The notes below the pieces were generated by a model. That model was not told the DNA's origin. It worked only from the letters and a program-made list of their open reading frames with translations, and did no database searches. From assembly GCF_900104385.1 (NCBI RefSeq), contig NZ_FNJA01000001.1, forward strand, positions 842,386-906,385: a stretch of 64,000 nt of DNA. Reading direction: 5' to 3'. Both the position numbers and the translations under genes were made by a program. Below are positions 1 through 64,000 of this stretch, piece by piece. This stretch comes from Rhodoferax sp. OV413 (lineage in GTDB: Bacteria; Pseudomonadota; Gammaproteobacteria; Burkholderiales; Burkholderiaceae_C). The first letter of the stretch is position 1. The number at the start of each line of letters is the position of its first letter.

Positions 1-63
1 CTGTACCCGTTTGCCATCTATGAGGGCGCGACCGTCTAGCTTGAGATCAGAGACATTGAACAT
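1..63 (-). CDS. aldehyde dehydrogenase, N-terminal fragment (PuuC-like)
   Basis: The first 21 codons of a gene that runs off the left edge. Read on the minus strand from an ATG at 63 the peptide contains LKLDGRALIDGKRV, which resembles the N-terminal strand of NAD-dependent aldehyde dehydrogenases of the PuuC type (gamma-glutamyl-aminobutyraldehyde or aminobutyraldehyde oxidation). It is the next gene after potI in the same direction, with 75 bases between, and would supply the one putrescine-degradation step otherwise missing here. The context fits well, but only 21 residues are visible, so the family call is an inference. Confidence 0.5.
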   Translation of the reverse strand, partial: MFNVSDLKLDGRALIDGKRVQ

Positions 64-138
64 GCTGGTTTCCGTAACGGGGTTAACGTGAAAGAACTTT
101 CATGACCCGGGGTGCTCTGCCCCCAAAGTACATGACAG

Positions 139-975
139 TTAAGCGGCCGTGGCCGCCTGGATATCGCGCGCACGGCGGGCCTGCTGGCGCGCCATGATCA
201 CGCTGTAGGCAATGATGCCGACGCTGACGACCGTGATCAAAATCGCAGCCGCAGCATAGATCGACGGGTTCACCCCGCGCCGCGCGTAACCAAAAATCAC
301 CTGCGGCAACGTGGTCACACCCGGGCCGGACAAGAACTCGGACACCACCACGTCGTCAAACGACAGGGTGAAGGTCAGCATCCAGGCCGCCACCAGCGAC
401 GGTGCGATATTCGGCAAGGTCACCAGAAAGAACACCTGGAACGGACGGCAGCCCAGGTCCATGGCGGCCTCTTCAATGGAGCGGTCCATCTCGCGCAGCC
501 GGCCGGTGATGACCACCGTGGCATAGGCCATGCCCAGCAGGGTGTGGCCCAGCACGATGGTGATCGCCCCGCGGTCCGGCCAGCCCAGCGCCCGCTGCAC
601 CGCCACCATCAGCAGCAGCAGCGACAGACCGATGATCACCTCGGGCATCACCAGGGGCGCGCTGACCAGGCCGGCGAACATGGTGCGGCCCTTGAAGCGC
701 ACGTAGCGCACCAGCACAAAGGCCGCAAACGCACCCAGGATGGTGGACAAGGTACCGGTGATCACCGCCACCTTGAGCGACAGGAAGAAGCCCTCGACCA
801 GCCGAGAATCGCCCATCAACGCGTTGTACCAGCGCAGCGAAAAGCCGGTGAAGATGCCGTCCTGGCGCGTGCTGTTGAACGAGAAGACGATCAAGAAGAA
901 CAGCGGCAGGTACAAGAACAGGTAGACCGCCGCCAGCCAGAAGCGGCCGAAGTATTGCTGGATGAAGCGTGTCAT
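139..975 (-). CDS. potI: putrescine ABC transporter permease PotI
   Basis: A 278-residue inner-membrane permease of the spermidine/putrescine (PotC/PotI) family. A first membrane segment lies at about residues 12-34 and roughly six segments in all are visible. The EAA loop, which docks on the ATPase, is seen as EEAAMDLGCRPFQVFFLV near residues 167-185. It ends the potFGHI block and follows potH with one base between the two genes, so the pair is translated together. PotI and PotH form the membrane channel through which PotF-bound putrescine enters, driven by PotG. Length and motif are normal for the family. Confidence 0.93.
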   Translation of the reverse strand: MTRFIQQYFGRFWLAAVYLFLYLPLFFLIVFSFNSTRQDGIFTGFSLRWYNALMGDSRLVEGFFLSLKVAVITGTLSTILGAFAAFVLVRYVRFKGRTMFAGLVSAPLVMPEVIIGLSLLLLMVAVQRALGWPDRGAITIVLGHTLLGMAYATVVITGRLREMDRSIEEAAMDLGCRPFQVFFLVTLPNIAPSLVAAWMLTFTLSFDDVVVSEFLSGPGVTTLPQVIFGYARRGVNPSIYAAAAILITVVSVGIIAYSVIMARQQARRARDIQAATAA

Positions 976-976
976 T

Positions 977-1921
977 TCAGGCGTCCTTCGGTGCGTTGCT
1001 GGCGTCGCTGTACCGGTTATAGATGGCCATGGGCACCAGGATGAACAGGATCATCACGATGGCCAGCGCCGAGGCCCGCGGCCAGTTGTTGCTGCTGAAC
1101 ATTTCGTCCCACACCACGCGGCCGATCATCAGGTTCTCGGCACCGCCCAGCAGGGACGGAATCACGAACTCACCAACGCTGGGGATGAACACCAGCATAG
1201 AGCCGGCGATGATGCCGGCCTTGCTCAAGGGTACGGTGATCAGCCAGAACGCATGCCAGGGCGAGGCGCCCAGGTCGTGCGCGGCCTCCAGCAGGCGAAA
1301 GTCCATCTTCACCAGATTGGCGTACAGCGGCAGGATCATGAACGGGCAGTACACATAGGTCATGCCGACCAGCATGGACACATCGGTGTAGAGCATCTGT
1401 ATCGGTTCATGGGTGATACCGGCCCACATTAGCAGGTTGTTCAGCACGCCCTGGTCGGCCAGGATGCCCTTCCAGGCATAGACCCGCAGCAGAAAAGAAG
1501 TCCAGAACGGCAGCATTACCAGCATCAGCAGCGCCGGCTGGCGGCTGGCCTTGGCCCGGGCGATGAAGTAGGCAAACGGGTAGCCGATCAGCAGGCACAG
1601 CACCGTGGTCCAGAACGCATACTTGACCGAGGTGATATAGGCCTCGATGTAGATGGTCTGGCCCCAGACCATCACGCCATCGTCGCCCTGCTCGCCCACG
1701 ATGGACAGGTAGTTGTGGTACTTGAGCAGGATGTGCCACACGCCGTCGACCGCGGTGACCAGGGGTGCAAACGGGTCCACGCCATTGCCCATGTCGGTCA
1801 CGCTGATGCGCACCAGAATCAAAAACGGTACGACGAAGAAGATGACCAGCCACAGGTAGGGCACGCCGATCACAAAGCGTGCGCCGGGCAGCAGCCGGGT
1901 CCATTTCAGAAGGTTCTTCAT
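977..1921 (-). CDS. potH: putrescine ABC transporter permease PotH
   Basis: A 314-residue inner-membrane permease of the PotB/PotH family and partner of PotI. The N-terminus carries one membrane segment at about residues 18-40, followed by a long periplasmic loop (about 41-90) typical of PotH. The EAA motif is visible as LEAAHDLGASPWHAFWLI at about residues 215-232. It lies 12 bases after potG and one base before potI. It has no truncation or frameshift. Its role in putrescine import is inferred from the family and from the neighbouring putrescine-catabolic genes. Confidence 0.93.
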   Translation of the reverse strand: MKNLLKWTRLLPGARFVIGVPYLWLVIFFVVPFLILVRISVTDMGNGVDPFAPLVTAVDGVWHILLKYHNYLSIVGEQGDDGVMVWGQTIYIEAYITSVKYAFWTTVLCLLIGYPFAYFIARAKASRQPALLMLVMLPFWTSFLLRVYAWKGILADQGVLNNLLMWAGITHEPIQMLYTDVSMLVGMTYVYCPFMILPLYANLVKMDFRLLEAAHDLGASPWHAFWLITVPLSKAGIIAGSMLVFIPSVGEFVIPSLLGGAENLMIGRVVWDEMFSSNNWPRASALAIVMILFILVPMAIYNRYSDASNAPKDA

Positions 1922-1933
1922 GGCACGGTGCTC

Positions 1934-3040
1934 CTATTGGGTCAGGGTCACAGGGGCGGCATCGTCCCACCAGAAGAACACCTTGTCGTCCCAGGTGATG
2001 TTGCTGTTGTCGTGGCGGCTTTGGTTGGCCTCGGTCACCTTCACGCGGCGGCCGCCGGGCATCTCGACGATGTACGAGCTGTAGCTGCCGAAGTAGGCGA
2101 TCTCGCGCACCGTGCCGTGGAACAGGTTGATGGCCACATCGGCCGGCTTGTCTTTGGAAATCTGTATCTTCTCGGGCCGTACCGCCACCGCCAGCGGCAT
2201 GCCCAGGGTGCCGCTGATGCCGTGGCCGATATGCACCACGCCCTGCTCAGTGGTGACTTCGCAGCGGTCGGGTTCGTCGACGCTGAGCTGGCCGTCGAAC
2301 AGGTTGATATTGCCGATGAAGTCGGCCACAAAGCGGTTCGCCGGGTGCTCGTAAACCTCTTTGGGTGTGCCGACCTGCAGCACCTTGCCTTTGCTCATCA
2401 CGGCGATGCGCGAGGCCATGGTCATGGCTTCTTCCTGGTCGTGGGTCACCATCACCACGGTCACGCCCACCGATTCGATGATGTTGACCAGCTCGAACTG
2501 GGTACGCTCGCGCAGCTTCTTGTCCAATGCGCCCAGGGGTTCGTCCAGCAGCAGGAGCTGGGGTTTCTTGGCCAGGCTGCGGGCCAGGGCCACGCGCTGC
2601 TGCTGGCCACCGGACAGCTGGTGCGGCTTGCGCTTGGCGAAGTCGGTGAGCTGCACCAGGTTCAGCATCTCGTCCACGCGGGTCTTGATCTGGGCGCTGG
2701 GCATGCCTTCGCGCTTCAGGCCGAAGGCGATGTTGTCCCAGATATTCAAATGCGGAAACAGCGCGTACGACTGGAACATCATGTTGATGGGACGCTCGTA
2801 CGGCGGCATCTTGGCGATGTCCACGCCATTCAGGATCACCTGGCCCGAGGTCGGAGTTTCAAAACCGGCCAGCATGCGCAGCAGGGTCGATTTGCCGCAG
2901 CCCGAGCTGCCCAGCAGCGCAAAAATCTCGCCCTTCTGGATCGACAAACTGACGTTGTCCACCGCCGCCACGCCGTCAAAGCGTTTGACCAGGTTCTCGG
3001 TGCGCAAAAAACCTTCAGGACGAAGTTTGGGCAAATTCAT
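1934..3040 (-). CDS. potG: putrescine ABC transporter ATP-binding protein PotG
   Basis: A 368-residue ABC ATPase that energises the PotHI channel. The Walker A is GSSGCGKST (about residues 45-53), the signature LSGGQQQR, and the Walker B LLLLDEPLGALD; the C-terminal third is a TOBE-type regulatory domain as in PotA/PotG. The ATG at 3040 was chosen because the upstream extension needs a TTG start and adds residues without family similarity. A strong stem-loop with a T-run lies between potF and this gene, so potG is probably transcribed at a lower level than potF. Confidence 0.93.
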   Translation of the reverse strand: MNLPKLRPEGFLRTENLVKRFDGVAAVDNVSLSIQKGEIFALLGSSGCGKSTLLRMLAGFETPTSGQVILNGVDIAKMPPYERPINMMFQSYALFPHLNIWDNIAFGLKREGMPSAQIKTRVDEMLNLVQLTDFAKRKPHQLSGGQQQRVALARSLAKKPQLLLLDEPLGALDKKLRERTQFELVNIIESVGVTVVMVTHDQEEAMTMASRIAVMSKGKVLQVGTPKEVYEHPANRFVADFIGNINLFDGQLSVDEPDRCEVTTEQGVVHIGHGISGTLGMPLAVAVRPEKIQISKDKPADVAINLFHGTVREIAYFGSYSSYIVEMPGGRRVKVTEANQSRHDNSNITWDDKVFFWWDDAAPVTLTQ

Positions 3041-3072
3041 AAGGCTGTATCCCCGCAGCAATCAATAAACAA

Positions 3073-3112
3073 TAAAAAAAGCCGTGCACCCCGGTAAAGA
3101 CGGTGCACGGCC
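3073..3112 (-). terminator. stem-loop with T-run between potF and potG (attenuating terminator)
   Basis: On the minus strand a perfect 10-bp stem (GCCGTGCACC with GGTGCACGGC on the other arm, 3081-3090 and 3102-3111) is followed directly by seven T residues at 3080-3074, the form of a Rho-independent terminator. It sits after the potF stop and before potG in the same operon, so it is best read as a partial terminator that gives more binding protein than transporter core. Confidence 0.8.
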
Positions 3113-3128
3113 TGTCACTCACAACCGC

Positions 3129-4304
3129 TTATTTGCTTTTCTTGAACAGCGTGTAGACGTTGCTCATGGATTCGCGGGTTTCGTTGCTCAGGCTGGTGGG
3201 CGAAACCATCTTGGCCATGTTGTCGGCATCGACAAAAATCGTCTTGTCGTTGGCGATTTCAGGCTTGACCTTGTCCAGGCTGGCCTTGTTGGCCGTAGGG
3301 TAGGTCAGCTCGTTGGTCAACGAAGCCGAGACTTCGGGGCGCAGGAAGTAGTCCATGAAGATCATGGCATTGTTCGGGTGGCCCGCGTCCTTGGGAATGG
3401 CCAGGTTGTCAAAGAAGATCAGGCCGCCGCTCTTGGGCACCAGCACTTCAATGTCGTTGCCGTTCTTGTTCTCGATGGCGCGCGCCTTGGCGATGTTCAT
3501 GTCACCCGCCCAGCCCAGGCCCACGCAGGCCTTGCCGCCGGCCAGATCGTCGATCATGGTGCTGGAGAACAATCGGATGTCCTTGCGCACCTTGGCCAGC
3601 ATGGCGCCGGCTTCCTTGTGGTCGGCCACTTCGGCGGAATAAGCGTTCTTGCCCAGGTAGTGCAGTGCGGGCGGGATCACCTCGGTAGGCGAATCCAGGT
3701 AGGCAATGCCGCAGGATTTGAGCTTAGAGGTGTAGGTGGGGTTGAACACCAGATCCCAGGCGTTGTCGGGCAGAGGGGTCGAACCCAGGGCCTTGGCAAC
3801 CTTGGCCTTGTTGATGGCCACCGTGGTGTAGCTCCAGGCCCAGGGCACGAGGTAGTCGTTGCCGGCATCTACGCTGGCCACTTTGGACATGATGGTCGGG
3901 TCGAGGTTGGCCAGGTTCGGGATCTTGCTCTTGTCGAGCTTCATCAGCAGGCCGCCGTCGATTTGCGACTTGGCGAACACCGCGCCGGGCACCACGATGT
4001 CGAAACCGCTATTGCCGGCCACCAGCTTGGCCTGCAGGCCTTCGTTGTTCTCAAAGGTCTGGTAGTTGACCTTGATGCCGGTTTCTTTCTCGAAATTGGC
4101 CACCATATCTGCCGCGATGTAGTCGGGCCAGTTGTACACGTTCAATACCTTTTCTTCGGTATTGGCGGGGGGTGGTGGGGGTGCGGCAGGAGCCGATGCC
4201 ACCGGCGCGGCAGCCGGCGCAGCGGCCGCCGGGGCCTCTTCTTTTTTACCGCAGGCGCTCAGCAAAATTGCCGACAGCGCAATAACCAGTGCTTGCTGTT
4301 TCAT
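3129..4304 (-). CDS. potF: putrescine-binding protein PotF, predicted lipoprotein
   Basis: A 391-residue solute-binding protein of the PotD/PotF family that delivers putrescine to PotGHI. The mature part begins with VLNVYNWPDYIAADMVANFE, the family's typical first strand. The ATG at 4304 gives a signal peptide ending in a lipobox, LLSAC-G, followed by a linker of about 30 residues rich in Ala and Pro. Enterobacterial PotF is a free periplasmic protein, so the lipid anchor and linker are a local variation. A longer reading frame to 4622 exists but runs through the inserted element upstream and lacks similarity, so it was rejected. Confidence 0.9.
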   Translation of the reverse strand: MKQQALVIALSAILLSACGKKEEAPAAAAPAAAPVASAPAAPPPPPANTEEKVLNVYNWPDYIAADMVANFEKETGIKVNYQTFENNEGLQAKLVAGNSGFDIVVPGAVFAKSQIDGGLLMKLDKSKIPNLANLDPTIMSKVASVDAGNDYLVPWAWSYTTVAINKAKVAKALGSTPLPDNAWDLVFNPTYTSKLKSCGIAYLDSPTEVIPPALHYLGKNAYSAEVADHKEAGAMLAKVRKDIRLFSSTMIDDLAGGKACVGLGWAGDMNIAKARAIENKNGNDIEVLVPKSGGLIFFDNLAIPKDAGHPNNAMIFMDYFLRPEVSASLTNELTYPTANKASLDKVKPEIANDKTIFVDADNMAKMVSPTSLSNETRESMSNVYTLFKKSK

Positions 4305-4380
4305 AGTGTTGGTAACTCCAAAAAAACCTGTAATAAGTAAGGAAAAAGAGGCCGGGCCAGATTGTATAAAGCGAATCGAT

Positions 4381-4655
4381 CTTAGAACGTGTTTACGATC
4401 TCTTTGGGGTCGCGCAGGTATCTTTTCGGGATGCGCTGCTAGGCGCAAAACCCAAGCCAAGGCTTCTGCCTTGGCTGGTTTTGTAACGACGCAGAGCGCC
4501 CGAAAAGGTACCTGCCCTTCGGGTTGGGGTGAAATCGGGCGATTTGTCCGTCGTAGCCCTTGCATGGGCAGAGAGCCCATGCTGCGGTCTCCGACAACCA
4601 ACTCATCCCGATTGCACCCCAACGCGACCCTAAAGAGATCTTAAACACGTTCTTA
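4381..4655. mobile_element. MITE-like element with ~31-bp terminal inverted repeats and TTA duplication
   Basis: Non-coding block between spuC and potF. The left end (4384-4414, beginning AGAACGTGTTTA) and the right end (4623-4653 read backwards) are inverted copies with two mismatches over 31 bases, and similarity continues (TCGGGATG at the same offset on both sides). The flanks carry TTA (4382-4384 and 4653-4655), or CTTA if one more base is counted, as a target duplication. Inside are two large imperfect hairpins (about 4415-4521 and 4529-4625), the second holding the perfect stem GCATGGGC/GCCCATGC. No transposase is encoded, so the element would depend on one in trans. TNA duplications are known from some IS5-family groups; that link is an inference. 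Confidence 0.8.
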
Positions 4656-6050
4656 TTGCACGTGACCGGCGGTTTTAAGCTCCTGCCAGGTCAGGTCCAG
4701 GCATAGCAAGATCAGCGCCACCATTTCGTCGATCTGGGCGTGCGTCATCACCAGCGGCGGGGCAATGATCATGCGGTCGCCCACGGCGCGCATCACCAGG
4801 CCGTTGGCAAAGCAATGCTTGCGGCATAGCATGCCGACCGACAGGCTGGGGTCGAAGCGCTCGCCGGTGCGCTTGTCCTTTACCAGCACCAGCCCGGCCA
4901 CAAAGCCGCAGGATTCGGCATGCGACACCAGCGGGTGCTCGTTCAAAGCCGCGTACTTGGATGCCAAGTACGGCCCCAGATCGGTACGCACCCGCTCGGG
5001 CAGGTTTTCGCGCTCCATGATGGCGATGTTGGCCAGCGCCACCGCGCAGGCTACCGGGTGGCCGCTGTAGGTATAGCCGTGGTTGAACTCGCCGCCTTTT
5101 TCAATCAGCACCTTGGCCACGCGGTCGCCAACCAACACGCCGCCCAGCGGGATGTAGCCGCTGGTCACGCCTTTGGCAAAAGTCACCAGATCAGGCTTGT
5201 AGCCAAACTTCTCGTAGGCAAACCAGTGGCCCAGGCGGCCAAACGCACAGATCACCTCGTCGCTGATCAGCAAGATGCCGTACTTGTCGACAATCCGCTG
5301 GATCTCCGGCCAGTAGGTAGCTGGCGGAATGATCACCCCGCCCGCGCCCTGCACCGGCTCGCCGATGAAGGCCGCCACCTTGTCGGGGCCAACCTCCAGA
5401 ATCTTGGCCTCCAGCCAGCCGGCGGCGCGCAGGCCGAAGGCATCGGCTGTCTCGCCCGGCTCGGCGTTTTCCAGAAAGTACGGCTGCTCGATATGGGTGA
5501 TGTTGGGAATCGGCAGATCGCCCTGGGCATGCATGTACGACATGCCGCTCAGCGAGGCCGCCGCCATGGTGCTGCCGTGGTAGCCGTTATGGCGGCCAAT
5601 GATCACCTTGCGCTGCGGCTGGCCCAGCAGGTCCCAGTAGCGGCGCACCATGCGCACGTTGGAGTCGTTGCTCTCGCTGCCGCTGCTGGAATAAAACACA
5701 TGCTCGAAGCTGCGCCCATCCACCTTGGGTGCCAGGCTGGCCAGCTTGGCGGCCAGAGTCGCGGCCGGCACATTGGTGGTCTGGAAGAAGCTGTTGTAGT
5801 ACGGCAGCGTCATCATCTGCTGGTGGGCGGCATCGGCCAATTCCTTGCGGCCATAGCCCACGCTCACGCACCACAGGCCGCTCATCGCGTCCAGCAGGCG
5901 GTTGCCTTCGGAATCCCAGATGTAGATGCCCTCGGCCTTGGTGATGACCTTGGCGCCGCGCGCATTCAGGTCTTTGAAGTCGGTGAACGGGTGGAGAAAG
6001 TGTGCGCTGTCCAGCGACTGGATTTGGGCGGTATCGATGGTGTTGGTCAT
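4653..6050 (-). CDS. spuC: putrescine-pyruvate aminotransferase (SpuC-type, class III)
   Basis: A 465-residue PLP-dependent class III aminotransferase. The PLP lysine is Lys293 in FAKGVTSGY, with the aspartate in LLISDEVICAFGR and the phosphate-binding SSSGSESND. Close family members transfer the amino group of putrescine (or another polyamine) to pyruvate, giving 4-aminobutanal. It lies 22 bases after puuA and upstream of potFGHI. The stop codon TAA is itself part of the target duplication of the inserted element, so the element starts exactly where the protein ends. Substrate is inferred from context; other omega-amino acid substrates are possible. Confidence 0.88.
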   Translation of the reverse strand: MTNTIDTAQIQSLDSAHFLHPFTDFKDLNARGAKVITKAEGIYIWDSEGNRLLDAMSGLWCVSVGYGRKELADAAHQQMMTLPYYNSFFQTTNVPAATLAAKLASLAPKVDGRSFEHVFYSSSGSESNDSNVRMVRRYWDLLGQPQRKVIIGRHNGYHGSTMAAASLSGMSYMHAQGDLPIPNITHIEQPYFLENAEPGETADAFGLRAAGWLEAKILEVGPDKVAAFIGEPVQGAGGVIIPPATYWPEIQRIVDKYGILLISDEVICAFGRLGHWFAYEKFGYKPDLVTFAKGVTSGYIPLGGVLVGDRVAKVLIEKGGEFNHGYTYSGHPVACAVALANIAIMERENLPERVRTDLGPYLASKYAALNEHPLVSHAESCGFVAGLVLVKDKRTGERFDPSLSVGMLCRKHCFANGLVMRAVGDRMIIAPPLVMTHAQIDEMVALILLCLDLTWQELKTAGHVQ

Positions 6051-6072
6051 AGGCGTTTTCTGTGGATGAAGA

Positions 6073-7446
6073 TCAAACGTGCAACAGCAGATGCTCGCGT
6101 TCCCAAGGCGAAATCACCTTCATGAATTCTTCAAACTCCAGCTCCTTGATCTCGGTGTAGACGGTGATGAACTCCTTGCCCAGGATCTCGTGCAGATCGG
6201 GCTCGTTGCGCAGCAGGTCCAGCGCCTCGCCCAGGCTGCGCGGCAGCGAGTACGGCGCCAGGTAGGCGTCGCCCTTCATCTCGGCCTTGGGCTTGATCTT
6301 CTTTTGCATGCCCAGGTAACCGCAGGCCAGGGTCATGGCCATGGCCACGTACGGGTTGGCGTCCACGCCGATCACCCGGTTCTCGATGCGCCGCGCCTCG
6401 GGGCTGGAGATCGGCGAACGTATGCCCACGGTGCGGTTGTCAAAACCCCATTCGGTGTTGATAGGCGCCGCGGTGTTACGCGACAGCCGGCGGTAGCTGT
6501 TGACGTAGGGCGCCACCAGGGCCATGGCCGCCGGCAGGTAGCGCTGCAGGCCGCCGATGTAGTGGAAGAAGGCCTCGGACGGCGTGCCGTCGTCGTTGCT
6601 GAAGATGTTCTTGCCTGTGGCCTTGTTGATCAGGCTTTGGTGCACATGCATGGCACTGCCCGGCTCGCCGGCAATCGGCTTGGCCATGAAGGTGGCGTAC
6701 ATGTCGTGGCGCAAAGCCACTTCGCGCACCGTGCGCTTGAAGAAAAACACCTCGTCGGCCAGGCCCAGCGGATGCGCGTGGAAGAAGTTGATCTCCATCT
6801 GCCCGGCGCCGGCTTCGTGGATCAGCGTGTCCACGTTCAGCTCCATCTTGCCGCAGTAGTCGTACAGCTCTTCGAACAGCGGATCGAATTCGTTCACCGC
6901 GTCAATGCTGTAGGACTGGCGCGAGGTCTCGGCCCGGCCGCTGCGGCCAATCGGCGGGCGCAGCACGGTGTTCGGGTCGGTGTTACGCGCCACCAGGTAG
7001 AACTCCAGCTCGGGCGCCACCACCGGCTCCAGGCCCAGCGCCGCATACAGATCGCAGACCCGGCGCAACACGCTACGCGGCGCAAACGGCACCAGCTTGC
7101 CTTCGCGGTCATAGCAGTCGTGGATCACCTGGGCTGTGGGGTCGCTGGCCCAGGGCACGATGCGCACGGTAGATGCATCGGGGCGCAGCTGCATGTCGCG
7201 GTCGGTGGGGTTGACCACGTCGTAGTACGGCCCCTGCGACGGCAGCTCGCCGGTCACGCCCATGGCGACTACCGCCTCGGGGATGCGCATGCCGCGGTCT
7301 TCGGTGAACTTCTCGCGCGGCAGTATCTTGCCGCGCGCCACGCCGGTCAGGTCGGGGACCAGGCATTCGACTTCGGTGACACGGCGCTCGTTGAGCCAGT
7401 TCTCCAGGTCGTTGAAGGTCATGTGTTCTTTTTTGACATCAGCCAT
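6073..7446 (-). CDS. puuA: gamma-glutamylputrescine synthetase (glutamine synthetase family)
   Basis: A 457-residue glutamine-synthetase fold ligase. The start ATG at 7446 gives MADVKKEHMTFNDLENWL, the normal N-terminus; a longer frame to 7686 runs back into puuD and was rejected. Catalytic-domain motifs include GAGQMEINFFHAHPL and AMHVHQSL (metal and ATP site), and NTEWGFDNRTVGIR. PuuA joins glutamate to putrescine with ATP in the Puu pathway. It sits between puuD and spuC, so this operon encodes parts of both the glutamylation route (PuuA, PuuD) and the direct transaminase route (SpuC); no PuuB oxidase is present in the window. Confidence 0.88.
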   Translation of the reverse strand: MADVKKEHMTFNDLENWLNERRVTEVECLVPDLTGVARGKILPREKFTEDRGMRIPEAVVAMGVTGELPSQGPYYDVVNPTDRDMQLRPDASTVRIVPWASDPTAQVIHDCYDREGKLVPFAPRSVLRRVCDLYAALGLEPVVAPELEFYLVARNTDPNTVLRPPIGRSGRAETSRQSYSIDAVNEFDPLFEELYDYCGKMELNVDTLIHEAGAGQMEINFFHAHPLGLADEVFFFKRTVREVALRHDMYATFMAKPIAGEPGSAMHVHQSLINKATGKNIFSNDDGTPSEAFFHYIGGLQRYLPAAMALVAPYVNSYRRLSRNTAAPINTEWGFDNRTVGIRSPISSPEARRIENRVIGVDANPYVAMAMTLACGYLGMQKKIKPKAEMKGDAYLAPYSLPRSLGEALDLLRNEPDLHEILGKEFITVYTEIKELEFEEFMKVISPWEREHLLLHV

Positions 7447-7474
7447 AGGCAATTGCTCCGTTGAGGTTAGGTTG

Positions 7475-8329
7475 CTATGACTTACGGAGCGCCCGCTCCA
7501 GGGGATCGAGCGCTGCGTAAGCCGTTTTTTCACTGCTACGTGATCTGCAGGCGGCGCCAAAGGCCGCAAATATCGCTGTATAAAAAGTGTTCTCCCAAAA
7601 CCGCCACTCGGGGTGCCATTGCACAGCGTAGGCAAAAGCCGCCGCACCGCGGACCTCGAAGGCCTCGACCAGGCCGTCGGGCGCATGGGCTATCGCACGC
7701 AAGCCCGGTGCCAGCCGCGCAATGCCCTGGCCGTGCAGCGAATTCACCCGCGTCTGCGTGCCGCCCGCCCAGCCGGCCATGGCCGAATCGGAGGCGATGT
7801 ACAGGCTATGGCTCAGCCCGTATTGCTCGACCAGCGGCGCGGTTTCGTCCTCGCGGTGGTCCAGCATGCCCGGCAGTTGCTGCACCGCTTGGTGCAGGCT
7901 GCCGCCCAGCGCCACATTCATCTCCTGGAAACCGCGGCACACGCCGAGCAGCGGCACGCCCTGCGCAATGCACTCGCGCACCAACGCGAAGGTCAAGGTG
8001 TCGCGCGCCGGGTCCAGCGGCAGGCTGGGGTCGGCCACGGCCTCGTCAAAATGCGAGGGGTGCACATTGGACGGCGAGCCGGTCAGCATCACCCCGTCGA
8101 CCAAGGCCAGCAAGGCCGGAATTTGGCCCACATCGGCCAGCGGAAACACCACCGGCTGGGCACCCGCGCCATCGCGCGCGGCGCGGGCGTATTTGTCGCC
8201 CAGATAGAGATAAGGCAGGGAGCTGTCGGCGTCACCGCTGCGGTTTTGCCGGTGGTCCATCGGCAGCCACACCAGCGGGCGCCGCGAAAAAGATGCATCA
8301 GAAGTGCTTGTGTCTGGAGTGGATGTCAT
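7475..8329 (-). CDS. puuD: gamma-glutamyl-gamma-aminobutyrate hydrolase (class I GATase-like)
   Basis: A 284-residue peptidase C26 / glutamine-amidotransferase-like hydrolase. The nucleophile Cys is in LLGVCRGFQEMNVALGG and the His and Glu of the triad in AVQWHPEW. PuuD releases glutamate and GABA from gamma-Glu-GABA. It is the first gene of the putrescine operon seen here, 28 bases before puuA. The last codons (ALRKS, stop) lie in a palindrome related to one upstream of the SWIB gene, so the C-terminal tail may have been altered by a repeat. No dedicated regulator is encoded nearby. Confidence 0.88.
   Translation of the reverse strand: MTSTPDTSTSDASFSRRPLVWLPMDHRQNRSGDADSSLPYLYLGDKYARAARDGAGAQPVVFPLADVGQIPALLALVDGVMLTGSPSNVHPSHFDEAVADPSLPLDPARDTLTFALVRECIAQGVPLLGVCRGFQEMNVALGGSLHQAVQQLPGMLDHREDETAPLVEQYGLSHSLYIASDSAMAGWAGGTQTRVNSLHGQGIARLAPGLRAIAHAPDGLVEAFEVRGAAAFAYAVQWHPEWRFWENTFYTAIFAAFGAACRSRSSEKTAYAALDPLERALRKS
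7479..7522. repeat. palindrome CTTACGGAGCGC...GCGCTGCGTAAG at the 3' end of puuD
   Basis: Arms 7481-7492 and 7510-7521 are inverted copies with one mismatch. The outer sequence GACTTACG-AGC recurs in the palindrome at 37160-37218. The arms encode the last residues of PuuD. It would form a hairpin at the end of the puuD mRNA. Confidence 0.6.
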
Positions 8330-8413
8330 GCCCAGCCATTGTTCAGAAGAATGGGTTACCGATCCGATGAGGCTTCACTGTAACCTAAACGAGCCACTGC
8401 GGCCGCCCTGCAC

Positions 8414-8468
8414 ACTATTATTTTTATAGCTGCTTGCGCAAATAGCATAAGCGCCAGAGGCACTTTTT
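8414..8468 (+). repeat. interspersed repeat, copy A
   Basis: Copy of the short repeat family of this window: an AT-rich end (CTATTATTTTTATAGC), then CTGCTTGCGCA and AAGCGCCAGAGGC, ending in a T-run. It starts about 16 bases after the stop of the S1/P1 nuclease gene, with the CAGAGGC end nearest that gene. Confidence 0.8.
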
Positions 8469-8484
8469 ATCTACAAATACGGGC

Positions 8485-9543
8485 TCATGGTGGCGCCGGA
8501 TACAGCGCGTTCACCAGCTGGGCCAGCCGGGCGCCGGCCTTGCTGAGCTGCAGGGTTTGCAGCTGCTCGCGCCGGGCGCGGTAGGCGTCTTCGTCGTCGA
8601 ATACCGCGGTCCAGATCCGGCCGCCCTTGGGCGTTGCAGCCGGGCTCAGCGACAGGCCGTCAAATGCCAGGTGCGACACCCGCAAGGTATCGCTGGCCCA
8701 GGTCTGTGCCCAGCGCGCGGGCGGGGTGCGGCTCAAGCGCAGCGCCCGCGCTTGCTGCAGCATGCGGGGCGGAATCGCGTCGGCCCGCAGGCCGTCGGGA
8801 ATATCGTCCCACAGCGCATGCAGATTGCCGCCGCGCGCCAGCTCAATGCTGTTGCCGCCCCGGGTCTCAAAAGCCGCGGAGCCACCGGGCGCGTCCGGGT
8901 CGATGGGCTGGGCGTCGGCGTCCAGGTACAGCGCGCCCACATGCAGCGGCTGGTGCAGGTCGCCCACCCAATGGGCCAGCAACAGCAAGGCTTCGGCCCG
9001 GGTTTTGAGGTTGAACGGCGGCGGCACCGGCCGGCCCTGCAGCTGGGCGATGGCGGCGTTGACCGCATGCACCAGGTCGTGATCGTTGGTTCCCACAAAG
9101 CCCATCTTGTAGCGGTCGCGCTGGTAGGCCACATCGGTGTAGTGGTAGACCTTGTGGCAATCGCGCCGCTGGCCGCAGCTGTCCCAGTTGCGGGCCACGA
9201 AGTCCTGCATGGCGCGGATACCGGCCGGCGTTTCGAAGCGCGCACAGGCCGGCGAAGCCCAGCGCTCGTCCACCGCGTATTCAAAGCCGTGCGCGCCCAG
9301 GTTCACACCCTTGGCGCAGTCGGCCCAGGGCCCGGCCTGCGCCAGGCGCAGCCCCAGGTCGTGTTGCAGCCCCGCTCGGGCCTGCGGCGTCAGCAGCTGG
9401 TCGGCAATCGCGCCCACCACCGCATGGCCCTGGTGGCCCCACGCCCGGGCGGGTGCCGGCAGCAGGGCCAGCCATGCCAGCCAGCACGCGCCAAGCGCAT
9501 GCCAACCCAGCGTCCACCCTTGTCTCTTCTTTCTTGCATCCAT
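8485..9543 (-). CDS. S1/P1-type zinc nuclease, secreted
   Basis: A 352-residue exported single-strand nuclease/phosphatase. A signal peptide of about 40 residues ends APARA and leaves a mature N-terminus WGHQGHAVVG; the N-terminal Trp and the His are zinc ligands in S1/P1 nucleases. Further ligands are visible in HYTDV, LLAHWVGDLHQPLHVG and NLHALWDD. The enzyme acts outside the cytoplasmic membrane on RNA or single-stranded DNA, releasing 5'-nucleotides. The ATG at 9543 was preferred to a TTG five codons upstream. A repeat copy lies between it and the gene upstream. Confidence 0.9.
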   Translation of the reverse strand: MDARKKRQGWTLGWHALGACWLAWLALLPAPARAWGHQGHAVVGAIADQLLTPQARAGLQHDLGLRLAQAGPWADCAKGVNLGAHGFEYAVDERWASPACARFETPAGIRAMQDFVARNWDSCGQRRDCHKVYHYTDVAYQRDRYKMGFVGTNDHDLVHAVNAAIAQLQGRPVPPPFNLKTRAEALLLLAHWVGDLHQPLHVGALYLDADAQPIDPDAPGGSAAFETRGGNSIELARGGNLHALWDDIPDGLRADAIPPRMLQQARALRLSRTPPARWAQTWASDTLRVSHLAFDGLSLSPAATPKGGRIWTAVFDDEDAYRARREQLQTLQLSKAGARLAQLVNALYPAPP

Positions 9544-9550
9544 TCCGTAT

Positions 9551-9605
9551 GCTATCAATTTAAAAGCACGTTACGCGCCAGGGATAAGCGCTGAAACAGT
9601 TTTTT
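9551..9605 (+). repeat. interspersed repeat, copy B
   Basis: Divergent copy: GCTATCAATTTAAAAGCACG, then TTACGCGCCAGGGATAAGCGC and a T-run. It fills the gap between the DUF445 stop (9607) and the nuclease start, its GCTAT end 8 bases from the nuclease ATG. Confidence 0.65.
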
Positions 9606-9606
9606 A

Positions 9607-10890
9607 CTACGCCACCCAAAGCACGGCAGCATGGATCGCCAGGCCGGCCAAGCCGCCCACCAGGGTGCCGCTGATGCGAATGAACTGCAGGTCGCGGCCC
9701 ACGCTGAGCTCCAATTCCTGCACCAGTTGCCGGTCGTCCCAGCCCTTGATGGTCTGCGAGATATGGGCCGTCACGCCCGAGCGCAAGCTCAGCGCCAGTT
9801 GGCCGGCAGCCGCCATCACATGTTCGTTGATGGCCTCGCGCAGGCTGGCGTCGCTGGCCAGCCGCTCGCCCACGGTGCGCAGCGCGCCCTCCAGGTTGCG
9901 GGCGATGGCCGATTGCGGATCGGCCAGGTCGGCCTGCAACAGCTGCTTGATGTCGGTCCATAAGGAGGCGACGAAATTGCGCAGTGCCGGGTCGGTCAGG
10001 GCCTTCTCCTTCAAGTCGTCGCAGGCCTGGCGCAGGGCCGGGTCGTCGCGCAGACGCGTGATGTATTCGCTCAGCCAGGCCTCATAGCGCAGGCGCACCG
10101 GGTGTTCGGGCTGGGCCAGCACCTCGCGCAACTCCTCTAGCGCCGAGGCGCTGAGCTTCTCGGCCATGCTGTCCGCCATTTTGGAGGTGGAGGCCACCGC
10201 GTCCACCATGCCCACCACCTTGGGCCACTCCTTGCGCACATGCTTGAGCAGCAGCTGCGCCACGGTGGCCTTCACCTCGTCCTGCGCCAGGTATTCGCCC
10301 ACCTTGACCAGCCCGGCATCCAGCAGCGCGTCGTGGCGCCCGCCCTGCGTCAACAGGCCCAGCACCTCGCCGGCCGTGGCCGCAGCATCCCAACGCCGCG
10401 CCTGCGCCACCACCAGCTCCAGGGTGGCGCGCTGCATGCGCTCGTCATCAAACATGTTCAAAGTGCCCAGCGCCCAGCCGCGCGCCTCCTGCACCCAAAA
10501 GCCCACCCGTGCCGGGTCGCGCAGCCATTCGCCCAGGCGCTGCGCCGGGTCCAGCACGGCCAGCTTGGCCAACAGGGTTTTCGGGTCCAGAAAATGGTCG
10601 CGCACAAAGTCGGCTAGGCTGTCGGCAATCCGCTCCTTGCTCTGCGGAATGATGGCCGTGTGCGGCAGCGGAATCCCCAGCGGATGGCGGAACAGTGCTA
10701 CCACCGCAAACCAGTCGGCCAGCGCGCCGACGGCCGATGCTTCGCAAAACGCCCGCAGCCAACCCCAGCCCCCCAGCCCGCCCATCCAGTGGCTGAGCAG
10801 CAGGCCGCAGAGCGAAGCCAGCAGCAGCGCGATGGCGAACCATTGCATGCGGCGTAAAGACTGGCGGCGGGGATCAGGGATGGATGCCAT
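9607..10890 (-). CDS. DUF445 (YjiN-like) membrane protein
   Basis: A 427-residue protein of the DUF445 family, function unknown. Two hydrophobic segments are visible near the N-terminus (about residues 16-36 and 42-66, with ALADWFAVVALFRHPLG just after, the family's signature), then a long helical region and a C-terminal hydrophobic segment (last 20 residues). This is the usual DUF445 layout of a helical stalk between membrane anchors. The start is uncertain: ATG 10890 gives MASIPDPRRQ, and a frame open to 10923 would add 11 residues. Confidence 0.8.
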   Translation of the reverse strand: MASIPDPRRQSLRRMQWFAIALLLASLCGLLLSHWMGGLGGWGWLRAFCEASAVGALADWFAVVALFRHPLGIPLPHTAIIPQSKERIADSLADFVRDHFLDPKTLLAKLAVLDPAQRLGEWLRDPARVGFWVQEARGWALGTLNMFDDERMQRATLELVVAQARRWDAAATAGEVLGLLTQGGRHDALLDAGLVKVGEYLAQDEVKATVAQLLLKHVRKEWPKVVGMVDAVASTSKMADSMAEKLSASALEELREVLAQPEHPVRLRYEAWLSEYITRLRDDPALRQACDDLKEKALTDPALRNFVASLWTDIKQLLQADLADPQSAIARNLEGALRTVGERLASDASLREAINEHVMAAAGQLALSLRSGVTAHISQTIKGWDDRQLVQELELSVGRDLQFIRISGTLVGGLAGLAIHAAVLWVA

Positions 10891-10926
10891 GGTCGGAGCA
10901 TAGCCGCTCCCACCACGGCACATTCT

Positions 10927-10981
10927 GATACAAATTTAATAGCAGCTTGCGCAGCTGGAATATGCGCTGGCGGCCGGTTTT
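10927..10981 (+). repeat. interspersed repeat, copy C
   Basis: GATACAAATTTAATAGCAGC, TTGCGCAGC, ATATGCGCTGGCGGC, then a T-run. It begins about 9 bases after the allophanate hydrolase stop, in the same orientation relative to the gene as copies A and B. Confidence 0.8.
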
Positions 10982-10990
10982 ATTTAAATT

Positions 10991-12793
10991 TCATGCCTGC
11001 GCCTTGTAGGCCCGCCAGCCGCCAAAGGCGGTGATGTCGCGCGCACCGTCCAACCCCGACGGTTCGCAGATGAAGCCCGCGACCGATGTGCCATCGGCCA
11101 GCAAAGTCCGGCCAATCCCCAGCGGCGCCGGGATGCCGTCCACGAAGCTGCCGAACTGCGCGCCGGGCAGCTCCCACACTTCCACTTCGATGGCGGCACC
11201 ACTTTCGGCCACACGGACCAGGCCTGGGCGCTTGCCATCGGGCAAGGCGTAGAGACGGTATTCGGGTGCCGTCGTGGTGCGCTGCACCAGTCGCGCGCCG
11301 CGGCTGGTGAGCTGCGGGTTCAGCGGCTGGCCTTGCAGATGGGCGCCACAAACCGCTACCTGGATCTGGCCGTACGGGACAGCCTTGGTCGCTGTAAACG
11401 TGACTGCCGCATGGCCAGTGGCGCCCAGCGTCGCCGCCCTGCCCTGCAGGCTCTGCTGCCAGCGCTGCGCCAGGTGCAGCAGCGGCTGGTCCTGGTGCGC
11501 CGGCGCCACGAAGGTAATGCCGAACGGCAGGCCATCAACGCGGAACCCGGCGGGCACGGCGATGGCCGCGTAGTCCAGCAGGTTGACGAAGTTGGTGTAG
11601 ACGCCGAAGTCGCTGTTGCGGGCGATCGGCTCGGCCAGCATTGTGTCTATGCGGTGGATGGTCGGCGCGGTCGGCAGCAGCATGCAGTCGATGTAGGCCC
11701 AGACGACGGCGCAACGTTGCGCCAAAGCCCGCAACTTGTACTGGGCGGCAAACGCATCGGCGGCCAGCGGCTTGGCGCCGCCGAGCGTGATCTCGCGGGT
11801 CACCGGAAACACCGCATCCGGCTGCGCGTCAATGAAGGCGCGGATGGCCTGGTAGCGCTCTGCGACCCACGGGCCTTCGTAGAGCAAGCGCGCGGTCTCA
11901 AAAAAGGGCTCGAAGTCGATCTCGACCAGCTCGGCGCCCAGCGCCAATGCATGGGCGCGGGCCTCTTCGAAGCACTGGGCATAGCCGCTGTCGCCCAGGA
12001 ACTGCAGTTGGTCGGCACGCGGCACACCCAGGCGTGGCCGAACGGCGCGGCCGAAGTCATGGCCGTGCGGCTGCGCCGGCCGCGCATACGCGTCCTGTGC
12101 GTCGTAGCCATGGGCGACGGCGAACACCTGCTGCGCGTCGTCGGCCGTCAGCGCGAAGATCGACACCGCATCCAGCGAGCGGCAGGCCGGCACCACGCCA
12201 CTGGTGGACAGCAGGCCCAGGCTGGGTTTCAGGCCAACCAGGTTGTTGAAGCCCGCCGGCACGCGGCCGGAACCGGCGGTATCGGTGCCCAGCGAAAAAC
12301 TCACATGGCCCAACGCGACTGACACGGCCGAGCCGGCACTGGAGCCGCCCGACACATAGTCGGGGTTGAAGGAATTACGGCAGGCGCCATACGGCGAGCG
12401 CGTGCCGTTCAGACCGGTGGCGAACTGGTCCAGATTCGTCTTGCCGATGGCGATGGCGCCCGCATCCAGCAGGCGTTGCACCACGAAGGCGCTGGCCTCG
12501 GGTATGTAGGCGTAGGCCGGGCAACCAGCGGTGGTGGGCACGCCGGCCAGGTCGATGTTGTCCTTGATGGCGAAAGGCACGCCCCACAGTGGCAGGCCCT
12601 CGGCGCCGCGGTCCATCAAGGCCTGGGCGCGGGCACGCAAGCTTGTGGCGTCGATGCGGTGAATCCACGCTTTATGCGGGTCGTCACCAATGGCGGTGAT
12701 GACCTGCTCCACCATCTGCAACGGGCTGAGGCTGCCGTCGCGGTAGGCCTGCTGCAACGCGCCAAGGCTGAGGGGAATATCTGTCTTGTTCAT
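10991..12793 (-). CDS. atzF: allophanate hydrolase
   Basis: A 600-residue amidase-family enzyme that hydrolyses allophanate to ammonia and CO2, the last step of urea or guanidine carboxylation pathways. The Ser-cisSer-Lys triad is visible: Lys in [13 protein letters not shown] and the serines in [17 protein letters not shown]. The C-terminal 150 residues form the extra domain of full-length AtzF/DUR1 hydrolases. The ATG at 12793 overlaps the carboxylase stop by four bases (ATGA), so the two are translationally coupled. A longer frame upstream lies inside the carboxylase and was rejected. Confidence 0.92.
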
Positions 12794-15700
12794 GCTTGTG
12801 CTCCCTGGATCACCACCACGTCCTGCCCTGCCGCCACGCCGCTGCCCTCGCGGCAAGCGAGGCGCCACACCGTGCCGGCACAGGGCGCGGCGACGGTGAA
12901 TTCCATCTTCATCGACTCGATGACCAGCAGCGCATCGCCCTCGGCCACGCTGTCGCCTTCGGCCACCAAGACTTTCCACACGCTGCCGGGAACGGCGCTG
13001 GCCACGCTGCGGGCGCCGGGGGGTAGGTCGTCTTGCGAGACAGCAGCGTCCATCGCTTCGGGTTCGCTCAGGTATTCGGCCTGGCCGGCCACGCGCCAGC
13101 GCTCGCGTTCTTCCTCAAACGCATTGCCTTGCAGCGCACGGAAGGCGGCGATGTCGTTGGCGTTGTCGGCCAGGAAGCTGCGGTAGTCGTGCAGGCTGAA
13201 CGTGCCCTCCTCCACCCGCAGCGGGTAGCGGCCAGCGGGGAAATCGCGGCGGATCTGCAGCAGCTCTTCCTCGCCCACCGGGTAGAAACGGATCTGGTCG
13301 AAGAAACGCAGCAGCCAAGGCTTGCCGGGCTCAAAAGCCGGTGCGCCACTGGATGCATCGCGCCAGCGGTTCCACATCTGCAAGGTGCGGCCGACGAACT
13401 GGTAGCCACCCGGCCCTTCCATGCCGTAGACACACATATAGGCGCCGCCTATGCCGACGGCGTTCTCCGGCGTCCAGGTGCGGGCCGGGTTGTACTTGGT
13501 GGTCACCAGGCGGTGCCGCGGGTCCAGCGGCGTGGCTACCGGCGCACCCAGGTAGACATCGCCCAGGCCCAGCACCAGGTAGCGCGCGTCGAACACAGTC
13601 CGCTGCACTTCGGCAATGCTGTCCAGACCATTGATGCGGCGGATGAACTCGATATTGCTCGGGCACCAGGGCGCATCGGGCCGCACCGACTGCATGTATT
13701 TCTCGATCGCCAAGCGCGTCGCGCTGTCGTCCCAGCTGAGCGGCAGGTACACGGTGCGCGACGGCACGACCAGGTCGTCGGTATCGCCCAGCGCATCGTC
13801 TGCTACAAAAATCGCAGCTATCAGCGCAGATACATCCAGCGCCAGCGGCTCAAAATGTATTTGAAGTGAACGGATGCCGGGCGTCAGGTCGACGATGCCA
13901 GGCAGGTTTTGCGCCTGCAGGGACTGCATCAGGCCGTGCACTCTCAACCGCAGCGCGATGTCCAGCACCGCGTCGCCCAGCTCGACCAATACATAGCGGT
14001 CGCCGGCCTGGCGCAGCACCAGCGCCGGGCGCTCGCCCTGCGCGGCGCGCTGGGCCAGGATAGGCGAACCTACCGCTTCACTGCGCTGCGCAATCGCGGG
14101 CGGGCTCCAGGCCAGATCGGCAATGCGGCGCTCTTGCGCGGCGTGCAGGACCAGGGCTTCGTCGGCGGTGACGCAGCGGAAACGCACCGTATCTCCGGGG
14201 CGCAGCTGGCCCATCTTCCAGCGCTCGCTGGCCAACACCACAGCGGGGCAGACAAAGCCGCCCAGGCTGGGGCCGTCGGGGCCGAGAATGACGGGCATGT
14301 CGCCAGTGAAGTCGATGGCGCCGATCGCGTAGGCGTTGTCGTGGATGTTGGACGGGTGCAGCCCCGCCTCGCCGCCGTCGCGCCTCGCCCATTCGGGCTT
14401 GGGGCCGATGAGCCGCACGCCCGTGCGGCTGGAGTTGTAGTGCACCTGCCAAGCGGTGCCGAAGAACATTTGCACGTCGGCATCGGTGAAGAAATCCGGC
14501 GCGCCATGCGGGCCGTAGAGCACGGCGATGTCCCAGTGGTTCTGGTAGACCGGCACCACCTGGGCCGGCAAAGCCGCCAACGGCTCGACAACGGCATCCA
14601 CGCCTATGTGCAGCATGTCGCCGACCCGCAGCGTGCGTCCGGCGTGGCCGCCGAACTGGCCCAAGGTGAAGGTGGAGCGACTGCCCAGGTACAACGGCAC
14701 ATCCAGCCCGCCACGCAGCGCCAGATAGGTGCGCGCGCCCGCGCCCTGAACCGCGCCTAGCTTCAGCACGCTGCCAGCCTTGACCATGTGCGACTGCCAC
14801 AGCGGCAGTGCCAGGCCGTCTACGCTGACGGCCATGGCTGCGCCGCAGACTGCAATGACCGTATCGGCATGCAAGCGCAGGCTGGGGCCGCTGAGTGTGC
14901 ATTCCAGCGCCGCCGCATCCGGCGCATTGCCAACCAGCCGGTTCGCCAGGCGCATCGCCAGGCCGTCCATCGGCCCGCTCGGCGGCACGCCGACCGCCCA
15001 GTAGCCGACGCGGCCCGGGTGGTCTTGCACGGTGGTCTGCACGCCGGCGTCCAGCACCTCCAGCGCCTGCGGCTGGTAGTGCAGATCGGCCAGGCTGCGC
15101 GTGACCATCAAGCCATCGACAAACACCGGGGCGACGGCAACGGTGCGCAGGTAGCGCAGATTGGTTTCTATGCCCGCCAGCCGCGTGGCCGCCAGGGCGG
15201 CCTGCAGCTTGGCGACGGCATCGGCGCGGTCGCTGCCGGTGACGATCAACTTGGCGATCATCGGGTCGTAGTTGGGCGGTACTTCGCTACCCGTCGCGAC
15301 CCAGGTTTCGATGCGCGCATCTGTAGGGAAAACCACTTCGGTCAAACCACCAGCACACGGCTGGAAGTTGCGCGCCGGGTCTTCGGCATACAAGCGCACT
15401 TGGATCGATGCGCCCTGCGGCGCAGGCACATCCAGCGTGAAATCATCGCCCCGCGCCAGCTGCAGCATCCAGGCCACCAGGTCCACGCCGGTCACCTGCT
15501 CGGTCACGCCGTGCTCCACCTGCAGGCGGGTGTTGACCTCCAAGAAATAGAAAGCGCCGGTGTCGGCGTCCAGCACGTATTCCACCGTGCCGGCACTGCG
15601 GTAGTTCACGGCCTCGGCCAGGCGCACGGCGGTCTGTTGCAAGGCGGCGCGGGTGGCGTCCGACAGGCCGGGCGCCGGGGTTTCTTCGATGACCTTCTGG

Positions 15701-16401
15701 TTGCGCCGCTGGGCCGAACAGTCGCGCTCGCCCAGGGAAACCACCTGGCCTTTACCGTCACCGAACAGCTGCACCTCGATGTGGCGCGCACGTTCGACGA
15801 ACTTCTCCAGGAACAGGCCGGCATCCTTGAAGTTGGCTTGCGCCAAACGCTGCACCGCCTCAAAGGCTGGTGCCATTTCGGCATCGCTGCGGATCAGCCG
15901 CATGCCGATGCCGCCACCGCCGGCCGTGCTCTTCAGCATCACCGGGTAGCCAATCCGCGCGGCCTCGCTCTGCGCCTGGGCTAGGTCGGCCAGCAGACCG
16001 CTGCCGGGCAGCAAGGGCACGCCCTGGGCCTCGGCCAGCGCGCGGGCGGTGTGCTTGAGGCCGAAGGCGCGCATCTGCGCCGGCGTGGGGCCGACGAAGG
16101 CGATGCCGGCGTCTTCACAGGCCTGGGCGAAGTCCGGGTTCTCGGACAAAAAGCCGTAGCCGGGGTGGATGGCGCCCGCGCCGGTGGCCCGCGCCGCGTC
16201 GAGGATGCGCTGCGGGTCCAGATAGCTTTGCGCGGCCGGCGCCGGGCCGATGCAGACGCTGGCATCGGCCATAGCCACGTGCAGTGAATCGGCATCGGCC
16301 TCGGAATACACGGCCACCGAGCGCAGGCCCAAGGCCCGCAGGCTGCGGATCACGCGGCAGGCGATGGCGCCGCGGTTGGCGATCAAAACGGTATCGAACA
16401 T
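12790..16401 (-). CDS. biotin-dependent guanidine/urea carboxylase
   Basis: A 1203-residue multidomain carboxylase: biotin carboxylase (about 1-445; [35 protein letters not shown]), KipA-like carboxyltransferase half (about 465-760; [18 protein letters not shown]), KipI-like half (about 800-1020; [15 protein letters not shown]), and biotinyl domain with ESMKMEF near 1165. The layout is that of urea carboxylase. Several such enzymes next to DUF1989 genes and under guanidine-I riboswitches are known to carboxylate guanidine, and that reading is preferred here from context. The ATG at 16401 has GAGG upstream. Residues about 849-867 are encoded by a copy of the local interspersed repeat. Confidence 0.9.
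13801..13855 (+). repeat. interspersed repeat, copy D, inside the carboxylase gene
   Basis: GCTACAAAAATCGCAGCTAT, CAGCGCAGATACATC, CAGCGCCAGCGGCTCAAAAT. It matches the intergenic repeat over its length and is read in frame on the minus strand as part of the segment between the two carboxyltransferase halves. It brings codons (GTA, ATA, TCT) that are rare in the surrounding gene. Confidence 0.55.
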
Positions 16402-16479
16402 GGGGTGGTCCCTCATGGGGCGGGTCGTCCCGCCAGGTCAATGGCGCACCACGAGCCGTCCCGTGGGCAAAATTTAAGG

Positions 16480-16534
16480 AAAATCGGGCTCTGGCGCAGA
16501 TAACACCTGCGCCAGCAGCTACGGATTCAATAGC
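16480..16534 (-). repeat. interspersed repeat, copy E
   Basis: Reverse copy; read backwards it is GCTATTGAATCCGTAGCTGC, TGGCGCAGG, TCTGCGCCAGAGCCCGATTTT. It lies 3 bases after the stop of the DUF1989 gene and is the one copy whose orientation relative to the upstream gene is opposite to the others. Confidence 0.75.
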
Positions 16535-16537
16535 AAC

Positions 16538-17191
16538 TCAATCCCAGACCAATAAGCGGATCGGCGTCGGGTTGTAGCCATTGCAGGGGTTGTTCAGCTG
16601 CGGGCAGTTAGAGATCAGCACCACCACGTCCATCTCGGCGCGCAGCTCCACGTACTTGCCGGCTCCGGAGATGCCGTCTTCAAAGCTCAGGTGGCCCTCG
16701 GGCGTCACCGGCACGTTCATGAAGAAGTTGATGTTGGGTGCGATGTCACGTTTGCCCAAGCCCAGCACGCCCGCCTCGTGGCAGTGGCAGAGCGCGTGCA
16801 TGAAGCTGTCGCGGCAGCTGTGCATGGGGCGCTTGTCCAAGGCGTAGCGCACGGTGTTGCTCTCGCTGGAGCAGGCGCCGCCCAGGGTGTCGTGGCGGCC
16901 ACAGGTATCGGCCGTGATCGTCAACATGACCCGGCCTTCGCTGGAGTACAGCCGCGAGCCCAGGCCCAGGTAGAGCTGACCGTTGCGGGCAATGGTGTCG
17001 GCCGCGCTGTAGCGCTCCTCGGCATTGGCGGCGCTGTAGAACAGCGTGTCCACCGCCTGGTTACCTTCGAGGTCGAGGATGCGCAGGGTTTGGCCCGCAC
17101 GCACGGTGGCCATCCACGGATCGCCTGCCAGGCAGGTCTGGTCGAGTACGGCGGTGGCCGGGCTCAATGGGCTTTCCAAAAGCTTGCTCAT
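16538..17191 (-). CDS. DUF1989 protein, carboxyguanidine deiminase subunit (UAAP2)
   Basis: A 217-residue DUF1989 protein, formerly called urea-carboxylase-associated protein 2. Motifs include [19 protein letters not shown] and the Cys- and His-containing [18 protein letters not shown]. In guanidine-degrading bacteria the two DUF1989 proteins form the heteromeric enzyme CgdAB, which deiminates carboxyguanidine to allophanate. The start at 17191 overlaps the preceding DUF1989 gene by four bases. I do not assign which protein is CgdA and which CgdB. Confidence 0.85.
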
Positions 17192-17922
17192 GCTGCGACT
17201 CCTACGTAGCGCTCGGTGTTGGTGAAGGCGCGGCCGTTCTGTGCGCACTGGTTGCGGCAAGCGTCGTCTGCCGCTACAGCGTCAGCGCGGTAAGCGCTGA
17301 GCTGCACGTCAGCGGGCGCATACGTGGTGCTTGCATCCAGTGGATGCGGTGCGCTGCTGAGCACGACCAGGGTGTCCATCTCGAAGCGCAGATCGACATG
17401 GCTGCCGGCAAGGCTGTGGCCCGGAACGTGGCTGAGTGCGCCATCGGCATCGGGCACCACCTTGCTGAAGAAGTTGACGCTGGGCACCAGGTCGCGCGCG
17501 CCGAGTCCCCACTTGGCGAGTTCGATCAGCAGGTTGTCGCGGCCGTTGCGGTGCATGGCGTTGCGGTGCTGCTGGTAGCGCTTTTCGCCGTACTGGGCCA
17601 GCACCATGGCCGCGTCGCTGACGCCGCACCAGGTGTCGTGCCAGCCCAGGCTGTCGGCCGTAATGGAGCACAGCACGCGGCCCATGTCGGACTGGCAGAC
17701 ATAGCCGGCGGTGAGGAAGGCGGTGTGCTGCGACTTCAAGGTGTCGGGCATGTTGTAGCGCTCCAGCGGCTGCTCGGCGTTAAAGAACAGCGCGGAGACA
17801 TTCGCGCCGCCTTGCAGGTCGGTCAGGCGCAAAGCGGTGCCGCGGCGCAGGCGGCCAGACCAGTGGTTGCCGCCGGGAAGGTGTTCCTCCCACAACAGAC
17901 GGTTAGCGGGGATGGGGTTCAT
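17188..17922 (-). CDS. DUF1989 protein, carboxyguanidine deiminase subunit (UAAP1)
   Basis: A 244-residue DUF1989 protein, partner of the following gene, with the same fold signs: [19 protein letters not shown] and [17 protein letters not shown]. It overlaps the downstream DUF1989 gene and the upstream transporter ATPase by four bases each (ATGA), a tightly coupled arrangement consistent with a heteromeric enzyme. Role as a carboxyguanidine deiminase subunit follows from known guanidine operons of the same composition; the old name was urea-carboxylase-associated protein 1. Confidence 0.85.
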
Positions 17923-18764
17923 ACAGGGTTCCTTTCGTCGGCCATTTGCGTGAGTTTTTGCAATTGGTCCAGGTCGGTTTTCATGCCCGAGGTCTCGCGG
18001 ATGCGGTCCAGCAGCTGGCGCTTCAGGCGCAGGAATTCGGGCGCCAGCTTCATGTCCTGCTCGCGCTTGGCTGGCAGTGGTACGTCGTAGACCGAGTCGA
18101 TGCGGCCGGGCCGCGGCGCCATCAGCACCACGCGGTGGCCGAGGTAGATGGCCTCTTCCACGTCGTGCGTGACGAAGACGATGGTGGTGCGCTCCAGGCG
18201 GTGCACGTGCAAGATCAGGTCGTGCATCACCTCGCGGGTCTGCGCGTCCAGCGCGCCAAAGGGCTCGTCCATCAGCAGGATTTGCGGCTTGCCCATCAGC
18301 GCCCGGGCAATCGCCACGCGTTGCTGCATGCCACCCGACAGCTGGTTCGGATAGGCCTGGGCCGAGGCCGTCAGCCCCATCAGTTGCAGCAGTGCGTCGG
18401 CGCGGCCGGACGCGGCTTCGACATCGGCGCTGCTACGGTCGCGGGTCTGGGCGCTCAGCTGGCGGCAGAAGCGGATGTTCTCCGCCACGCGCAGCCAGGG
18501 GTACAGGCTGTAGTGCTGGAACACCATGGCCCGGTCCTGGCCTGGCCCAGTGATGGGCCGGCCGTCGACCAGCACATCGCCCTTGCTATGGGTTTCCAGC
18601 CCGGCCAGCGTGCGCAGCAAGGTGGACTTGCCGCAGCCCGAAGCGCCCACAAGCGTGACGAACTCGTTGTTGGAGATGCCCAGGTTCACGTCGTTCAACG
18701 CGGTGGTCTGGCCGAAATACTTCCAGACGTTTTTGCATTCGATCTTCATCATTTCAGCGTCCAT
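17919..18764 (-). CDS. ABC transporter ATP-binding protein (NitT/TauT type, guanidine importer)
   Basis: A 281-residue ABC ATPase of the nitrate/sulfonate/taurine group. Walker A is GASGCGKST, the signature LSGGMQQR, and Walker [13 protein letters not shown]. Together with the permease and binding protein upstream it forms an importer; its place in a riboswitch-controlled guanidine operon points to guanidine or a related compound as substrate. Start 18764 overlaps the permease by 11 bases; an ATG at 18752 (MMKIE) leaves one base between and is equally possible. Confidence 0.88.
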
Positions 18765-19533
18765 GCATCCAAGGAAAAGCCTTGCGGTGCAGCAGGCGGA
18801 ACAGCTGGTCGATAGCCAGGCCGATGCAGCCGATCAGCAAGATGCCGGCAAAGATCTTGTCGGTCTGCAGGAAGCGCTGGGCCTTCAGAATCGCAAAGCC
18901 CAGGCCCGAATTCGCAGCCACCAGTTCGGCGACGACCAGATAGGTCCAGGCCCAGCCCATGGTGATGCGCAAGGTGTCCAGCAGCGCGGGCTTGGCCGAC
19001 GGCAGGATCACCTTCTCCAGCACCTCGCGCCGGGTCGCGCCCATGGTCTGCGCGGCCTCGATCTGCGCCATCGGCACGCGGCGCACGTCCTCGGCCACCA
19101 TCAACACCATCTGGAAGAAAGTGCCGATGAAGATGATCGCCACCTTGGCGCCTTCGTCGATGCCCACCCACAGCATCACCAGCGGGATGAAGGCCACGGC
19201 CGGCATGTAGCGGATGAAGTCGGTCAGCGGCTCCAGCAGCGCCTGCACCGCGCGCCAGCTGCCGATCAGCAGGCCCAGCGGCAGCGCCAGCAGGGCCGAC
19301 AGCGCCCAGCCGGTGACCACACGCAGGGTGCTAATGGCGGCGTCTCCCAGCAAGTCGTCTTCCATGGCCCAGGTGAGGATGCGCGCCACCACCTTTTGCG
19401 GACCCGGCAAGAACACCGGGCTGACGCCGGCAAACGCGCTCAGCAGCGCCCAGCCCAGCAGCGGAACCACCAGGCCGGCGAGCGCGAGCAAGCCGTAACT
19501 GCGACGCGAGATCGCCAGTCTTATCGACCACAT
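18754..19533 (-). CDS. ABC transporter permease (NitT/TauT type, guanidine importer)
   Basis: A 259-residue inner-membrane permease of the SsuC/TauC group with about six membrane segments, the first at residues 14-34. The EAA loop is visible as EAAQTMGATRREVLEKVILP around residues 137-156. It follows the binding-protein gene with nine bases between. Transport of guanidine is inferred from the operon. Confidence 0.88.
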   Translation of the reverse strand: MWSIRLAISRRSYGLLALAGLVVPLLGWALLSAFAGVSPVFLPGPQKVVARILTWAMEDDLLGDAAISTLRVVTGWALSALLALPLGLLIGSWRAVQALLEPLTDFIRYMPAVAFIPLVMLWVGIDEGAKVAIIFIGTFFQMVLMVAEDVRRVPMAQIEAAQTMGATRREVLEKVILPSAKPALLDTLRITMGWAWTYLVVAELVAANSGLGFAILKAQRFLQTDKIFAGILLIGCIGLAIDQLFRLLHRKAFPWMHGR

Positions 19534-19542
19534 GGGGACGAC

Positions 19543-20550
19543 CTACTTCAGCGCATCTTGGACCAGCGTGCCGTCTATGCCCTTGGCGGCATCGGGCTTG
19601 CCGTCGATCAGCTTGTACTGGGTCAAAAAGGCGGCGATGGTCGGCGCGGTGCTGGACAGCGACAAGGGGTTCTTGACATCAAAGGCCTGGGTGTTGGCGG
19701 CGGCGTCGAAGAACTTGGTGCCAGGCAGGAACACGGTGTATTCCTCGGGCGACATGCTGACCACCTTGGACATGATCTTGGCGGCTTCGGCGGGCTGTTC
19801 GCGGATGAATTTCTCGGTCTCGAACCAGGCCTTGATCATGCCGACCAGCTCCTTGCGCTTGGTCTGGATGGCCTTGTCTTGCGCCACCAGCAGGTCGGGC
19901 ACCAGGCCTGGCATGTCCTTGGATGTGAACAGTGGCTTGCCCTTGCCGCTGGCTTCGATCTGGTGCACCCAGGGGTTCCACAGCACGGCCGCATCGACCT
20001 TGCCACTGATGAAAGCGGCAGCGGCATCGCCGGCCGACAGATTCACGATCTTCACGTCGCCCAGCTTCATGCCGTTCTTGGCCAGCGCGGTGGCCAGCAC
20101 GAAGTGCGAGATGCTGTACTGCTCCAGCGCCACCTTCTTGCCCTTGAGCTGGGCGAAGGAGGTGATCTTGGGGCCGACCATCAGAGCGTCGTTGCCGGCC
20201 GAGTTGTCGTTCACAAGAATGGCTTTGAGTGGCAGGCCCTTGGCCAGAGGGCCCAGTGTGTCAGACCAGGTTTGCGAATTCGCATCCAGCTGGCCGGACG
20301 ACAGCGCGCCAATGGAGTCGGTGTAGTTGGCGAACCAGACCAGCTTGACGTCGGCGCCGTGCTTCTTGAAGAAGCCTTTTTGCTCGGCCACGTACCAGGC
20401 GACCCAGCCCGGCCAGTCGGACAGGCCGACCTTGACTTCGGCTGCAGCCGGCGTGGCGACGCTGGTGGCAGCCACACCGGCCAGCACCATGCAGGCGCCA
20501 GCGACGCTGCGTTTGAACGCGCGGGAAATCGACAGGAAAGAAGAAGACAT
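19543..20550 (-). CDS. periplasmic binding protein (NitT/TauT type, guanidine importer)
   Basis: A 335-residue solute-binding protein with a Sec signal peptide of about 37 residues ending ATPAAA. The mature N-terminus EVKVGLSDWPGWVAWYVAEQ is typical of ABC binding proteins of the SsuA/NMT1 type. It is the first gene after the guanidine-I riboswitch, so it and the importer are induced by guanidine. The ATG at 20550 was chosen because it gives the signal peptide; the frame upstream to 20589 runs into the riboswitch region. Confidence 0.9.
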   Translation of the reverse strand: MSSSFLSISRAFKRSVAGACMVLAGVAATSVATPAAAEVKVGLSDWPGWVAWYVAEQKGFFKKHGADVKLVWFANYTDSIGALSSGQLDANSQTWSDTLGPLAKGLPLKAILVNDNSAGNDALMVGPKITSFAQLKGKKVALEQYSISHFVLATALAKNGMKLGDVKIVNLSAGDAAAAFISGKVDAAVLWNPWVHQIEASGKGKPLFTSKDMPGLVPDLLVAQDKAIQTKRKELVGMIKAWFETEKFIREQPAEAAKIMSKVVSMSPEEYTVFLPGTKFFDAAANTQAFDVKNPLSLSSTAPTIAAFLTQYKLIDGKPDAAKGIDGTLVQDALK

Positions 20551-20579
20551 AGCAGGGCTCCAGGTTGAGGGACAAATGC

Positions 20580-20612
20580 GGGAGACCACCTCGATTACGA
20601 AGTGAACCTCCC
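20580..20612 (-). promoter_or_regulatory. hairpin overlapping the 3' edge of the guanidine aptamer (likely expression platform)
   Basis: On the minus strand GGGAG (20612-20608) can pair with CTCCC (20584-20580) around an inner stem CACTTCG/CGAGGTG with loop TAAT. The left arm is the last conserved block of the aptamer, so hairpin and ligand-bound aptamer should exclude each other. No T-run follows, so control may act through an imperfect or Rho-dependent terminator or through translation. Confidence 0.5.
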
Positions 20613-20720
20613 GGGCTTTTGTCCCGCCGTGGAGCCTGCAGCGGTATGGGCCGCTGTTGGCCGACTGCTCTCGGACCAGACACCGCTCGAATGCATCAAG
20701 CGGCCGGAACCCTAGCGGTC
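20604..20720 (-). promoter_or_regulatory. guanidine-I riboswitch (ykkC-yxkD leader, subtype 1)
   Basis: The minus-strand leader of the transporter operon holds, in the right order, the conserved blocks of the guanidine-I aptamer: CTAGGGTTCCG (20715-20705), TGGTCCGAGAG, and ACGGCGGGACAAAAGCCCGG followed by GAG (20630-20608). This aptamer binds guanidinium and turns on transport, carboxylation or efflux genes. It ends about 54 bases before the first start codon. The match is by eye to the known consensus and is strong. Confidence 0.93.
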
Positions 20721-20933
20721 ATTTGTAGAAGCAATCCAGTGTGGCTGCCCCCGCGGCATAGGAGCATGCAAATTCGGTGCCAGTTCGGCCAGAGCCGCCA
20801 ATTGCGGGCACGGCCCAATGGGAGGGCTGGTATAGCGGGTGGACGCAGCCCGGTACAACTGCCGCAGCCGCACCCCGCTGGTGCCTGGGCACGCCTGCGA
20901 TGCACCAGGAATGCACAGCCCGCAAGTCCAGTT

Positions 20934-20990
20934 GCTACTATTTAGATAGCTGCCTGCGCAGCTTATATAAGCGCCAGAGGCAGTTTTCTT
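20934..20990 (+). repeat. interspersed repeat, copy F
   Basis: GCTACTATTTAGATAGCTGC, CTGCGCAGC, TAAGCGCCAGAGGCAGTTTT. It abuts the stop codon of the ATP-grasp gene. The stretch 20721-20933 between it and the riboswitch shows no gene. Confidence 0.85.
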
Positions 20991-21879
20991 ATAAACCCAT
21001 GAGCAACTGGGCCAGCGCGGCGGTCAGGCGCAAGCCGCTTTGCTGCTCCAGATCGCGGTAGGTGGGCGCCGAGTTGACCTCGAAGCACACGTACTCGCCA
21101 TCCGGGCACAGGCGCAGATCTATGCCCGACACATGCAAGCCCATGGACGCGGACATGGCCGCGCACTGCGACTCCACGGTAATCGGCAAGCTGGTGGCCA
21201 CGGCCTGCACAAAGGCCTCGCTGCCATAGGCCTGGCGGGAGCCTATGGTGCCGTTGCGGGCCTTGGCGGCAAACACCTGCTGGCCGATCACATGGACCCG
21301 CACATCGACACCCGGCACATAGGCCTGGAACTGGCTGGGCAGCGGCGCCTGGTGTTGCATGTGCGCGAGCCAGCCACCGTCCTGCGCCGACACCGTGGTG
21401 TGCACGCCGCTGGCGGATTCGAACACCGCCCGCCCGTGGGTTTGCAAAAAGGCGTAGGCCTCGGCCTCGTCGGACGTAACCAGCATGGGTGGCACCAGAA
21501 AGCCGGCCTCGCCGATGCGCTGGGCCTGCCAGGGTTTGCAGGCATTGGCCTGCAGCGCGGCAGGCCGGTTCACCACCACACCGGGCACCATGTCGAGCCA
21601 GGCCAGCAGCTGCTGGTGCAGCGCCAGCCGGGAGCGGCTGCTCTGCACATAAGCCGGCAGCTGCGGGTACACATAGATGGCGCGGATGGCGTCCAGCGCG
21701 ATTTGTTGGCCGTCTACCGTGAGCACGCCGTGCAAGCCCTGCGGCCCGACTTCGATGTGCAGCGCGGCCTGGTCCAGATCGTCCATGTCCAGCAACTGAT
21801 AACGCGCTGCAGCGGCCTGCAAAGCGGCAACCAGATGTTGGATCGAAGGGTCGCTACCTGGGCCGTAGACCAGGATCAT
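20989..21879 (-). CDS. RimK-like ATP-grasp protein
   Basis: A 296-residue ATP-grasp protein: pre-ATP-grasp domain (about 1-105), then an ATP-grasp fold. The metal-site end is present (SGIDLRLCPDG, YVCFEVNSAPTY), as is ANACKPWQAQRIGEAGF. The usual KP-x-x-G-S strand appears as AVFESASGVHTTV, so the lysine that contacts ATP looks replaced by Glu. Such enzymes ligate amino acids or modify peptides. The ATG at 21879 overlaps the upstream gene by four bases. It is the last gene of a chain of four ATGA-coupled ORFs; the two micro-ORFs at its head are possible substrates. No known product can be named. Confidence 0.75.
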   Translation of the reverse strand: MILVYGPGSDPSIQHLVAALQAAAARYQLLDMDDLDQAALHIEVGPQGLHGVLTVDGQQIALDAIRAIYVYPQLPAYVQSSRSRLALHQQLLAWLDMVPGVVVNRPAALQANACKPWQAQRIGEAGFLVPPMLVTSDEAEAYAFLQTHGRAVFESASGVHTTVSAQDGGWLAHMQHQAPLPSQFQAYVPGVDVRVHVIGQQVFAAKARNGTIGSRQAYGSEAFVQAVATSLPITVESQCAAMSASMGLHVSGIDLRLCPDGEYVCFEVNSAPTYRDLEQQSGLRLTAALAQLLMGL

Positions 21880-22607
21880 GCCGTGACCACCGTCTCCGTC
21901 AGGTCGGCGATGCACAAGGCGACGGCATCGATGTCTTCCATGTCGCTGAGGTCGGGGTGCGGCGACACGTCGACCAGCTCCACTACATCGTCGCGGCGCA
22001 CGAAGCGGAACTCCAGCACCCGGAAACCCAGGGTCTGGGCGGTGGCAATGCAGGCCACGCCAAAGCGGGTGGCCAGGATGCCGGTGGTGTGGGTACCGGC
22101 CACCAGCACCGTGGCGTCCCAGGGTTCAGCCGAGGCGGCGGTGTCACGGGCCGCCACCGGCAGGCCACAGCGGGTGGCAGCGGCCGCCCATTGCAGCACC
22201 GGCAGCTGCGGCGTCAGCCAGGGCTGGTTGCGCAGGGGCTGCACCGCGCGGTCGCCGCAGGCCGCCAGCCAGCTCAGCACCAGCGCCTGGAACTCGCGCT
22301 CGGCCTGTGCATGGTCTTGCTCGCTGGCATGGGTGCTGGGGGGAATCGGCAGGTGCTGGATGCGGTTGAACACGGCGCGGATCTGCGTGCTGTCCAGCTC
22401 CGGGCGGCCCGGCAAGGCCAGACAGGTATGCGGCCGGCCATGGCTGTCCACGGTATGCGACCAGCTGGCCTGGCCCAGGGTTTCGGGCCGCACGCCCCAA
22501 ACTTCGGTGCGGTGGTGGCGCGGCTGCAACAGGCTGCGCACCGAGGCGGCGACCGAGGCCGCGCCGTCGTCTTCGGCATGGGCCAGCACCAGGACCACTG
22601 GGTTCAT
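21876..22607 (-). CDS. degenerate ATP-grasp-like partner protein
   Basis: A 243-residue protein that I do not recognise as a named family. It opens MNPVVLVLAHAEDDGAASV and has features of a pre-ATP-grasp domain (STQIRAVFNRIQHLP, then a helix resembling the K-x-x-Q-L region without the lysine). Its end, ELVDVSPHPDLSDME, aligns by eye with the metal-binding end of the next gene, with D and S at the Glu and Asn positions. The central ATP-binding part is missing. It therefore looks like a shortened, catalytically dead homologue that could pair with the ATP-grasp protein, to which it is coupled by an ATGA overlap. Confidence 0.6.
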   Translation of the reverse strand: MNPVVLVLAHAEDDGAASVAASVRSLLQPRHHRTEVWGVRPETLGQASWSHTVDSHGRPHTCLALPGRPELDSTQIRAVFNRIQHLPIPPSTHASEQDHAQAEREFQALVLSWLAACGDRAVQPLRNQPWLTPQLPVLQWAAAATRCGLPVAARDTAASAEPWDATVLVAGTHTTGILATRFGVACIATAQTLGFRVLEFRFVRRDDVVELVDVSPHPDLSDMEDIDAVALCIADLTETVVTA

Positions 22608-22660
22608 GCCAGGCTCCGGGGAGTGTGCACTCGGCGCGTCCGCGCTGCATGCTGGGTCAT
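22604..22660 (-). CDS. micro-ORF 2, 18-residue peptide MTQHAARTRRVHTPRSLA
   Basis: An 18-codon frame whose ATG overlaps the stop of micro-ORF 1 (ATGA) and whose TGA overlaps the ATG of the next gene (ATGA). The peptide is basic (four Arg, two His) with three Thr. It is too short for standard gene callers. Coupling on both sides is the only evidence that it is translated. It may be a peptide substrate, or only a ribosome bridge to the downstream gene. Confidence 0.4.
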   Translation of the reverse strand: MTQHAARTRRVHTPRSLA

Positions 22661-22701
22661 GCTGCGGTCCCGCGTGTGGGGGTCTGTGGATAGGGGTTCA
22701 T
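22657..22701 (-). CDS. micro-ORF 1, 14-residue peptide MNPYPQTPTRGTAA
   Basis: A 14-codon frame preceded by GAGG seven bases before its ATG. It ends in an ATGA overlap with micro-ORF 2. An in-frame ATG at 22716 would add MRGSA. The peptide has two Pro-containing motifs and three Thr and no acidic or Lys residue. It begins 175 bases after the stop of the binding lipoprotein. Possible roles are precursor peptide, leader peptide or translational bridge; none is proven. Confidence 0.4.
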   Translation of the reverse strand: MNPYPQTPTRGTAA

Positions 22702-22715
22702 GGCGCTGCCTCGCA

Positions 22716-22736
22716 TTGGGTCGTTGTTGGGTCGTT
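22716..22736. promoter_or_regulatory. tandem 11-bp repeat (TTGGGTCGTT twice) before micro-ORF 1
   Basis: TTGGGTCGTT occurs at 22716-22725 and again at 22727-22736, one helical turn apart, just upstream of the micro-ORF start. Spacing of one turn suits a regulator binding site. Confidence 0.4.
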
Positions 22737-22793
22737 CGTCAGACGTTTTGTATGTCGTCCAACGATAGACGCGCCCCGGCACCACGTCACCCC

Positions 22794-22819
22794 GGTTTTC
22801 CACCTTTTGGGGGAAAACC
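22794..22819. promoter_or_regulatory. perfect 8-bp inverted repeat GGTTTTCC-N10-GGAAAACC
   Basis: Arms at 22794-22801 and 22812-22819, about 95 bases before micro-ORF 1 and 58 bases after the binding-lipoprotein stop. It may be an operator or an mRNA hairpin between the two; there is no T-run on the minus strand to make it a clear terminator. Confidence 0.45.
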
Positions 22820-22876
22820 AGAGCCCTCTAACAACCAGTCGCGCCCCGTGCGGACCAGCGCCGACCTAGGCGAGCT

Positions 22877-24028
22877 TTACCAAACGTCGGAGCGCACCTG
22901 CAGCTCCCACAGCCCGTCGCGGGCGCGGTAGACCCCGATCACGCCGTAGCGCTGCTCGCCTTTGGCGTCCCACTTCATGGAACCAGTCACCGGCGCATAG
23001 CCGTCGATGCGGCGCAGTTCTTCGACGATGGCCGCCGGCTTGGCCGACTTGGTGCGGCGGATGGCGGCTGCCAGCACATAGGTGGCATCGTAGGTGTAAT
23101 GGCCTCCATAAGCGGGCTCCAGCTTGAACTTGGCGCGGTACTTGTCCAGAAAGGCGGGGCCGGCCGGGAACTCGCGCGCTTCCTGGATCGACGAAGTGAC
23201 GAACAGGCCTTGCGGAATCGCCCCGCCCTTGAGCATCAGTGTGGTCTTGATGGTGTCGCCGCCCAGCACAGACACACGGGTGTAGTCGATCTTCTTCAGC
23301 TCCTCCAGCAGCGCCAGCACCTGGAAGTCGTTGAGGGTGGACACCATGGCCTCCACGCCCGCAGCCTTGAGCTTGCCGGCCAGGGCCTCGAAATCCTTGG
23401 TCTTGTCGTCGAACGACTGGGTCAACACCACCTCCTTGTTGGCCAGCTTGAGCTGCACGGCGGCGCCGGCGGCCAGGTCTTTGCCGTAGGTGGTGCCGTC
23501 GTCCAGCACCGCGTACTTGGTCGCCTTGAATTGCGATGCCGAATAGCTGCCGATGGCCTTGGCCTGCATGGTGTCATTGGCCACCAGCCGGAAAGTGGTG
23601 GCCAGGCCGAGCGCGGTGTACTTGGGGTTGGTGGAGATCGCCATCTGGGCAATGCTCTTCTCTGCATAGATAGGCGCGGCGGCAATGCTGACGCCCGAAT
23701 TCAAATGCCCGATGACGGCCACCACGCCGGCATCGACCAGCTGGCGCGCGACTTCCTTGCCGGTATCGGCATTGGCCCGGTCGTCCACGGCCACCACCTC
23801 CAGAGTCACCGGCTTGCCGTCGATCTTGAAGCCTTCCTTGTTCAACTCGTCCACCGCCAGGGTGACGCCGTTCAGCAAATCCTGCCCCAGAGACGCCAGG
23901 TTGCCGGTCAAAGGCTGGGCCACGCCGATCTTGATGGTGGCGGGTGGGCTGTCACAGCCTTGCAGCAACAGGGCACAGGCAATACCCGCCAAGGTGGGTA
24001 GGCTGCTGCAGGAAAATCGCTCTAGCAT
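22877..24028 (-). CDS. ABC-type branched-chain amino acid binding lipoprotein (LivK family)
   Basis: A 383-residue type I periplasmic binding protein. The start at 24028 gives a lipoprotein signal with lipobox LLLQGC-D at about residues 20-25, and the mature part begins IKIGVAQPLTGNLASLGQDL, characteristic of the Leu/Ile/Val group. GGHYTYDATYVLAAAI lies in the second lobe. No permease or ATPase genes are near, so it is an orphan receptor or serves a transporter elsewhere. It lies directly upstream of the micro-ORF/ATP-grasp genes on the same strand and may belong to their transcript. Ligand unknown. Confidence 0.88.
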   Translation of the reverse strand: MLERFSCSSLPTLAGIACALLLQGCDSPPATIKIGVAQPLTGNLASLGQDLLNGVTLAVDELNKEGFKIDGKPVTLEVVAVDDRANADTGKEVARQLVDAGVVAVIGHLNSGVSIAAAPIYAEKSIAQMAISTNPKYTALGLATTFRLVANDTMQAKAIGSYSASQFKATKYAVLDDGTTYGKDLAAGAAVQLKLANKEVVLTQSFDDKTKDFEALAGKLKAAGVEAMVSTLNDFQVLALLEELKKIDYTRVSVLGGDTIKTTLMLKGGAIPQGLFVTSSIQEAREFPAGPAFLDKYRAKFKLEPAYGGHYTYDATYVLAAAIRRTKSAKPAAIVEELRRIDGYAPVTGSMKWDAKGEQRYGVIGVYRARDGLWELQVRSDVW

Positions 24029-24447
24029 GGGGAAGACTCCGGTGTAACAAGGGTTGATTTGTAATCCTATGTAACACAAGCACGCTTTAGGCCACCTGCC
24101 GAAGCCTCCCCCGGCCGGCGCGCTAAGCCTTGGCAGGCGCCAGCAGTTGCCCCAAATACGCCAAGAGGCCGGGCGTCCGGGCCGGCGCGGGCCTCTGCGG
24201 CACTGCCGGATGCAGCGCCCGAACGCCGGCGTGGCGCACATATGGGATCAGCTGGTAGCTGTGACAGATGATGAATAAATCTACTAGGTTGGTAGGCTGG
24301 TTCTTTTGCATGCTGTCAATGCTAAGGATCGACAGCGTTTATGAATATCGATCAATTTTCCAAAATACATGATTTCAATTCATACCTTAAACACGCTGTG
24401 TACCCCGCTTTCGCCGCAGCATCTGGCGGCGTGGTAGCTTTCTGCCC
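24029..24447. other. intergenic region between divergent genes
   Basis: A 419-base gap. An AT-rich part (about 24305-24400) probably holds promoters and carries inverted repeat GCTGTC-N13-GACAGC (24312-24336). On the minus strand 24123-24311 is open for 62 codons; its end (LLAYLGQLLAPAKA) faintly resembles a LysR-regulator C-terminus and might be a gene remnant, but this is weak. No further gene is visible. Confidence 0.4.
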
Positions 24448-25812
24448 ATGACCACTGCCCTGCCCCAGCACCCTGCCCTCGCCCCGGCCGCCCTGGCCCG
24501 GCGTTTCGCCACCGAAACCCAGCGCTTCACCGCCAGCCACCCGCGCTCCATGGCCTTGGCCGAGCAGGCAGCGCAGCACTTTTTGTTCGGCGTGCCGCTG
24601 CACTGGATGCGCGACTGGCCCAGCCCGGCCAGCCTGTGCGTGCAGCAGGCGCAGGGCGCGCAGCTCACCTGCGCCGACGGCCTGACCTACAGCGACTTCT
24701 GCCTGGGCGACACCGGCGCCATGTTCGGCCACAGCCCGGCGCCGGTGGCCCAGGCGATTGCCCAGCAGGCCAGCCGCGGGCTGACCAGCATGCTGCCCTC
24801 CACGCAAACCGCCGAGGTCGGCCAGCTGCTGGCCGCCACCTTCGACCTACCGCAGTGGCAGATGGCGCTGACCGCCAGCGACGCCAACCGCTTCCTGCTG
24901 CGCTGGGCCCGCGCCGTGACCCAGCGGCCGCAGCTGCTGGTGTTCGACGGCTGCTACCACGGTGCAGTGGACGACACCCTGGTCGATCTGGTCGATGGCA
25001 AAACCGTAGCCCGCCCGTCCATCCTGGGCCAGGTGCACAACCACGCGGCCTTTACCCGCATCATCCCGTTCAACGACCTGGTCGCGCTGGAGGCGGCGCT
25101 GGCCGACCGCCAGGTGGCTTGCCTGCTGGCCGAACCGGCGCTGACCAACTGCGGCCTGGTGCTACCCGAGCCGGGCTTCTGGGCTGCCGCGCAGGCCCTG
25201 TGCCAGCGCTACGGCACCCTGCTGGCGCTGGACGAAACCCATACCCTGTCCACCGGCTGCGGCGGCTACGCCCGCGTGCATGGCCTGGCGCCGGACCTGC
25301 TGGTCATCGGCAAGGCCGTGGCCGGCGGCCTGCCCTGCGCGGTCTACGGCTTCAGCGATGCGCTGGCCCAGCGCATGCGCGAGGCCAAGCAGGCCGCGCC
25401 CGAAGGCCATAGCGGCATCGGCACCACCCTGGCCGGCAACGCCCTGACCCTGGCCGCGCTGCACGCGGCCCTCACCCATCTGCACACGCCCGCCACCTAC
25501 GCGCCCATGCTGGCGCTGGCCGACACGCTGGCGCAGGGCCTGCGCGAGCGCATCGCCGCCCATGGCCTGGACTGGAGCCTGACCCAGCTGGGCGCGCGCA
25601 TGGAGCTGCACTGCAGCGCCCAGCCGCCGCGCAACGCCGACGACGTGCGCCGCAGCAGCCAGCCGGCACTGGAGGCGCTGCTGCATTTGTTCATGCTGAA
25701 CCGCGGCGTGCTGCTGACGCCCTTCCACAGCATGCTGCTGGTGTCGCCAGCCACCACGGCGGCCGATGTGCACAAGGTGCTGGACGGCCTGGACGCTTTT
25801 CTGGCCGCCTGA
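24448..25812 (+). CDS. class III PLP-dependent aminotransferase / aminomutase
   Basis: A 454-residue PLP enzyme of the class III fold, in the group that includes glutamate-1-semialdehyde aminomutase. The PLP lysine is in LLVIGKAVAGGLP and the cofactor-ring aspartate in LLALDETHTLSTG. The usual phosphate-binding TNSGTEA segment is changed to TASDANRFLLR. The substrate is not evident. It is followed 68 bases later by an EamA exporter, a LysR regulator, and amino-acid oxidation and racemase genes, so a role in the metabolism of an unusual or D-amino acid is likely but inferred. Confidence 0.8.
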   Translation: MTTALPQHPALAPAALARRFATETQRFTASHPRSMALAEQAAQHFLFGVPLHWMRDWPSPASLCVQQAQGAQLTCADGLTYSDFCLGDTGAMFGHSPAPVAQAIAQQASRGLTSMLPSTQTAEVGQLLAATFDLPQWQMALTASDANRFLLRWARAVTQRPQLLVFDGCYHGAVDDTLVDLVDGKTVARPSILGQVHNHAAFTRIIPFNDLVALEAALADRQVACLLAEPALTNCGLVLPEPGFWAAAQALCQRYGTLLALDETHTLSTGCGGYARVHGLAPDLLVIGKAVAGGLPCAVYGFSDALAQRMREAKQAAPEGHSGIGTTLAGNALTLAALHAALTHLHTPATYAPMLALADTLAQGLRERIAAHGLDWSLTQLGARMELHCSAQPPRNADDVRRSSQPALEALLHLFMLNRGVLLTPFHSMLLVSPATTAADVHKVLDGLDAFLAA

Positions 25813-25880
25813 CATTTCAAGTCTTTCAGGCCTCCAGCGCAGGTACAGTCTGCGCTGCCCGCTATCAAAATCATAAAACG

Positions 25881-26795
25881 ATGTTCCACCCCTCTCACCT
25901 CGTCGCCCGCCTGTGCCTGGCTGCGGGCATGGCCCTGGTGGGCGTGTATGTGGCGCTCAGCAAACCGCTAGTCGTGGCCTTGCCGGTGTTTCTGCTGGCC
26001 TGGCTGCGTTTCGGGATTGCGGCCATCGCCATGCTGCCCTGGCTGAAAAAACCGGCCTCCGAAGGCCCGATGTCGCGGCGCACCCAGGGGCTGGTGTTTC
26101 TGGAATCCTTTCTGGGCAACTTCCTGTTCTCGATCTGCATGCTGTACGGCGTGAGCATGACCACGGCGGTGTCGGCCGGGGTGATCCTGGCGGCGATTCC
26201 GGCCACGGTGGCCCTGTTCAGCTGGCTGCTGCTGGGCGAGCGCATAGGCCTGCGGGTCTGGGCGGCGGTGGCCTGCGGCGTGCTCGGCATGGGGCTGTTG
26301 GCACTATCAAAACAAGAGCACCTTGCGCAATCTCTACCTGCACCAGAGGCCGATTTGGCATCAAAAAACCAGCTATGGGGCAATCTGCTGGTATTTGGCG
26401 CCGTGCTGTGCGAGGCCGCGTATGCGGTGATCGGCAAGAAGCTCACCGGCAGCATAGGCCCAAAGCGCATCAGCGCGCTGATCAACCTGTGGGGCCTGGC
26501 GCTGATGACGCCGATGGGCTTGTACCTGGCGCTGTCGTTCCCGTTTGCCGGCGTACACCCCGGCATCTGGGTGCTGCTGGTGTTCTATGCGATGGCGGCC
26601 AGCATAGGCACGGTCTGGCTGTGGATGACCGGCCTACGCGTGGTGCCCGCGGCCCAGGCCGGCGTGTACACCGTGCTGCTGCCCATTGCCACCGCGCTGA
26701 CCGGCGTACTGGTGCTGGGCGAAACCCTGGGCGCGATGCAGTTGCTGGCCTTCGGCGTGGCACTGCTGGGCGTGCTGCTGGCCACACTGTCCTGA
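25881..26795 (+). CDS. EamA/DMT-family transporter
   Basis: A 304-residue inner-membrane protein with ten predicted membrane segments in two EamA repeats, as in amino-acid and metabolite exporters. The loop between the two halves (about residues 141-159, LSKQEHLAQSLPAPEADLAS) is encoded by a copy of the local interspersed repeat and reads as a hydrophilic linker, so the insertion left the membrane segments intact. It lies between the aminotransferase and a LysR regulator, with 13 bases to the latter. Substrate unknown; an amino acid is likely from context. Confidence 0.85.
   Translation: MFHPSHLVARLCLAAGMALVGVYVALSKPLVVALPVFLLAWLRFGIAAIAMLPWLKKPASEGPMSRRTQGLVFLESFLGNFLFSICMLYGVSMTTAVSAGVILAAIPATVALFSWLLLGERIGLRVWAAVACGVLGMGLLALSKQEHLAQSLPAPEADLASKNQLWGNLLVFGAVLCEAAYAVIGKKLTGSIGPKRISALINLWGLALMTPMGLYLALSFPFAGVHPGIWVLLVFYAMAASIGTVWLWMTGLRVVPAAQAGVYTVLLPIATALTGVLVLGETLGAMQLLAFGVALLGVLLATLS
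26303..26358 (+). repeat. interspersed repeat, copy G, inside the EamA transporter gene
   Basis: GCACTATCAAAACAAGAGCA, CCTTGCGCAATC, CTGCACCAGAGGCCGATTTGG. It matches the family in order of blocks and is translated in frame as the inter-domain loop. Confidence 0.6.
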
Positions 26796-26808
26796 ACGAG
26801 GAATTTTT

Positions 26809-27717
26809 ATGCGCCTGCGCCACATCGAAGTCTTCAACGCCATCATGCTGACCGGCAGCGTCAGCGCCGCGGCCCGGCTGATCAACGTGACCCAGCCGGC
26901 CGTCAGCCGGGTGCTGGCGCATGCCGAGCTGCAGCTGGGCTTTCCGCTGTTCCAGCGCACGAAGGGCCGGCTCACGCCGACCAACGAGGCGCAGACCCTG
27001 TACCCGCACATCGAGCGGCTGTTTGCCCAGCTCGACGACGTGCAGCGCCTGGCCAACAGCCTGAAGCAAGGCCACCAGGACGGCGAGCTGCACATCCTGA
27101 CGGTGCTGGCGCTGAGCTACGAGGTGCTGCCGCGGGCGCTCAAGCTGTTCCGCCAGCAGCACCCGAATGTGGTGGTGACCATGGACGCGCTGCACTCGCC
27201 GCAGATCATCTCGTCGCTGGTGCTGCAGGAAGCCGATGTGGGCTTTGTCTTCAGCGCTATCGCCCACCCCTCGCTGGAGCAAAAGCACCTGGCCGATGGC
27301 CGCATGGTCTGCGTGGCGCCCAAGGGCGTGCTCAGCGCCAAGCAGGTCAAGCAGGGCGTGGTGAACCTGGCCGATCTGGCCCAGACGCCGGTGGTGAACA
27401 TCGACGTGCGCGACCCGGTGGGCTCGACCCTCAGCCACGCCTGCCGCGAGGCCGGCGTGGGCCTGTCGTCGGCCATCACGGTGCAGACCTACCACGCGGC
27501 CCTGGCGCTGGCGCACCACGGCCTGGCCGTGGCCCTGGTTGACAGCTGCACTGCCTTGTCGGCCGATACCAGCAAGGTCGACGTGCTGGTGCTGGAGCCG
27601 CAGATCGTGGTGCCCATCAAGGCCTTGCGCGCGGTGAACCGCCCGGGCTCACTGCTGGCCAGCGCTATGACGCAGTGTGTGCAGCAGGTGGTCGAAACGG
27701 CCTTGCGCCCGGCTTGA
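26809..27717 (+). CDS. LysR-family transcriptional regulator
   Basis: A 302-residue LysR regulator. The N-terminal winged helix-turn-helix is clear (RHIEVFNAIMLTGSVSAAAR, then NVTQPAVSRVLAHAE), followed by an effector-binding domain from about residue 90. GAGGAA precedes the start. Its 3' end overlaps the convergent dadA gene by 53 bases. It probably controls the amino-acid genes around it (aminotransferase, dadA, binding protein, racemase). The N-terminus and domain resemble regulators of amino-acid or opine catabolism. Confidence 0.88.
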   Translation: MRLRHIEVFNAIMLTGSVSAAARLINVTQPAVSRVLAHAELQLGFPLFQRTKGRLTPTNEAQTLYPHIERLFAQLDDVQRLANSLKQGHQDGELHILTVLALSYEVLPRALKLFRQQHPNVVVTMDALHSPQIISSLVLQEADVGFVFSAIAHPSLEQKHLADGRMVCVAPKGVLSAKQVKQGVVNLADLAQTPVVNIDVRDPVGSTLSHACREAGVGLSSAITVQTYHAALALAHHGLAVALVDSCTALSADTSKVDVLVLEPQIVVPIKALRAVNRPGSLLASAMTQCVQQVVETALRPA

Positions 27718-28936
27718 GTACGTCGCGGCCCAGCAGGCCATCGGCCAGCTGCTGCGCCGTGCCAAACGCCAGCGTCAAACCCAGGGCGCCGTGCCCGGTG
27801 TTGAGCAACAGATTCTCCGGCCCGCGCGCCTGCCGCCCCACCAGCGGCAAGCCGGTGGGCGTGGCCGGGCGCATGCCGGTCCAGGGCTGCACGTCGGCGC
27901 CCGGCACGCAGTCGGGGAAAAGCGCGTGCGTGCTGTCCTGCAGGCTCTGGATGCGCGCGGGCGGGATGCGGCTGTCCTGTCCCACCAGCTCGGCCATGCC
28001 AGCCACGCGCAGCCGGTTGCCGATGCGGGCAAACACCACCTTGCGCGCCGCGTCCGTCACGCTGACCCGCGGGGCGGTGTGCGGCACATCCGCAATGTCC
28101 AGGGTGATGCTGTAGCCCTTGAGCGGATACACCGGCAAGCGCAAACCCAGTTGCTGTGCCAAGGCTGGGCTGGCGCTGCCCAAGGCCAGCACGAACTGGT
28201 CGGCTTGTACCGTGCCCGCCGTGGTGTGTACCGCGCTGATGCGTGCGCCCTGGCGGGCCACGCCCTGCACCTCGGCGCCCAGCACGAAGCGCACACCGCG
28301 CGCCAGCAGCGCCGCGTGCAGGCCGGCGCAGACCTTGAGGCAATCGGCAGCGCATTCGTCCGGGGTGTAGACCGCGCCGGCCATGCGCGCCTGGTAGTGC
28401 TGCAGCGCGGGCTCCAGTTCCACGCAGCGCTGCGGCGACACGACTTCCTGCACACTGCCCAGGCGCCGCTGCAGCGCCACCTGCCGGCCAGCCGCGGCCA
28501 GGCCGTCGGCGCTGGCATAGACCACCAGCTTGCCGGTGCGGCTGAAGTCGCAGTCCAGCGCCAGGTCCTGCAACATGGCCTCGAAGCCGAGCCGGCTGCG
28601 CGCCGCCAGCTGCAGCAGCTGCGCCGTGCTGCTGGCCGAAGTACGGGCATTGCAGGCGCGCAAAAAGGCCAGGCCCCAGCGCCACTGCTGCAAGTCCCAC
28701 TGCGGCTGCAGCTTCAATGGCGAATCCGCGGACAGCAACAGCTTGGGCAGCTGCCGCCAGATGCCAGGGTCAGCCAGCGGCTGCACATAGCTGTAGCTGA
28801 GCTGCGCACCATTGCCGCCGCTGGCCCCGGCTCCGGGCGTGGCACGGTCCACCACCGTCACCTCCAGCCCCTGCTGGCGCAGCACATAGGCCGTAGCCAG
28901 CCCGACGATACCGGCTCCTAAAACACATACATGCAT
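27665..28936 (-). CDS. dadA: D-amino acid dehydrogenase (DadA-type FAD oxidoreductase)
   Basis: A 423-residue FAD-dependent oxidoreductase of the DAO family. The N-terminal dinucleotide site is VCVLGAGIVGLATAYVLRQQG, with TPGAGASGGNGAQLSYSYVQP, the sequence typical of DadA. The C-terminal FAD site is NTGHGALGLTLAFGTAQQLA. DadA oxidises D-amino acids to 2-oxo acids and passes electrons to the respiratory chain at the inner membrane. It is transcribed away from the Glu/Asp binding-protein gene and converges on the LysR gene. Substrate range is not predictable. Confidence 0.85.
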   Translation of the reverse strand: MHVCVLGAGIVGLATAYVLRQQGLEVTVVDRATPGAGASGGNGAQLSYSYVQPLADPGIWRQLPKLLLSADSPLKLQPQWDLQQWRWGLAFLRACNARTSASSTAQLLQLAARSRLGFEAMLQDLALDCDFSRTGKLVVYASADGLAAAGRQVALQRRLGSVQEVVSPQRCVELEPALQHYQARMAGAVYTPDECAADCLKVCAGLHAALLARGVRFVLGAEVQGVARQGARISAVHTTAGTVQADQFVLALGSASPALAQQLGLRLPVYPLKGYSITLDIADVPHTAPRVSVTDAARKVVFARIGNRLRVAGMAELVGQDSRIPPARIQSLQDSTHALFPDCVPGADVQPWTGMRPATPTGLPLVGRQARGPENLLLNTGHGALGLTLAFGTAQQLADGLLGRDVLKPGARPFRPPAAHTAS

Positions 28937-29114
28937 TTGCGCTCACCCTGGTTGATTGGCATGGGTTGGACTCTAGATGCGCGCTGCGCGGCTGAACAGT
29001 TCCAAATCCGCCACCACCCATAACTTTATGTAATACCCTGCCCCGAAAAATGCACTATCCGCAGCTGCCAGTGGCTCCTAAACTGCCCCCACATTCCAAC
29101 CACCAAGGGCCACC

Positions 29115-30002
29115 ATGCAAACCTCCGCTCTCCTGTCCACCGTGCTTCTGGCCACCGGCCTGGCTGCCACATCGGCCAGCGCCGACACACTGCAAAAGAT
29201 TGCCGAATCCGGCCAGATCACCGTGGCCTACCGCGAAGCCTCGGTGCCGTTCAGCTACCTGGCCGGCGCCACCACGCCCGAGGGCTTTTCGGTGGAGATC
29301 ACCAACGCGGTGGTCGATGCGGTCAAGAAGCAGCTGAAGAAGCCCGACCTCAAAGTGGCACTGCAGGCCGTCACCTCGCAAAACCGCATTCCCTTGCTGC
29401 AGAACGGCACCATCGACCTGGAATGCGGCTCGACCACCAACAACACGGTGCGCGGCAAGGACGTGCAGTTCGCCATCAACCATTTCTACACCGGCACCCG
29501 CCTGCTGGTGAAGAAGACCGCGGGCATCAAAAACTACGCCGACCTGGCCAAGAAAACCGTCGCCAGCACCTCCGGCACCACCAACGCCCAGGTGATCCGC
29601 AAGTACAACCTGGAGAAGAACCTGGGTATGGAAATCCAGCTGGGCAAGGACCATGACGACGCCATGCTGCTGGTCGACAGCGGCCGGGCCACGGCCTTTG
29701 CGATGGACGACATCCTGCTGTTCGGCCTGATCGGCAATGCCAAGAGCCCGACCGAATGGGAGGTGGTGGGCGACTCGCTGCAGGTCGAGCCCTATGCCTG
29801 CATGCTGCGCAAGGACGACCCGCAGTTCCAGCAGCTGGTCAACGGCGTGATCGGCGGCATGATGAAGTCCGGCCAGTTCGAGAAGCTCTACACCAAGTGG
29901 TTCATGTCGCCGATTCCACCCAAGGGCCAAAACCTGAACCTGCCGATGAGCAAGGAGCTGCGCGACAACATCAAGGCTCTGAGCGACAAGCCGGCGGTCT
30001 AA
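29115..30002 (+). CDS. glutamate/aspartate-type ABC binding protein (GltI-like)
   Basis: A 295-residue periplasmic binding protein of family 3. The signal peptide (about 23 residues) ends ATSASA; mature protein begins DTLQKIAESGQITVAYREAS. GTIDLECGSTTNN is typical of the GltI (glutamate/aspartate) group. It lacks permease and ATPase genes in the window. The next gene, an Asp/Glu racemase, starts two bases after the stop, suggesting that the pair takes up and racemises acidic amino acids. Confidence 0.88.
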   Translation: MQTSALLSTVLLATGLAATSASADTLQKIAESGQITVAYREASVPFSYLAGATTPEGFSVEITNAVVDAVKKQLKKPDLKVALQAVTSQNRIPLLQNGTIDLECGSTTNNTVRGKDVQFAINHFYTGTRLLVKKTAGIKNYADLAKKTVASTSGTTNAQVIRKYNLEKNLGMEIQLGKDHDDAMLLVDSGRATAFAMDDILLFGLIGNAKSPTEWEVVGDSLQVEPYACMLRKDDPQFQQLVNGVIGGMMKSGQFEKLYTKWFMSPIPPKGQNLNLPMSKELRDNIKALSDKPAV

Positions 30003-30004
30003 GT

Positions 30005-30733
30005 ATGCAAGTCGTAGGCATTCTGGGCGGCATGGGGCCCGCCGCCGGCGCGGACTTTGTGCGCCTGTTTGTCCAGTCCTGCATAGAACGCATGCAGGCC
30101 CTGGGCCTGGCGGTGAGCGACCAGCACTTTCCCGAGCACTGGCTGGCCCAGGTGCCGGTGCCGGACCGCACGCGGGCGCTGGAAGCCGATGCAGCCTGGG
30201 CGCAGCAGCCGCTGGAGCCCATGCTGCAGGCCCTGGGCCGGCTGGCCGCGCTGGGTGCGCGCTGCGTGGCCATGCCTTGCAACACAGCCCATGCCTGGCA
30301 CAGCCGTTTGCAGGACAGGTTTCCGCAGCTGGATGTGCTGCACATTGCCGAAGAAATGGCGCTGAACCTGGCGTCCCAGGGCGTGCCGGCCGCCGCCCTG
30401 ATGGCCACCGATGGAACCTACCGCAGCGGTGTCTACGAGCAGGCCCTGGCGCGCGCCGGCGTGCAATGCCACCTGCCCACACCGGCCGAGCGCGCCCGCA
30501 TCATGCAAGGCATTTACGACGGCGTGAAAGCCGGCAACATGCCGCTGGCGCAGCGCTGCTTTGGTGAGGTGGCCCAGGCTTTGGCGCAACGCCATGGCGG
30601 CGCGCCGCTGCTGCTGGGCTGCACCGAGATTCCGCTGGCGCTGGACGGCGCGGCGCAGACTGCCGGGCTGCGCCTGTTCAACCCGGCGCAGGTGCTGGCC
30701 CAGGCTTTGGCACAGCGGGCCTACGCGTCCTAA
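30005..30733 (+). CDS. aspartate/glutamate racemase family protein
   Basis: A 242-residue cofactor-independent racemase. It opens MQVVGILGGMGPAAGADFV, the family signature, and has the two catalytic cysteines in MPCNTAHAW and LLGCTEIPLAL. It interconverts L- and D-aspartate or glutamate, or acts on a related amino acid. It is coupled to the GltI-like binding protein and lies near dadA and an aminotransferase, giving a small set for handling D-amino acids. The stop overlaps the convergent gene by four bases. Confidence 0.88.
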   Translation: MQVVGILGGMGPAAGADFVRLFVQSCIERMQALGLAVSDQHFPEHWLAQVPVPDRTRALEADAAWAQQPLEPMLQALGRLAALGARCVAMPCNTAHAWHSRLQDRFPQLDVLHIAEEMALNLASQGVPAAALMATDGTYRSGVYEQALARAGVQCHLPTPAERARIMQGIYDGVKAGNMPLAQRCFGEVAQALAQRHGGAPLLLGCTEIPLALDGAAQTAGLRLFNPAQVLAQALAQRAYAS

Positions 30734-31692
30734 GCTGCGCTCCAGCCCCCGGTAGGTTCGAGTACCGGCGACAGCTGGGCCTCGCCCCAGCGCAGCGCCA
30801 GGCCTGCCGGCACCCGCCGCATCTGCTGAACCTGCATGCGCAGCAGCCGCTGGGCGCCGGTAAAACTGGCGAGCTCCGGACCGTCCCAGACGATCTCGGC
30901 ACGCACCGCCAGGTACAGCAGATCGCCGCTGTCAAAGTCGATGAACAGCAGGCCGGCCTGCGGCTGCACCGCTAGATTGCCCAAGGTGTTGAAAAAGAAG
31001 TTGCCGACAAAGTCGGGCGCCGTCAGCCACTGCTGGCCGGCCGCATCGACCTCCACTTTCACAAAGCCCGGCTTGCCGCCGCGGTGCGATACGTCCACGC
31101 CCTGGGCCCGTCCGCCGGCGGAACCGGCATCGGGATGGGCGGTGGCGATGAAGAAGGTGTCTGCGGCCTGCACCAGCTGCAGCGCAGCGGCGTCGAGACG
31201 GTTGTCGGCAACCGCCGCTGCCGGCACTTTGGCCGGTGCCAGATACACCGGCTCGCGCGCCTGGATGTACTTGGGGCAGTTGCCAAAGCTCTGGTCGACC
31301 TCCAAACCAAAACCAGCGCCATCCACCGCATTGACCCGGCCGTTCATGCGGTTGCGGCGCCGGGTGTGCGGCTCTATGCCCAGCAGGCCTATGGCCGCGC
31401 CTTCCACCAGGTTGCTCGCCAGCGGGTCCGACTCTGCGGGCAGCGCGTGTATCCGCAAGCGGCTCGCATCCGGCGAGCGGATGAAGCCCGGCGGCTGCGC
31501 CAGCACCGACGCCCAGGGCTGGCCTTGGCTATCCACACTGCCCAGCACCACGAACGGCAGCTGGGCAAAGAAGTCGCGGTGCTGGTCGGGCATGTAGTCG
31601 CGGATCACCCGCGGCCCGATCTCGGCCATACGCTGGGCCACACCGGCGCGCTGCTGCACCGCGCGCTCGCCCGCATGGAAGGTGGCGGTCAT
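30730..31692 (-). CDS. pyridoxamine 5'-phosphate oxidase-like FMN-binding protein
   Basis: A 320-residue protein with a split-barrel FMN-binding fold (PNPOx-like). LPFVVLGSVDSQGQPWASVL (about 46-65) and FFNTLGNLAVQPQAGLLFID in the second half mark the family. Members of this size are often named flavin-nucleotide-binding proteins; the reaction is unknown. Its ATG overlaps the stop of the glutathione S-transferase gene (ATGA), so the two are one transcription unit, perhaps for dealing with an electrophile or oxidised compound. Confidence 0.82.
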   Translation of the reverse strand: MTATFHAGERAVQQRAGVAQRMAEIGPRVIRDYMPDQHRDFFAQLPFVVLGSVDSQGQPWASVLAQPPGFIRSPDASRLRIHALPAESDPLASNLVEGAAIGLLGIEPHTRRRNRMNGRVNAVDGAGFGLEVDQSFGNCPKYIQAREPVYLAPAKVPAAAVADNRLDAAALQLVQAADTFFIATAHPDAGSAGGRAQGVDVSHRGGKPGFVKVEVDAAGQQWLTAPDFVGNFFFNTLGNLAVQPQAGLLFIDFDSGDLLYLAVRAEIVWDGPELASFTGAQRLLRMQVQQMRRVPAGLALRWGEAQLSPVLEPTGGWSAA

Positions 31693-32339
31693 GCTGCCAA
31701 CCCGATGCGGGTTTGCACCATGGGTACAAAACCCGGCAGCGCCTCGATGCGGGCCAGCCAGGCGCGCAGCTGTGGATACGGCTGCAGCGCCACATTGCCT
31801 TCGGGTGCGTGGGCGATGTAGCTGTAGCAGGCAATGTCGGCAATGGTCGGGGCGCTGCCGACCAGGTAGCCGGACGGCTGCAGATGCGCGTCCATCACGG
31901 CAAACAACTGATTCGCCCGATGGATCGCGTCGCTGGGGTCGGAGGGCAATTTGAACAGCTGGATGATCCGCGCCGCGGCTGGGCCAAAGGCGATCTGCCC
32001 GGCCGCTACCGACAACCAGCGCTGCACCTGGGCGGCACCCAGCGCATCGCTGGGCAGCCAGGTGTCAGGTGCAGCGTAGCGCGTGGCAAGGTAGACCAGG
32101 ATGGCGTTGGAATCGGCCAGCGTGACATCGCCGTCCTGGATCACCGGTACCTGGCCAAAGGCGTTCAGCGCCAGGAACTCGGGGCTTTTTTGGGCCTTGG
32201 CCAGCAGATCGACCTCGACCATGTCAAAGGGCAGCTCCAGCAGCGACAGCATGAGCTGCACGCGGTGGGCGTGGCCGGACACCACGTGGCGGTACAGCTG
32301 GATGGGTTGGGCGGGACGGCGGTTTGTCGATGCGTGCAT
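31689..32339 (-). CDS. glutathione S-transferase family protein
   Basis: A 216-residue GST. The thioredoxin-like half has LYRHVVSGHAHRVQLMLSLL and GQVPVIQDGDVTLADSNAIL, where the conserved cis-Pro and the Asp-Ser (glutathione gamma-Glu contact) are visible; the helical half contains TIADIACYSYIA. It conjugates glutathione to an unknown substrate in the cytoplasm. It is divergent from a LysR regulator, with an inverted repeat in the gap, and is followed by the FMN-binding gene. Confidence 0.9.
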   Translation of the reverse strand: MHASTNRRPAQPIQLYRHVVSGHAHRVQLMLSLLELPFDMVEVDLLAKAQKSPEFLALNAFGQVPVIQDGDVTLADSNAILVYLATRYAAPDTWLPSDALGAAQVQRWLSVAAGQIAFGPAAARIIQLFKLPSDPSDAIHRANQLFAVMDAHLQPSGYLVGSAPTIADIACYSYIAHAPEGNVALQPYPQLRAWLARIEALPGFVPMVQTRIGLAA

Positions 32340-32400
32340 GGTGGGTCTCTTGGGTTAGTGGTTGCAGAAGCCCTGATTGTGTTTACTCCACCCTTCAAGA

Positions 32401-32422
32401 TAAATGGCGCTTATTGCATTTA
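32401..32422. promoter_or_regulatory. inverted repeat TAAATG-N10-CATTTA, likely LysR operator
   Basis: Arms at 32401-32406 and 32417-32422 lie in the 114-base gap between the divergent GST and LysR genes. The spacing fits the T-N11-A boxes bound by LysR regulators, so the neighbouring regulator probably binds here and controls the GST pair and itself. Confidence 0.5.
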
Positions 32423-32453
32423 ACTACTCCACTTATCGGATTAATATGCCCAC

Positions 32454-33344
32454 ATGGACAAACTCAAAGCCATGCAGACTTTTGTGCAGATTGCCGACCA
32501 CGGCAGCCTGACCGCGGCCGCCGGCGCCATGGACTCGTCACTGCCCGCGGTGGTGCGCAGCCTGGCGGCGTTCGAGGCCGAGCTGGGCGTGCGCCTATTC
32601 AACCGCACCACGCGACGCATCTCGCTGACCGACGAGGGCCGGCGCCATCTGGACAGCTGCCGCCAGCTGCTGAACAACCTGCAGGAAGCCGAGGCCGCGC
32701 TGACCGCCGATGCCGCCGAACCCGTGGGCCACCTGAACATCACCGCGCCGGTGCAGTTCGGCCAGATGCATGTGGCGCCCGCCATCACCCGCTTCGTGCA
32801 GCGCTACCCGCAGATGCGCTGCAGCGTGCTGCTGTACGACCGGGTGGTGAACCTGCTGGAAGAAGGCATAGACCTGGGCATCCGCATAGGCCCGCTGGAG
32901 GACTCGACCCTGGTGGCGCAGACCATAGGCCACATCCGCCGCGTGGTCGTGGCCAGCCCCGGCTATCTGCAGCAGGCCGGCCAGCCCGCGCACCCCAACG
33001 ATTTGCTGCGCGCCAACTGCGTGCGCCGCACCGGCAACAACCCCAGTTGGGGCCCGTTCATCGACAAGGGCCGTCCCTTCAGCATCAACGTCAGCGGCAA
33101 CCTGGAGTTCAACCAGATCGCTCCCGCCGTCGAGGCCTGCGCGGCCGGCCTGGGCTTTGGCATGTTCCTGTCGTACCAGGTGGCGCCGTATCTGGCCACG
33201 CAGCAATTGCAAATCGTGTTGGAAGCGTTCGAGTCGCCGGCCCGGCCCTTGAGCGTGGTGTATCCGCATGCCCGGCTGCTGCCCACACGCACCCGGGTAC
33301 TGGTCGACTGGATGCGCGAGGAGCTGAAAGGCTTTGGCAGCTGA
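32454..33344 (+). CDS. LysR-family transcriptional regulator
   Basis: A 296-residue LysR regulator of the CrgA/AaeR-like group. The helix-turn-helix is in MQTFVQIADHGSLTAAAGAM (about residues 6-25), and the effector domain starts near residue 90 (GHLNITAPVQFGQMHVAPAI). It is divergent from the GST/FMN-protein operon, its probable target. It ends 12 bases before the convergent Lrp-type gene. Confidence 0.9.
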   Translation: MDKLKAMQTFVQIADHGSLTAAAGAMDSSLPAVVRSLAAFEAELGVRLFNRTTRRISLTDEGRRHLDSCRQLLNNLQEAEAALTADAAEPVGHLNITAPVQFGQMHVAPAITRFVQRYPQMRCSVLLYDRVVNLLEEGIDLGIRIGPLEDSTLVAQTIGHIRRVVVASPGYLQQAGQPAHPNDLLRANCVRRTGNNPSWGPFIDKGRPFSINVSGNLEFNQIAPAVEACAAGLGFGMFLSYQVAPYLATQQLQIVLEAFESPARPLSVVYPHARLLPTRTRVLVDWMREELKGFGS

Positions 33345-33356
33345 GGCAAACAGCGC

Positions 33357-33851
33357 TTACTTGCCGGTCACCTTCTGGATCGAATGCTTGATGTTTTCGC
33401 GCCGCGCGGGCAGCACCGGGGCGTTCTCGCGCGGGGCGTTCAACACGATGGCGGTGGAGGTCTCGGTGAGGATGCAGAACTTGGTGACCACCGCGTCCAG
33501 GTGCTGCACGTCGATCACCGCGATCTCCAGCACCCAGCTGTCTTCGCCGGTCACGTTGTAGGCGTTGATGACCTCGGGGGTTTGCTCGATCAGCTTGACC
33601 ACCCGCGCGTACTCGGCCCGGGCCACGCGGATAATGCCGCGGATGCCGTAGCCCAGCTTGGTCAGGTCCAGCTCGGCGCGGTAGCCTTTGATGACGCCGC
33701 TGCTCTCCAGCTTGCGCACCCGCTCGGTCACCGCCGGCTGGCTGAGGTGTACGCGCCGGCCCAGCTCGGCCATGGTGATGCGCGCATCGCGCTGCAATTC
33801 GGCCAGGATGCGGTCGTCGCAGGCATCGAATTCGGAAACTTCAGTCAACAT
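33357..33851 (-). CDS. Lrp/AsnC-family transcriptional regulator
   Basis: A 164-residue Lrp-type regulator: N-terminal helix-turn-helix (CDDRILAELQRDARITMAEL, then LSQPAVTERVRKLE) and C-terminal RAM/ligand domain from about residue 70. These proteins sense amino acids and often control a divergent exporter, which fits the EamA gene starting 90 bases away on the other strand. The last 20 residues (RRENIKHSIQKVTGK) form a basic tail. Confidence 0.9.
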   Translation of the reverse strand: MLTEVSEFDACDDRILAELQRDARITMAELGRRVHLSQPAVTERVRKLESSGVIKGYRAELDLTKLGYGIRGIIRVARAEYARVVKLIEQTPEVINAYNVTGEDSWVLEIAVIDVQHLDAVVTKFCILTETSTAIVLNAPRENAPVLPARRENIKHSIQKVTGK

Positions 33852-33941
33852 CTATTTTTCCCAAGAAACTAACGGCACAAGCTGCTTATTTCCGAGAATA
33901 TCGCATGGCTTCGGTGCGCATGTCTACCTAACATAGCTGCC

Positions 33942-34838
33942 ATGCACACCACCGCCTTACCCACTACGCCCCGGCGCAACGCCCTGCTGCTGCCGGCCCT
34001 GCTGGCCTGTTATCTGATCTGGGGCTCGACCTACCTGGCCATCCATGTCGCACTGCCCAGCTTTCCGCCGTTCTTCCAGATGGGCACGCGCTTTCTGGCC
34101 GCCGGCGGCCTGCTGATGGCCTGGCTGGTGGCACGCGGCCAGCCCATGCCCAGCCGCACCGAATGGCGCAACGCGCTGCTGATCGGCATCCTGATGCTGG
34201 GCGGCGGCATGGGGCTGACGGCCCAGGCCTCGGTGCACATAGGCTCAGGCCTGATCGCCACCTTTATCGCCGTCGTGCCCATGCTGACCAGCGGTTGGGG
34301 CCTGTTGTTCGGCCAGCGCCCGACCCGGCTGGAGCTGCTGGGCATGGCCACCGGCCTGCTGGGCGTGGGCCTGCTGGTGCAAGGCGCGAGCTTTGCCGCC
34401 GCGCCCATCGGCCTGATCTGCATCACGGGCGCTACCCTCACCTGGTCGCTGGGCTCGGTGCTGTCCACCACCCGGCTGCCGCTGGCCAAGGGGCCGGTCG
34501 GCTTTGCCAGCGAGATGCTGTGCGGCGGTGCGGCCCTGCTGCTGGTATCGCTGGCCCTGGGCGAGCAGCCGCAGTGGCCACCCACCCTGGCGGCCAGCGC
34601 CGCCTGGCTGTACCTGGTGCTGGCGGGCTCGCTGGTGGCCTTCAGCGCCTACATGTATTTGCTGGCCCATGCCTCGTCCGCGCTGGCCACCAGCTACGCG
34701 TTCGTGAACCCCTTGATCGCCTTGTTTTTAGGCGTGGTACTGGCCCATGAAGTGGTGACCAGCACCGAATGGCTAGCCTGCGGCGTGATCCTGCTGGGGG
34801 TGGTTTTGATACTCTGGGCCGGGCAAAAAGCGCGTTAG
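33942..34838 (+). CDS. EamA/DMT-family exporter (YedA-like)
   Basis: A 298-residue inner-membrane protein with ten predicted segments in two EamA repeats. LACYLIWGSTYLAIHVALPS near the N-terminus is the YedA-type signature. It is divergent from the Lrp-type regulator. Likely function is export of an amino acid or similar metabolite; the substrate is not visible. Confidence 0.88.
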   Translation: MHTTALPTTPRRNALLLPALLACYLIWGSTYLAIHVALPSFPPFFQMGTRFLAAGGLLMAWLVARGQPMPSRTEWRNALLIGILMLGGGMGLTAQASVHIGSGLIATFIAVVPMLTSGWGLLFGQRPTRLELLGMATGLLGVGLLVQGASFAAAPIGLICITGATLTWSLGSVLSTTRLPLAKGPVGFASEMLCGGAALLLVSLALGEQPQWPPTLAASAAWLYLVLAGSLVAFSAYMYLLAHASSALATSYAFVNPLIALFLGVVLAHEVVTSTEWLACGVILLGVVLILWAGQKAR

Positions 34839-35219
34839 AGCCTTATGTAGACGCCGCCTGTTTGCCAAGCCCTCACTGGGTGAGCGCAAATTTGTAAGCA
34901 CGAGAAACCGTACCGCGTCAGCCCTGAAAGTGGCCAACTTGATGGCGTAAAATCCGCCTCCCGCATCAAGACGGGCCAATCTTCGCTCCAGCAAGTGCGG
35001 AAGCGGGAACACCTGCAAATCAGGCGGAGGAGACGAGAAACGCCGGGACAATGGGCTCATGCCCCCCGGTCGTCACCGCTTTCCATGGAATCGAATGTGG
35101 GTCTCACACCGGAGCCGCAGTGCCCCGGCCTCCAGACAAACCGCCGCGCACCCAGCCCGGGCGACCACCGCATGCCCTGATGTGGAAAGACGGATTCCCC
35201 TACCAGGAGTAATCAAGTC
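34839..35219 (+). other. structured leader region upstream of mqo
   Basis: A 381-base gap without a gene. It holds several possible RNA helices: CTTGATG with CATCAAG (about 34938-34970), GGAAGCGG (34999-35006) with CCGCTTTCC (35076-35084) enclosing CCTG/CAGG, GGCG/CGCC, and CCGG...GGGC/GCCC...CCGG. The nested layout suggests a folded leader RNA. I compared it with the riboswitch consensus sequences I know (glycine, cobalamin, TPP, FMN, SAM, SAH) and found no match. AGGAG lies 11 bases before the mqo start. Confidence 0.35.
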
Positions 35220-36890
35220 ATGAAGAGAAGAATGGTTCCGGCGGCCGTATTGGGTCTTGCCGCAGCGTTTGAAATAGAAGCCGCGCGAGCCGCAAACGAA
35301 ATCACCAAATCAGGCGCACCCCGCAAGGTCGATGTGCTGCTGATCGGCGGCGGCATCATGAGCACCACGCTCGGCGTGTGGCTCAGAGAACTGGAACCCG
35401 ACTGGTCGATGGAACTGGTCGAGCGCCTCGACAAGGTGGCCGAAGAAAGCTCCAATGGCTGGAACAATGCAGGCACCGGCCACTCTGCGCTGGCCGAGCT
35501 GAACTACACCCCCGAAGACAAGAACGGTAAGGTGCAGATCTCCAAGGCCATCGAGATCAACGAGGCCTTCCAGGTCTCGCGCCAGTTCTGGGCCTGGCAA
35601 GTGAAGACCGGCGTGCTGAAGAACCCGCGCTCCTTCATCAATTCGACGCCTCACATGAGTTTTGTCTGGGGCGCCGACAACATTGCCTTCTTGAAGAAGC
35701 GCTACGACGCACTGCAGGCCAGCCCGCTGTTCCGCCCCATGCAGTATTCGGAAGACCCGGCGCAGATCGCCAAATGGGTTCCGCTGATGATGACCGGCCG
35801 CGACCCCAAGCAGAAGCTGGCCGCCACCTGGACACCCATCGGCACCGACGTGAACTTCGGCGAGATCACCCGCCAGTTCGCCACACACCTGCAGTCGCGG
35901 CCCAATTTCTCGATGAAGCTGTCGAGCGAAGTACAAGACATCAAGCGCAATGCCGACGGCACCTGGCGCGTGACCTACAAGAACCTGAAGACCGGCGCCC
36001 TTACCGAGACCGACGCGAAGTTCGTCTTCATCGGAGCAGGTGGCGGCGCACTGCATCTGCTGCAGAAATCGGACATTCCAGAGGCACGCGACTACGCGGC
36101 CTTCCCGGTGGGCGGCTCGTTCCTGGTCACCGAAAACCCCACCATCGCCCTGCAACACATGGCCAAGGCCTACGGCATCGCCTCGACCGGCGCGCCGCCG
36201 ATGTCGGTACCTCACCTCGACACCCGCGTGCTCGACGGCAAGCGCCTGATCCTGTTCGGACCCTTCGCCACCTTTTCCACCAAGTTCCTGAAGGAAGGCT
36301 CCTACCTCGACCTGCTGAGCAGTACCACGCCGCAGAACCTGTGGCCCATGACCAAGGTGGGCGTGGACCAATTCGAACTGGTGCAGTACCTGACCGGCCA
36401 GCTGATGCTGTCAGATGAAGACCGCTTCAACGAACTGAAAAAATACTTCCCCGAGGCGAAGAAGGAAGACTGGCGCCTGTGGCAGGCTGGCCAGCGGGTG
36501 CAGATCATCAAGAGCGACCCGGAAAAGGGCGGCGTGCTGAAGCTGGGCACCGAGATCGTCGCATCCAAGGACAACAGCATCGCCGCACTGCTGGGCGCTT
36601 CGCCTGGCGCGTCCACGGCCGCCCCCATCATGCTGAGCGTGCTCGAAAGAGTATTTAAGGACAAGCTCGCCACGCCAGCCTGGCAGCAAAAGATCCGCCA
36701 GATTGTGCCGAGCTACGGCACGCAGCTGAACGACAGTGCGGCACGTACGGTCCAGGAATGGGCCTACACCGCCGAGCTGCTGCAGCTGGCCCAGGCACCC
36801 GCCATCGACATGGGACGGGTCGCGCAACCCGCCGTGCGCGGCGAGCCCGCCGGTAACAAGACGACGCCAGCGCGCGACATGGCCCTGTAA
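35220..36890 (+). CDS. mqo: malate:quinone oxidoreductase
   Basis: A 556-residue FAD-dependent enzyme oxidising malate to oxaloacetate with quinone as acceptor, in the TCA cycle at the inner membrane. [20 protein letters not shown] (about 37-56) is the FAD site, followed by [20 protein letters not shown] and the C-terminal [16 protein letters not shown], all typical of Mqo. The first 25 residues look like a signal peptide (basic start, Ala-rich core, EAARAAN). Cytoplasm-facing Mqo is usual, so the N-terminus deserves attention. AGGAG is well placed before the ATG. Confidence 0.92.
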
Positions 36891-37268
36891 GGGCAAGGCC
36901 CTCTGATGCGTAACAACAAACTCGTTGGTGCTGCGTTAGGGGGCGAAACCTGCGGTTGGTGCGCCTATCCGCCCCTCCCAAAAAGGCAGCTGCGCAGCCC
37001 TAAATAGGCCTCGAACAGGCTCGCAGGGCTGAAAACCGTGGCGCCAGAGCAGCTTTACAAGGGAAAAGACGGCCTCCGCATGCGAAAAATATGCATTCCG
37101 CCTAGGAAACCGGTTTTTTCTCCAGTAGCATCACGGTCTGCCAGAGGGGAAGCTGTCACGACTTACGCAGCTCCCGAGTGAAGGGCACTGGGCCCACCAC
37201 TCGGACGCTGCGTAAGTCTGAGCCGCTTCACACTGGTGAATACTCAACTCCAATAAGGACCGAACATC
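36891..37268 (+). other. intergenic region between mqo and the SWIB gene
   Basis: A 378-base gap with no gene seen. A small GGGC-AAG-GCCC hairpin lies just after the mqo stop, and the large palindrome described separately lies at 37160-37218. The last 45 bases probably contain the ribosome binding site (AAGGA, 37255-37259) of the SWIB gene. Confidence 0.4.
37160..37218. repeat. 59-bp palindrome GACTTACGCAGC...GCTGCGTAAGTC
   Basis: Perfect 12-bp outer arms (37160-37171, 37207-37218) enclose a second stem CCGAGTG/CACTCGG, so about 19 base pairs form with a loop of some 16 bases. The outer arms share sequence with the palindrome at the end of puuD. It lies about 50 bases before the SWIB gene. 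Confidence 0.75.
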
Positions 37269-37643
37269 ATGGCAACTGCGAAAAAAGCCCCGGCAAAAAC
37301 TGCCGCTCCTGCAAAGAAAGCTGCTCCTGCAGCCAAGGCCGCTCCAGCAACCAAGGCGGCTCCCGCCAAGAAGGCCGCTGCAGCTCCTGCTAAGCGCGCT
37401 GTGAACGCCGCCTTCATGAAGGCCTTGACCCCCAGCGCCGCTCTGGCCGCTGTGGTCGGTGCAGCACCCCTGCCCCGTACCGAAGTCGTCAAGCAACTGT
37501 GGGTCTACATCAAGAAGCACAAGCTGCAAAACGAAGCCAACAAGCGCAACATCAAGTCCGATGCAAAGCTGAAGGCTGTGTTCGGCAAGGACGAAGTCAC
37601 CATGTTCGAAATGGCTGGCCTGATCGGCAAGCATCTGAAGTAA
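37269..37643 (+). CDS. SWIB/MDM2-domain protein with histone H1-like tail
   Basis: A 124-residue DNA-associated protein. Residues 1-45 are a lysine-, alanine- and proline-rich tail made of KAAPA-type repeats, as in eukaryote-like histone H1 tails. Residues 50-124 are a SWIB domain (AALAAVVGAAPLPRTEVVKQ, then LWVYIKKHKLQNEANKRNI). Such proteins occur in Burkholderiales and chlamydiae and are thought to bind or organise DNA. The gene is single, with its own ribosome site and terminator, and is probably well expressed judging by its codon use. Confidence 0.88.
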   Translation: MATAKKAPAKTAAPAKKAAPAAKAAPATKAAPAKKAAAAPAKRAVNAAFMKALTPSAALAAVVGAAPLPRTEVVKQLWVYIKKHKLQNEANKRNIKSDAKLKAVFGKDEVTMFEMAGLIGKHLK

Positions 37644-37662
37644 TCGGCCCTGGGTCGAATAC

Positions 37663-37688
37663 AAAGCCGCAGCGATGCGGCTTTTTTT
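37663..37688 (+). terminator. Rho-independent terminator of the SWIB gene
   Basis: GCCGCA-GCGA-TGCGGC stem followed by a run of seven T, 20 bases after the SWIB stop. Confidence 0.9.
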
Positions 37689-37702
37689 ATGGGTTTTTAA
37701 AC

Positions 37703-37758
37703 AAAAACCGCTTCCAGCGCATATTCTTCCTGCGCGAGCAGCTACTATTTAAATAGCA
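37703..37758 (-). repeat. interspersed repeat, copy I
   Basis: AAAACCGCTTCCAGCGCATA, TTCTTCCTGCGCGAGCAGC, TACTATTTAAATAGC. Its GCTAT end (palindrome GCTATTTAAATAG) lies 20 bases before the ATG of the next gene. Confidence 0.85.
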
Positions 37759-37778
37759 AAAAAGCTTTCCCCTCAGCC

Positions 37779-38153
37779 ATGCAAGCCAGCCTCGAATTCC
37801 ACGACTCCGAAGTGCGCAGCACGGCTGCGCAGGCCGACACGCTGCAGATCGCTTTCTCCGCCGCCTGGGTGCGCATGGCGCCGGACCAGGCGGGCTATGC
37901 GCAGTCGCTGCATATCCAGTGCCTGGGAGCCCGCTGGGACGGCTCGCTGGCCGACTGCATGGGCCGGCTCTCTGGCGGGCGGCTGCTGGACGGCCAATCC
38001 GTACTGTCCAGCCTGGCCCTGCCCTACAAGTCTGCCGGCGCGGTGCGGCTGGAGCTGCAGTTCAGCAACGGCACGCAGCTGCAGGTCCACGCCCAGTCGC
38101 TAGTTTGCGGCTTCACCGGCGACCCGAAGTTCGTCGAGTCGTTTGCCTGCTGA
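37779..38153 (+). CDS. conserved hypothetical protein, 124 residues
   Basis: Not recognised. A soluble 124-residue protein of mixed strands (LQIAFSAAWVRM, SLHIQCLGARWDG, RLELQFSNGTQLQVHAQSL), with no signal peptide or membrane segment and three cysteines. It suggests a small beta-rich domain. It lies between the SWIB gene and a convergent chemoreceptor gene (6 bases between stops), so it is probably transcribed alone. Confidence 0.65.
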   Translation: MQASLEFHDSEVRSTAAQADTLQIAFSAAWVRMAPDQAGYAQSLHIQCLGARWDGSLADCMGRLSGGRLLDGQSVLSSLALPYKSAGAVRLELQFSNGTQLQVHAQSLVCGFTGDPKFVESFAC

Positions 38154-38159
38154 GGCCGG

Positions 38160-39749
38160 CTAGGCCGCGCGGCCCAGCAGCAGACTGCCGCCCGTGCCCG
38201 GCGACAGCTTGAACACCGCCACAGCTTGCACCAGTTCCAGCGCCTGGGCCTTCAAGCTGCTGGCCGAGGCGGCCATTTCCTCCACCAAAGCGGCGTTCTG
38301 CTGGGTCACCAGGTCGATCTGCGTCACCGCCTCGCCCACCTGGCTGACACCCGCGCTCTGCTCGCTGCTGGCGGCGCTGATCTCGCCGACGATGGCCGTC
38401 ACGCGGCGGATCGCACCGACCACCTCGGTCATCGTAGTGCCGGCCTGGTTCACCAGCGCCGTGCCGCGCTCGGTGCGCTCCACGCTGGTGGCGATCAGTT
38501 GTTTGATCTCCTTGGCCGCGCTGGCGGCGCGCCCGGCCAGGCTGCGCACCTCGCCGGCCACCACCGCAAAGCCGCGGCCCTGCTCGCCCGCGCGGGCGGC
38601 TTCCACGGCCGCGTTCAAAGCCAGGATATTCGTCTGGAACGCGATGCCATCGATCACGCCGATGATGTCGGAAATCTTGCTGGACGCCTCGTGGATGCCC
38701 TTCATGGTATCCACCACCTGTCCCACCACCTCGCCGCCTTGCACCGCCACCGTGCTGGCCCGCAGCGCAAGTTGGTTGGCTTCGCGTGCACTGTCAGCGT
38801 TCTGCCGCACCGTGGCGCTCAGCTGCTCCATCGATGCCGCGGTCTGCTCCAGTGCGCTGGCCTGGCTCTCGGTGCGGGCCGACAGATCATGGTTGCCCTG
38901 GGCAATCTCCGAGCTGGCCATCGACACCGCGTCCGAGCCATGGCGCACGCGCGAGACCACGCTCGACAGGCTGCTGCGCATCGCCTCCAGCGTGTGCAGC
39001 AACTGGGCGGTCTCATCCGCCCCGGTCACATGCAGCCGCTGCGACAGCTCGCCGCCGGCAATCTGGCTGGCGGCCGCACCGGCCTGGCCAATCGGCCCGG
39101 TGATCAGCCGGGTAATCCACACCGCCAGAAAGCTGGCAATGGCGATGGCCACCACCAGCAAACCAATCACCCAGCGCAGGGACGCGGCAAACACCTGCTG
39201 CGACGACGCATAGGCCGTGTCGGCACCATCGCCATTCAGCTTCACCAGCTTGGCAATCGCGCCGGCCATCACGCGGAAGGTGGTGCGCGATTCGCCGTTC
39301 AGAAAGGCCTTGGCGGGCTCGTGCTGGGCCTCCCCTCCGCGCGATATCGGCAACAGCTTGGCATTGCTGGCGTAGTGCGCGCTGGTCATGCCCTTGAGCG
39401 CGTCGAACTGGGCCCGCTCCTCGGCGGAGCCTATGGTCGGCTCATAGGCCGCCAAGGCGTCGTCGATGCGTTTTTTGGCAGCTTGCAGGCGCTTGTCGTT
39501 TTCGGCCACCCCGGCCGGGTCCACGGCCAGCACGTGCTGGATCTCGGCCCGGCGGTATTCGTTCAGCGCTGCGTCGACCTCGCCGAGGATGCGCGTGCTG
39601 GGCAACCAGTTGGTGGCAATATCCTTGGTGCTGGTGTTGACCTTGTCGAGTTGGGTCACGGCATATACGCCGGTGATGACGGTCAACAGCAGGATCGCGA
39701 TGAAAGCCACCGCCAGCTTGACCCCAATCTTCAGATTTGAAAAAGCCAT
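38160..39749 (-). CDS. methyl-accepting chemotaxis protein (4HB sensor)
   Basis: A 529-residue chemoreceptor: first membrane segment about 10-31, periplasmic four-helix-bundle sensor about 32-190, second segment about 191-213, HAMP about 214-267, then the signalling domain. The hairpin tip is visible as DGIAFQTNILALNAAVEAAR, where CheA and CheW bind, and the C-terminus lacks the pentapeptide tether of Tar/Tsr. It senses an unknown small molecule in the periplasm and steers flagellar or pilus motility. No che genes are nearby. Confidence 0.92.
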   Translation of the reverse strand: MAFSNLKIGVKLAVAFIAILLLTVITGVYAVTQLDKVNTSTKDIATNWLPSTRILGEVDAALNEYRRAEIQHVLAVDPAGVAENDKRLQAAKKRIDDALAAYEPTIGSAEERAQFDALKGMTSAHYASNAKLLPISRGGEAQHEPAKAFLNGESRTTFRVMAGAIAKLVKLNGDGADTAYASSQQVFAASLRWVIGLLVVAIAIASFLAVWITRLITGPIGQAGAAASQIAGGELSQRLHVTGADETAQLLHTLEAMRSSLSSVVSRVRHGSDAVSMASSEIAQGNHDLSARTESQASALEQTAASMEQLSATVRQNADSAREANQLALRASTVAVQGGEVVGQVVDTMKGIHEASSKISDIIGVIDGIAFQTNILALNAAVEAARAGEQGRGFAVVAGEVRSLAGRAASAAKEIKQLIATSVERTERGTALVNQAGTTMTEVVGAIRRVTAIVGEISAASSEQSAGVSQVGEAVTQIDLVTQQNAALVEEMAASASSLKAQALELVQAVAVFKLSPGTGGSLLLGRAA

Positions 39750-39904
39750 TGTTCACTCCTATGCGGGTAGACAGACCAGTCGACGCAGGCAGCGCCGGGC
39801 CGCTGCAAATTAGCAGACCCGCCCGGCCCGTGGGCCACCCGCCACCCACACCTTCATCAGAATGGATGAAAACCCCGGGCGCCCCGCAGTTCCTTCTCGC
39901 CTAC

Positions 39905-39956
39905 CAAGGCGTTTGCGCAGTCCTCCTATGCGCAACACGCTACACTTTAAATAGCA
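39905..39956 (-). repeat. interspersed repeat, copy J (divergent)
   Basis: CAAGGCGTTTGCGCAGTCC, TCCTATGCGCAACACGCTA, CACTTTAAATAGC. A weaker match, in the gap upstream of both the chemoreceptor and the nitrilase-family gene. The only intergenic copy not placed after a stop codon. Confidence 0.55.
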
Positions 39957-39990
39957 AATCAACCAGACAAGCACAGCGCCAAGCACCGCC

Positions 39991-40761
39991 ATGACCACGC
40001 CCCCCACACTGCGCATCGCCGCAGCCCAATCCTGCTCGGTGCCCGGCGACATCGCCGCCAATCTGCGCACCCACCTGCAGTTCATAGACGCGGCCCGCCA
40101 GGCCCGGGCCGATCTGCTGCTGTTTCCCGAACTGTCGCTCAGCGGCTACGAGCCCGCGCTGCTGCCCGGCTGCGTGCTGCACCCCGCTGACAGCCGGCTC
40201 GCGCCCTTGCAGGCGCTGGCGCGCGAGGCCGGCATGGCCATCGTCGTCGGCGCGCCAGTGGCCAGCGGCGTGGCCGACAAGCCCTGTATTGGCGCCATCA
40301 GCTTCTACCCGGACGGCAGCAGCACGGTCTACCGCAAGCAGCACCTGCACGCCAGCGAAGACCGCTTCGCCGCACCGGGCGCGGTGGACGCCGGCAACCC
40401 CAACCACTACCTGCTGGGCCACATGCCCGCGGCCCTGGCCATCTGCGCCGACGCCATGCACAGCCCGCATGCCGAGCGCGCCGTGGCCGCTGGCGCCGCG
40501 CTCTACCTGGCCAGTTCGCTGGTCTCCGAGGGCGGCTATGCGGCCGAAGCCCTGCAGCTGCAGCGCTACGCCCGGCAGTGGAAGCTGGGCGTGCTGCTGG
40601 CCAACCACGGCGGCCCGAGCGGTGGCTACACCAGCGCCGGCAAAAGCGGCTTCTGGGCGCCGGGCGGCGGGCTGGTGGTGGCCGCAGTCGGCACCGGCAA
40701 CGTCCTGCTGCTGGCCAGCTGCGAGGCCGGCGTATGGAGCGGTGCGCTGCAGCCGGTCTAG
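39991..40761 (+). CDS. carbon-nitrogen hydrolase (nitrilase superfamily)
   Basis: A 256-residue amidase of the nitrilase superfamily. The catalytic Glu-Lys-Cys triad is visible: Glu in LLLFPELSLSGYE, Lys in TVYRKQHLHASEDRF, and Cys in LAICADAMHSPH. It hydrolyses a carbon-nitrogen bond in an unknown amide in the cytoplasm. A GNAT acetyltransferase gene follows after 41 bases and is probably co-transcribed. Confidence 0.88.
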   Translation: MTTPPTLRIAAAQSCSVPGDIAANLRTHLQFIDAARQARADLLLFPELSLSGYEPALLPGCVLHPADSRLAPLQALAREAGMAIVVGAPVASGVADKPCIGAISFYPDGSSTVYRKQHLHASEDRFAAPGAVDAGNPNHYLLGHMPAALAICADAMHSPHAERAVAAGAALYLASSLVSEGGYAAEALQLQRYARQWKLGVLLANHGGPSGGYTSAGKSGFWAPGGGLVVAAVGTGNVLLLASCEAGVWSGALQPV

Positions 40762-40802
40762 ACTATCGCTGTCACCGCAACCTTTCCGCACCGAGGTCCG
40801 CC

Positions 40803-41297
40803 ATGCCCCCCACCCTCCACACCGGCTACCTGCCTGGCTGCATAGGCCGCATCGCCGAGCTGCACGCCCGCTACTACCACCCGCTGGTCGGCTTCGGTCT
40901 GCCGTTCGAGGCCAAGGTGGCGCGCGAACTGGCCGCCTTTTGCGAACGCATGGACCCGCAGCGCGACGGCCTGTGGCTGGCCCTGCAAGACGGCGTGGTG
41001 CATGGGTCGATTGCCATCGACGGCGCCCACGCCGCCCAGGACGGCGCGCACCTGCGCTGGTTCATCGCCTCCGACGCGCTGCGCGGCAGCGGCATGGGCA
41101 AGCAGCTGCTGTCCACAGCCATGGACTTCTGCAACGCCCGGGGCTATGGCCACAGCTACCTCTGGACCTTCGACGGCCTGGGCGCGGCCCGGCATTTGTA
41201 CGAAAAGCACGGCTTCCAGTTGGTGCACCAGCAAGCCGGCACGCAGTGGGGTGCCGAGGTGCGCGAACAAAAGTTCGAGCGGCGCGCTGATATCTAG
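40803..41297 (+). CDS. GNAT-family N-acetyltransferase
   Basis: A 164-residue acetyl-CoA-dependent acetyltransferase. The acetyl-CoA loop is LRGSGMGKQLLSTAMDFC (about 96-113), with the later strand YLWTFDGLGAARHLYEKHGF typical of the C-terminal GNAT part. GAGG precedes the ATG. It follows the nitrilase-family gene. Substrate unknown. GNAT domains of this kind are often fused to MarR regulators; here the domain stands alone. Confidence 0.88.
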   Translation: MPPTLHTGYLPGCIGRIAELHARYYHPLVGFGLPFEAKVARELAAFCERMDPQRDGLWLALQDGVVHGSIAIDGAHAAQDGAHLRWFIASDALRGSGMGKQLLSTAMDFCNARGYGHSYLWTFDGLGAARHLYEKHGFQLVHQQAGTQWGAEVREQKFERRADI

Positions 41298-41305
41298 AAT
41301 CTAAA

Positions 41306-41363
41306 GAAAATCAGCCGCCAGCGCACACCCTACCTGCGTGAGCTGCTATGAAAACAGGAATAG
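41306..41363 (-). repeat. interspersed repeat, copy K
   Basis: GAAAATCAGCCGCCAGCGCA, CACCCTACCTGCGTGAGCTG, CTATGAAAACAGGAATAG. It starts 8 bases after the acetyltransferase stop. Confidence 0.75.
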
Positions 41364-41457
41364 GTATCGCGCGCACCGTACCGGCGTCAGTCGGCAATGG
41401 CTGGGCTATAGTGACCATCCTTGTCTCGTTCCAAGCCGCCCCACCCCTTCCACGCGC

Positions 41458-41838
41458 ATGTTCGAGTTCCTCTTTTCCATCTTTGGCGAGTTCCTGCTGC
41501 AGATCGTCGTAGAGACGTTTTTTGAACTCGGCCTGCACTCGTTGGCCGAGCCATTCCGCCGCAAGCGCAACCCTTGGATGGCGGCTACCGGCTACGCGAT
41601 CTTTGGCGCCCTCTTCGGCGCGCTGAGCCTGCTGCTGTTCCCTGCGCACTTGGTACTGAACCACCTGGGCCAGCTGTCCAACCTGCTGCTGGTCCCAGTG
41701 GCCGCGGGTCTCGGCATGTCCGCCCTCGGCGCCTGGCGCGAGCGCCGCGGCCAAGATGCGCTGCGCATCGACAGCTTCTCCTACGGCTATCTGTTTGCAC
41801 TGGCGTTTGCTTTAGTGCGCTTCCAGTTTGCCAATTGA
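41458..41838 (+). CDS. small integral membrane protein, unknown function
   Basis: Not recognised. A 126-residue protein with an amphipathic N-terminus (MFEFLFSIFGEFLLQIVVET), a basic stretch RRKRNP, and three further hydrophobic segments at about 42-62, 65-83 and 105-121. The ATG at 41458 was chosen over one 40 codons upstream because that extension lies in the repeat copy and lacks coding character. It lies 74 bases before another uncharacterised membrane protein. Confidence 0.65.
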   Translation: MFEFLFSIFGEFLLQIVVETFFELGLHSLAEPFRRKRNPWMAATGYAIFGALFGALSLLLFPAHLVLNHLGQLSNLLLVPVAAGLGMSALGAWRERRGQDALRIDSFSYGYLFALAFALVRFQFAN

Positions 41839-41912
41839 AAAATAGCCAACACATGCTTTTGCGCCAGCAACAACAAACCACCATGCGCATCGCGTCTTGA
41901 AGTGCAATCCAC

Positions 41913-42893
41913 ATGATCGTTCCACAATATTGGGCTGAAGCCCGCCTGCAGCAACGGCATAAAGGTAAACAGACTACGGTGCGCCGCTTTGGTTGGTCGG
42001 ACACCGACCAAGCCAGCGCCCAAGCCAGTGCGGACACGCGTGCCCAAGAAGCCATGTCCCGTCTGCTGGCGGGCGAGAAGCTGGAGCGCCGCGAGCCCAA
42101 AATGCCGTACAACGGCGCGTCTGGCGTGCCCATCCGCGAGGAGATCGTCAGCCGCCACGGCAGCACCATCATCACGCGCAACGCGTACGGCGCGCGCTGC
42201 CTCAACACGCCCCATGCCCTCTTCGCCGATATCGACTTTCCGGACAAGTCCTACTTGCGGCTTGGCCTGCGGGGCGGCGTCGCCATACTGCTGATGGCAG
42301 CTGCCATAGGCTGGCTTGCGCAATCGCGGTTTGCCGGCATGGCCTTCGCCCTGCTGGCATTCATTGCATCCGGGCCCGTCACGCGGTGGATTCAAAGCCG
42401 CCGCCCCGACGAGGCAGCTGCCGCCGAGGCTCTGGCACGCAGCCGGGTTGCCCAGTTCGCGCAAGAACATGCCGACTGGAGCCTGCGCCTGTACCGCACG
42501 CCCGCCGGGCTGCGCGTGCTGGCCACGCACCAGCCTTTTGACCCCTCGGACCCGGCCGTCGACGCGTTCTTCAAAGCGGTCCAGGCAGATGCTGTGTACG
42601 CCGCCATGTGCAACAACCAGCAATGCTTCCGCGCCCGGGTGAGCCCCAAGCCTTGGCGCATCGGCATACAGACCAATATGCGCCCCCGGCCCGGCGTCTG
42701 GCCCATCAAGCCGGAACAACTGGGCGTCAGAAACGCCTGGATCGCCCAGTACGAAGCCCAAGCACCGGCCTACGCTGCTTGCAGATTTGTGGAAACCCTA
42801 GGCAGCGGCGCCATCCACGCGGACATCCAAGCCGTGCAAGAACTGCACGATGCGATGTGCCAAGCCACACAACCCCACATGCCTTTAGCCTAA
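41913..42893 (+). CDS. uncharacterised protein with two central membrane segments
   Basis: Not recognised as a named family. 326 residues: a soluble N-terminal part (about 1-105), two adjacent membrane segments at about 109-127 and 131-150, then a C-terminal domain (about 165-326) with WSLRLYRTPAGLRVLATHQP and two Cys pairs (CNNQQCF; later AACRF). The C-terminal domain is widely seen in comamonads next to small membrane proteins. The layout suggests two cytoplasmic domains joined by a membrane hairpin. No catalytic motif is evident. Confidence 0.65.
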   Translation: MIVPQYWAEARLQQRHKGKQTTVRRFGWSDTDQASAQASADTRAQEAMSRLLAGEKLERREPKMPYNGASGVPIREEIVSRHGSTIITRNAYGARCLNTPHALFADIDFPDKSYLRLGLRGGVAILLMAAAIGWLAQSRFAGMAFALLAFIASGPVTRWIQSRRPDEAAAAEALARSRVAQFAQEHADWSLRLYRTPAGLRVLATHQPFDPSDPAVDAFFKAVQADAVYAAMCNNQQCFRARVSPKPWRIGIQTNMRPRPGVWPIKPEQLGVRNAWIAQYEAQAPAYAACRFVETLGSGAIHADIQAVQELHDAMCQATQPHMPLA

Positions 42894-42938
42894 GCTAGCG
42901 CATATTCCGCCTTCGCCAGCAGCTACTAATTCAATAGC
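42894..42938 (-). repeat. interspersed repeat, copy L (short)
   Basis: GCTAGCGCATATTCCGCC, TTCGCCAGCAGCTACTAATT, CAATAGC. It starts at the base after the upstream stop codon, and its GCTAT end is 3 bases before the tldD start. Confidence 0.8.
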
Positions 42939-42941
42939 ACA

Positions 42942-44399
42942 ATGCCGACCATAGAACAGCTTGCCCCATCCGCCGCGCCTGCCGGCATCGACTTCTGGTC
43001 CGTCCGCCACGTGGTGGAATCAACCGAGCGCCTGACGGTGCGCAACGACGTGGCCGAGGCGCCTTCGCGCGAGCGCGATGCCGGCGTGATGGTCTCGGTG
43101 CAGCACGGCGGCGGGCTTGGGTATGCCGCGACCAGCGACGTGTCGGAGCGCGGCCTGCGCCAGGCATTTGCGCAGGCGCAAGACTTGGCGGCGGCCAGCG
43201 CCGCGCACAGCGTGTTCGACTTCCGCGATGCACCGCGGCCCGGCGGCCGGGGCGACTACCGATCCGCCACCACACGGCCCATCGCGCAGACCTCGCTGGC
43301 CGAGCGCTTCGATCTGCTCAAAGACGTCTGCGCCAGCGCCAACATCGGCGACGCCATCAAGGACCGCCGCGCCTCGCTGTGGACCACGCATACCGAGCAA
43401 CTGCTGGTCACCAGCGACGGCGGCCACATGGCGCAGAACTGGGACTTTGTGGTGCCCAACATCCTGGCCGTGGCCAGCGCCAACGGAGATACCCAAACCC
43501 GCTCCGCCGCCGGCCAGTACAACGGCTTTTGCCAGCAAGGTGGTCTGGAGGTGCTGGAGCGCGCCGGTTTCGCCCAGGACGGCCCGCGCGTGGCGCGTGA
43601 AGCACTGGAGCTGGTGCAGGCCCCCAACTGCCCCAGCGGCGTGATGGACGTGCTGCTGATGCCCGACCAGATGATGCTGCAGATCCACGAAAGCATAGGC
43701 CACCCGCTGGAGCTGGACCGCATCCTGGGCGACGAGCGCAACTTTGCCGGCACCAGCTTCGTGACGCTGGACATGTTCGGCCACTACGCCTACGGCAGCC
43801 CGCTGCTGAACGTCAGCTTCGCGCCCGACCAGCAGCATGAATTTGCCGGCTTTGCCTTCGACGACGACGGTACGCCGGCGCAGCGCGAATGGATCATCCG
43901 CCACGGCATCCTGCAGCGGCCACTGGGCGGCAGCCTATCGCAAGCCCGCGCCCAAGGCCTGTTACCAGGCCTGGGCGGCGTGGCCACCACCCGTTCCTGC
44001 AACTGGAATCGCGCCCCCATAGACCGCATGAGCAACCTGAACATCGAGCCCGGCGACAGCACGCTGGATCAGATGATCGCCAGCATCGACTACGGCATCC
44101 TGCTGCGCACCAATGCGTCGTGGAGCATCGACGACTCGCGCAACAAGTTCCAGTTCGGCTGCGAATGGGGACAGATGGTGCGCAACGGGAAGTTGGCCGA
44201 AGTGGTCAAGCGGCCCAACTACCGCGGCATCTCCGCCGGCTTCTGGCGCTCGCTGGCGATGGTCGGCGACGCATCCACCTTCAAGGTGATGGGCACGCCC
44301 TACTGCGGCAAGGGCGAACCGAACCAGGTGATACGCGTGGGCCACGCGGCGCCTGCCTGTTTGTTCAAAGACGTGTCGGTGTTTGGTGGAGCCGCATGA
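42942..44399 (+). CDS. tldD: metalloprotease TldD
   Basis: A 485-residue TldD-type zinc metallopeptidase. The zinc site is the HExxxH motif in MLQIHESIGHPLELDRILG (about residues 245-263). TldD and TldE form a hetero-oligomeric cytoplasmic protease that degrades unfolded peptides, matures microcin B17 and can process other modified peptides. The start follows a repeat copy directly. The downstream tldE gene overlaps its stop by four bases. Confidence 0.9.
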   Translation: MPTIEQLAPSAAPAGIDFWSVRHVVESTERLTVRNDVAEAPSRERDAGVMVSVQHGGGLGYAATSDVSERGLRQAFAQAQDLAAASAAHSVFDFRDAPRPGGRGDYRSATTRPIAQTSLAERFDLLKDVCASANIGDAIKDRRASLWTTHTEQLLVTSDGGHMAQNWDFVVPNILAVASANGDTQTRSAAGQYNGFCQQGGLEVLERAGFAQDGPRVAREALELVQAPNCPSGVMDVLLMPDQMMLQIHESIGHPLELDRILGDERNFAGTSFVTLDMFGHYAYGSPLLNVSFAPDQQHEFAGFAFDDDGTPAQREWIIRHGILQRPLGGSLSQARAQGLLPGLGGVATTRSCNWNRAPIDRMSNLNIEPGDSTLDQMIASIDYGILLRTNASWSIDDSRNKFQFGCEWGQMVRNGKLAEVVKRPNYRGISAGFWRSLAMVGDASTFKVMGTPYCGKGEPNQVIRVGHAAPACLFKDVSVFGGAA

Positions 44400-45721
44400 T
44401 GCAAAGCTATTTCCAGCAACTCGCCGCAGCCGTCTGCGCGCCCCTGGCCGGCACCGACCGCGTCACCCTGTACTTCAGCGCCGAAGCATCCGACTTCATC
44501 CGCTTCAACCATGCCCAGGTGCGCCAGGCCACGCATGTGGAGCAGCGCTACGGCACGGTCAGCGTCGTCAGCGGCCAGAAGCGCGCATCGAGCAGCATCA
44601 GCCTGGGCGGCGACCTGGCGGCCGACACGGAAGCCCTGCTGGCCGAGCGCACCGCGCTGCTGGAGCAGCTGCCGCTGGTGCCCGACGACGCCTACCTGCT
44701 GCTGCCCGAGGCGGTGGTCAACACCGAGCGCAGTGCCACCGGTAGCCTGCCGACGCCGCAGCAACTGATGGACGCGGTGGCCGAGCATGCGGCCGGCAGC
44801 GACCTGGTCGGCTTCTACGCCGGTGGCAGCGTGGTACAGGCCTTTGCCGACAGCCGCGGCCAGCGCAACTGGCACAGCGTGGAAAGCTTTCTCTTCGACT
44901 GGTGCCTGTACCGTGAGAAAGACCAGGCGGTGAAATGCAGCTATGCCGGTACCGCTTGGAGCAGCGCCGAATTTGCCCGCCGCGTAGCCGAGGCCCGCGC
45001 CCGCATCCAGCTGCTGGCGCTGCCGCCGAAAACCCTGGCACCCGGCGCCTACCGCGTCTACTTCAGCCCGGTGGCGGTGGCCGAGCTGCTGGGCACTTTG
45101 TCTTGGGGCGGCTTTGGCTTGAAAGACCTGCAAACCGGCACCTCCAGCCTGCTGCTGGCGCACCAGGGCAAGGCACCGCTGAGCCCGCTGCTGACGCTGA
45201 CCGAGGCCACGGCCGAAGGCATCGCCCCGCGCTTTCAGGCCGATGGCTTCACCAAGCCCGACGCGGTAGCGCTGGTGCGCGCTGGCCAGATGGCGGCCTC
45301 GCTGACCAGCCCGCGCAGCGCCAAGGAATACAGCCAGCCTACCAACGGCAGCCATGGCGGTGAAAGCCCCGAGTCGCTGGCCATGGCCCCCGGCAGCCTG
45401 CCCGAGGCCGAGGTGCTGCAGGCGCTGGGCACCGGCGTCTACATCGGCAATCTGCACTACCTGAACTACAGCGACCGCCAGGCCTGCCGTATGACCGGCA
45501 TGACCCGCTTTGCCTGCTTCTGGGTGGAAGACGGCCAGATCGTCGCGCCGATCCCCGTGATGCGTTTCGACGACTCGTTCCTGCGCATGTTCGGCCCGGG
45601 CCTGGTGGTGCTGACCGAGCATGCCGAGCTGGTGCCGGCCGACAGCACCTACGGCGCGCGACAGCTGCAGAGCATCACTGCGCCGGGGGCGATCGTTGAG
45701 GGGTTTGCGCTGACGCTGTGA
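44396..45721 (+). CDS. pmbA: TldE/PmbA non-catalytic protease partner
   Basis: A 441-residue TldE/PmbA-family protein, the partner that forms the substrate chamber with TldD. It lacks the HExxxH motif, as expected. FIRFNHAQVRQATHVEQ near the N-terminus and VYIGNLHYLNYSDRQACRMT near the end are family landmarks. ATGA overlap with tldD implies equal synthesis. Whether the pair acts on a specific peptide in this organism is unknown; the micro-ORFs of the ATP-grasp locus lie about 20 kb away. Confidence 0.88.
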   Translation: MMQSYFQQLAAAVCAPLAGTDRVTLYFSAEASDFIRFNHAQVRQATHVEQRYGTVSVVSGQKRASSSISLGGDLAADTEALLAERTALLEQLPLVPDDAYLLLPEAVVNTERSATGSLPTPQQLMDAVAEHAAGSDLVGFYAGGSVVQAFADSRGQRNWHSVESFLFDWCLYREKDQAVKCSYAGTAWSSAEFARRVAEARARIQLLALPPKTLAPGAYRVYFSPVAVAELLGTLSWGGFGLKDLQTGTSSLLLAHQGKAPLSPLLTLTEATAEGIAPRFQADGFTKPDAVALVRAGQMAASLTSPRSAKEYSQPTNGSHGGESPESLAMAPGSLPEAEVLQALGTGVYIGNLHYLNYSDRQACRMTGMTRFACFWVEDGQIVAPIPVMRFDDSFLRMFGPGLVVLTEHAELVPADSTYGARQLQSITAPGAIVEGFALTL

Positions 45722-45738
45722 GGCGATCAGATTGATAT

Positions 45739-45794
45739 GAAATCGCGTTTCTACGCAGACAGCTAGGGCGCCAGCAGCTATACATTAAGGAGCA
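45739..45794 (-). repeat. interspersed repeat, copy M
   Basis: GAAATCGCGTTTCTACGCAG, ACAGCTAGGGCGCCAGCAGC, TATACATTAAGGAGC. It starts 17 bases after the TldE stop. Confidence 0.7.
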
Positions 45795-45890
45795 ACTCCC
45801 GGATGCGGGCATAAATCCGCATAATGGGGCAAGCCTTCTGGACCACAGACGGCAGCACAAGATCAACCCTCTCGAAAGCCGCCATTCGAC

Positions 45891-46544
45891 ATGTTTGCTT
45901 TTTTTAAACGCGCCAAGCGCTCCGCGCCCGGCCCGCTGAGTATTTCGGACGAGTCGCCGGCCATGCGCATGGCGCTGGAAGAGCGCATGGCCTACCGCAA
46001 GGAATGCCTGTACCAGTCGATCCGCGAGACGTTTTTGTCGATGGAGGTGGTCTCGCACATGTACCGCTTCAAGGTGATGCCGGTGGACGAGCGGCACCAC
46101 CGCTTCATTGCCATGGTCGACGTAGCCAAGTCGTTTGTCGCCGGCAAGCATGCCAAGACCAAGAGCTTTGCCGCAATGGAGCACAGCATGCGCGACCACG
46201 CCTACCGGCGCTTCGGCATCGTGATCGACGGCATGTACTGGCGGGTCAGCGAAACCGAAGACCAATTTGAACGCCGCTCCCGCGCCACCGACCCGGCGCG
46301 CACCGGCAACTTTGAGCCCGCGGCCGGGCAACGCACGGCGGGCGGCCCACAGAAGCCCACAGGCGTGCTGTCGCGGAATCGCTACCAGCCGATTTCGCCC
46401 GAGGAGCGCGCAGCCTTCATGGAAGCCCTGGAGCGCGGCAAGCCGCCGCCACCGGTGCGTGTGGGCGAGCTCGAATACCAGTCGGACCTGATGCCGCTGG
46501 AGGGCGGGATCATGATCGGCGGCACCCAGTACGGCAAGCTGTAG
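45891..46544 (+). CDS. conserved hypothetical protein, 217 residues
   Basis: Not recognised. A soluble protein with a basic start (FAFFKRAKRSAPGP), a helix-rich middle (RKECLYQSIRETFLSMEVVS, MYRFKVMPVDERHHRFIAMV) and a low-complexity, Pro-rich second half. No signal peptide or membrane segment. Tentatively a comamonad-specific protein. It converges on the SnoaL-like gene with 9 bases between. Confidence 0.65.
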   Translation: MFAFFKRAKRSAPGPLSISDESPAMRMALEERMAYRKECLYQSIRETFLSMEVVSHMYRFKVMPVDERHHRFIAMVDVAKSFVAGKHAKTKSFAAMEHSMRDHAYRRFGIVIDGMYWRVSETEDQFERRSRATDPARTGNFEPAAGQRTAGGPQKPTGVLSRNRYQPISPEERAAFMEALERGKPPPPVRVGELEYQSDLMPLEGGIMIGGTQYGKL

Positions 46545-46553
46545 GCGCCGGCC

Positions 46554-46955
46554 TCAGCCGTATTTGTTGCCGACTTCGGCGCGGATGGGGTGGGTGTCGT
46601 AGACGATGGTCATGCAGGTAATCTGCCCCTGCGCATCGAAATCGAAGACGTCGGCGCAGTTGAAATGCACCATGCTGCCGTCCTTCAGCTGCCAGTGGTA
46701 GACAAAGTAGCCAACCGCGCGCGGTGCATTCCGCGCACTCAGCAGGATGTCGATGGTCTCGATCTGGCTTTGGCCCGAGGCATCGCGGACCTTCTCGAAA
46801 AACGGGCGCGGGCCCATCCAACCCAGGAACGGGGAAAACACCTGCGCATCGCCGCTGAACAGGGCGCAGATCGCATCCACATCGCCCCGCTCCAACTGGG
46901 CCAGGTATTGTTCTATGGTCTCGACGTAAGACGTGTGGGTAGCCGGTTGGCCCAT
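46554..46955 (-). CDS. SnoaL/NTF2-like protein
   Basis: A 133-residue NTF2-like fold protein. TIEQYLAQLERGDVDAICAL forms the opening helices, and FSPFLGWMGPRPFFEKVRD follows as in SnoaL-like isomerases and small polyketide- or steroid-acting proteins. AGGAG precedes the ATG at 46955; a longer frame to 47090 was rejected for that reason. It is divergent from a LysR gene (about 200 bases). Substrate unknown. Confidence 0.8.
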   Translation of the reverse strand: MGQPATHTSYVETIEQYLAQLERGDVDAICALFSGDAQVFSPFLGWMGPRPFFEKVRDASGQSQIETIDILLSARNAPRAVGYFVYHWQLKDGSMVHFNCADVFDFDAQGQITCMTIVYDTHPIRAEVGNKYG

Positions 46956-47151
46956 ATATAGCTCCTGTAACTCCTGGATTTCCGCTTCAAATGCTTTCCG
47001 CAGTGCTCTGCGCCAAGCCCGATAATGGCCGCTATAGCATGCATCTGAAGCATGCTGTCTCGCAAACCACGTGGGAATTTTAGGAAGCAAGTGCCGATTG
47101 GGCTAACGAAAGATTCGCACAATACCCATGCGTTGAACGCATGCCACAGCC

Positions 47152-48030
47152 ATGCCATCAGAACTCCCACCTCTATATGCCTTGCAGGCCTTTGTGGCGG
47201 CGGCCCAGCTCGGCAGCTTTACCCGCGCCGCCACGGCGCTGCACCTGACGCAGAGCGCGGTGAGCCGGCAGATCCAGCTGCTGGAAGAGTTCTACGGCTG
47301 CCCGCTGTTCGTCCGCCAGGCCAAGGGCCTGGTGCTCAGCGCCGAGGGTACGCAGCTGCTGCCGGCGGTGCAGGAGGCCTTCAAAACCCTCAAACAGGCC
47401 ACGGCCAGCCTCGCCCCGGCACGCGGCGTGCTGACCCTGCAGCTGCCGCCCACGCTGGCCTCGCGCTGGTTTCTGCCGCGGCTGCCACAGCTGCGCCAGG
47501 CGCTGCCCGACCTGGAGGTACGCATCGCCACCCACTGGTCGGATGCACCCGACTTCAGCCGCAGCGGCGTGGATGCCATCGTCGCGCATGGCCTGGGCGG
47601 TTGGCCGCATTTGGTGGAGGTGCCGCTGATGCAAGAAAAGTTGACGCCGTTGTGCGCGCCGGCCTTGCTGCCCCAGCTGCAGAACATCCGCGATCTGGCG
47701 AACTTGCAGCTGCTGCACCCCGACCCGCGGCTGCGCGAATGGGCGCTGTGGTTGAAAGGCGTGGGGGCCGATATGCCGGACCCGGCGCAAGGCCAGGTGT
47801 TTGACACGTTGGACATGGCGCTGTCGGCCGCCACCCGCGGCCAGGGCGTGGCGATTGCCGACCCGGCGCTGCTGCGCGAAAGCCTGGCAGACGGCGTGCT
47901 GGCCATGCCGTTCCACCAGCAGATTCCCAGCGGTATGTCGTACTTTCTGACCTACCCCGCGCAGCGCGCCGAACAGGGCAAGCTCAAGGCATTCCAGGCC
48001 TGGCTGCTCGCGCAGCTTCACACCGAATAG
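47152..48030 (+). CDS. LysR-family transcriptional regulator (GcvA-like)
   Basis: A 292-residue LysR regulator. The helix-turn-helix is in LQAFVAAAQLGSFTRAATAL (about 10-29) with HLTQSAVSRQIQLLEEFYG, resembling GcvA and related regulators. The effector domain starts near residue 88. It is divergent from the SnoaL-like gene, its likely target, and converges on icd. Confidence 0.9.
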   Translation: MPSELPPLYALQAFVAAAQLGSFTRAATALHLTQSAVSRQIQLLEEFYGCPLFVRQAKGLVLSAEGTQLLPAVQEAFKTLKQATASLAPARGVLTLQLPPTLASRWFLPRLPQLRQALPDLEVRIATHWSDAPDFSRSGVDAIVAHGLGGWPHLVEVPLMQEKLTPLCAPALLPQLQNIRDLANLQLLHPDPRLREWALWLKGVGADMPDPAQGQVFDTLDMALSAATRGQGVAIADPALLRESLADGVLAMPFHQQIPSGMSYFLTYPAQRAEQGKLKAFQAWLLAQLHTE

Positions 48031-48079
48031 GCCGCTAGCGCACATATAGCCTGCGCAAGCAGCTACGCATTCCATAGCA
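48031..48079 (-). repeat. interspersed repeat, copy N
   Basis: GCCGCTAGCGCACATATAG, CCTGCGCAAGCAGCTACG, CATTCCATAGC. It starts at the base after the LysR stop codon. Confidence 0.85.
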
Positions 48080-48117
48080 AAATGCCCCCTGCAGACCGCA
48101 AGGTCCGCAGGGGGCAT
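48077..48117 (-). terminator. Rho-independent terminator of icd
   Basis: A long perfect-core stem (GCCCCCTGC...GCAGGGGGC with inner GACC/GGTC, 48084-48115) followed on the minus strand by TTTTG. It lies about 35 bases after the icd stop. The stem would also work in the other direction for the LysR gene, though with fewer T. Confidence 0.85.
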
Positions 48118-48153
48118 GGCGTCAAAGCCTGGTGGCTTCAGCGCATGGCGCTA

Positions 48154-50391
<2,238 letters not shown>

Positions 50392-50738
50392 GGATGACCT
50401 CTCAGGCAATAAACAAAATGGGCAAGCCGTTTGGAGCGGCTAAACAGGGTCGCTCCTGCGACATTCAGCGGCCTAGAGTCTACTTTAGGGGCGCCCAGAA
50501 AATCGATTTGGGCATGAAGTCATGTCGTAGAGCATGGGGATGTAGGCTTACGCTGCAAGTAGATCAAGAGAAACCCGGAAGGCGGCGCGTGTAGATTTTT
50601 CGGACATAGCAAGCTGCACTCGAGCCTGAGCTACTTAGAAAGTCCTCCTGCTTCCTCACGCGTTAGGTAAATAATTTGGGGTAAGCTATTTCGGCCCCAG
50701 CCGGTGCAGCCCGTTATTGCGTTCAACGCCTTCTATCC
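50392..50738. other. intergenic region between icd and the glycan operon
   Basis: A 347-base gap between divergent genes that should hold both promoters. It is AT-richer toward the glycan genes (GGTAAATAATTTGGGGTAAG at about 50665-50684). No open frame, hairpin or known motif stands out. Confidence 0.3.
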
Positions 50739-51647
50739 ATGCCCCAACCTCTCATTACCGCGATTGTTTCGACATACAGCGCCGAACGTTTCATGCGCAG
50801 TTGTCTGGAGGATCTGGTAGAGCAAACCCTCTTTAGCGAGATGGAGGTGTTGGTGATTGACAGCGGCTCTCCGCAGGGAGAGAGTGCTATTTGCGAGGAG
50901 TTTGTGCGCAAATATCCGCAGATCAAGCTCCTACGCACCGAGCGCGAACCTTTGTATGTGGCATGGAACCGCGCCATTCCATTGGCCAGGGGGCAATACC
51001 TGACCAATGCCAATACCGATGACCGCCACCACCCCGACTTCATGGCGACCATGGTTGCCGCACTGGAAAGCCACCCCGAGGCCGCGTTGGCGTACGCCGA
51101 CCAGCTGATCAGCCATACGGAAAACGAGAGCTTTGCCGAATGCGAGAGCCGTGGCGCCAAGCTGCGCCGCTGGCCCGACTACACGCCAGAGGACTTACTG
51201 CTGCGCTGCATTACCGGGTCGCAGCCGGTGTGGCGCAAATCGCTGCACAGTGCGCTGGGCGTTTTTGATACCAGCTACCGCATCGCAGCCGATTACGATA
51301 TGTGGCTGCGGTTCGCCAGCCAGCACCCGCTGCTGCATGTTCCCAAAGCCTTGGGCGTATTTTTTGATTCTCCTCACACCATCTCAGGGGCGAGCAACCA
51401 AGTTCATGTCAATTTGGAAACACTGGCTATCCAAAAAACCTATGTCGATCATCCGAACTGGCGGGGTATTCCAAAAATGCGCAAGCGTTTAGCTGCAGAG
51501 CTGTTTGGCCGGGGTTACCAGCATATTGAGCGCGACCACAATGTGCAGGCGGCGCAGCCTTTTATCCGGGAAGCGGTAAAGCTGGACCCAACCAATCTTC
51601 GATTTTTAAAAACTTATGCCGTCCGCTGTCTCGCAGGCATTCAATAA
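50739..51647 (+). CDS. glycosyltransferase family 2
   Basis: A 302-residue GT-A-fold glycosyltransferase. LITAIVSTYSAERFMRSCLE opens the nucleotide-binding domain, EVLVIDSGSPQGES follows, and the metal-binding region reads YLTNANTDDRHHP. The C-terminal 50 residues form a helical tail. It is the first of three genes for making a glycan or modifying a surface sugar. Base composition falls along the operon compared with the flanks, hinting at a different origin. Donor and acceptor unknown. Confidence 0.85.
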   Translation: MPQPLITAIVSTYSAERFMRSCLEDLVEQTLFSEMEVLVIDSGSPQGESAICEEFVRKYPQIKLLRTEREPLYVAWNRAIPLARGQYLTNANTDDRHHPDFMATMVAALESHPEAALAYADQLISHTENESFAECESRGAKLRRWPDYTPEDLLLRCITGSQPVWRKSLHSALGVFDTSYRIAADYDMWLRFASQHPLLHVPKALGVFFDSPHTISGASNQVHVNLETLAIQKTYVDHPNWRGIPKMRKRLAAELFGRGYQHIERDHNVQAAQPFIREAVKLDPTNLRFLKTYAVRCLAGIQ

Positions 51648-51657
51648 AAGGCATAGC

Positions 51658-52623
51658 GTGAAAAAATATTTAATTACCGGATTCTCGGGTTTTGTAGGGC
51701 GTCATTTTTTAGATTATTTAAATGGTTTGAATGAACCAATTTCTGTACTGGGCATTGACCGGGATGCGGTTAATTTTGACCTGAACCAGTTTGGCAATCT
51801 GGAATGTGCGTTCAAGAAGGCCGATTTATTGCAAAGCCATGAATGGGAGCCTTTGATTGCGCTGTTTCAGCCAGATTACATCGTGCATTTGGCGTCTTTT
51901 AGCAGTGTGGCGTTCAGCTGGGTGAATCCTATTCAGAGTTTTGCCAATAACACCAATGTATTTTTGAATCTTCTGGAGACGGTGCGTAAGGTCAATCCCC
52001 GCTGCCGCATTTTGTCGATTGGCTCTTCTGAGGAATATGGCGCTTGCGCCTTGGACCAATTACCTTTGACCGAGGACGCCAAGCTCAACCCCGTCAGCCC
52101 TTACGCGGTGGCGCGTGTGTCCCAGGAACTGTTATCCACGGTGTATGTCGATGGGTTTGGCTGCGACATTGTGATGACCCGCTCGTTCAACCACATCGGT
52201 CCCGGACAGCTAGATACCTTTGTCATTTCTTCGTTCGCCCGCAAGCTATTGGCCATACAAAATGGAAGTGCAGATGCCGTCATGTTGACAGGCGACACTA
52301 CCATCGTGCGCGACTTTGTCGATGTGCGGGACGTTGTGCGCGCGTATGACCTGCTTTTGCGGCAAGGGCGTTCTGGCCATATCTACAACATCTGCAGCGG
52401 CACCGGCGTAGCATTGAAGTCAGTGATTGACCAGATGGCTTCCATTCTGGGGATTTCTGTCGTACAGAAAATAGACCCTCAGCTGGTTCGGCCTAATGAC
52501 AACAAGGCCATTATTGGATCCCTGAAAAAAATCAATGATGAAATTGGGTGGGCGCCAAGCATTCCACTGGATACCAGCCTGCGGGATATCTTGAACTACT
52601 GGCGCGAAAAATCCATCGCATGA
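51658..52623 (+). CDS. NAD-dependent sugar epimerase/dehydratase family protein
   Basis: A 321-residue extended short-chain dehydrogenase acting on nucleotide sugars. The NAD site is YLITGFSGFVGRHFLDYL. The catalytic Tyr is in NPVSPYAVARVSQELL, where the usual YxxxK lysine is Arg. Resembles GDP-6-deoxymannose reductases and related GDP-mannose enzymes. A GTG start at 51658 was chosen; the ATG at 51616 would lie inside the upstream gene. The AT-rich beginning (AAAAAATATTTAATTACCGG) contrasts with most of the window. It overlaps the next gene by four bases. Confidence 0.82.
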   Translation: MKKYLITGFSGFVGRHFLDYLNGLNEPISVLGIDRDAVNFDLNQFGNLECAFKKADLLQSHEWEPLIALFQPDYIVHLASFSSVAFSWVNPIQSFANNTNVFLNLLETVRKVNPRCRILSIGSSEEYGACALDQLPLTEDAKLNPVSPYAVARVSQELLSTVYVDGFGCDIVMTRSFNHIGPGQLDTFVISSFARKLLAIQNGSADAVMLTGDTTIVRDFVDVRDVVRAYDLLLRQGRSGHIYNICSGTGVALKSVIDQMASILGISVVQKIDPQLVRPNDNKAIIGSLKKINDEIGWAPSIPLDTSLRDILNYWREKSIA

Positions 52624-53819
52624 AAATACTTTATGACCACCAGGCCTTTGAAATGCAGAAGTTCGGAGGTATTTCCCGTTACTTTTGCGAGCTTATTACC
52701 CAGCTAGACAACACCCCTACAGCCTCGGTAGAAGTGGCCATACAGTACTCTCATAACGAGTATTTGAAGAGCACCCGGTTTGGATTGAAGACACAGGAAA
52801 ATCCGGATAGTTACGAGAATTTTATGAGAGGGCACGATTTTCGCGGAAAATGGAACCTCTACGCCGCCAGAAACAAGCTGCGCAAACCAATTGATGCAGA
52901 GGCGATTAACAAGCAAGTGGCTATTGCCGCGTTGCAGCGGCAAGATTTCGATGTCTTCCATCCCACGTACTACGACGATTATTTTTTGCCCTACATAGGC
53001 AATAAGCCATTCGTTTTAACCGTGTACGACATGATCCATGAGATCTACCCCGAGTATTTCAATCTGGCGGACCGTACCTCAGACCGTAAACGCAGGCTGG
53101 CCCAGAAGGCCCACAAGATTCTGGCCATATCAGAGTGCACGAAGAAAGACTTGGTACAGTTTTTTGGCATATCCGCTGAAAAAGTGGAGGTGGTCCATCT
53201 GGCCAGTTCCATGGGCACTACTAACACCCCGCCCACCCGATCGTCCGAGCTACCTGCACGGTACGTGTTGTTTGTGGGATCACGGACGGTCTATAAAAAC
53301 TTTTTCTTCCTTATCAACAGCATACGCACGCTACTGGCTGCAGACCCGGAACTGCACATCGTCTGCACCGGGACCGGGTTCAACAAGAACGAGCGTGTGT
53401 TCTTCGAGATACACGGCCTGGCAGACCGGGTGCACCACCGCTCGGCCAACGATGCCGAGTTGCAAGCGCTCTACCAGCAGGCGCAGGTGTTTGTGTTTCC
53501 GTCGCTGTACGAAGGATTTGGCTTGCCGGTGCTAGAAGCCTTCAGCTGCGCCTGCCCTACAGTGCTTGGCAATTCCGGCTCCTTGCCGGAAATCGGTGGT
53601 GACGGCGCTTTGTACTTCGAACCCAAAGATGCCCAGTCGCTCCGGCTAGCGATGTCACAAGCGCTGTACGACCAAGCATTGCGCTCCGACCTGGTAGCTC
53701 GTGGGCAGCGCCGCCTTGCGCTATTTACCTGGGAAAAAACTTGCCGCGGCACCGAGATCGCTTACCGCGAGCTGGCGGGCTCACAAGCAGCGCCCGTAAC
53801 CAGGATTCGCACTGCTTGA
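52620..53819 (+). CDS. glycosyltransferase family 1/4 (GT-B)
   Basis: A 399-residue GT-B glycosyltransferase. MKILYDHQAFEMQKFGGISR opens the acceptor domain, and the donor domain contains FPSLYEGFGLPVLEAF, the E-x-G-F-G-L-P-x-x-E signature of GT4, then GSLPEIGGDGALYF. It probably uses the GDP- or other nucleotide sugar made by the preceding gene. ATGA overlap couples it to that gene. Ends the three-gene operon. Confidence 0.88.
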   Translation: MKILYDHQAFEMQKFGGISRYFCELITQLDNTPTASVEVAIQYSHNEYLKSTRFGLKTQENPDSYENFMRGHDFRGKWNLYAARNKLRKPIDAEAINKQVAIAALQRQDFDVFHPTYYDDYFLPYIGNKPFVLTVYDMIHEIYPEYFNLADRTSDRKRRLAQKAHKILAISECTKKDLVQFFGISAEKVEVVHLASSMGTTNTPPTRSSELPARYVLFVGSRTVYKNFFFLINSIRTLLAADPELHIVCTGTGFNKNERVFFEIHGLADRVHHRSANDAELQALYQQAQVFVFPSLYEGFGLPVLEAFSCACPTVLGNSGSLPEIGGDGALYFEPKDAQSLRLAMSQALYDQALRSDLVARGQRRLALFTWEKTCRGTEIAYRELAGSQAAPVTRIRTA

Positions 53820-54189
53820 ATGCCTGCAAGAGCGTCGCTGCCAGCAAACGAATGACTGCCAGTTGCTGCGTGGGTGCAGCATCAATAGCTGCCACCACAT
53901 ATCGGATATAGGCGACCTGCTCGCCGACGTTGTGGTCTCGCGCAGTTCATCCTCTGTTTGAGGGATGCATCGGGCGCCGCTGAACCGTAGACTGCCCCCG
54001 CGCTTACCAGAACTTTACTTTTCCCAAAAGAAGGCGCACTGTTTAGAAGTTGCGTGTTTGGCAATTAGTGGGCAAAAACCGCGTTTTTTGCGCCGCGCGC
54101 CCTACTGCCACAGCGGATGTCCGCGCTGTGCCCACCCCGCCAGTCCTGCAGCAGCGTGGATATTCCGTTTCCTTCACCGGAGGATGGCG
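53820..54189. other. intergenic region before the redox operon
   Basis: A 370-base gap that should contain the promoter of the redox operon. A fragment GCATCAATAGCTGCC (about 53878-53892) recalls the GCTAT end of the interspersed repeat but is too short to count. A minus-strand frame of 60 codons (53882-54064) has no recognisable similarity. GGAGG at 54179-54183 is the ribosome site of the next gene. Confidence 0.3.
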
Positions 54190-56718
54190 ATGGCACATCG
54201 GCACTGGCACACAACAACCCGCTGGCTCCTGTTGCTGGGCGGCCTGCTCATCGCAGCATGCTCCCAAGGCCCGCAACCCGGCGCGGTGCTGGACGAGGCC
54301 AAGCTCGCCGGCCGCGACGGCAAGAGCTTCCCGCATGCAGCCGAGGACTACTTCCATGACATGGACGGCGCGCTGGCGCTGTCGCCGCAGGAAGTGGCCG
54401 GGCGCAATATGTGGATCGTCTGGACCGGCGGCAACGACCGCCTGTGGGACCACATGACGGACTTCACCTTCGGCGCCTTCGACCTGCTGAAATCCATCAG
54501 CTCGCACCCCAGCCAGGGCTATTCGCGGGCCAACCGCTGGGAATACCTGGGCCTGGTCAACGAGCCCTGCTTCGGCAATGCCAGCGGCCCCGACAAAGCC
54601 CGCCACGGCCTGTGGCTGGATGTGCGCGACAAAGGTTGCGCGCCCGACCCGTTCGAAGACGCCACCAAGTACCCGGGCGTGGCCATCGGCGCGCGCGGCA
54701 AGCCGCTGGGCGACGGCAGCACGCTGCCGGTGGGCTCGTACTACGGCGAAGCCACCGGCATCGTGGGGCTGCGCCTGTTTCCGAATCCGGCGTTTGACGA
54801 AAAAGCCGCCAAGGCCTGGGACGCGGAAAAGTACTACACCGACCCCAAGTACTACAACCGGCAGGACCTGGTGCGGCCCTACCGGGTCGGCATGTCCTGC
54901 GGCTTCTGCCATGTAGGCCCGAGCCCAGTGAACCCGCCCAGCGACCCGAATGCGCCTGCCTTCGCCAACCTCAGCTCGTCGGTGGGCGCGCAGTACATGT
55001 GGGTAGACCGGCTGTTCATCCACAACGCCAACAAACCCGAGGGCCAGAAGAACTACATGTACCAGTTGGCGCACAGCTTCCGGCCCGGCGCCATGGACAC
55101 CTCGCTGATCTCCACCGACAACATCAACAACCCGCGCACCATGAACGCCGTGTACGACTTCATGGCCCGCATGGGTACGGCCAAGCAGCTGTGGCATGAA
55201 AAGCTCAGCGGCGGCGAGCTGGACAACAAGCAGTTCAACGACTACATCGCCAGCGGCCCGCTGAGCGAGTTCTTTGATAAGGCCAGTAGCACTGTGCGCA
55301 CCCCGCATGTGCTGAAGGACGGCGCCGATTCGGTCGGTCTGCTGGGCGCGCTGAACCGGGTCTACCTGAACATCGGTCTGTTCAGCGAAGAATGGCTGCT
55401 GCATTTCAACGCCGTGGTCGGCGGCAAGACCGTCACCCCGATCCGCATCGCCGACGCGCAAAAGAACTCAGGCTACTGGCAGGCCACCGAGGCCGGCACG
55501 CCGAACACCGCGCTATTCTTCCTGAAGGCCGCCAAGCCCGACTACCTGCAGGATGCGCCCGGCGGCGCGGCCTTCCTGGCCACCGACAACAGCACGCTGG
55601 AGCGCGGCAAGGCGGTGTTTGCCGATACCTGCGCGCGCTGCCATTCCAGCAAAGCCCCCACCCCGCCGCCCGATCTGGGCCTGGAGCCGCAAAAATGCGC
55701 AGGTGCCGGCTACCTGGCCTGCTTCAAGCGCTACTGGGGCTGGACCCAGACCGAGGCCTACAAGACCCAGATGCGCCAGATCGTGCTGGCGCCCGACTTC
55801 CTGCAGGGCAACTACCTCTCGACCGAGGCGCGCATCCCGTCGACCCTGCTGCGCACCAATGTCTGCAGCCCGCTGGCTACCAATGCGCTGGGCGGCAACA
55901 TCTGGGACAACTTCTCGTCCAGCTCGTACAAGCAGCTGCCCTCGGTCGGCACGGTTACGTTGAACGACCCGTTCACCGGCGCCCTGCTGCCCTACACCAT
56001 GCCCGCTGGCGGCCGCGGCTATACCCGCGTGCCGTCGTTGATCGGTCTGTGGTCTACCGGGCCGTATCTGCTGAACAACACGGTCGGCCCGTTCGAATCC
56101 AGCCCCTCGGTCGCCAGCCGCATGAAGGTGTTCGACGCCTCCATCACGCAAATGCTCTGGCCCGAAAAACGCGAGCGCGATGCCGAGCTCGGCGACAAGC
56201 TGCCCGGCACCATAGACCGCACCACGCAGCGCAGCGAGGTGGTGGTGCCCGCTGGCTATGTGCCCGACGCGCTGCAGCCCCTGCAAGGCACGCTGCACCG
56301 CTGGCTGCCCTGGCTGGTGGGTGCGGGCGAGGACATCACGCTCGGCCCCATCCCCAAGGGCATGCCGGTGAACCTGATCGCCAACCTCAAGCTGCGCGCC
56401 GAGAGCGACGACGTGGGCGACAAGCTGGCCCATGTGCGCAATGTGGGCGAGCTGGTGCTCAAGCTCAAGGCCGACCTGGCCACCGCGCCCAAGGACGCCA
56501 GCGACCAGGAGCTGCGTGCCAAGTTCGCCAATCTGCGCGAACCCATGCTGCGCCTCAGCAAGTGTCCGGACTTCGTGGTCAACCGCGGCCACTACTTCGG
56601 CACGGCCGAGTTCAACCAGCAAGAAGGCCTGAGCGCCGACGAAAAAGCCTTTGGCACCGAACCGGTGCTGAGCGACGACGACAAGCGCGCGCTGATTGCC
56701 TTCCTGAAGACCTTCTAA
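54190..56718 (+). CDS. dihaem c-type cytochrome lipoprotein, RoxA/CCP-like
   Basis: An 842-residue exported protein. The N-terminus is a lipoprotein signal with lipobox LIAAC-S. Two haem c sites are present, CGFCHVGPSP (about 238) and CARCHSSKAP (about 480). Later, GRGYTRVPSLIGLWSTGPYL resembles the conserved region of the bacterial cytochrome c peroxidase/RoxA superfamily, whose members include rubber oxygenase RoxA and fatty-acid dioxygenases. It could be an oxygenase or an electron acceptor on the outer face of a membrane. ATG 54190 has GGAGG at good distance; ATG 54184 lies too close. It starts a six-gene operon. Function is inferred. Confidence 0.82.
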   Translation: MAHRHWHTTTRWLLLLGGLLIAACSQGPQPGAVLDEAKLAGRDGKSFPHAAEDYFHDMDGALALSPQEVAGRNMWIVWTGGNDRLWDHMTDFTFGAFDLLKSISSHPSQGYSRANRWEYLGLVNEPCFGNASGPDKARHGLWLDVRDKGCAPDPFEDATKYPGVAIGARGKPLGDGSTLPVGSYYGEATGIVGLRLFPNPAFDEKAAKAWDAEKYYTDPKYYNRQDLVRPYRVGMSCGFCHVGPSPVNPPSDPNAPAFANLSSSVGAQYMWVDRLFIHNANKPEGQKNYMYQLAHSFRPGAMDTSLISTDNINNPRTMNAVYDFMARMGTAKQLWHEKLSGGELDNKQFNDYIASGPLSEFFDKASSTVRTPHVLKDGADSVGLLGALNRVYLNIGLFSEEWLLHFNAVVGGKTVTPIRIADAQKNSGYWQATEAGTPNTALFFLKAAKPDYLQDAPGGAAFLATDNSTLERGKAVFADTCARCHSSKAPTPPPDLGLEPQKCAGAGYLACFKRYWGWTQTEAYKTQMRQIVLAPDFLQGNYLSTEARIPSTLLRTNVCSPLATNALGGNIWDNFSSSSYKQLPSVGTVTLNDPFTGALLPYTMPAGGRGYTRVPSLIGLWSTGPYLLNNTVGPFESSPSVASRMKVFDASITQMLWPEKRERDAELGDKLPGTIDRTTQRSEVVVPAGYVPDALQPLQGTLHRWLPWLVGAGEDITLGPIPKGMPVNLIANLKLRAESDDVGDKLAHVRNVGELVLKLKADLATAPKDASDQELRAKFANLREPMLRLSKCPDFVVNRGHYFGTAEFNQQEGLSADEKAFGTEPVLSDDDKRALIAFLKTF

Positions 56719-56721
56719 CCC

Positions 56722-58572
56722 ATGGTGGATGCCGAAACATGCGAATGGGACTACATCATTGTGGGATCGGGCGCAGGCGGCGGCACCCTGGCGGCGCGGC
56801 TGGCGGAAGCCGGCATGCGCGTGTTTCTGCTCGAAGCCGGCGGCGATCCGCGCCTGGCCCAGGGGCCGCGCCTGCCCGAGGACTACGACGTGCCGGGCTT
56901 CCACGCCTTTGCCTGTGAGAACCCCGCCATGGCCTGGAACTTCCAAGTGCGCCACTATGCCGACGAAGCCCGCCAGGTGCGCGACCCCAAATACAGCACT
57001 GAGCGCCAGGGCGTGCTCTACCCGCGCGCCGCCGCACTAGGCGGTTGCACCGCGCACAACGCCATGATCTTCATGCGGCCGCACGACTCCGACTGGAACC
57101 AGATCGCCACACTGACCGGCGACCCCAGCTGGCGTGCACCGCAGATGCAGCGCTACGCCCAGCAGCTGGAAAACTGCCACCACCGCCCGATCTGGCGCGG
57201 CCTGCGCCGGCTCGGGCTGGACCCGACCGGCCACGGCTGGAACGGCTGGCTGCAGACCGAGCGCCCGGTGCCGCTGGAAGCCTTGGGCGACCCGCAGATG
57301 CGCGGCCTGGTGTCCCAGACCGCACACAACTTCACCCGCGAGCTGCCCACCCCGCTGCGCAGCGCCCTGCGCTGGCTGCGCGGCAAGGGCGACCCGAACG
57401 CCCGGCCCTGGGGCGGCGGCAGCTTCGAAGGCCTGTGCTACACACCGCTGTCCACCGCCGCCGGCGGCCGCACCGGCGCGCGCGAACGGGTATTGCAGGC
57501 CGCGGCCCGGCACCCCGACCGGCTGCACATCGAGCTGCACGCCCTGGCCACGCGCGTGTTGCTGGATGCGCAGGGCACGGCCTGCGGCGTCGAATTCCTG
57601 AAAGGCGAGCGCCTATACCGCGCCCATGCCGCCACCAGCAGCATCCCCGGCCGGCGCAAGCAGGTGCGAGCTAAACGCGAGGTCATCCTGTGCGGCGGAG
57701 CCTTCAACACGCCGCAGCTGCTGATGCTGTCCGGCATCGGCCCGGCCGACGCCCTGCGCAGCCACGGCATTCCGCTGCAGGTCGATCTGCCCGGCGTGGG
57801 CCGCAACCTGCAAGACCGCTACGAGGTGGCCGTCACCCACCGCATGCAGCGGCCCTGGCAGATGCTGGACAAGGCCCGCTTCGCGCGCGGCGACCCGCAG
57901 TGGCAGCGCTGGAACGCGCTGCGCGCTGGCATGTACGCGACCAACGGCGCGGCCCTGGGGCTGGTGCGCAAATCCGCCCCCACACAGCCCGAGCCCGACA
58001 TCTTCTGCATGGCCCTGCCCGCGCGCTTTGAGGGCTATGCGCCCGGCTTCGCCGAGATGATCAGCCAGCACGCCGACAGCCTGACCTGGGCTGTGCTCAA
58101 AGCCCATACGCAGAACCGTGCGGGCAGCGTGACGCTGCGCTCGGCCGACCCTTGCGACATGCCACTGGTTAACTTCCGCTACTTTGAAGAAGGCAGCGAT
58201 GCCGCTGGCGGCGACCTACAGTCGGTGGTGCAAGCCATCCGGTTTGTGCGCGGCCTCACCTCCCCATTGCAGGCCCGCGGCCTGATCGCCGAGGAATGCC
58301 TGCCCGGCAACGGCGTGCAGAGCGACGCGGCCCTGGCCGACTATGTGCGAGACACCGCCTGGGGCCACCATGCATCCTGCTCCTGCCCTATCGGCCCGGC
58401 GGCCGACGGCGGTGTGCTGAACAGCCGGTTTGCGGTACACGGCACGCGCGGCCTGCGGGTGGTGGACGCCTCGGTGTTCCCGCGGATTCCCGGTTTTTTC
58501 ATCGCAGCAGCGGTCTACATGGTGGGCGAAAAAGCCGCCGATGTGCTGCTGCAAGACGCGGCCCAGGCATAG
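56722..58572 (+). CDS. GMC-family FAD oxidoreductase
   Basis: A 616-residue glucose-methanol-choline oxidoreductase. The FAD site is YIIVGSGAGGGTLAARLAEA (about 11-30), followed by LPRAAALGGCTAHNAMIFMR-like segment (ALGGCTAHNAMIFMRP), and the C-terminal active-site region has WGHHASCSCPIGPAADGGVL with the catalytic His. It oxidises an alcohol or aldehyde group. It has no signal peptide, so it is probably cytoplasmic, in contrast to the cytochrome gene three bases upstream. Substrate unknown; electron acceptor may be O2, a quinone or the operon's haem proteins. Confidence 0.88.
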   Translation: MVDAETCEWDYIIVGSGAGGGTLAARLAEAGMRVFLLEAGGDPRLAQGPRLPEDYDVPGFHAFACENPAMAWNFQVRHYADEARQVRDPKYSTERQGVLYPRAAALGGCTAHNAMIFMRPHDSDWNQIATLTGDPSWRAPQMQRYAQQLENCHHRPIWRGLRRLGLDPTGHGWNGWLQTERPVPLEALGDPQMRGLVSQTAHNFTRELPTPLRSALRWLRGKGDPNARPWGGGSFEGLCYTPLSTAAGGRTGARERVLQAAARHPDRLHIELHALATRVLLDAQGTACGVEFLKGERLYRAHAATSSIPGRRKQVRAKREVILCGGAFNTPQLLMLSGIGPADALRSHGIPLQVDLPGVGRNLQDRYEVAVTHRMQRPWQMLDKARFARGDPQWQRWNALRAGMYATNGAALGLVRKSAPTQPEPDIFCMALPARFEGYAPGFAEMISQHADSLTWAVLKAHTQNRAGSVTLRSADPCDMPLVNFRYFEEGSDAAGGDLQSVVQAIRFVRGLTSPLQARGLIAEECLPGNGVQSDAALADYVRDTAWGHHASCSCPIGPAADGGVLNSRFAVHGTRGLRVVDASVFPRIPGFFIAAAVYMVGEKAADVLLQDAAQA

Positions 58573-58609
58573 CATTTTTCACAGCGGGCAACCGCACAAG
58601 GAGAAGACC

Positions 58610-59041
58610 ATGGCATACGACGTACCCCAACTACTGGCCATGACGCAAGTCCAGCTGGACGACCTGTTCCGCTCCAGCCCGGCCGGCGAGATTCCGAATG
58701 GCAGTGCCCACGGCACGGCCATCATCGCCCCGGGCACCAAGTACACAGAGAGCATCGCCCATATCATCAACCTGTTCGGCTGGCAGGGCAAAACCTTCGA
58801 CGCGCAAAAAGGCGTGCTGAAGAACAAGGTGCTGGTGTTCGGCTTCGAAGCCGTGGTGGCCAAGGTCTACAAGGACAAGAGCTGGCTCGATGGCGAGGAA
58901 TGCATCGTGCTCGACTATTCGGACACCTCACTACTCGCGCACTACATCCGCGACGAGATCCGCCTCATCGGCCCGGGCTTCTACCTGGGCAAGGTGTACT
59001 GGGGCAAAGAGCGCTTAATCGACTTCTGCCTGCAGTTTTAG
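58610..59041 (+). CDS. conserved protein of unknown function, 143 residues
   Basis: Not recognised as a named family. A soluble protein: an N-terminal helix (LLAMTQVQLDDLFRSS), then GTAIIAPGTKYTESIAHIIN and a beta-rich end (LIGPGFYLGKVYWGKERLID). The end recalls small lipid-binding folds seen near lipid-oxidising enzymes, but that is only suggestive. AGGAG precedes the ATG. It lies between the GMC gene and a membrane protein in the redox operon. Confidence 0.7.
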   Translation: MAYDVPQLLAMTQVQLDDLFRSSPAGEIPNGSAHGTAIIAPGTKYTESIAHIINLFGWQGKTFDAQKGVLKNKVLVFGFEAVVAKVYKDKSWLDGEECIVLDYSDTSLLAHYIRDEIRLIGPGFYLGKVYWGKERLIDFCLQF

Positions 59042-59065
59042 CGCTGGACGCCCCGGATCTCCGCA

Positions 59066-60364
59066 GTGACCCCGCAGTCGCACTTCATGGTGATCGCCCC
59101 GCTGGCAACCGGCCGCGAGGACGCGCTGCGTGCCTTGCTGGCCGGCATGAACCGCAACGCCGGCATGGTCGACCCGCAGAATGCGCTGCTGCCGTTCGGC
59201 CGCTTTGCGCAGCTGCACTATGCGCGCCTGGTCATGCTGGACGATGCGCTGCAGGTCGACCTGGAAACCCTGGGCCTGCCACGCCCGCGCCTACCCGCTT
59301 ACCTGGCTTTCATGGGCGACTGCGACGGCCCGGCACGCGACTGCCTGGCCGACCTGGCGCTGCATGCAGGCGACGGGCTGCGCCGCATCTTTGCCCACTG
59401 CGCAGGCTTTGCGGCGTCAGGCGACCTGCTGGACTGGATGCTGGCGCACGACCAGCCGGTGGCCGCCAGCTACATCCACTGGGTGGGCCGCAGCGTGCTG
59501 CAGATCCGCCAGGAAAGCGCCTTGCAGCGCGTGCTGGCCGCCTGCGTGCCGCGCGCGCCCCTGGCATCGGAGGCCGAGGCGCTGCGCATCTGGCGAGAGC
59601 TGCGCGCCTTTGTCGAAGCCGAGCGCAGTGCCGGCCGGCTGCTGCTGACGCCCGCCGAGCCCACGCCGCTGGGGTGGACAGCGGCCAAGCTGCTGAACCT
59701 GCTGGCCCTGCCCCTGGTCGGCCTGGCCGTGCTGCCGCTATTCATCATCCTGCTGCCGCTGCTGGTGCAGCAGCTGCGCAGCCGCGAGATCCACGACCCC
59801 GAGATCTGCCCGCGCCCCGACCCCGCAGCCCTGCAGGCGCTGCAAGACCTGGAGGACTTTGATGTGAGCAACCAATACACCGCCTTGGGCGCGGTCAAGC
59901 CCGGACTGTTCCGACGCGGGCTTGTCACCCTGCTGCTGGTGCTGATCAATTACGCCTGCCGCCATGTGTTCACCCGCGGCCACCTGGCAAGGGTGCAGAC
60001 CATCCATTTCGCACGCTGGGCGTTTCTGGACGACAAAACCCGCGTGGTCTTCACCAGCAACTACGACGGCAGCCACCAAGGGTATATGGACGACTTCATC
60101 AACAAAGTAGCCTGGGGCCTGAACCTGGTGTTCAGCAACGGCATAGGCTGGCCGCGCACGCGCTGGCTGATACTGGGCGGCGCGCGCCACGAGCAGCCGT
60201 TCAAGTACTTCCAGCGACGCCACCAGATACCCACCCAGGTTTGGTACAAGGCCTACCCCGGCCTGACCCTGGCCGACATGCGGCGCAACCAGCGCATCCG
60301 CGAAGGCCTGGAGCGCAGCTACATGAACGAGGCCCAGGCCCTGGCCTGGCTGAGGCTGCTATGA
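59066..60364 (+). CDS. membrane-anchored protein of the peroxidase operon, unknown function
   Basis: A 432-residue protein not recognised by name. Residues 1-200 form a soluble part (MVIAPLATGREDALRALLAG near the start), a strongly hydrophobic segment spans about 208-232 (LLNLLALPLVGLAVLPLFII), and the C-terminal part contains HFARWAFLDDKTRVVFTSNY, then GYMDDFINKVAWGLNLVFSN. The two soluble parts look like ferredoxin-like domains related to the DyP/chlorite-dismutase fold, an inference by eye. A GTG start at 59066 was chosen; ATG 59087 is an alternative. It overlaps the DyP gene by four bases. Confidence 0.7.
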   Translation: MTPQSHFMVIAPLATGREDALRALLAGMNRNAGMVDPQNALLPFGRFAQLHYARLVMLDDALQVDLETLGLPRPRLPAYLAFMGDCDGPARDCLADLALHAGDGLRRIFAHCAGFAASGDLLDWMLAHDQPVAASYIHWVGRSVLQIRQESALQRVLAACVPRAPLASEAEALRIWRELRAFVEAERSAGRLLLTPAEPTPLGWTAAKLLNLLALPLVGLAVLPLFIILLPLLVQQLRSREIHDPEICPRPDPAALQALQDLEDFDVSNQYTALGAVKPGLFRRGLVTLLLVLINYACRHVFTRGHLARVQTIHFARWAFLDDKTRVVFTSNYDGSHQGYMDDFINKVAWGLNLVFSNGIGWPRTRWLILGGARHEQPFKYFQRRHQIPTQVWYKAYPGLTLADMRRNQRIREGLERSYMNEAQALAWLRLL

Positions 60365-61818
60365 GCGGCGCACCGGTCGACCTGGACGACATCCAGGGTC
60401 TGGTCCGCTTTGGCTACAAGCACCATACCGAGGCCTGCTTTCTGCTGCTGCGCGTGACCGACCCCGCAGCCGCCCGCGCCTGGCTGGCCCGCGCGCCCGT
60501 CGCCAGCGCCGCCACCACCGAGCCCCCACCGGCCACGGTGCTGCAGCTGGCGCTGGGCAGCGAAGGCCTGCGCGCCCTGGGCGTGGCCGAGGACACGATT
60601 GCCGGGTTCTCGCCCGAATTCCTCTCCGGCATGGGCAACGACCCGAGCCGCGCACGCCGACTCGGCGACACCGGCGCCAACGCACCCAGCGGTTGGCTCT
60701 GGGGCAGCGGCGCGCAGATACCGCATCTGCTGCTGATGCTGTACGCCCTGCCCGGCCAGCTGCAGGCCTGGCAGGCCACCATAGAAGCGCAATGCGCAGC
60801 CGGCTTTGAGATCATGACCCGCCTGCCCTGCGGCGAGCTCCGCGGCAACGAGCCGTTTGGCTTTGCCGACGGCATTTCGCAGCCCATGCTCGACTGGCGC
60901 CGCGACCGCGCGGTGCGCGACGCCGAGCAGCTGCGCTACACCAACCTCAGCTGCCTGGGCGAATTCCTGCTCGGCTACCCGAACGAATACGGCGGCTACA
61001 CCGACCGCCCCCTGCTCGACCCGCAGCGCGACCCGCAAGCCCTGCTGCCACGCGCCGAAGACGCGCCGCACCGCGCCGACCTGGGCCGCAACGGCAGCTA
61101 CCTGGTGATGCGCCAGCTGCAACAAGACGTGGATGGCTTCTGGCAGGCGCTCGACCAGCTGGCCGAGGGCGACCCGGCGCTGCGCGAAAAGCTGGCTACC
61201 GCCATGGTCGGCCGCACCCGCAGCGGCCACCCGCTGCTGCCCACCGCAAAAAGCTCGCCGCCGGACCTGAACGCCTTTACCTACAACGAAGACCCCCGCG
61301 GCACCCTGTGCCCGCTGGGCGCCCATATACGGCGCGCCAACCCACGCACCGCCGACCTGCCGCCCGGCGACCCGGGCATGGTGTCGTGGCTGATGCGCAC
61401 CCTGGGTTTTGACGCCCAGTCGCTGGAGCAAGACCGCGTGGCCTCCACCCGCTTCCACCGCCTGCTGCGCCGCGGCCGGGCTTACCACCACGCCCAGGGC
61501 CCGGAGGGGGCCGAAACCGGCCTGCACTTCATCTGCCTGGGCGCCAGCATCTCGCGCCAGTTTGAATTTGTACAGGGCGCCTGGCTGCATGCGCCGCACT
61601 TCGACGGCCTGCCCAACGAGAGCGACCCGCTGCTGGGCAGCCGCGCAGCCGCAGCCGACGGCACCGCCACCGACAGTTTCTCCATCCCCCAGCTGCAGGG
61701 GACCGACCAGCGCCTGCCGGGGTTGCCGCAGTTCGTCACCCTGCGCGGCGGGGCCTACTTTTTCCTGCCCGGCATCCGCGCGCTGCGCTACCTGGCAAGC
61801 CAAGGAGCTGCGCCATGA
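60361..61818 (+). CDS. DyP-type haem peroxidase
   Basis: A 485-residue dye-decolourising peroxidase. The signature GFADGISQPMLD contains the distal Asp, and LCPLGAHIRRANPR holds the proximal His and the distal Arg region. It has no signal peptide, so it is cytoplasmic unless carried by a partner; no encapsulin gene is in the window. DyP enzymes use H2O2 to oxidise aromatic or other substrates, and some act as oxygenases. Coupled by ATGA to both neighbours in the redox operon. Confidence 0.9.
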   Translation: MSGAPVDLDDIQGLVRFGYKHHTEACFLLLRVTDPAAARAWLARAPVASAATTEPPPATVLQLALGSEGLRALGVAEDTIAGFSPEFLSGMGNDPSRARRLGDTGANAPSGWLWGSGAQIPHLLLMLYALPGQLQAWQATIEAQCAAGFEIMTRLPCGELRGNEPFGFADGISQPMLDWRRDRAVRDAEQLRYTNLSCLGEFLLGYPNEYGGYTDRPLLDPQRDPQALLPRAEDAPHRADLGRNGSYLVMRQLQQDVDGFWQALDQLAEGDPALREKLATAMVGRTRSGHPLLPTAKSSPPDLNAFTYNEDPRGTLCPLGAHIRRANPRTADLPPGDPGMVSWLMRTLGFDAQSLEQDRVASTRFHRLLRRGRAYHHAQGPEGAETGLHFICLGASISRQFEFVQGAWLHAPHFDGLPNESDPLLGSRAAAADGTATDSFSIPQLQGTDQRLPGLPQFVTLRGGAYFFLPGIRALRYLASQGAAP

Positions 61819-63038
61819 ACTCGAACACCAGCCGGCCCGTACCCCGCGCCAACACCGGGTCGGCGCTGCGCGACTGGGTATCCGACACCTCGCTGGCGCT
61901 GATACAGCTGCAGCGCCGCTTCGACCCGTTCCTGCGCCCGGCCTTCGAGGCCTTGCTGCTCGAGCCATTGACCCGGCTGACCACCGCGCTGATCAACGCC
62001 CAGCGGCCGAACGAAGGCCTGCGGATTGCCGAAGAGCGGCTGCTGCCCGGCGAGGAAGAATGCGTGGATTCGATCATCCGCAGCTTCAACCTGCAGATGC
62101 GCGCGCTGTGGAAGCCCGGCGGCTTCGAGCGGGGTGGCAACACCAAGACCCAGGGCATCGTGCGCGCCGAGTTCATCGTCCACGACAACCTGCCCCCAGC
62201 GCTGCGCCGCGGCATCTATGCACAGCCACGCAGCTACCCGGCCTGGGTACGCTTTTCCGGCCCCGGCCCGTATGTCACGCCGGACATTGACGACGTGGGC
62301 TTCATGAGCATCAGCGTCAAGCTGATGGACGTGCCCGGCCCCAAGCTGATGGACGAAGAAAAATTTACGCAAGACATGTTCGGCGTATCGCCGCCCACCT
62401 TTGTCACGCCGGACGTGATCGCCAACGCCCAGCTGCAGCTGGAGAGCCTGAAGAACGCGCAGATCTTCTACTTCTTCAACCTGCACCGCCCGCATGTGCT
62501 GGACGCCATCATGCAAGGCCTGTGGACCAAGACCCAGAGCAGCCCGCTGGAGGCGCCCTACTTCAGCTGCGTACCCTACTTGCTGGGCGAGGGCCAGGCC
62601 ATGCAGTATTCGTTCTGGCCCAAGAGCAAAAAGCGCACGCCGATTCCGCGCCTGCCGCTGCGCCCGCCCGACGACTACCTGCGCCAAGCCATGGTCCAGT
62701 CTTTGGCGGACGGCGATGTAGAGCTGGACGTGCGCCTGCAGCTGCAGACCGACGCGCACCTGATGCCCATAGAGAACGCCAGCGTGCTCTGGCCCGAACG
62801 CCTGTCGCCCCGCATCTCGGCCGCCACCCTGCGCATTCCGCGCCAGCAGTTCGACTCGCCCGCGCAGATGGAATTCGCCAAGCGCCTGTCCTACAACCCC
62901 TGGCACAGCATTACCGAGCACCGGCCGCTGGGCAACCAGAGCCGGGCCCGCAAACGCATGTACTACGAGCTGTCGCAGCTGCGGCACCAGATGAACGCCG
63001 TGCCGCACTTCGAGCCCACGGGGGACGAGTTGTTCTGA
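61815..63038 (+). CDS. catalase-like haem protein (SrpA/allene-oxide-synthase-related)
   Basis: A 407-residue member of the catalase superfamily. It carries VRAEFIVHDNLP (likely distal His), YPAWVRFSGPGPYVTPDIDD and MDEEKFTQDMFGVSPPTFVT. The end YNPWHSITEHRPLGNQSRAR is typical of the short catalase-like group found beside lipoxygenases. True catalase length and the Tyr-haem-ligand region appear absent, so a peroxygenase or fatty-acid hydroperoxide activity is plausible. It ends the redox operon and overlaps the DyP gene by four bases. Confidence 0.85.
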   Translation: MNSNTSRPVPRANTGSALRDWVSDTSLALIQLQRRFDPFLRPAFEALLLEPLTRLTTALINAQRPNEGLRIAEERLLPGEEECVDSIIRSFNLQMRALWKPGGFERGGNTKTQGIVRAEFIVHDNLPPALRRGIYAQPRSYPAWVRFSGPGPYVTPDIDDVGFMSISVKLMDVPGPKLMDEEKFTQDMFGVSPPTFVTPDVIANAQLQLESLKNAQIFYFFNLHRPHVLDAIMQGLWTKTQSSPLEAPYFSCVPYLLGEGQAMQYSFWPKSKKRTPIPRLPLRPPDDYLRQAMVQSLADGDVELDVRLQLQTDAHLMPIENASVLWPERLSPRISAATLRIPRQQFDSPAQMEFAKRLSYNPWHSITEHRPLGNQSRARKRMYYELSQLRHQMNAVPHFEPTGDELF

Positions 63039-63052
63039 CCCGTTTTTATGTG

Positions 63053-63109
63053 AAAAACAAGCCGCTGGTGCAATCAGCACCTGCGGCAGCCGCTACTCTT
63101 TAGATAGCA
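63053..63109 (-). repeat. interspersed repeat, copy O
   Basis: AAAAACAAGCCGCTGGTGCA, ATCAGCACCTGCGGCAGCCG, CTACTCTTTAGATAGC. It starts 14 bases after the catalase-like stop. Confidence 0.75.
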
Positions 63110-63124
63110 AACGGCAGCGCAGGC

Positions 63125-63472
63125 CTAGGCATCTTCCACGCCCAGGGCCGCCAGTCCCAAAGGCAACAGCAGGATGAAGCTGGCGCAGGCTGCGGCCATG
63201 CTGCCGAACAATATGCCGGACGCAATCACCAGGCCGCTGACCGCCAGGCTGCCGGCGACCCGCTCCAGCGGAGTCGGCCGCAACAGCCCCAGCGACACAT
63301 AAAAGCAGCCCAGCACCAGGCCCGCACCCAGCATCCAGCCCAGAGACCACAGCAAGCCGATCAGCAGCGACATCAGCAGCGCCGTGGCAATTGCGATGGC
63401 GGGCGGCGTATATGCCTGCTCCATCAACAAGGTTGTGCGCGACAGCAAGATGGAGCGGGCAAATAAGGGCAT
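63125..63472 (-). CDS. small integral membrane protein, 115 residues
   Basis: Not recognised. A 115-residue protein with about four hydrophobic segments (about 24-42, 45-62, 74-92, 94-110), the first including AIAIATALLMSLLIGLL. No enzyme motif or Cys cluster. It is convergent with the redox operon and divergent from the partial gene at the right edge. Confidence 0.6.
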   Translation of the reverse strand: MPLFARSILLSRTTLLMEQAYTPPAIAIATALLMSLLIGLLWSLGWMLGAGLVLGCFYVSLGLLRPTPLERVAGSLAVSGLVIASGILFGSMAAACASFILLLPLGLAALGVEDA

Positions 63473-63651
63473 GGAATTTTCTCCAGAACGGAGCCTGGAT
63501 GATCGGTTGGGTGCCAGCGCCGGGCCGTCAGCCGCCTGGGCCTCTTGCTGTAGGACGCCATCCTGCCTGGCGTCAAGCCCGGCATTTGTGGTCCGGGCCA
63601 GCCGCCCTGCACGGCCTTGTCCTACAGCCAGACCACGGGCGATCGCATTGA

Positions 63652-64000
63652 ATGAAGCTGTACCCTCGGAAAGTCGCCCCCATGACCTTGTATTTTTTGA
63701 AAGAGCTGTATCGCAAAACAGGCGACACCTATGTCACCGACCCGGTAGAAATTACCTGGGTACAGCAGTTGAAGCAGCGTGGCTTGGTCGACGCCGAGAT
63801 CGGCCCACCGGTGCTCACCCAGTACCCGACCAAGCCCGCGCGCTATGCCATCGTGCGCGGCCTGACCGACGCCGGGCAATCAGCGCTGGGCATACCGGCG
63901 TTCCAGCGCCTCTCGTTCTGGCGCCAGATATTCGGCCTGAAACCCACGCCGCTGCCAGGAAATCAACCTAACGGCACGGCGGTAACGGGAAAAAACGCCA
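63652..64000 (+). CDS. hypothetical protein, N-terminal part (runs off the window)
   Basis: An open frame with no stop before the edge, at least 116 residues. ATG 63682 (MTLYFLKELYRKTGDTYVTD) is the more likely start, 63652 the other. The visible part, with VQQLKQRGLVDAEIG and PARYAIVRGLTDAGQSAL, looks like a winged-helix-like domain, but no family can be named. Base composition and codon use are normal for the window. Confidence 0.6.
   Translation, partial: MKLYPRKVAPMTLYFLKELYRKTGDTYVTDPVEITWVQQLKQRGLVDAEIGPPVLTQYPTKPARYAIVRGLTDAGQSALGIPAFQRLSFWRQIFGLKPTPLPGNQPNGTAVTGKNA

Follow-up and report, generated by a model that had tools for sequence, protein, structure and literature searches.

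The fungal Ppo enzymes, or linoleate diol synthases, have a peroxidase-type dioxygenase fused to a P450, and in cyanobacteria catalase-related proteins are found fused to lipoxygenases (LOX). P450-type and catalase-type proteins are two known kinds of hydroperoxide-rearranging heme proteins (extract of PMC5617202). In Pseudomonas aeruginosa, the tandem RoxA-type proteins PA2078-PA2077 are an oleate 10S-dioxygenase and a diol synthase (extract of PMC4496055), and the oxylipins of this pathway serve as signals (extract of PMC6377657). Here and below, the four papers are cited from extracts of their texts.

When analyzing the window, a stretch of 64,000 nucleotides from Rhodoferax sp. OV413, we found six open, co-directional reading frames, A to F (Table 1). 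Their coordinates agree with the six-gene set and the gaps of 3, 37, 24, -4, and -4 bases given in the first-pass annotation, and the single transcript proposed there is likely, judged from the gene spacing. At the 28 named loci in which the six genes are complete and co-directional (from the best 80 of 576 A loci), the median gaps are 19, 61, 10, -4, and -4. A ribosome-binding sequence that looks good by eye precedes C, and no sigma-70-like promoter was found in positions 53700 to 63600. No conserved regulator was found; the commonest recognized is LysR, at 7 of the best 80 of 576 loci (2 within 1 kb), and a MocR-like family occurs at 5 of these 80, never within 1 kb. A tie to the sugar genes at 50739 to 53819 (epimerase and glycosyltransferases) was rejected, none being recognized among the 45 largest neighbor families, as was a role in anti-phage defense, with PADLOC matching 0 of 6 proteins at E 0.01.

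Table 1. Genes of the cluster, with positions in the window
Gene	Position	Strand	Product	Basis
A	54190..56718	+	Diheme c-type cytochrome, 842 aa, exported, lipobox-like N terminus; probable remote RoxA/di-heme cytochrome c peroxidase superfamily relative	
B	56722..58572	+	GMC-family FAD oxidoreductase, 616 aa	PF00732/PF05199 above cut-off
C	58610..59041	+	143 aa, lipocalin-like predicted fold	AlphaFold2 model
D	59066..60364	+	432 aa, two predicted ABM/SchA-like alpha+beta domains and a hydrophobic membrane-type helix	AlphaFold2, hydropathy
E	60361..61818	+	DyP-type peroxidase, 485 aa	PF20628 above cut-off
F	61815..63038	+	Catalase-related, probably Tyr-ligated heme protein, 407 aa	Profile match, conserved residues

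We investigated the distribution of the set. In the genus, A is present in 8 of 8 genomes, the window's genome included, and A to F lie in the same order on a single contig in 5 of the 7 others. Genome G205 has B to F on one contig and A on a separate one, and G200 (73% complete) has A plus only a distant F paralogue. In another class of the same phylum, locus L092 has all six genes in the same order, with 48 to 66% identity. The wider sample consisted of the best 80 of 576 confirmed A loci, a choice that favors close relatives of the window's A; from the counts we excluded 23 of these loci, in which a contig end lies less than 8 kb from A. Among the 57 named loci retained from these 80, where the contig extends 8 kb or more to each side of A, B was found at 56, C at 45, D and E at 38, and F at 40, and all six genes were found at 38 loci in six arrangements. 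The exact gene order, on which the first-pass annotation had made its proposal of an operon depend, recurs at 25 of these 57 loci, with all six genes reordered at 13 more. Neighbor genes were called by a simple codon-position script rather than a gene finder, with many names assigned by eye, and absence of a family from the VIA-align family listing does not mean that the family is absent. The two samples overlap, L111, L113, L138, and L189 apparently being the same contigs as G200, G205, G201, and G193. The cluster spans two phyla, Pseudomonadota and Acidobacteriota, its carriers including Variovorax, Novosphingobium, acidobacteria, and others; Sorangium has A without the rest of the set. The grouping of A to F is far above chance expectation. 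No publication describing this gene set was found in the open-access PMC literature (subscription papers lying outside the scope), and we could find no description of its function.

A has CxxCH at residues 237 to 241 and 481 to 485, with two heme c sites in all 30 aligned rows, and a C-terminal NxGHxFG whose H801 is invariant (30/30). A lipobox-like pattern is seen in 61 of 78 A relatives. The His of the MauG motif PY(F/L/M)HNGSVP, tabulated for the characterized RoxA and RoxB (extract of PMC6311187) and for PA2077 and PA2078 (extract of PMC4496055), is Leu or Gln in all 23 window-type rows of alignment A6 and, by pattern search, in 74 of 78 relatives, the remaining 4 being unmatched by the pattern. 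Against the RoxA-like Pfam model, the window's A scores E 0.069, under the cut-off, and PF21419 matches A weakly in 14 of 30 rows. The RoxA and RoxB family models leave the window protein unmatched at E 0.01, with best E values of 0.0032 (1/30 rows) and 0.0009 (4/30 rows), respectively. NF040606 (CytoC_perox) matches A in 30 of 30 rows at E 0.01, all below its cut-off (window A, E 1.1e-6 and 28 bits against a cut-off of 150; best row, 2.3e-12). The loss of the MauG-motif His and the scores under the family-model cut-offs rule out A as a RoxA orthologue; what had been called a RoxA-like cytochrome is a remote relative only, in which the two CxxCH are kept but this His is lost.

This result bears on one possible role of the locus, in which a hydrophobic compound from outside the cell (a terpenoid, a polyisoprene-like compound, or an aromatic) would be catabolized or exported, A acting as the outer oxygenase and B to F downstream. 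DyP and GMC enzymes have roles in lignin and terpenoid breakdown, and two transporter families, both named by eye and mostly from Variovorax, recur among the best 80 of 576 loci: a multidrug-exporter-like family at 18 (4 within 1 kb) and a MATE-like family at 13 (8 within 1 kb). RoxA and RoxB do cleave polyisoprene (extract of PMC6311187), but A fails the RoxA motif test, no ring-cleavage or beta-oxidation families were recognized among the 45 largest neighbor families, and phospholipases and RoxA-type pairs are found repeatedly in more distant taxa. We consider such a role decidedly unlikely.

B has both the N- and C-terminal GMC domains, and its best PDB match is 8b7s, a GMC chloramphenicol-inactivating oxidoreductase (E 2.4e-47). 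GMC alcohol oxidases have a catalytic His plus a second His or Asn. The first catalytic His of B, H550, is conserved in 23 of 23 rows; position 595, the second canonical site as placed via alignment to 8b7s, is Ala, Val, Gly, or Thr in all 23 and never His or Asn. It had been suggested that a GMC alcohol oxidase makes peroxide locally; B does belong to the GMC family, but peroxide production by it as an alcohol oxidase is doubtful because the second canonical catalytic residue is missing.

No Pfam family matched C, there was no Pfam ABM match for D, and PDB sequence searches gave no match with C and nothing meaningful with D. The AlphaFold2 model of C (pLDDT 81) is most similar to Tcur_1030 (4mve; Z 11.4, rmsd 3.5 over 128; next row, Z 6.0), so that the predicted fold of C resembles that protein's, at 12% identity, and C may be a lipocalin-like beta-barrel. 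The model of D (pLDDT 87) matches 9lmn (Z 13.6, rmsd 3.8 over 216) and 9ltx (Z 11.2, rmsd 4.4 over 193), and hydropathy places the membrane-type helix at about residues 204 to 239, between the two domains. By prediction, D is a membrane-tethered double-ABM-fold protein. The best structural matches of D are polyketide ABM/SchA-like proteins, and at locus L174 (Novosphingobium) ketosynthase-like genes, assigned by eye, lie upstream of A, as might be expected if D, E, and F were tailoring enzymes that modify a polyketide or similar product. However, fold sharing proves no function, and no polyketide, peptide, or terpene synthase families were recognized among the 45 largest neighbor families, leaving this role very improbable.

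In E, the GxxDG Asp, the heme His, and the distal Arg, which we take to be the DyP-type peroxidase motifs, are intact, with D170, H322, and R370 invariant in 19 of 19 rows. E matches PDB 8re3 at E 3e-39 and scores 81 bits on TIGR01413, below its cut-off of 100.5. The best solved relative of F is the coral allene oxide synthase (cAOS) 1u5u, with a profile match of E 8.7e-5. R106, R146, R379, Y383, and R390 of F are invariant (32/32); Y383 and R390 correspond by spacing to cAOS Y353 and R360, and R106 and R146 correspond via a weak stretch (1.4 bits) to R64 and R102. The catalase distal His is Asn109 in F, and this Asn recurs in all 32 aligned proteins and, by pattern search, in 49 of 49. N109 is matched to cAOS H67 within a weak alignment stretch; F paralogues outside the cluster read AHPK or VHAK at this site (5/7 with the stretch shown), which agrees with the mapping. 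F was rightly called catalase-like in that the heme-binding residues are kept, but the replacement of the distal His by Asn makes it improbable that F is a catalase.

True RoxA-type proteins are a separate, alternative module, distinct from A. From the best 80 of 576 loci, a tandem RoxA-type family was found beside A at 4 of the 19 loci that lack D/E and at none of the 38 with D-E-F (Fisher p 0.0098), and a patatin family was found at 8 of 19 and 1 of 38, respectively (p 3e-4), lying within 1 kb at 7 of the 9 patatin loci; Pfam was run on one patatin and one RoxA-type pair (L173 and L156), and the others were assigned by BLAST clustering. The patatin at the D-E-F locus L140 is 4.3 kb away, and that at L155 is a 138-aa piece 6.5 kb away. 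Tle1-like phospholipases, with Pfam run on one, lie 0.4 to 2.5 kb from the cluster at 4 of the best 80 of 576 loci. With phylogeny taken into account, 6 independent pairs on supported branches gave about 4 opposite and about 0.1 the same, with a median sign-test p of 0.125 (L171 is absent from the tree, its A frame having failed the length filter). The alternation of D-E-F with a tandem RoxA-type pair or a patatin phospholipase beside A is thus suggestive but not significant when phylogeny is considered.

A sister family, A', which is about 25 to 30% identical to A and is accompanied by a C-like protein, was also compared. Of 13 genomes with A', 11 have a pair of genes that match PF21419 strongly but lack a full-length D, and the other two, G014 and G356, have F-D-E and no PF21419 match. 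The p value of this alternation, 0.013, is too low because the G014 and G356 loci are very similar and may be one event. The 13 genomes are what remained of 17 with an A-type match after removal of the window's genome, G193 (of the window type), G063 (in pieces), and G003, in which A itself matches PF21419 weakly. Genome G140 combines a RoxA-type pair with a D-like region that lies on a different contig together with DyP and P450. At 17 D-E loci without A or A' (L010-L014, L052-L054, L093, and L094-L101), P450 was found with D-E at 8, in a single reading frame at 4, and no P450 was shown at 9. A co-occurring P450, which the first-pass annotation had named as something to look for, is therefore found as a partner of D-E, including fused P450-D-DyP frames.

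The cluster might instead serve detoxification, the heme peroxidases removing lipid or organic hydroperoxides and the GMC and lipocalin-like proteins clearing alcohols or aldehydes. Organic hydroperoxides can serve as substrates for catalase-related and DyP proteins, E has its DyP motifs intact, and A is probably a remote member of the di-heme cytochrome c peroxidases. At five of the best 80 of 576 loci, four of them from Cupriavidus, a molybdenum hydroxylase subunit comes after A-B(-C), with D-E-F, the RoxA pair, and patatin all lacking. In the P. aeruginosa tandem pair, moreover, the second gene relieves hydroperoxide toxicity (extract of PMC4496055). However, the MauG-motif His is missing from window-type A and the catalase distal His from F, and alternation with RoxA-type oxygenases or phospholipases is unexpected for a plain detoxification set. 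We regard detoxification as rather unlikely.

We favor, tentatively and with a probability of about 0.45, the reading that A to F constitute an oxylipin-type lipid oxygenation system with interchangeable heme modules. Its observed basis is the conservation, the co-localization, the conserved heme-binding residues, the fold predictions, and the module alternation; the substrate, the order of steps, and all catalytic roles are what we infer. Oxidation of an unsaturated lipid or terpenoid had been suggested earlier, which holds to the extent that the heme/flavin set is operon-like and a lipid-type substrate is plausible. A-B(-C) would be the core, and D-E-F one of several exchangeable heme modules with a common type of substrate, for which unsaturated fatty acids or acyl chains derived from phospholipids are the most likely candidates. 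C may bind this hydrophobic substrate or else the product; D and E, the membrane-tethered pair of double-ABM protein and DyP, may make or use a lipid hydroperoxide; and F, with its distal pocket rebuilt, would perform hydroperoxide rearrangement rather than H2O2 dismutation. B might then work on the oxygenated product, and the exported A might be an electron-accepting or peroxidase-type diheme partner. By eye, no signal peptide is seen in B, C, E, or F, D is membrane-tethered only, and A has an export signal, while RoxA-type pairs must work in the periplasm because they are c-type cytochromes. With A exported and B to F without signal peptides, the exchanged modules may occupy different compartments, which counts against the lipid oxygenation reading. 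Also on that side are the patatin exceptions at L140 and L155, the five molybdenum hydroxylase loci, genome G140, the 9 D-E loci that show no P450, and the A of Sorangium.

A more specific proposal, which we consider unlikely, is that D-E-F and the P450-D-DyP fusions are a new fatty-acid oxygenase class composed of a membrane-tethered DyP-type dioxygenase and a catalase- or P450-type hydroperoxide isomerase. Such a class would be a bacterial counterpart of coral LOX-cAOS and of the Ppo enzymes of fungi; it would work with the A-B-C core that the variants have in common, and in evolution it could be exchanged for the RoxA-type pair of oleate dioxygenase and diol synthase. If oxylipins are made by the cluster, bacterial lipid signaling or defense would be far wider than the well-studied Pseudomonas pathway, and the RoxA-type, DyP plus catalase-type, and DyP plus P450 modules would be three heme-scaffold solutions to the same chemistry. 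Through the alternation, each module predicts the other's substrate, which makes the function directly testable.

Like RoxA and RoxB (extract of PMC6311187), A has two covalent heme sites and a C-terminal conserved His, and the profile similarity is remote. However, A is over no RoxA or RoxB model cut-off, the MauG motif PYFHNGSVP reads PYLLNNTVG, and with 842 aa A exceeds the about 70 kDa of RoxA. F keeps the heme-binding Arg and Tyr of the coral catalase-related allene oxide synthase/hydroperoxide lyase (extract of PMC5617202), but in all 32 aligned proteins Gly-Asn stands in place of the distal Thr-His. The partner of F in the window's cluster is a DyP, and a search of the genome gave no lipoxygenase gene, nor did it give a match in any control genome. 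As in fungal Ppo, a peroxidase is joined to a P450 in the four genomes with fused D-E relatives; the DyP, however, has an unrelated peroxidase fold, and the D-E fusions have an extra membrane-tethered double-ABM region. Heme-dependent lipid oxidation is proposed both for our cluster and for PA2078-PA2077, the FadCcp tandem pair (extract of PMC4496055), and a RoxA-type tandem pair of the same kind, likened by type and not by orthology, replaces D-E-F beside A in other genomes. The window itself has no such pair; its A is larger, has lost the MauG-motif His, and is accompanied by GMC, DyP, catalase-like, lipocalin-like, and double-ABM proteins.

The six reading frames that the first-pass annotation placed at 54190 to 63038 of the window are real, open, and all codirectional, and their spacing of 3, 37, 24, -4, and -4 matches. 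They encode a diheme cytochrome (A), a GMC flavoprotein (B), two proteins of predicted lipocalin-like (C) and double-ABM fold (D), a DyP (E), and a catalase-like protein (F). At an E value of 0.001, Pfam assigned no family to C, D, or F of the window, and their relatives gave only scattered weak Pfam matches. Elsewhere in the window, a Guanidine-I riboswitch precedes a same-strand run of genes recognized by eye as encoding an ABC transporter, a urea-carboxylase-like protein, and a hydrolase; the run looks like an ordinary guanidine-degradation operon.

We found A in all eight genomes of the genus, its own counted. The same A-to-F order lies on a single contig in five of the seven others; of the remaining two, one has the set divided among contigs and the other is too fragmented for the order to be read. 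D is scarce: it was matched in 7 of 200 genomes from the order and in 15 of 299 from the phylum (own genome counted), mostly through its C-terminal half alone. All six genes also occur in order, with sequence identities of 48 to 66%, in a genome from another class.

A scan of the genome collection for relatives of A confirmed at least 576, the best 80 of which were retained, and neighbors were counted at the 57 of these loci with at least 8 kb on either side of A. B turned up at 56, C at 45, F at 40, and D and E at 38; the complete set was found at 38. These 38 loci show A-B-C-D-E-F on one strand (25 loci), A-B-F facing opposite-strand E-D-C (7 alphaproteobacterial loci), or one of four further arrangements (6 loci, acidobacterial except for one alphaproteobacterium), and C, D, and E are adjacent to one another in all of them. 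For a shared function, this cohesion through reshuffling and inversion is stronger evidence than an unchanging order. Sorangium cellulosum So ce26 has an A-type cytochrome with no B to F within the stretch examined.

D and E are absent from 19 of the 57 loci. A tandem pair of RoxA-type cytochromes adjoins A at 4 of these 19, versus none of the 38 with D-E-F (Fisher P = 0.0098). The RoxA-like model PF21419 scored over its cutoff in L156, the one pair tested; the pairs of L170 and L186 were called as reading frames of 1,110 to 1,111 and 238 amino acids, and of the eight RoxA-type frames, six have the MauG motif intact, the exceptions being those of 238 residues. A patatin-like family is found at 8 of the 19 loci versus 1 of the 38 (P = 3e-4), with seven of the eight patatins 27 to 569 bases from a cluster gene and the eighth a 138-residue piece 6.5 kb off. 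In Chromobacterium and Alphaproteobacteria, patatin-like proteins of 878 to 968 residues come immediately after A-B or A-B-C. On the A tree, the D-E state switches at least six times on supported branches. Among six independent pairs, about 4 have the alternatives running opposite and about 0.1 have them running in the same direction, with a sign-test median P of 0.125, so phylogeny alone could still account for the exchange.

Distant relatives of A, about 25 to 30% identical, form a sister family (A') whose members adjoin a C-like protein; most A' loci add a 670-residue protein, which in the one case tested had no Pfam or NCBIfam match, and two RoxA-type genes. Two strong PF21419 genes are present in 11 of 13 A' genomes, in 9 of the 11 on the A' contig within about 10 kb of A', and full-length D in none of the 11. 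Genomes G014 and G356 have F-D-E close to A' and zero PF21419 matches. This alternation (11 versus 2 genomes) gives a Fisher P of 0.013, which is too low if G014 and G356 represent one event. Strict exclusion between the RoxA-type pair and the D-type module is broken by G140, in which a D-like region, accompanied by DyP and P450, lies on a separate contig from the pair.

Features of the cluster, its relatives, and the guanidine locus (L, loci fetched from the genome collection)
Feature	Location	Remark
A, diheme cytochrome c	window	842 aa, exported
B, GMC flavoprotein	window	
C	window	143 aa
D	window	432 aa
E, DyP	window	
F, catalase-like protein	window	
Guanidine-I riboswitch	window 20606-20726 (-)	84.5 bits
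Guanidine gene run	window 10991-20589 (-)	
A-type cytochrome, So ce26	L185:10001-12382	
P450/D-like/DyP frames	L094:7853-12079, L095:7602-11837, L096:7359-11729, L098:7336-11928	
Large patatin-like proteins	L173:14338-16998, L168:14513-17419, L163:14398-17034, L152:14838-17678	
Molybdenum hydroxylase region	L141:14432-17207, L143:14843-17660, L146:5234-7981, L147:5230-7497, L160:14386-17572	
MATE-like transporter	L119:20453-21952	example
A', C-like, 670 aa protein, then two RoxA-type cytochromes or F-D-E	L103, L105, L106, L107, L109 and L090, L108	sister clusters

Two CxxCH motifs and a C-terminal GHxFG are invariant in 30 of 30 aligned rows of A, all of which match the di-heme peroxidase model below threshold. 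The motif PY(F/L/M)HNGSVP is listed for characterized RoxA and RoxB (PMC6311187) and also for PA2077 and PA2078 (PMC4496055). A of the window reads PYLLNNTVG in its place; all 23 window-type rows have Leu or Gln for the histidine, and the seven more distant rows retain it. With this residue replaced and the RoxA-like match only weak, A was ruled out as a RoxA. Since nearly every variant carries A and B, A is not simply in RoxA's role.

B keeps the first GMC catalytic histidine; at the second position, all 23 rows have Ala, Val, Gly, or Thr. The predicted lipocalin-like C best matches Tcur_1030 (4mve; Z score of 11.4, versus 6.0 for the next row), and D is predicted to have two ABM/SchA-like domains flanking a hydrophobic helix, with 9lmn (Z score of 13.6) and 9ltx (11.2) as top structural matches. 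DyP motifs are present in 19 of 19 E proteins. The best solved relative of F is coral allene oxide synthase (cAOS; E value of 8.7e-5). R106, R146, Y383, and R390 of F, invariant in all 32 aligned proteins, correspond to cAOS R64, R102, Y353, and R360; the distal part of this alignment is weak, at 1.4 bits, and Y383 and R390 were placed by spacing. In that same weak part, the distal His67 of cAOS corresponds to Asn109 in F (32 of 32 aligned, 49 of 49 by pattern); of seven F paralogues outside the cluster, all five in which this stretch was seen retain the histidine.

In four genomes of the phylum, a P450, a D-like membrane region, and a DyP are joined in a single reading frame of 1,408 to 1,530 residues. 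D-E also occurs at 17 loci that lack A and A'; a P450 of this type lies in the fetched stretch at 8 of them and is missing from it at the other 9. D-E is accompanied by a P450 or by the catalase-type F, and D-E-F replaces the RoxA-type pair. Phospholipases, patatin and Tle1-like, are recurrent neighbors, and a molybdenum hydroxylase subunit follows A-B(-C) at five loci (four in Cupriavidus), with a 2Fe-2S subunit also called at four. Two transporter families recur as well, chiefly in Variovorax. A MATE-like transporter, recognized by eye, is near the cluster in 13 of the best 80 loci (within 1 kb in 8), nearly all in Variovorax.

The economical reading is that the cluster would oxidize acyl lipids with exchangeable heme modules. 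Detoxification of lipid hydroperoxides is the main rival and would account for many of the same facts. The weakest point in acyl-lipid oxidation is compartment, as A is exported and no signal peptide is seen in B to F. The six-gene combination, D as a family, the P450 fusion, and the module exchange did not turn up among the open-access papers listed; the component families are known, C and D excepted. The characterized tandem RoxA-type pair of Pseudomonas aeruginosa, PA2078-PA2077, converts oleate to a hydroperoxide and then to a diol (PMC4496055), and its products serve as signals (PMC6377657). Heme enzymes that rearrange hydroperoxides are known of both P450 and catalase types (PMC5617202).
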